Part shown: one piece after another, positions 1 through 20,536 of the stretch | Layout: every line of letters begins with the position of its first letter | Numbering within the stretch: position 1 is the stretch's first letter | IMG/VR virus record: IMGVR_UViG_3300032240_001836 | Location: 1 to 20,536 of that record | Length of the DNA stretch: 20,536 nt | Source of the DNA: a virus | Strand: one strand, 5' to 3' | Notes under the pieces: model-generated | What the model was told of the DNA's origin: nothing | The model's database searches: none | Seen by the model: only the letters and a program-made list of their open reading frames with translations | Made by a program: the position numbers and the translations under genes

Positions 1-1536
1 CCAGAAAATTATACGGCAAATATTAAAAACTCGGTAGCATCATTCACAGAATTAGAAGTTTATCAAGGAACCTTTCTTACGAAGCAATTTGTAGTTGATG
101 GGTCATTGGATCAGAGATTCATTATTGATAACCCATATGTTGATACATCGACTATTAGAGTTTATGTAAAGGGTCCTACAGATAGTGGAAAAGGATTAGA
201 ATATAGTCTTGCCGATAATATTTTTGATGTTAATGGAACTTCTAATATCTACCTTATTCAAGAAGTTCAAGATGAAAAATATGAACTTCTTTTTGGAGAT
301 GGAATCATTGGTAGAAAATTAGAAAATAATGCCGTCATTACAGTATCGTATATTGTTACTGATGGTAAGGAAGGAAATGGTGCCTCTAAATTCTCTTTTT
401 CGGGAACATTTAGAGGGTCAGCGGATGAACCAATTACTGCTCAGAATTCAATTTCAATTACAACAGTTCAATCCTCTCAAAATGGTGGAGATATTGAATC
501 TGTTGATTCCATAAAATATTTTGCTCCTAGAATATATTCTAGTCAATATCGTGCCGTAACCGCAAGGGATTATGAGGCAATTATTAAATCAATTTATCCT
601 GATGCAGAATCAGTTTCTGTTGTTGGTGGAGAAGATTTAGACCCACCCGAATACGGAACAGTATCGATTAGTATTAAACCAAAAAATGGAACATTTGTTT
701 CCGATTTTAATAAATCCCAAATTCTATTCAAACTAAAGCAATATTCTCTTGCTGGCATTAATCAAAAGATTGTTGACCTTAAAATTCTTTATGTTGAAAT
801 TGACTCATCAATTTACTATAATTATTCTCAGGTTTCTTCAGTAAATGATTTAAGAACCAAGGCAATTCAATCTTTAACAACTTATTCAAACTCCGTTGAT
901 TTGAATAAATTTGGTGGAAGATTTAAATATAGTAAAATCCAACAAATTATTGATAATACCGATGTATCAATTACATCAAATATCACTAAGGTTAAGATTA
1001 GAAGAGATTTGAAAGCTCTTCTAAATCAACCCGTTCAATATGAATTGTGCTTTGGTAATAGATTCCATATCAACCCTCTGGGTGGAAATATTAAATCAAC
1101 GGGATTTACAATTTCTGGGAAGTCGGGGACAATTTATATTACAGATACTCCAAACAAAAATATTAATGGAACTCTTGATGGAAGCAACAAAGGAGTTTTA
1201 GCATTATTTAAATATGATCAAAGTGGTAATATTGAAACAATTTCAAAATCAGCTGGTTCTGTAGATTATTCAAAGGGTGAAATTATTCTTGGACTTCCTG
1301 AGTATGTTGTTATTACATCAACACAAAAACCCAATGACATAATTGAAATACAGGCATATCCTGAATCAAATGATATTGTCGGTCTAAAAGACTTATACGT
1401 CTATTTTGATGTTACAAAAAGTTCAATAAATATGGTTAAAGATGTTATTGCATCTGGGGATAATATATCTGGAGTGTCCTTTACACAAGATTATTATACG
1501 TCAAGTTATTCAAATGGAGATTTAACGAGGTCATAA
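1..1536 (+). CDS. 6: Baseplate wedge subunit gp6 (T4 gene 6 homologue), 5'-partial
   Basis: Baseplate wedge protein; in T4, gp6 dimers link neighbouring wedges into the ring around the tail hub. The frame is open from base 1 to the TAA at 1534-1536 (511 residues visible), so the start lies upstream; T4 gp6 is about 660 aa. The TTG at 106 is not a believable start because the frame runs through it. Visible residues ~94-118 have the J-like signature YELLFGDGIIG followed by a Tyr-rich strand and TDGKEGNG. Residues ~168-230 contain YFAPRIYSSQYRAVTARDYE and a following VSVVGGED...PPEYGTV stretch, which matches the RAVT-x-x-DYE region of gp6/gpJ proteins. The C-terminal ~170 residues are beta-rich and less conserved. 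The next gene begins one base after the stop, indicating tight translational coupling. The identification rests on remembered family motifs and on gene order 6-7-8. Confidence 0.9.
   Translation, partial: PENYTANIKNSVASFTELEVYQGTFLTKQFVVDGSLDQRFIIDNPYVDTSTIRVYVKGPTDSGKGLEYSLADNIFDVNGTSNIYLIQEVQDEKYELLFGDGIIGRKLENNAVITVSYIVTDGKEGNGASKFSFSGTFRGSADEPITAQNSISITTVQSSQNGGDIESVDSIKYFAPRIYSSQYRAVTARDYEAIIKSIYPDAESVSVVGGEDLDPPEYGTVSISIKPKNGTFVSDFNKSQILFKLKQYSLAGINQKIVDLKILYVEIDSSIYYNYSQVSSVNDLRTKAIQSLTTYSNSVDLNKFGGRFKYSKIQQIIDNTDVSITSNITKVKIRRDLKALLNQPVQYELCFGNRFHINPLGGNIKSTGFTISGKSGTIYITDTPNKNINGTLDGSNKGVLALFKYDQSGNIETISKSAGSVDYSKGEIILGLPEYVVITSTQKPNDIIEIQAYPESNDIVGLKDLYVYFDVTKSSINMVKDVIASGDNISGVSFTQDYYTSSYSNGDLTRS
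1527..1530 (+). promoter_or_regulatory. Shine-Dalgarno GAGG for the giant gp7-like gene
   Basis: GAGG lies inside the end of gene 6, seven bases before the ATG at 1538. It is the best ribosome-binding site in the window. It supports 1538 as the true start and suggests translation of the giant gene is coupled to gene 6. Confidence 0.7.
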
Positions 1537-1537
1537 G

Positions 1538-4500
1538 ATGATAGAAACTGGTTTTGATACTAGGGTAAAGGTTCAGCAAATTGTAGCAAATCAGTTACCA
1601 GAGTTTATACTAGATGAAAGCCCTAAATCCTCAGAATTTCTAAAGCAGTACTATATCTCCCAAGAGTATCAGGGAGGTACAGTTGATATTGCCGAAAATT
1701 TAGATCAATATTTAAAACTTGATAACTTAATTCCCGAAGTTGTTGTTGGGATTACTTCCCTTTCAACAGATCTATCCATATCTTCTGGAATAGTTACCGT
1801 AACAAGTACAAAAGGATATCCAAATCAATACGGTCTTTTAAAGGTTAATGATGAAATCATTACCTATACTGGAATTACCACCAATACTTTCACTGGATGT
1901 ATTAGAGGATTCAGTGGAATTACTAGTTATCATGCACCAAATGATCAGGAGGAACTAGTATTCAGCCAAAGTAATGCATCCTCACATACTAATGGATCTA
2001 AGGTAGAGAACTTAAGTTCTCTCTTTCTAAAAGAATTTTATAAAAAAATTAAATATACCTTTACTCCTGGACTTGAAGATAAAGATTTTATTCCAGAATT
2101 AAAGGTCGGAAACTTTATAAAACAGGCAAGAGACTTTTATAAATCAAAAGGCACGGATCAATCATTTAGAATTCTTTTCAATATTCTTTATGGAGTAAAT
2201 CCTAAGGTTATTGATTTAGAGCAATTTCTAATTAAACCATCATCTTCTTCTTTTGTAAGAAGACAGATTGTTGTTGCAGAAAGAATTTCTGGAGATCCAA
2301 ATAAACTTGTTGGGCAGACAATTAGGAAATCGACAGACTATGGCACAAATGCTTCGGTTTCCGAAGTAGAAGTTTTAACCAGAAGAAATAAAATTTATTA
2401 TAAGATTAGTCTTTATGTTGGATTTGATCAAAAACCTCAAATTGAAGGCAATTTCAATATTTCTCCCAAAACAAAAGTTGTAGAAAATATATCCGTTGGG
2501 GCATCTGTTATCACAGTAGATTCCACAATTGGATTTACAACTTCTGGAACAGTTGTATCTGGAAATAATATTATTTCATATACTGATAAGACTATTAATC
2601 AGTTTTTGGGATGTTCTAATGTAGAATATGCAATTACAACCGCTGATGACATTAGATCCGATGAAATTTATTATGGATATGAAGATAATGATTTAACTAA
2701 AAAAGTTGAAATAAGAATCACTGGCGTTATTAGTGATTTTACAAATTTGAATGACTTTGGATTATCAATTGAAGGTGAGGAAATGAAAGTTTCCTATCTT
2801 GGACAAATTATTCAAAATCCAGAATTAAATAAGACTTATAAAGAAACTGTTGCCAATTCATTCATTTATAATACTAGCTCCAGATATTATGTCACATATT
2901 CTTCTGGATCATTCAAGACAAACAGCACAATTGATAAGTCTAGTTTAAGAGTTGGAGATTCTATCGAAGTATTAATTAGAGGATCTCAAACTGTAGTTTC
3001 TTCTCCAATAACTATTGCAACGATTACCAGCATCTCTGGAAATACAATTAATGTCACAAATCTTCTAGATTTAAATGGACAAACTTTTGATCCTACAAAT
3101 TCTAGTAAAGTATATTTTGGCAGAGATCTTGATATTAGAAGAAAAGTTAAAAAGGCAACAAGTTCTGGCGCATCTTTAGATTATGGAAATAATACATTAC
3201 TTTCAGATGTTCAGAATGTATATGATGATAATGGTGGAAATCTATATGTAGCGTCAAATTCATTACCATCTTATAATATAACACAAAATATATTTGAACT
3301 TGATATCCCTACAGCAAGTATCTTATATTTACAAGACAAGGATATTAATCAAAAATATTCAACTATTTCATTTGATTTTTCTAGTGGTTCTAGCAATGGT
3401 TTAAAAGGATTTACTCAAGTACCATTTTTAACTGGTGATAAAGTTTTTTATTCTCCAGAAAATATTCCCATTACAGGATTAGAAAGAGGATTTTATTATG
3501 TTGAAGTTGTTAGTCAAACTAATATTAGACTATATGCTTCACAATCATTCATCGTAAGTGGAAATTATATCCCATTAGATATTCCACTGAATGCGAATGG
3601 TTCCCATACATTTACTTTAGCAAATCAAAGAAGCAAAAATATTTCTACACAAAAACTATTAAGAAAAATTCCAACTACTGAATTAAATCCAACAGACTCT
3701 GGTGATATTACAACTCCTGGTCCAATTGGAATATTAATCAATGGTGTTGAAATACAAAATTATAAGTCTGCCGACAAAATTTATTATGGACCTCTAGAAT
3801 CGGTTAATATTTTAAATGGTGGAACTGATTATGATGTTATTAATCCACCGTTACTAACTGTTGAATCTGGATTAGGCATAACTGCTTTAGTTAATCCAGT
3901 TATAACTGGGTCGATTCAAAAAATCTTTATTGACCCACAAGATTTTGATTTAGATGTTGTAGTTTCTGTTGCCGTTTCTGGAGGAAATGGAATTGGCGGA
4001 GTCTTTGAACCAATTTTGGAGAAGAGGCGCAGGTCAATCTATTTTGATGCTAGAGATACTAATAATTCTGGTGGAATAGATTTAATAAATGAGACGATCA
4101 CTTTTAAAACTAATCATAATCTCAGAGATAGAGATGCCATAATTTATAGCACAAATGGAAACTCTCAGATAGGAATTGGTCCATATGGTGGATCAGATGC
4201 AAGTTCTGGTTCTTATCTCAGAGATGGAACAATTTATTATGCAAAAGTTGTTAATTCCAAAACAATACAGTTGTATAACTCATTATCAGATTTTAGTTCT
4301 GGTATTAATACAGTTGGTTTCACCACAATCAACACATATGGACTTCAAAAATTTCAAACTTTTGCTTTAAAAAATACTTTATCTGAAATCAAAGTAGTTG
4401 ATGGGGGGAGTGGATATTCTAATAGAAGAGTAATTGTAAATCCTACAGGAATATCTACTTTTGATCATACAGTTAACTTCACCAATCATGGATTTAATAA

Positions 4501-7500
4501 TGGTGACTTTGTAGTATATACTTATGATACTACTGCGATTAGTGGTCTCTCTTCTTCTAATCAATATAAAGTATTGAAGATTGATACTAATACTTTTAGA
4601 TTGTCAAATACTGGAATTGGTGGGACAAATCTTTCGGATTATCAAAGAGGAAAATATGTAAAATTCTCTTCTTCTGGATCTGGATATCAATATTTTTCAT
4701 ACCCAAGGATTGCAGCAACTATTAACTATTCTGTAGGAATTAACAGTGCAGCGATTGGTATTATGACTGCCACACCAATTGTTAGAGGTGAAATTGTTGA
4801 TACCTATCTTTATGAACCTGGAACAAATTATGGATCTAAAATTTTAAACTTCCATAAAAAACCTAAGATTTCTATTAATAATGGGAGCAATGCTGAGTTA
4901 GTTCCCATAATTATAGGTGGTTCAATTGTATCGGTTCAGATAAAATATGGCGGAGTAAATTATTATTCAACTCCAGACATTAATGTAATTGGGGACGGCA
5001 ATGGTGCTATATTAAGACCTTCCATTTCAAATGGAAGAATAATTAAAGTCTTTGTTCAAAATGGGGGTCAAAATTATACAGCAGAAAATACTTTTATTAA
5101 TGTTGTTCCTGCAGGTAAAAATGCAATTATTGAAGCATCGGTTAGATCTCTTACTTTAAATAATAATTATAGATTTAGTAGTAATGAAATTATTACTGGT
5201 GAAGATTCTTTGGAATATTCAATTGGTGGATATATTTCTCAAGTAAGAAGTGCTGTTAATGATAATAGTCAAAGCACAAATGCACACTCACCATTAATTG
5301 GATGGGCTTATGATGGAAATCCAATCTATGGTGCATATGGATATCCAGATCCAACTGTTGTATCAGATTGCACAATATTAAGACCTGGATATACTTTAAA
5401 TTCAAATAATATTTTTAATAGGCCTTCTTTAAGTAATTTCCCTTCAGGTTTCTTCGTTGAAGATTATATTTTTAATAACTCTGGTGATTTAGATTATTCA
5501 AACGGAAGATTCTGCAAAACTCCAGAATTCCCATTAGGTACATATGCATATTTTGCTGGCATAACAACAGGGTCCAGTCAGGTTTTACCATCATTCCCAT
5601 ATTTTGTTGGCAATAGATTTAAAAATAATTTTATTGAAGAAAATAGAACTTTAAATCAATCTTTTGATTTTAATAATTCATCACTGATTAGAAACACTCT
5701 TCCATATAAAATTAATGATCAATATGCGGATAACGATTTTATTATAGAATCAAATGAAATAGTAAATCAAAAAGTAACAGTTGATTCTATCAAAAAGGGT
5801 AAAATTGAAGGATTTGAAGTTATCAATTCTGGAGATAGATATTCTGTTGGAGACACTTTAATATTTGACAATACTGGAACATCTGGAAGCAATGTAGATG
5901 CAAAGGTATTCAGTCTAACAGGTAAAGCAATTGTTGATATTAATACATCTATAGAAACTTATAATAATGCAATTTTCACTAGAAAAGATGGAAATTCTAT
6001 TAACGTAACTACTTTACCTTATCATACTTTTTCTGATGGTGATAATGTTACAATATCAGGATTTTCAACATATTTAAGTGTTTTAAATGGTTCTTATCCT
6101 ATTGGAGTTACTTCTTACAGCACAACCTTGACCAATACTATGGCATCAAGTCCATCTGTAGGGTTAATAACCGATATCTATGTTGCGAATGTTCCACCCA
6201 ATATTTCAATTGGAAGTAGTATTAGTGTAGGTATAGGATCGGAGATTCTTTCTATTGTTTATATTTTTGATACTAATAACGTTATAAGAGTTAAGAGATC
6301 TGCTGTTGGAGTTGCGTATAGTGCCACAACAGTTATTAACTATCTACCAGATACTTTTACTATTAATAATAAAACAGCATATTTTGATTCAACCCTAAAC
6401 AATAAGGTATTTTTTAATCCAATAGAATCTGTTGGTTTAGGAACATTGGTTGGTATTGGAACAACTGTTAGTTATAAACTTAATGGTCAACAATATATTG
6501 GAATTGGAACAACAGGTTCTTCTTCACTTTTAAGAACTATTCCAACTCAAAGTATCTATATTAAAAATCATCCATTCAAAGACAATCAACAGGTACTTTT
6601 CAAAAAACCAGTTGGAGTAGCAGCAACTGCCCTGATTGTATCAGCAACTTCTGGAGTTACAACTACATTTTTATTACCATCACCATCAGATAGTCAAGTT
6701 GTTTATATAACAAATAAATCAAGAGATACAATTGGAATTAAAACTCAACTAACTTCTAGTGAAATATTCTTTATTCAGAATGGAACAGATAATTATGAGT
6801 ATTCTATAGAGTCCGTTTTCCCACAATTAACGGGTAGAGTTGATAAAATAAAATCCACAGTTTCAGTTTCGACTTCTCACGGACTTCTACAGAATGATAC
6901 CATAAAACTTTCAGTTGAACCAAATCTTTCAGTAGGAATAGGCACTTCTAGCTCTGTTTATGTTTCATATTATGCTGCCAAGAAACAACTTATCTTTAAT
7001 CCAATCGGATTTACTTCTGTTGGAATTAATACTCTTAATAATACTATTAATCTACCAAATCATAATTTAAATACTGGTGATAAAGTATTTTATAAAGCAG
7101 ACGATGCTGCAGCATTAGGACTAACAACTGGTGGGTATTTTGTTTATAGAGTCAATGGTGATAATATCCAATTATCAGAAACATACATTGATAGTATCTC
7201 AAATCCACCAACTGTTGTTAATATTATTGGATATTCGGGAATTGGAACCGGTGGGAATTATCAGCAAATTGGACTTATAAATCCAGAAATTAAATCAATT
7301 AAAGGAAACGATCTTGTATTTAATGTATCGGATACTTCTTTATCTGGTTATAATTTTAAAATATACAGCGATAACCAATTCAAAAATGAATTTGTTTCAA
7401 TCGCAGGAACATCTACTCTTAGTGTAATTGGAATAGGAAGTCTTGGAACTCCTTCGGCAACTAAAACTATTCAATATAATTCAAAATTACCAAGCAAACT

Positions 7501-10500
7501 ATTCTATGCATTAGAAAAATCTGGATATCTTAGCACATCAGATAAAGATGTTAATAACTATTCCCAAATAACTTTTATTGATAGCACCTATACTGGTGAT
7601 TATTCAATTACTGGTGTAGGAACGACGACATTTAGTTTTTCTTTACAATCTATTCCAGAAAAATCGGTTTATAAAGCAAGTGATTGTTCGATATTAAAAT
7701 ACACTACTAAGTCAAAAACAGCAACTGGGGGAGTTGATAAGATAAGAATTATTTCTGGTGGATATAATTATAAAAAATTACCAAAAGTAAGTTATATTGA
7801 TAGTCAGTATGGTTCAAGTGCATATATTGTTCCAACGTCATCAACTATTGGAAAGATAAATGAAGTTAAAATTATAAATCAAGGATTTGAATATACTTCC
7901 GATAAAACTTTGAGACCATCGGCAAGTATATCAAATTATATTGTAATTGATTCTTCAAATACACTTACAGGAATTAATGTTGATTATGGTGGAAATTATT
8001 ATTCCTTTGCACCATCTGTAGTAGCTATAAATCCAAATACTGGAAGAGAAGTAGAAGATTATGTTTTAAATGCATCCCTTAAGGGATCGAGTATTAGTAA
8101 AATTGATATTGTTAAGAGTCCAAAAGGTCTTCCAGCGACACCAATACAAATATTCACATTAAATAATTCAAACGGAATATCAGTAGATACAATTGTAACT
8201 TCTCAGGCAGGTATTGCCACTTGCACATTGGTTACTCCAGTGTTGGGATTTAGCACTAATGTGTTTGGTATTGGAGATAAGGTTTTTGTCGAAGGAATAC
8301 AAAAATCTGGCACAACAGGAACAGGGTATAATTCTGCAGATTATGGGTATAAGTTTTTTACTATTACAAATTACCAAAATACAATTCCAGCAACAGTAGA
8401 ATTCTCAGTATCTCAATACAGCAGTAATCCAGGAATTGCTAAGACCATTCAAGATTCTTTTGGAACAATTATTAAATATCGTGATTATCCACAATTTACA
8501 ATTTTTCAGGAACCATCTACATTTATACTTGGTGAAAAATTATCATCTTCTACTGGATCCGTATTTACTGAAAGGGATTTGACTATTACTGAGTATAGTG
8601 TAGATTCAATAAAAGCAATCGGATCATATTCACTTTCATCGGGTGAGCGCATTAAGGGACTTATATCTGGATCTGTTGCTACTATTAATAATGTTATTGA
8701 TAGGAAAGGAAGATTTGAAACTGATTACTCTACAAAAAATAATTATGATTGGATTGATGAAGTAGGAAGATTGAATGATGACGTTCAAGTAGTAAATGAT
8801 AGCAATTATTATCAAAATCTTTCTTATACTATAAAAAGTCCAATTCAATATGAAGAGTTAAAAACATCCGTAAATTCTTTACTTCATACTACTGGATTAA
8901 AGAATTTTGCAGATACTCAAGTTCAATCAGTTGCAAGAAGCGGAATTGGTTCTACTGATGGAACTACTATTATTTACGATATTCAAACTGAAAATAGAGT
9001 AGATACTATCAATGCATTTGATTTTGCAATTGATATAAATGTATCCAATAATAGATCTAAATTTTTAAAATTAAAAAATAAAAAATTATCTAGTTATATT
9101 GAATGTAGAACAAATAGGGTTCTTCAAGTAGATGATGTATCAACACAATTTACAAATAATGATGCACCAGCTGTTGGATATGCAGATCTAATTACTTATA
9201 ATCTTCCAGATAATTTTGCAACATATCTGGTTCAAATTATCAATACTTCAAAAAGTAGATATCAATTTACTGACTTAGTAGTTCTTGTAGATAATGAGTA
9301 TAATGTATTTACTCTTCAAAGACAATCTTTAAACGACTCTATAATTAAAGTTGCAGATCTTGATGGATATATTGATGATGCTTTAAGAACAATTAGTTTG
9401 AGATTTACTCCTCTAGATCGTTTTAATGATGACTATGATATTAAGGTAATTAAGTCTAGTTTCCCAGGAGCAAGTATTGGAATAGGAAGCACAAATGTAG
9501 GATTCGTTAAATTGACGAATTCTGGATATTATGTCTCACCTGGCAATACCCAATCATTAGTATCGGTAGCGACGACAACAAATTATAATTCTTTTTATGG
9601 AACATTCCAAGTAGTTGATAATGTTACCAACTATATGGATTTTGTTGAGTTGTATATGACCTATGATGGTCAAAATACATACACAACTCAATACTTCTAT
9701 GATACAAGTTCACTATCAAACAATTATTCTGGTCAATTTATAGGATCTTTTGGAGCATCAGTATCATCTGGTGTTCTATCAATAGATTATACTAATGACA
9801 CTTCAAATTTAGTTACAGTAAATTCAAAAATAGTTGGATTCGGAACAACATCTGTTGGAATTGGAACTTATAGATTCTTGGTTTCAGGTCAAAGTGATGG
9901 GTATGAAAGATCTGCAAGATACGAATCTATTTACTCAAGGGTTTCAACTGCTTCAACAATTATTTCATATTCAGTTAATGATGCGGGTTGTTTTAAAGCA
10001 AAAGTTAATTTAAGTATTGGATCAACCAGTGAATTACATCAGATCATGTTTATGTCTGATGGTGTAGATAGTTTTATAACTCAATATCCAATTCTATCTA
10101 ATAATACTACATCAGGAATAGGAACTTTTGGTACAGTTTATTCTCCACTTTATAATCAACTTGTATTTTATCCAGACTCTAGTTTAGGTGGTGCAACCGT
10201 TGAAGTTAAAATTTATAATGAAGTATTTTATATTGATGCGGATTATAATAATACACCACCAAATCTAGTTTATGGAACTGGTGAAGATAAATTTACAATT
10301 ACTCCATATAATGGATTGAATGCAAGAAGAATTAATAAATTGGATTTTGAAATGAATTATCAAGGAATTCCAATTTACAAAAAAACATTTAATCCATCAA
10401 ATCCAGTTCAATTAAATCCATCTACTGGTGTAATTACAATTCCAAACCATTTCTTCAATACTGCTGAAGAATTAATTTATAACCCTGCAACAACTTTTTT

Positions 10501-13500
10501 GGGTGTTGCAGTCACTTCAATTGGAATAGGTGCAACATTAAGTTATACTGGTGTTGTAACTTCTTTCTTACCACCAAGAGTTTATCCAATTAAACTTGAT
10601 AATAACAATTTCCAGTTAGCTACAAGAAAAGAATACGCCCAATCTGGAATTTATGTTACATTTACTTCTCTTGGATCTGGTAATGCTCATGAACTAGAGA
10701 TGACCAAGAAATTGGAAAAATCTTTAATCACAATTGATAGTGTTGTTCAGGCACCTCTTGCTTATTCATTACTAAATTATCAATTAAAATATAATAGTGA
10801 TGCAGTCACTGGATTTTCTAGTGCGATTGATCCGACTTATTCAATACTACAGTATAGTCCATGGTCAGATACATTATTCAACCAAGAAGATGAATTATTC
10901 ATAGTAAATACACCACAACCAATTGGAACTAAATTTGGAATTGGTGCTGGTAATACTTATTTTTCAATTAGTGGAATTTCTTCCATTAAACCAACAGATC
11001 TTCTTAAAATTGATGATGAATATGTTAGAGTTGTTTCTGTCGGACTTGGGACAACTAGTGGAGCACCTATCACTGGATTAGGAACTTATTATATTCTCAA
11101 TATTCAAAGAGGATATGCTGGAACTCTTGCAACTTCACATGTTAATGACTCTAATATGTCTCTTTATAGAGGATCCTATAATATTGTTGGAAACAAACTA
11201 TGGTTTACCGAGTCTCCAAGAGGAAATGCGGTAACAAAGAGAGATATTAGTAATTTAGAGCAAGCAAAATCATCCTTTACTGGAAGAGTATATCTTAGAA
11301 AGGATTATACTACAAATACGCTATATGATAATATCTCAGAGAAATTCACTGGAATTGGACAAACTTATATCTTTACATTAAATGGATTGAATACCACTGG
11401 TATTGGATCCACTGGTGGTAATGGAATTCTCTTTATCAATAGCATTTTCCAAACTCCATCAACACAAAATAACACTGGAAATAACTATACTGTTGTTGAT
11501 AATGCAGCTCTTGGAATTACTAGTGCGGTATTCAGTGGTATTACCTCAACAAATGGTCAGATTATTAAATCCATTTCTGATGTAAATCAAAATCAACTTC
11601 CAAGAGGTGGTATTATTGTTTCCTTAGGATCTAGTGAAGGTTCTGGATATGCACCTTTAGTAGGTGTTGGAAGCACTGGAATTCAAATTAAACTCAGTGG
11701 TGGGTCAATTTCTTCAATTGGATTTACAACTTCTTTCATTGTTGGTGTAGCAGTTACTGGATTAATTGGAATTACAACTAATACAATTACAGGTATTACT
11801 ACTAACTCTATCTCTGTAGGGCAACAAATTCAAGCGACTGGTGTTGTCACAACTGGAACTTATGTAACTTCTATTGGATTTGGAACCATCTTCATCAATA
11901 GTAATTCTACAAATGCAGTTGGAATAGCAACAACATTTGCATTTAGATCCGAACCAAACTTTGGGTCTGGATATTTTGGAACAGTATCTATTGGAATATC
12001 GGATCCAACTGGTTCTGGAGCAGTAATTTATGGTAGAGTCGGTTCTGGTGGTTCTATCTCTGGATTTGTAATTCAAAACGGTGGAAGTGGCTATACAAAT
12101 CCATATGCTCAAGTTGCACCACCAAATTATGAAAATCTTCCAATCATTGGTGTTTCTAGATTAAGTATTGGTTCAACTACTGATACTGGAGTAGGGTTAC
12201 AGATGAATGTAACCGTTGGACCAAATGCATCTGGTCTGACAATCATTTCCAACAGAAATGCTGATGCATCTAACTTAATCCTTTCAAACAAACAGTTAAT
12301 TGCTGAAGTTGCTGTAGGAAGAATGTTGGCTGCATATCCATCATTTGTAATTCCTGGAGGAAATCAAAACTGTATTGAAGATATAGTAACAGTATTAGAA
12401 TGTATTGCTTATAACTTGAAATATGGTGGAAACAGCAGAGTATATGATGCTGCTAAGATTTATATTGATAATCAGTATCTTGCTGGAGAAGAAACGCAGT
12501 CAATCTATGCTTTTGTTCAAGCAAAAGATATGGCAATTCAAGCGATGACCAATCAACCAATCACAATTGGTGGTTACTCATCACAATCTCAATATTTTGA
12601 CTATACAATTATCCCAGACCCATTAACAGGATTTAATACCAGTCCAGCATCTTGTGCAGATGTTGCTTCAGCAATTACTCAGTTTGTTGGTATTGTTACA
12701 TATGCAATTGGAACCAATACTTTACCTGTTACTAAGACTGGAGTTGCATCAACAGTCTTTGATGTTCAGTCGTTTAAAATTACTAGACCTGGTTATGGTT
12801 TCCAAATTGGTGATGTATTTAAACCAGTAGGTCTTGTAACTGCAAAAGATCTCTCTGCACCTCTGAAAGAATTTAAATTAACTGTTCTCAGCACATTTAG
12901 TGATTCATTTGCAGCTTGGCAATTTGGAGAAATGGATTATATTGATTCCATTAAATCTATGCAGGATGGTAGCAGAACAAGATTCCCACTTTATTATAAT
13001 TCTCAATTATTGAGTTTTGAAATTAACCCCAATGACCAAGATTCTGCAAATATTGATCTTGGACCAATTCTTCTCATCTTTGTTAATGGTATTGTTCAAG
13101 CTCATGGCGATACATATGAATTTGATGGTGGTTCTTCATTCGTATTCAAATACCCACCATTACCAGAAGACAATATTGCAATTTTCTTCTATAGAGGAAC
13201 AAGAAATCAAGATAGTTCTTTAGTATCAGTTAGTGAAACTATTAAGAGAGGGGATACTGTTCAATTATTCAGAAATCCAATAGTTTCTGGAGTTACAACT
13301 GCTCAAAATTCAAGATTAATTTCTTATATTTCTGCTTCTGATAAATTTGAAACCAATATTTATGCAGATCAGGGAGTTGATAGCAAGAATTATAAACCAC
13401 TTAGTTGGACAAAGCAAAAAGTTGACTCTAAAATTAATGGTGAAATTGTTAGAAAAACTAGAGATTCAATCGAAGGTGAAGTTTACCCGACAGCGAGAAT

Positions 13501-14464
13501 TATTAAAGATTTTAAATCTTCCGATACTGAAGTATTTGTAGATGATGCGAATTTCTTTAAATATGAACAAAACCAAACGGCAGCATACACAAGTCCATTA
13601 GCACCTATTACGATTGGTAGTTTTGGTGCATTAATTATTAGTGGAAAGGATGATCCAGTATCTGCAGCATTAACTGCGACAGTTTCTGCTGCAGGGACAA
13701 TTTCGGCATTAACAATTACTAATAGTGGTTCTGGATATACTGGAACAACAATTCCAGTAAAAATTGCTCGGCCAAGAGTTATTGGTGTTGGTATTGGATC
13801 AACTGCGATTGCAACAGTAAATATTTCAAATGGAAGTATTTCATCTCCAGTTATTACTAATCCAGGATATGGATATACTACTCCACCCCAAGTCATTGTT
13901 GCGTATCCTAGTCCAACTATTGAAAAAATTGGTGGAGCATCTTTAGTACAAGGTTTCTCTGGAATTATCACTGGAATTGGAACTACAACAGGAACAAATG
14001 GCAATCCTCTTGCACTTAGATTCTATTTGAATGTAAATTCTCCAAATTCATTCCCATCTGGATTGACTACTGGATATCCAATTTATATTTCTGATACAAT
14101 AGTCGGCGTGGGAATAACTTCAATTGATAGTGGTGATAGTGCAGTTGTTGGGGTAGGAACTACTTATGTAAATAATATTTACTATATTCATTCATTTAAT
14201 TATGTTTCTGTTGGATCAACCAGTGCCGAGATTACTTGTAACATTAAATCAAATACTTCAGTAGTTGGTTTATCGACCACTGGAAATAAATTTACTGGAA
14301 GATTCTCTTGGGGAAGAATTTCAGGATTTAGTAGGTCTACAACTCCAATTTCAATTGGAGTAAGTGGTTATACTATAACTTCTGGATTAACCACATTCGC
14401 ATCAATTCAGAGACGTGGATATGGATTAAGAGATATTGGTCCACTTAAAAAGGACCTAGGTTAA
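1538..14464 (+). CDS. 7: Giant baseplate wedge protein, gp7-like N-terminal core plus ~4000-residue modular extension
   Basis: Uninterrupted 4308-codon frame in the T4 gene 7 slot. T4 gp7 (about 1030 aa) is the wedge scaffold contacting gp10, gp8 and gp6. Residues ~15-65 and ~150-300 resemble the conserved part of gp7: a helical FLKQYY...ENLDQYL segment, then ARDFYKSKGTDQSFRILFNILYG, then LVGQTIRKSTDYG (T4 has FYSTKGIEASYKFLFKVLY and LVGQTIYTATG, from memory). Further on, by residue: eight His-x-Phe/Leu...GD modules (~628-3000), thirteen Gly-Gly-x-x-Tyr modules (~760-4110), a YHYH-type domain (~1225-1345), VNG/IDS-VQ modules (~3064, 3295, 3843), a Cys-containing helical domain (~3570-3725) and a conserved tail ending RRGYGLRDIGPLKKDLG. 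No signal peptide or membrane segment is seen. The start is supported by GAGG and the one-base gap after gene 6. Base composition is like its neighbours. The gp7 core assignment is fairly secure; the function of the extension is inference. Confidence 0.85.
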   Translation: MIETGFDTRVKVQQIVANQLPEFILDESPKSSEFLKQYYISQEYQGGTVDIAENLDQYLKLDNLIPEVVVGITSLSTDLSISSGIVTVTSTKGYPNQYGLLKVNDEIITYTGITTNTFTGCIRGFSGITSYHAPNDQEELVFSQSNASSHTNGSKVENLSSLFLKEFYKKIKYTFTPGLEDKDFIPELKVGNFIKQARDFYKSKGTDQSFRILFNILYGVNPKVIDLEQFLIKPSSSSFVRRQIVVAERISGDPNKLVGQTIRKSTDYGTNASVSEVEVLTRRNKIYYKISLYVGFDQKPQIEGNFNISPKTKVVENISVGASVITVDSTIGFTTSGTVVSGNNIISYTDKTINQFLGCSNVEYAITTADDIRSDEIYYGYEDNDLTKKVEIRITGVISDFTNLNDFGLSIEGEEMKVSYLGQIIQNPELNKTYKETVANSFIYNTSSRYYVTYSSGSFKTNSTIDKSSLRVGDSIEVLIRGSQTVVSSPITIATITSISGNTINVTNLLDLNGQTFDPTNSSKVYFGRDLDIRRKVKKATSSGASLDYGNNTLLSDVQNVYDDNGGNLYVASNSLPSYNITQNIFELDIPTASILYLQDKDINQKYSTISFDFSSGSSNGLKGFTQVPFLTGDKVFYSPENIPITGLERGFYYVEVVSQTNIRLYASQSFIVSGNYIPLDIPLNANGSHTFTLANQRSKNISTQKLLRKIPTTELNPTDSGDITTPGPIGILINGVEIQNYKSADKIYYGPLESVNILNGGTDYDVINPPLLTVESGLGITALVNPVITGSIQKIFIDPQDFDLDVVVSVAVSGGNGIGGVFEPILEKRRRSIYFDARDTNNSGGIDLINETITFKTNHNLRDRDAIIYSTNGNSQIGIGPYGGSDASSGSYLRDGTIYYAKVVNSKTIQLYNSLSDFSSGINTVGFTTINTYGLQKFQTFALKNTLSEIKVVDGGSGYSNRRVIVNPTGISTFDHTVNFTNHGFNNGDFVVYTYDTTAISGLSSSNQYKVLKIDTNTFRLSNTGIGGTNLSDYQRGKYVKFSSSGSGYQYFSYPRIAATINYSVGINSAAIGIMTATPIVRGEIVDTYLYEPGTNYGSKILNFHKKPKISINNGSNAELVPIIIGGSIVSVQIKYGGVNYYSTPDINVIGDGNGAILRPSISNGRIIKVFVQNGGQNYTAENTFINVVPAGKNAIIEASVRSLTLNNNYRFSSNEIITGEDSLEYSIGGYISQVRSAVNDNSQSTNAHSPLIGWAYDGNPIYGAYGYPDPTVVSDCTILRPGYTLNSNNIFNRPSLSNFPSGFFVEDYIFNNSGDLDYSNGRFCKTPEFPLGTYAYFAGITTGSSQVLPSFPYFVGNRFKNNFIEENRTLNQSFDFNNSSLIRNTLPYKINDQYADNDFIIESNEIVNQKVTVDSIKKGKIEGFEVINSGDRYSVGDTLIFDNTGTSGSNVDAKVFSLTGKAIVDINTSIETYNNAIFTRKDGNSINVTTLPYHTFSDGDNVTISGFSTYLSVLNGSYPIGVTSYSTTLTNTMASSPSVGLITDIYVANVPPNISIGSSISVGIGSEILSIVYIFDTNNVIRVKRSAVGVAYSATTVINYLPDTFTINNKTAYFDSTLNNKVFFNPIESVGLGTLVGIGTTVSYKLNGQQYIGIGTTGSSSLLRTIPTQSIYIKNHPFKDNQQVLFKKPVGVAATALIVSATSGVTTTFLLPSPSDSQVVYITNKSRDTIGIKTQLTSSEIFFIQNGTDNYEYSIESVFPQLTGRVDKIKSTVSVSTSHGLLQNDTIKLSVEPNLSVGIGTSSSVYVSYYAAKKQLIFNPIGFTSVGINTLNNTINLPNHNLNTGDKVFYKADDAAALGLTTGGYFVYRVNGDNIQLSETYIDSISNPPTVVNIIGYSGIGTGGNYQQIGLINPEIKSIKGNDLVFNVSDTSLSGYNFKIYSDNQFKNEFVSIAGTSTLSVIGIGSLGTPSATKTIQYNSKLPSKLFYALEKSGYLSTSDKDVNNYSQITFIDSTYTGDYSITGVGTTTFSFSLQSIPEKSVYKASDCSILKYTTKSKTATGGVDKIRIISGGYNYKKLPKVSYIDSQYGSSAYIVPTSSTIGKINEVKIINQGFEYTSDKTLRPSASISNYIVIDSSNTLTGINVDYGGNYYSFAPSVVAINPNTGREVEDYVLNASLKGSSISKIDIVKSPKGLPATPIQIFTLNNSNGISVDTIVTSQAGIATCTLVTPVLGFSTNVFGIGDKVFVEGIQKSGTTGTGYNSADYGYKFFTITNYQNTIPATVEFSVSQYSSNPGIAKTIQDSFGTIIKYRDYPQFTIFQEPSTFILGEKLSSSTGSVFTERDLTITEYSVDSIKAIGSYSLSSGERIKGLISGSVATINNVIDRKGRFETDYSTKNNYDWIDEVGRLNDDVQVVNDSNYYQNLSYTIKSPIQYEELKTSVNSLLHTTGLKNFADTQVQSVARSGIGSTDGTTIIYDIQTENRVDTINAFDFAIDINVSNNRSKFLKLKNKKLSSYIECRTNRVLQVDDVSTQFTNNDAPAVGYADLITYNLPDNFATYLVQIINTSKSRYQFTDLVVLVDNEYNVFTLQRQSLNDSIIKVADLDGYIDDALRTISLRFTPLDRFNDDYDIKVIKSSFPGASIGIGSTNVGFVKLTNSGYYVSPGNTQSLVSVATTTNYNSFYGTFQVVDNVTNYMDFVELYMTYDGQNTYTTQYFYDTSSLSNNYSGQFIGSFGASVSSGVLSIDYTNDTSNLVTVNSKIVGFGTTSVGIGTYRFLVSGQSDGYERSARYESIYSRVSTASTIISYSVNDAGCFKAKVNLSIGSTSELHQIMFMSDGVDSFITQYPILSNNTTSGIGTFGTVYSPLYNQLVFYPDSSLGGATVEVKIYNEVFYIDADYNNTPPNLVYGTGEDKFTITPYNGLNARRINKLDFEMNYQGIPIYKKTFNPSNPVQLNPSTGVITIPNHFFNTAEELIYNPATTFLGVAVTSIGIGATLSYTGVVTSFLPPRVYPIKLDNNNFQLATRKEYAQSGIYVTFTSLGSGNAHELEMTKKLEKSLITIDSVVQAPLAYSLLNYQLKYNSDAVTGFSSAIDPTYSILQYSPWSDTLFNQEDELFIVNTPQPIGTKFGIGAGNTYFSISGISSIKPTDLLKIDDEYVRVVSVGLGTTSGAPITGLGTYYILNIQRGYAGTLATSHVNDSNMSLYRGSYNIVGNKLWFTESPRGNAVTKRDISNLEQAKSSFTGRVYLRKDYTTNTLYDNISEKFTGIGQTYIFTLNGLNTTGIGSTGGNGILFINSIFQTPSTQNNTGNNYTVVDNAALGITSAVFSGITSTNGQIIKSISDVNQNQLPRGGIIVSLGSSEGSGYAPLVGVGSTGIQIKLSGGSISSIGFTTSFIVGVAVTGLIGITTNTITGITTNSISVGQQIQATGVVTTGTYVTSIGFGTIFINSNSTNAVGIATTFAFRSEPNFGSGYFGTVSIGISDPTGSGAVIYGRVGSGGSISGFVIQNGGSGYTNPYAQVAPPNYENLPIIGVSRLSIGSTTDTGVGLQMNVTVGPNASGLTIISNRNADASNLILSNKQLIAEVAVGRMLAAYPSFVIPGGNQNCIEDIVTVLECIAYNLKYGGNSRVYDAAKIYIDNQYLAGEETQSIYAFVQAKDMAIQAMTNQPITIGGYSSQSQYFDYTIIPDPLTGFNTSPASCADVASAITQFVGIVTYAIGTNTLPVTKTGVASTVFDVQSFKITRPGYGFQIGDVFKPVGLVTAKDLSAPLKEFKLTVLSTFSDSFAAWQFGEMDYIDSIKSMQDGSRTRFPLYYNSQLLSFEINPNDQDSANIDLGPILLIFVNGIVQAHGDTYEFDGGSSFVFKYPPLPEDNIAIFFYRGTRNQDSSLVSVSETIKRGDTVQLFRNPIVSGVTTAQNSRLISYISASDKFETNIYADQGVDSKNYKPLSWTKQKVDSKINGEIVRKTRDSIEGEVYPTARIIKDFKSSDTEVFVDDANFFKYEQNQTAAYTSPLAPITIGSFGALIISGKDDPVSAALTATVSAAGTISALTITNSGSGYTGTTIPVKIARPRVIGVGIGSTAIATVNISNGSISSPVITNPGYGYTTPPQVIVAYPSPTIEKIGGASLVQGFSGIITGIGTTTGTNGNPLALRFYLNVNSPNSFPSGLTTGYPIYISDTIVGVGITSIDSGDSAVVGVGTTYVNNIYYIHSFNYVSVGSTSAEITCNIKSNTSVVGLSTTGNKFTGRFSWGRISGFSRSTTPISIGVSGYTITSGLTTFASIQRRGYGLRDIGPLKKDLG
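1580..2440 (+). other. gp7 core region within the giant protein, interrupted by an inserted beta module
   Basis: Protein residues ~15-300. The FLKQYYISQEYQGG...ENLDQYLKLDN segment and the GNFIKQARDFYKSKGTDQSF...LFNILYGVNPKVIDLE segment together correspond to the most conserved region of T4 gp7. Between them, residues ~69-150 form a separate beta module (GIVTVTSTKGYPNQYGLLKVNDEI, then ITYTG, then FTGCIRGFSGITSYH). It is followed by KVENLSSLFLKEFYKKIKY, where the helical core resumes. The boundaries are by eye. Confidence 0.65.
1742..1945 (+). repeat. IITYTG/RGxxGT-type beta module, copy 1 (others near 2474-2640 and 10953-11150)
   Basis: Three places in the giant protein share the plan: hydrophobic strand, V-x-S-T/I-x-G-F/Y, strand with (I/V)-(D/N)-D/N-E-(I/Y)-(I/V)-x-(Y/V), then a Cys/Gly-Arg-Gly loop ending near His. 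Copy 1 (residues ~69-136) has GLLKVNDEIITYTG and GCIRGFSGITSYH. Copy 2 (~313-368) has VITVDSTIGFTTSGTVVSGN and IISYTD...FLGCSN and is degraded at its end. Copy 3 (~3139-3202) has FSISGISSIKPTDLLKIDDE and NIQRGYAGTLATSHV. The similarity is at protein level only. Confidence 0.55.
3421..4605 (+). repeat. His-x-Phe/Leu...GD-x-V-x-Y module array, first three copies
   Basis: Repeated plan: N-H-x-(F/L)-x-x-G/R-D-x-(V/I)-(V/I/F)-Y, a 15-50 residue loop, then Y-x-V/K-V-(V/L)-x-x-(N/D)-(T/S)-x-(F/I)-(R/Q)-L. Copies here: FLTGDKVFYSPENIP...YYVEVVSQTNIRLY (residues ~630-668, lacking the His), NHNLRDRDAIIYS...YYAKVVNSKTIQLY (~857-916) and NHGFNNGDFVVYTY...YKVLKIDTNTFRL (~981-1020). Later copies lie near 6007, 6556, 6866, 7047 and 10435. 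Probably a small independent beta domain; function unknown. Confidence 0.55.
3812..5110 (+). repeat. Gly-Gly/Pro-Gly-x-x-Tyr repeat cluster, five copies
   Basis: Each unit is a hydrophobic strand, then (N/D/Y)-G-G or P-G, two residues, Tyr, 3-8 residues often with Pro-Pro or Thr-Pro, then a strand of I/V-x-I/V. Copies: NGGTDYDVINPP (residues ~760), VDGGSGYSNRRVIVNP (~953), EPGTNYGSKILNF (~1091), YGGVNYYSTPDINVIG (~1136) and NGGQNYTAENTFINVVP (~1174). The same unit recurs later in this protein and in gp8. Confidence 0.6.
5210..5575 (+). other. YHYH-type domain inside the giant baseplate protein
   Basis: Residues ~1225-1345 carry the hallmark pattern HSPLIGWAYDGNPIYGAYGY (His1250 to Tyr1269), then a Pro-rich linker, a DLDYSNGRFCKTPEFP segment and TYAYFAG. 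This matches the YHYH domain family (Pfam YHYH, from memory), whose usual plan is H-S-P-x-x-G-(Y/W)-A-x-D-G-x-P-I-Y-G followed by L-D-x-x-N-G-R and a YHYH or YxYx strand. Here the final motif reads Y-A-Y-F (1336-1339). The family's biochemical function is not established. Its presence amid phage beta repeats suggests an outward-facing decoration. Confidence 0.7.
5810..5930 (+). repeat. Single diverged Gly-x-x-Tyr repeat unit
   Basis: Protein text EVINSGDRYSVGDTLIFD followed by GSNVDAKVFSLTG (residues ~1427-1463). It keeps the N-S/G-G-x-x-Y core and adds a GDTLIFD strand, a form also seen at ~3748 (TRPGYGFQIGDVFKPVG). Confidence 0.45.
6007..7200 (+). repeat. His-x-Phe/Leu...GD-x-V-x-Y module array, four further copies
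   Basis: Successive modules: YHTFSDGDNVTISGFS (residues ~1493), NHPFKDNQQVLFKKPVG (~1676), SHGLLQNDTIKLSV (~1778) and NHNLNTGDKVFYKADD...YFVYRVNGDNIQLSE (~1840-1885). An eighth, diverged copy, NHFFNTAEELIYNP...YPIKLDNNNFQLA, sits at about 10435-10625. Copies vary in loop length and completeness, as expected of old duplications rather than a recent tandem amplification. Confidence 0.5.
7735..8060 (+). repeat. Gly-x-x-Tyr repeat cluster, three copies
   Basis: Consecutive units ISGGYNYKKLPKVSYID (residues ~2071), INQGFEYTSDKTLRPSASI (~2112) and VDYGGNYYSFAPSVVAINP (~2147), about 35-40 residues apart. The regular spacing is the clearest tandem arrangement of this unit in the window. Confidence 0.6.
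10725..11165 (+). other. ITIDSVVQAPL plus ISGISSI/LLKIDDE tail-type module
   Basis: Residues ~3064-3205: ITIDSVVQAPL, then a variable stretch, then FSISGISSIKPTDLLKIDDE and NIQRGYAGTLATSHV. This combination resembles modules seen in other large cyanomyovirus structural proteins. It is probably beta-rich; role in the virion unknown. Confidence 0.45.
12245..12715 (+). other. Helical domain inserted in the beta-rich C-terminal third
   Basis: Residues ~3570-3725 switch from Gly/Thr/Ile beta sequence to an apparently helical one: NADASNLILSNKQLIAEVAVGRMLAAYP, then CIEDIVTVLECIAYNLKYGG, then YDAAKIYIDNQYL and AFVQAKDMAIQAMTNQ, ending with CADVASAITQFVGIVTYAIG. It contains three Cys (in CIED, LECIA and CADV). 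The same helical block, as I recall, recurs in other cyanophage virion proteins. It could be a trimerisation or chaperone-like element, but no function is known to me. Confidence 0.5.
12900..13260 (+). other. LLIFVNGIVQ structural module
   Basis: Residues ~3790-3910 read SMQDGSRTRFPLYYNSQLLS, later LGPILLIFVNGIVQAHGDTY and SSFVFKYPPLPEDNIAIFFY, then ETIKRGDTVQLF. The plan (DGsrt-x-F-x-L, LLIFVNG-x-x-Q, F-x-F-x-x-P-P/A, D-x-(I/V)-x-I-F-Y-x-G) is that of a beta module common in phage fibre and baseplate proteins. A shorter relative with ILFINSIFQTP lies at ~11345-11600. Confidence 0.5.
13700..13925 (+). repeat. Gly-x-x-Tyr repeat pair near the C-terminus of the giant protein
   Basis: Units TNSGSGYTGTTIPVKIARP (residues ~4060) and TNPGYGYTTPPQVIVAYP (~4106) separated by a GVGIGSTAIATV strand. 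Two more units lie upstream at ~12074 (QNGGSGYTNPYAQVAPP) and ~12783 (TRPGYGFQIGDVFKPVG). Confidence 0.6.
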
Positions 14465-14465
14465 T

Positions 14466-14473
14466 TATAAATA
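14466..14473 (+). promoter_or_regulatory. T4-type late promoter TATAAATA upstream of gene 8
   Basis: Exact match to the T4 late consensus, which is read by host RNA polymerase with gp55 and gp33. It begins two bases after the stop of the giant gene, in the window's only intergenic gap. Using T4 geometry (the element at about -13 to -6), transcription would begin near 14479, giving a ~14-base leader before the ATG at 14493. I found no other exact copy on the + strand by eye. Confidence 0.8.
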
Positions 14474-14492
14474 GTGAAAAAACTACAATAAT

Positions 14493-16070
14493 ATGTCAGC
14501 AATTGTAACCGATCAATTTAGAATTCTCAATGCAAGTAACTTTGTAGATTCTATTGATAATACTAATAATTCTTATTATGTATTTCTGGGTCTACCAAAT
14601 CCAACTGCTGTGGGATTTGGTAGAACTACTGATTGGGACACAAATACTCCTGATCCAGTAGATAGCATAAATTATCTTAATCATTGTCATGATACTGTTG
14701 TATTTGGTAAAAAAATAACCAGTGCTAATGTGAGAAGAGTTATAAGAAGGATTGACTGGTCTAGAGGATCAAAATATGAAATGTATCGCCATGACTATAG
14801 CATTACAAACCAATCCCCTCTTACACAATCTAATAGACTTTATGATGCCAATTATTATGTGTTAAATTCGGAGTATAAACTTTACATATGTATTGATAAT
14901 GGATCATCTGGAATTACTACTGGTGGAAATTCTTCTCAAGATGAGCCAACTTTTACTGATTTAGAACCATCCGCCGCAGGTTCTAGTGGTGATGGATATC
15001 TTTGGAAATACTTATACACAGTATCTCCAAGTGATATTATTAAATTTGATTCTACCGAATATATTTCAGTTCCAAATAGTTGGCAATCTTCAACTGATGT
15101 ACAGATAAGTGCAGTTAGAACAAATGGAGATTCATCAATTAATCAAAATCAAATTAAAAAAGTTTATATTGATAATCCAGGACTTGGATATGCTGGTGGT
15201 GCAAATCAATCATTTAATATTATTGGTGATGGATCTGGAGCATCCATTATCTTGGATGTAGATACCATTGGTCAAATTTCCAATGCTAGAATTTCTTCTG
15301 GTGGAAATGGTTATACTTATGGTATGGTTGATATAGGGAGTATTAGTGCAACGGCAACACAGGCAGCTAAATTAATTCCTATTATCCCACCATCAAAGGG
15401 ACATGGTTATGACATTTATACTGAATTGGGAACTGATAGAGTTCTTGTATATGCAAGATTTGATGATTCTACAAAAGATTATCCGATTGACACAAAATTT
15501 GCTCAAATTGGAATATTAAAAAATCCAACTTCATTTGGATCAACAGCAACATTTACTGATAATCAATTTTCTGGTTTATATTCAATTAAATTAAATCCAT
15601 CATCAATTACAGGAACACTATCTGTTGGAGATAAAATTACCCAAACAGTTACCGCAGGAACAGGTGGAGTGATTGGGACAGCAGTTGGTTATGTTGCATC
15701 ATATGATGCAGAAACAAATGTTGTTAAGTATTTTAGAGATAGATCCCTCTATTTTAATCCAACTAAATTGGACGAAACCGATTATAAAACTGTTTCGTCA
15801 CAAGCAAAGGTTTTATCATTTGAATCATCTTCATATCCAATTGTGAAAGATATTGGTGGATTTACAGCATCAGTAGATACTGGTTTTAGTGGAGTTACTA
15901 CATCTCTTTCTACTGGTAAAATAATAAGTTTAGGATCTCAATTTACAAATGGTCTTTCAAATCCCGAGATAAATAAATCATCGGGAGATATTATATACAT
16001 TGATAACAGACCTTTGGTATCAAGAAACTCCAGACAAAAAGAAGACGTTAAAATTATCCTGGAATTTTAA
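14493..16070 (+). CDS. 8: Baseplate wedge subunit gp8 (T4 gene 8 homologue), enlarged
   Basis: Baseplate wedge protein; in T4, gp8 dimers join the gp10-gp7 complex before gp6 is added. The match to T4 gp8 (334 aa, from memory) is clear at both ends. The N-terminus is MSAIVTDQFRI, compared with AIVTSKFRT in T4. The middle has GDGYLWKYLYTVSPSD (~165-180), compared with GDGYVWEYLFEIPPD. The C-terminus IIYIDNRPLV...KEDVKIILEF matches T4 MIYMENRPPI...TEEINILFTF. At 525 aa it is ~190 longer. Part of the excess is a two-unit Gly-x-x-Tyr insert (residues ~222-285), and a GTGGVIGTAVGYVASYDAET segment (~388-407) adds more. The leader after the late promoter is short and lacks an obvious Shine-Dalgarno. 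The next ATG is three bases after the stop. Confidence 0.93.
   Translation: MSAIVTDQFRILNASNFVDSIDNTNNSYYVFLGLPNPTAVGFGRTTDWDTNTPDPVDSINYLNHCHDTVVFGKKITSANVRRVIRRIDWSRGSKYEMYRHDYSITNQSPLTQSNRLYDANYYVLNSEYKLYICIDNGSSGITTGGNSSQDEPTFTDLEPSAAGSSGDGYLWKYLYTVSPSDIIKFDSTEYISVPNSWQSSTDVQISAVRTNGDSSINQNQIKKVYIDNPGLGYAGGANQSFNIIGDGSGASIILDVDTIGQISNARISSGGNGYTYGMVDIGSISATATQAAKLIPIIPPSKGHGYDIYTELGTDRVLVYARFDDSTKDYPIDTKFAQIGILKNPTSFGSTATFTDNQFSGLYSIKLNPSSITGTLSVGDKITQTVTAGTGGVIGTAVGYVASYDAETNVVKYFRDRSLYFNPTKLDETDYKTVSSQAKVLSFESSSYPIVKDIGGFTASVDTGFSGVTTSLSTGKIISLGSQFTNGLSNPEINKSSGDIIYIDNRPLVSRNSRQKEDVKIILEF
15155..15350 (+). repeat. Gly-x-x-Tyr repeat pair inserted in gp8
   Basis: Residues ~222-285 of gp8 contain VYIDNPGLGYAGGANQSFNI followed by IGDGSGASIILDV, then ISSGGNGYTYGMVDIGS. 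This is the same unit as in the giant neighbour, falling between the conserved SVPNSW segment and HGYDIYTELG. It is absent from T4 gp8 as I remember it. Confidence 0.65.
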
Positions 16071-16073
16071 AAA

Positions 16074-19000
16074 ATGGCTCAAAAAACCAATTTAAATGTC
16101 AGCCCATATTATGATGATTATGATTCTAATAAGGATTTTTATAAAGTCCTATTTAATCCAGGTAAACCAGTTCAGGCTCGAGAATTAACTACTTTACAGT
16201 CAATTCTACAAAATCAAATTGAAAAATTTGGAAGTAATGTCTTCAAAGATGGGTCTGTAGTTATTCCAGGAAATATTGCATACGATTCACAATTTTATGC
16301 TGTTAAATTAAATCCATCCAATTATGGTGTGGATATTTCTCAGTATATTGAAAAATTAATTGGTAAGAAAATTACAGGACAGGATTCTGGAGTTAGTGCT
16401 CGTGTTCAATACATCTCATTTCCAGATGGAGCAAATGTTGAATATATTACAATATATGTAAAATACTTAGATTCGGATTCTAATTTTCAATTCAATCCAT
16501 TTATGGATAGTGAATTACTTGTTTGCGAAGATAATATAACTTACGGGATTACAACAATTAATTCTGGAACTCCATTTGCATCTTTAATTGCATCAAACTC
16601 AACAACAATTGGGTCAGCAGCATCAATCAATGATGGAATTTATTTTATTAGAGGATTTTTTGCGCGAGTTTCAAAACAAACAATTATTCTTGATGAATAT
16701 AGTAATACCCCATCATATAGAGTTGGATTAAGAATTGACGAAGAGATAGTTAATGCAAAGGATGATTCTTCTTTATATGATAATGCTAAAGGATTTTCCA
16801 ACTATGCTGCTCCAGGAGCAGATAGATTTAAAATTAGTTTAACTTTAATTAAAAAAGAACTCGATGATCTGAATGATACAGATTTTGTTGAGTTGATGAA
16901 AATTGAGAAGGGTCAGATTAAAAAATTTCAAGTAAAAAGTAGTTATAATGTAATTAGAGATTATTTGGCACAAAGAACCTATGATGAATCTGGAGATTAC
17001 ACAGTCATTCCATTTAGTGTTTCTGTAAATGATTCTTTAAATAATAGACTTGGAAATGATGGACTATTTTTTGATAATGAAAAAACAGATGATGGAAATA
17101 CACCATCCGATGATTTGATGTGTGTTAAAATTTCTCCTGGTAAAGCATATGTTAGGGGATATGATATTGATAAGGTAGGGACAACGATTATCGATGTTAA
17201 TAAACCAAGAGACACGCAAACAGTAGGTCAAATTAGTGTTCCATTTAAAGTAGGAAGTCTTTTAAGAGTTAATAATGTTTACGGTGCAGTAAAAAGAAAA
17301 GGAACAGTAGAACTTTATAACCAAAGAAAGAGTTCATATAGTGCAACTTCTGGAACTGGTATCAAAATTGGTGATGCTAGAATTTTAGAGTTTAATCTAA
17401 CTGATGTAAACTATTCGGCATTTTCAACTAACTGGGATTTATATCTTTATGATATTCAAACTTATACTCAACTCACACTAAACCAGGCAGTTGGAGTAGA
17501 ACTTCCTGCAGCTTCTTTCATCAAGGGTAAGAGTAGTGGCGCTACAGGATACGCAGTAAGCGCAGGTAATAACTCAACACTTATTACTCTAAGACAAGTA
17601 TCTGGTTCCTTTTTACCAGGTGAACAAATTCTTATTAATGGAATAGATACTTATTCAAGATCTATTGTATCAATAAAAGATTTTGGAAACCAAGATATTA
17701 AATCAGTTTATCAAAGCACGGCAGTTTCTGGACTACCTGTAGCATTTACTGCTGATTGTTTCTTAGATTCCATTAATGGTAGTGGATTTAATGGTTTAGA
17801 TAAATTAACAATTTCCTTTGATGCCTCAGGAAATGCAACTGCAGCTTGCCCAGGTAAAGTATTTACAGGAATTAAAACTGATTCTATTATTAGATACCAA
17901 AGACCAGGATTTACTACAGAAACATATAATAGAGTTTCGGCAGTATCTCCAACAGGATTGACAATGAATTTAGTTGGAGTAACTACTGTAACTGGAATTT
18001 GTGATGGTGGTGTTGGAGTTTCTACTGGTATTGGATTTGTTCTCGGAGTGTCGCAAATCAGAAACCAAGATAAATCATCACTTTATATCCCATTACCAGA
18101 TAAAAATGTATCTTCTGTAAATCTGAGCGGATCTAATATTTCTATTTTAGATCAAATTACAGGACAAACAACGAGTGCTGGTGGTGTTTTAACATTCAAC
18201 CTTTCATCATTAACCAGTGGAATTACTAGTGCCTTCTTCTTGCCATTTACTCCAGATAGATATTCAATTTTCTATGCTAATGGTGGCATTGGAACCATTA
18301 CTTCGGATCAATTCTCAATTAGTGGAAATAATGTAACCTTCAGTGGATTAAGTGCTAGCCAATCCAACGTTGTTGTTAATGTTTCATTATTGAAGAGCGG
18401 AATTAAGAGTAAAGTTAAGACTTATACAAGAAGCCAAACTTTAACTGTCAATCTTTCAAAATATCCTCAATCTGGAACAGGTATAAACACATCAATCAAT
18501 GATGGTCTTACATATAATCCATACTACGGATTAAGGGTTCAAGATGAGGAGATATCTTTAAATAATCCTGATGTTGCAAATGTTATTGCAGTATATGAAT
18601 CATTAGATCAAAATGCTCCAGTTCTCGATAATTTATCTTTTAGTCCAACTGTTAATGTTGATTCCAATGCAATTATTGGAGAAACTATCTTTGGTAATAC
18701 AAGTAAAACCATTGCAAGAGTAGTTTTAAAATCTCCCAGCGTAGGTTCAAATACAATAAGTATTGTATACCAAAATTCAAACAGATTTGTACCAAATGAA
18801 TCTGTAACATTTAAAGAATCTAATATTACAACAAACATTCAAACTATCACATTAGGAAAATATAAAGACATTAGCAATAATTTTACTTTAGATAAAGGTC
18901 AAAAGGAGCAGTTTTATGATTATTCAAAACTATCAAGAAATAATAATGCACTAGAACCAACTAGACAACTTTATATTGTTTTTGATTATTATACAATTCC

Positions 19001-20536
19001 ATCCAATGATGATGGAGATCTTTTCACAGTTTTAAGTTATGATAAAAATAGATATTTGAATGATATCCCTACACTCGGAGTAACTGATACTATTAGAGCA
19101 ACTGATACTTTAGATTTTAGACCAAGAGTTACTCAATTTACTGGGTCTTCTTCTTCACCGTTTGATTTTTCGCAAAGAAACTTTGGCACTTCACCGAAAG
19201 TAATTTTCTCTCCTACAGAAAGTTCATTATTAGGATATGATTATTATCTAGGTAGAATTGATAAATTATACTTAAATAAAAATGGTGATTTTGTGCTTAA
19301 GAAAGGAACCTCAGCAAGAGTTCCACAAGCACCAACAAACAAAGATGAAGTAATGGAAATTGCAACCATTACATTGCCACCATATCTTTATGATCCCAAT
19401 ACTGTAAATATTTCTCTTGTTGATAATAGAAGATATACAATGAGAGATATTGGAAAAATAGAATCTAGAGTTCAAAATTTAGAAAAAATTACTTCACTCT
19501 CATTGCTAGAAGTAAGCACTCAAACTCTTCAGGTTCAGGATGCATCTGGTCTTAATAGATTTAAGAGTGGATTCTTTGTAGATGATTTTAAAGATTCTTC
19601 TTTGGTTAATTCAACTTTTTCATCAATTGAAGTTGATCCTACTGCAAAAGAATTAAGACCTATTATTAGTAGAAACAGTCTTAAGAGTCAAATTGCTCCG
19701 TCAACTGCAATAATTGATGAAAATTTAAGTCTTGATACGAATTTTAATTTATTGGATTCAAATATACAAAAAACCGGTAAAGCAATAACATTAAAATATA
19801 CTGAAACATCTTGGTTGCAACAACCATTAGCAACTCAAATTGAAAACGTCAATCCATTTAATGTTGTTTCATATAATGGAAATATAACATTATCACCAGC
19901 AAGTGATAATTGGGTAAGAACTATTAAAATTCCACATATAATCGAAGTCGAAAGGCACATTTGGCTATATGCGACAGGGCGTAGACAAACTCTTTATTGG
20001 ACAACTGATGTAAGCACATCAAATGTTTTTATAGGTAGCGGCACTGATACTTATATGAGATCTCGTAACACACAATTTGTTGCGAGTAATTTAAAACCTT
20101 CAACTAGATTTTACCAATTTTTTGATGGTAATGGATCTGTTGATTTTGTGCCAAAATTAATTGAGATTTCTCCATCATCTTCATTGACAACTTATGGTGC
20201 TTCTAAGGCATTTACAGTTGGAGAAACTGTCGTCGGTAGTTTTGGTGGATCTAATTTAATTACATTTAGAGTTGCATCTCCAAATCACAAATTTGGACCA
20301 TATAATGCGCCAACAAATACTTATAGTATTAACCCATACATCCCATCACAATCACTAGAAACAACAAATTATAGTGCATCTTCAAATGTATTAAATGTAG
20401 ATACATATTCACTTTCCGAAGAAGCGCAAGGAAAATATTCTGGTTATATTGTTAGTGGAATGAAGTTAGTTGGGCAAACCAGTGGTGCTATTGCATATGT
20501 AAAAGATTTGAGATTAATTTCAGATAATTATGGAGA
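16074..20536 (+). CDS. DUF4815-family virion structural protein, 3'-partial
   Basis: The frame opens at ATG 16074, three bases after gene 8's stop, and stays open for 1487 codons to the window edge. The N-terminus MAQKTNLNVSPYYDDYDSNK, then FYKVLFNPGKPVQARELTTL and QSILQNQIEKFGSNVFKDGS, is the signature I associate with DUF4815 proteins of cyanomyoviruses. Further visible parts are a YVRGYDIDKVG strand (~360), a DTLDFRPRVTQF segment (~1011), a likely coiled coil YTMRDIGKIESRVQNLEKIT (~1121-1140), NPFNVVSYNGNITLSPASDN (~1260-1280) and a Gly-rich GYIVSGMKLVGQTSGAIAYV near the edge. A weak GGA lies 10 bases before the start; initiation is probably coupled to gene 8. The position is that of T4 genes 9/10, but I see no direct T4 homology. 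A baseplate-periphery or fibre-connector role is inference. Confidence 0.85.
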   Translation, partial: MAQKTNLNVSPYYDDYDSNKDFYKVLFNPGKPVQARELTTLQSILQNQIEKFGSNVFKDGSVVIPGNIAYDSQFYAVKLNPSNYGVDISQYIEKLIGKKITGQDSGVSARVQYISFPDGANVEYITIYVKYLDSDSNFQFNPFMDSELLVCEDNITYGITTINSGTPFASLIASNSTTIGSAASINDGIYFIRGFFARVSKQTIILDEYSNTPSYRVGLRIDEEIVNAKDDSSLYDNAKGFSNYAAPGADRFKISLTLIKKELDDLNDTDFVELMKIEKGQIKKFQVKSSYNVIRDYLAQRTYDESGDYTVIPFSVSVNDSLNNRLGNDGLFFDNEKTDDGNTPSDDLMCVKISPGKAYVRGYDIDKVGTTIIDVNKPRDTQTVGQISVPFKVGSLLRVNNVYGAVKRKGTVELYNQRKSSYSATSGTGIKIGDARILEFNLTDVNYSAFSTNWDLYLYDIQTYTQLTLNQAVGVELPAASFIKGKSSGATGYAVSAGNNSTLITLRQVSGSFLPGEQILINGIDTYSRSIVSIKDFGNQDIKSVYQSTAVSGLPVAFTADCFLDSINGSGFNGLDKLTISFDASGNATAACPGKVFTGIKTDSIIRYQRPGFTTETYNRVSAVSPTGLTMNLVGVTTVTGICDGGVGVSTGIGFVLGVSQIRNQDKSSLYIPLPDKNVSSVNLSGSNISILDQITGQTTSAGGVLTFNLSSLTSGITSAFFLPFTPDRYSIFYANGGIGTITSDQFSISGNNVTFSGLSASQSNVVVNVSLLKSGIKSKVKTYTRSQTLTVNLSKYPQSGTGINTSINDGLTYNPYYGLRVQDEEISLNNPDVANVIAVYESLDQNAPVLDNLSFSPTVNVDSNAIIGETIFGNTSKTIARVVLKSPSVGSNTISIVYQNSNRFVPNESVTFKESNITTNIQTITLGKYKDISNNFTLDKGQKEQFYDYSKLSRNNNALEPTRQLYIVFDYYTIPSNDDGDLFTVLSYDKNRYLNDIPTLGVTDTIRATDTLDFRPRVTQFTGSSSSPFDFSQRNFGTSPKVIFSPTESSLLGYDYYLGRIDKLYLNKNGDFVLKKGTSARVPQAPTNKDEVMEIATITLPPYLYDPNTVNISLVDNRRYTMRDIGKIESRVQNLEKITSLSLLEVSTQTLQVQDASGLNRFKSGFFVDDFKDSSLVNSTFSSIEVDPTAKELRPIISRNSLKSQIAPSTAIIDENLSLDTNFNLLDSNIQKTGKAITLKYTETSWLQQPLATQIENVNPFNVVSYNGNITLSPASDNWVRTIKIPHIIEVERHIWLYATGRRQTLYWTTDVSTSNVFIGSGTDTYMRSRNTQFVASNLKPSTRFYQFFDGNGSVDFVPKLIEISPSSSLTTYGASKAFTVGETVVGSFGGSNLITFRVASPNHKFGPYNAPTNTYSINPYIPSQSLETTNYSASSNVLNVDTYSLSEEAQGKYSGYIVSGMKLVGQTSGAIAYVKDLRLISDNYG

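Follow-up and report, generated by a model that had tools for sequence, protein, structure and literature searches.

The 4308-aa baseplate wedge protein gp7 encoded by the analyzed DNA carries an inserted phycobiliprotein domain, i.e., a copy of the fold that holds the colored light-harvesting pigments of cyanobacterial hosts, with the pigment-attachment cysteine included. Apart from this insertion, it is the normal giant gp7 of viruses that infect cyanobacteria. The presence of the domain suggests that these virus tails may carry pigments, but bilin binding and function are inferred, and no bilin has been shown on any copy. The window, i.e., the whole analyzed stretch of 20,536 bases, is the complete uncultivated virus record IMGVR_UViG_3300032240_001836 and presumably represents a fragment of a larger phage genome.

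To check the gene itself, we first analyzed the reading frames and their neighborhood (Table 1). The gp7 ORF starts with an ATG and has no internal stop, and the largest ORF on the opposite strand over the same stretch is only 173 aa long. It starts one base after the end of the gp6 frame and is followed by gp8 and an ORF for a DUF4815 protein that runs off the window. The protein matched PHROG 2885 ("baseplate wedge subunit") at E 0. The observation of the sequence-only reading, an uninterrupted giant gene in the gene 7 slot whose first ~300 residues resemble T4 gp7, was therefore confirmed.

Table 1. Features of the analyzed 20,536-base window.
Position (strand)	Feature	gp7 residues	Supporting data
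1..1536 (+)	gp6, baseplate wedge subunit (5' end cut by the window)		PHROG 219 E 3e-142; weak Pfam Gp6_C domains below cut-off
1538..14464 (+)	giant gp7, baseplate wedge protein, 4308 aa	1-4308	single open frame; PHROG 2885; collinear with gp7-slot proteins of S-SRM01, P-SSM2, S-T4 and Sf-CH8
1538..2467 (+)	gp7 core	1-310	T4-matching stretch 2129-2410 (residues 198-291), corresponding to T4 gp7 residues 732-812
5249..5563 (+)	YHYH domain	1238-1342	Pfam PF14240 77.1 bits, cut-off 25
11666..12730 (+)	variable module slot	3377-3731	alignment gaps and insertions; P-SSM2, S-T4 and Sf-CH8 carry longer, different sequence here
12233..12730 (+)	inserted phycobiliprotein (beta-type) domain (searched as 12215-12745)	3566-3731	see text
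12371..12373 (+)	Cys codon of CXXD, aligned with the CXRD cysteine of phycocyanin beta	3612	see text
12380..12382 (+)	Asp codon of CXXD	3615	see text
12653..12655 (+)	second Cys, in the place of the second bilin site (Cys153-type) of beta subunits	3706	see text; alignment to the beta-subunit site weak
14493..16070 (+)	gp8, baseplate wedge subunit, 525 aa		Pfam Phage-Gp8 49.2 bits, cut-off 25; PHROG 438 E 1e-156
16074..20534 (+)	DUF4815 structural protein, VrlC-like by position, runs off the window		Pfam PF16075 206 bits; PHROG 358 E 0; in S-SRM01, S-T4 and Sf-CH8 the gene in this position is annotated "virulence-associated VriC protein" (not aligned with them here)

To investigate whether the protein is a genuine gp7, which had been set beforehand as a test, we compared the profile of its N-terminal part with that of T4 gp7. 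The T4-matching stretch was recovered by hhalign at 90% with E 1.5e-6 and in a second comparison at 69% with E 4.3e-5. PHROG 964 (T4 gp7) was hit at E 1.6e-4 and the reverse search gave E 1.3e-4. The top Foldseek hit of an AlphaFold2 model of residues 1-400 was the T4 baseplate chain 5iv5_BJ (E 6e-3, probability 0.54), which counts only as weak support because the model was poor (pLDDT 67, pTM 0.39). A single-sequence phmmer search of the N-terminus against the PDB gave no hits. The Pfam domains Gp7_helical, Gp7_5th and Gp7_6th were present in T4, but were not reported for the first 400 residues or for the whole protein of the window. Since these domains are built on T4-type gp7, this limits the family membership to the core and does not exclude it. 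The matching stretch lies near the C-terminus of T4 gp7 (1032 aa; PDB 5IV5), whose first ~640 residues have no counterpart here, whereas in the window the core is N-terminal and is followed by a different part of ~4000 residues. The protein is therefore not T4 gp7 with an extension on its end, but each lineage has its own appendage.

The interpretation offered by the sequence-only reading, a gp7 wedge scaffold fused to a modular extension in an architecture without T4 counterpart that would give six large baseplate appendages, was only partly supported. The assignment to gp7 with a T4-homologous core and ~4000 further residues holds, but the notion that this is unusual does not. Residues 1-1000 matched 462 phage records, all named Synechococcus, Prochlorococcus, Cyanophage or Marine virus. 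Annotated gp7-slot proteins of 3895, 4749, 4878 and 5195 aa were collinear with the window protein, and a 6619-aa "baseplate wedge initiator" was detected by mass spectrometry in purified virions of S-SZBM1 (PMC9146016). The gp7 proteins of P-SSM2 and other T4-like cyanophages share the gene order gp6-gp7-gp8 plus a further giant gene, the N-terminal core, and a collinear main segment of about 3000-3600 residues at 39-47% identity. They differ in the contents of the variable slot, and those of P-SSM2, S-T4 and Sf-CH8 contained no Pfam family over its cut-off. Giant gp7 proteins are thus known biology, whereas the phycobiliprotein domain was not mentioned in that reading.

The domain is absent at this place from all four compared gp7 proteins (S-SRM01, P-SSM2, S-T4, Sf-CH8), and in S-SRM01 the two flanks are directly adjacent, i.e., the cassette is cleanly missing. 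The isolated domain matched Pfam Phycobilisome (PF00502) with 29.1 bits (cut-off 22.2), although in the scan of the whole 4308-aa protein the score was 21.7, just below the cut-off. Of 54 aligned members, 33 matched this family at E ≤ 0.1. A phmmer search of the PDB returned 68 sequences at E < 10, and the 60 inspected were phycobiliprotein chains (6jpr_B, 4e-6), with one of them, 8u0f, titled only "bacterial fluorescent protein". The best profile match had an E value of 7e-8. A template-free AlphaFold2 model reached a pLDDT of 90.5 and a pTM of 0.86. The 50 Foldseek rows inspected were of the same family, 8u0f included, and VIA-align gave Z-scores of 14.8-16.8 in the 50 rows inspected, with phycoerythrin and phycocyanin beta chains as best matches, e.g., 7lj0_B with 2.1 Å over 135 residues. 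The predicted fold is therefore that of a phycobiliprotein.

The chromophore cysteine of CXRD is the bilin-attachment site of phycocyanin beta. Both Cys and Asp of the CXXD motif were present in 80 of 80 nonredundant copies of the phage domain and in 225 of 225 covered hits (duplicates of contigs included), each encoded by two synonymous codons (TGT and TGC for Cys), and in 22 of 22 covered copies in five isolate loci. This cysteine (Cys53) is the only one in 26 of 80 copies, some of them partial, and hence is no obligate intradomain disulfide. The arginine of CXRD is less conserved: the window has CIED, and CXRD occurred in only 23 of 80 nonredundant copies, but in 15 of 22 covered isolate copies. 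The arginine is mostly replaced, usually by Asp. The second cysteine was found in 47 of 59 nonredundant copies and in 185 of 214 covered hits, but its alignment to the beta-subunit site relied on a second, insignificant stretch. Compared to phycobiliprotein beta subunits, the domain shares the predicted fold, CXXD, usually the second cysteine, and an Asp at the position of phycocyanin beta Asp39. It differs in being embedded in a virion protein rather than free, in a sequence match that begins only near residue 32 of the beta subunit, and in the window copy lacking the ~7-residue loop before the Cys. The virion context argues against alpha/beta pairing and phycobilisome assembly as in light-harvesting subunits. 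The BBAGs, bilin-binding globins related to phycobiliproteins (PMC10151467), are likewise phycobiliprotein relatives outside phycobilisomes. The CXRD motif is discussed for them and a BBAG group without CXRD still binds a bilin, but they are free bacterial proteins in bilin-gene clusters, for which bilin binding was shown.

To determine how widespread the domain is, we searched phage, bacterial and plasmid sequences. Relatives were found in 357 phage records, all cyanophage or marine virus, often with several copies per protein in giant baseplate and tail-fiber proteins, whereas T4, two cyanopodoviruses and a pelagiphage had none. A search of bacterial genome contigs with a 120-aa piece gave 46 pattern matches, none of them a relative, but exact peptide patterns are insensitive. 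In 72,556 plasmid records the only match, unannotated, was on a plasmid of the cyanobacterium Kovacikia minuta. The domain is absent from several complete genomes, including S-SRM01 with the most similar gp7 core, and is thus dispensable in the lineage.

We then tested whether bilin-related genes accompany the domain. The bilin-lyase gene cpeT was present in 14 of 19 isolates with the domain and in 0 of 7 without (Fisher p 0.0012, or 0.0026 without T4). This association is not corrected for phylogeny and the isolates were not chosen at random. The cpeT gene lies within a few kb of a giant domain-bearing tail ORF in S-PM2, S-WAM2 and, by coordinates, S-RSM4, but tens of kb from the domain in 11 of the 14 CpeT-bearing isolates. 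T-type lyases serve the Cys153-type site of beta subunits (PMC10452541). The PEB complex of the phage lyase PhiCpeT is reported not to transfer to the host beta subunit (Gasper 2017), which we did not use as evidence. Bilin-synthesis genes showed no association with the domain: a reductase over cut-off was found in 4 of 19 domain-bearing isolates versus 2 of 7 others and a heme oxygenase in 1 of 19 versus 2 of 7, and P-SSM2 and S-SSM7 have both enzymes and no domain. The only S-type lyase found was in S-CREM2, which lacks the domain. P-HM1 has heme oxygenase, bilin reductase, CpeT, and two CXRD domains in gp7. However, these two copies did not match PF00502 singly, and the one searched against the PDB gave no hit; they matched only the family profile. 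With respect to virions, the 6619-aa protein S-SZBM1_208 was detected with 71 peptides (PMC9146016), and by coordinates its gene should span a domain copy.

What the sequences show is a gp7 wedge protein of a T4-like cyanophage with an N-terminal core and a modular tail of ~4000 residues typical of these phages, into which a beta-type phycobiliprotein domain has been inserted. From this we infer, with about even confidence, that the domain is a chromoprotein whose CXXD cysteine, and usually the second cysteine, would accept a bilin made by the host or the phage and attached by host lyases or by the phage's own T-type lyase CpeT, so that the assembled virion would carry covalently bound bilins on the baseplate or fibers. 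More speculatively, the pigment might work as a light sensor that gates the light-dependent adsorption of some cyanomyoviruses, or as a photoprotectant. A review attributes light-dependent adsorption to host photosynthesis (PMC9229316), which speaks against a light sensor. P-SSM2 reportedly adsorbs in the dark, which again was not used as evidence.

Two alternatives remain possible, though each appears somewhat less likely than the chromoprotein. The domain might be a phycobiliprotein-derived helical module reused as a structural spacer or adhesin, which no longer binds bilin and keeps CXXD for folding, helix capping or an intermolecular disulfide. This would fit the loss of the motif arginine in 57 of 80 nonredundant copies, the shortened loop in the window, the variable presence between related phages, the location in modular tail proteins, and the lack of a link to bilin-synthesis genes. 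It is opposed by the invariance of Cys and Asp while identity to the window falls to 24%, by the copies with Cys53 as only cysteine, by the retention of CXRD in most covered isolate copies, and by the finding of CpeT only in isolates with the domain. Equally tentative is the view that phage CpeT serves only host phycobilisomes, that its co-occurrence with the domain reflects shared ancestry, and that the function of the domain is unrelated to bilins. In published work cpeT is considered to support host phycoerythrin or light harvesting during infection (PMC2984593; PMC10452541), and 5 of 19 domain-bearing isolates lack CpeT. On the other hand, none of the six cyanophage isolates without the domain has CpeT, cpeT lies near a domain-bearing tail ORF in S-PM2 and S-WAM2, and three Prochlorococcus phages (P-HM1, P-SSM4, P-RSM4) carry cpeT although such hosts lack phycobilisomes (PMC2984593).

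It is unlikely that the ORF encodes a polyprotein from which the gp7 core is cut, with the phycobiliprotein domain acting as a free protein in the infected cell. The extreme length would be compatible with this and mass spectrometry tables do not show intactness, but a 724 kDa gp7-slot protein was reported in virions as one entry (PMC9146016; peptide positions not seen), and the four homologs translated are uninterrupted frames. That the slot protein is not gp7, with T4 gp7 being absent from cyanophages and replaced by VrlC as stated in PMC7029224, is very unlikely despite the missing Pfam Gp7 domain, given the profile match to T4 gp7, the reciprocal PHROG hits, the weak structural hit, and the presence in relatives of a gene annotated VriC as well, after gp8.

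A phycobiliprotein domain with an invariant chromophore cysteine in the tail machinery of abundant marine viruses is unexpected, and we found no mention of it in a partial search of open-licence papers. The furthest-reaching possibility, which we consider unlikely but not excluded, is that virions of many T4-like cyanophages are pigmented, with phycobiliprotein domains in gp7 and tail fibers that carry bilins loaded by phage-encoded T-type lyases and act as virion photoreceptors allowing adsorption only in light. This would give a purpose to phage lyase and some bilin genes, including in phages of Prochlorococcus, whose hosts have no phycobilisomes, and a mechanism for light-dependent adsorption. 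The finding bears on the question of what use bilin genes are to phages of Prochlorococcus, which has no standard phycobilisomes, a use described as unclear (PMC2984593), and on how some cyanophages fail to adsorb in the dark (PMC7112961).

To verify the open reading frame and its genomic context, we analyzed the coding capacity of the window, which is the complete 20,536-base virus record. The ORF encodes 4308 amino acids without an internal stop and is flanked by gp6, which is cut by the window edge, by gp8, and by a DUF4815 protein that runs off the end. The observation of the sequence-only reading, a giant ORF in the gene 7 slot whose first ~300 residues resemble T4 gp7, was correct in its facts. 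Its interpretation was partly supported: the protein is a gp7, but that it is unusual was not supported, as it is ordinary for cyanophages. The positions of the features described here are collected in the table.

Positions of the features in the window and in related sequences
Sequence	Nucleotide position	Strand	Residues	Feature
Window	1538-14464			giant gp7, 4308 aa
Window			198-291	stretch of gp7 aligned with T4 gp7 residues 732-812
Window			1238-1342	YHYH domain of gp7
Window			between ~3376 and ~3735	highly variable slot of gp7
Window			3566-3731	inserted phycobiliprotein domain of gp7
Window			4010-4125	stretch of gp7 matching PHROG 460 (head closure Hc2)
Window	14493-16070			gp8, 525 aa
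Window			near 200-277	stretch of gp8 matching PHROG 460
S-SZBM1	near 169,107	minus		gp7-type N-terminus
S-SZBM1	152,920-153,420	minus		domain copy under a feature named 'baseplate wedge initiator'
S-PM2	165928-177267			stretch with sixteen tRNA genes annotated inside the coordinates of the giant domain-bearing tail ORF
S-SKS1 (HQ633071)	about 16998-29385			gp7 region in four long frames
S-WAM1 (locus L224)	805-3204			gp7 N-terminus
Plasmid NZ_CP083583.1 (Kovacikia minuta)	107807-108199			match to the phycobiliprotein-like domain

To test whether the N-terminal part is homologous to T4 gp7, a check that had been proposed beforehand, we performed profile-profile comparisons. With 16 cyanophage against 12 T4-type sequences, the aligned stretch was obtained with a probability of 90% (E 1.5e-6), whereas a narrower, overlapping set of cyanophage sequences gave 69% (E 4.3e-5) and T4 gp7 alone 16.5% (E 0.0015). 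Reciprocal PHROG hits agreed (window to the T4 family, E 1.6e-4; T4 gp7 to the cyanophage family, E 1.3e-4). A low-confidence model of residues 1-400 (pLDDT 67) had the T4 baseplate chain 5iv5_BJ (1004 residues, a length that suits gp7) as best structural hit (E 6e-3, probability 0.54). The published statement that gp7 is absent from cyano- and pelagimyophages and replaced by VrlC (PMC7029224) is therefore doubtful, at least for cyanophages. The core is N-terminal in the window protein but C-terminal in T4 gp7, for whose first ~640 residues no counterpart was found here.

To check how widespread such proteins are, we searched phage records with residues 1-1000. Matches were found in 462 records, all named Synechococcus, Prochlorococcus, Cyanophage or Marine virus. 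The gp7-slot protein has 1937 aa in S-CREM2 (as read from the coordinates in PMC10665884), 3895 aa in S-SRM01, 4749 aa in S-T4, 4878 aa in Sf-CH8, 5195 aa in P-SSM2, and 6619 aa in S-SZBM1 (PMC9146016). In S-SKS1, the gp7 region is broken into four long frames (708, 1601, 1113, and 739 aa) and partly unannotated, which reflects either frame breaks in the virus or sequencing errors. Virion proteomes contain such proteins, namely S-CREM2 ORF122 with 91 unique peptides (PMC10665884) and S-SZBM1_208 with 71 peptides at 13.5% coverage (PMC9146016). The S-WAM1 homolog carries the gp7 core split by an insert of about 500 residues, and this 800-aa N-terminal stretch also matched 7 Sinorhizobium and 4 Methylophilales phage records, so that relatives of some part of it reach beyond cyanophages.

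Compared with four relatives, the window protein is collinear on both sides of the variable slot, up to its C-terminal end, mostly with 30-60% identity per 100-residue bin (74% at best, in the first bin). In the slot, P-SSM2, S-T4, and Sf-CH8 have stretches of about 600 to 1200 residues with no Pfam family over cut-off. The phycobiliprotein domain of the window is an insertion, as the flanking residues 3565 and 3732 both map to residue 3415 of S-SRM01. The adjacent gp8 is larger than T4 gp8 (about 334 aa) and, as both it and gp7 match PHROG 460, a repeat-like domain may be shared between these neighboring baseplate proteins.

The identity of the inserted domain was examined by sequence and structure comparisons. 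Scored alone, it passed the Pfam cut-off for PF00502 (29.1 vs 22.2 bits), and 33 of 54 aligned family members matched at E ≤ 0.1, whereas within the whole protein it scored 21.7 bits, just under the cut-off. A phmmer search of the PDB gave phycocyanin beta at E 4e-6; 68 sequences matched at E < 10, and the 60 of these that were inspected are phycobiliprotein chains, one of which (8u0f) is titled only 'bacterial fluorescent protein'. A profile gave 7.4e-8, with 162 matches at E ≤ 10. AlphaFold2 prediction without templates, based on 54 window and virus-contig sequences, yielded an all-helical model with pLDDT 90.5 and pTM 0.86. The 50 displayed Foldseek rows of 398 PDB matches at E ≤ 10 belong to the same family (E 1.3e-4 to 4.4e-3, TM about 0.6). 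VIA-align, which re-ranks the Foldseek list and for which helical models can reach Z values of about 13 by chance, gave Z 14.8-16.8 in its 50 displayed rows, with 7lj0_B at 2.1 Å over 135 residues. Among predicted viral structures, the 27 matches at E ≤ 0.001 are, where named, cyanophage or uncultured-phage proteins, mostly structural and tail proteins.

To determine the distribution of the domain, we performed tblastn searches, which found it in 357 of 50,697 phage records at 989 places, all in cyanophages or marine viruses. In 92 loci plus the window, 322 hits, some of them partial, lie in 86 sources, with up to 12 hits in one locus; six contigs are present twice in this set. Ten to 12 hits in one locus, many spaced about 130 residues (loci L053, L055, L064, L092, and others), suggest repeat expansion in tail proteins. 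Of the 26 isolate genomes searched for all genes, 19 have the domain (13 of 17 in a first and 6 of 9 in a second set), although the hits in S-CAM7 and ACG-2014f are short and weaker. It was not found in T4, S-SRM01, P-SSM2, S-SSM7, S-CREM2, S-CRM01, and S-SM2, nor in the podoviruses P-SSP7 and Syn5 and the pelagiphage HTVC008M. PF00502 itself gave hits in 11 of the 26 isolates (6 over cut-off), all among the 19, and in only one of 14 control genomes, that of Synechococcus elongatus. In 72,556 plasmid records, the only match lies on a 1.2 Mb plasmid of the cyanobacterium Kovacikia minuta (31% identity, E 3e-4) and is possibly a phycobiliprotein gene.

Conservation was analyzed with 80 copies having less than 80% mutual identity and covering at least 100 columns, which range down to 24% identity with the window. 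Invariant among them are Cys53 and Asp56 of the CXXD motif (80/80 each), Tyr83 (80/80), and Ala18 and Asn25 (76/76), whereas Asp17 is conserved to 93%. Over all hits covering the sites, duplicates included, Cys and Asp are each present in 225/225, both encoded by both synonymous codons, and the second Cys in 185/214; 97 hits do not reach the motif. Twenty-six of the 80 copies, some of them partial, have exactly one Cys, that of CXXD. In five isolate loci, 22 of 22 copies covering the motif have Cys and Asp and 15 have CXRD, while 6 further fragments do not reach it. The window copy reads CIED and lacks the loop before the Cys, so that its own bilin binding is less certain than that of copies with CXRD. 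However, a bilin-binding globin group without CXRD was reported (PMC10151467), indicating that the Arg is not an absolute need.

The presence of the domain was compared with that of bilin-related genes. CpeT (PF06206) was over cut-off in 14 of the 19 domain-bearing isolates and in 0 of 7 others (Fisher p 0.0012; 0.0026 without T4), in a test without phylogenetic correction in which seven of the 26 isolates were picked from the hit list of the domain itself and the rest from the gp7 hit list, a paper, or prior knowledge. Among nine long and possibly incomplete virus contigs, CpeT was present in 2 of 7 with the domain and in 0 of 2 without. The cpeT gene lies about 1.3-1.5 kb upstream of a giant domain-bearing tail ORF in S-PM2 and S-WAM2 and within a few kb of domain hits in S-RSM4, but in the other 11 isolates it is tens of kb away. 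In S-PM2, the tRNA genes annotated within this tail ORF are on the same strand as this long open frame; the nesting or the annotation is odd. Bilin reductase (4/19 vs 2/7) and heme oxygenase (1/19 vs 2/7) showed no association. P-HM1, a phage of Prochlorococcus MED4, has the whole set of heme oxygenase, reductase, CpeT, and two CXRD domains in gp7. S-SZBM1, whose 6619-aa protein S-SZBM1_208 was detected in virions, also carries cpeT (PMC9146016). Judged by coordinates alone, a 19.9 kb gene starting at its gp7-type N-terminus, which was mapped with the S-WAM1 homolog as query, would include the domain copy, although the detected peptides need not derive from it.

Taken together, the sequence analyses show that the ORF encodes a gp7 and firmly identify the inserted, surprising part as a phycobiliprotein domain, whereas binding of a bilin is inferred and about as likely as not, and a role in photoreception is speculative. 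P-HM2 cannot adsorb in the dark whereas P-SSP7 can (PMC7112961), and adsorption of several marine cyanomyoviruses is light-dependent (PMC2984593; PMC7238727), which makes light sensing a candidate use. P-HM2 has 6 domain hits and P-SSP7 none, but as the two phages also differ in virion type this is a lead only, and a review ascribes the effect to host photosynthesis (PMC9229316). In the best reading, bilins from the host or from phage enzymes would be attached to gp7 and fiber domains before or during assembly, by host lyases or CpeT, giving pigmented baseplates and fibers.
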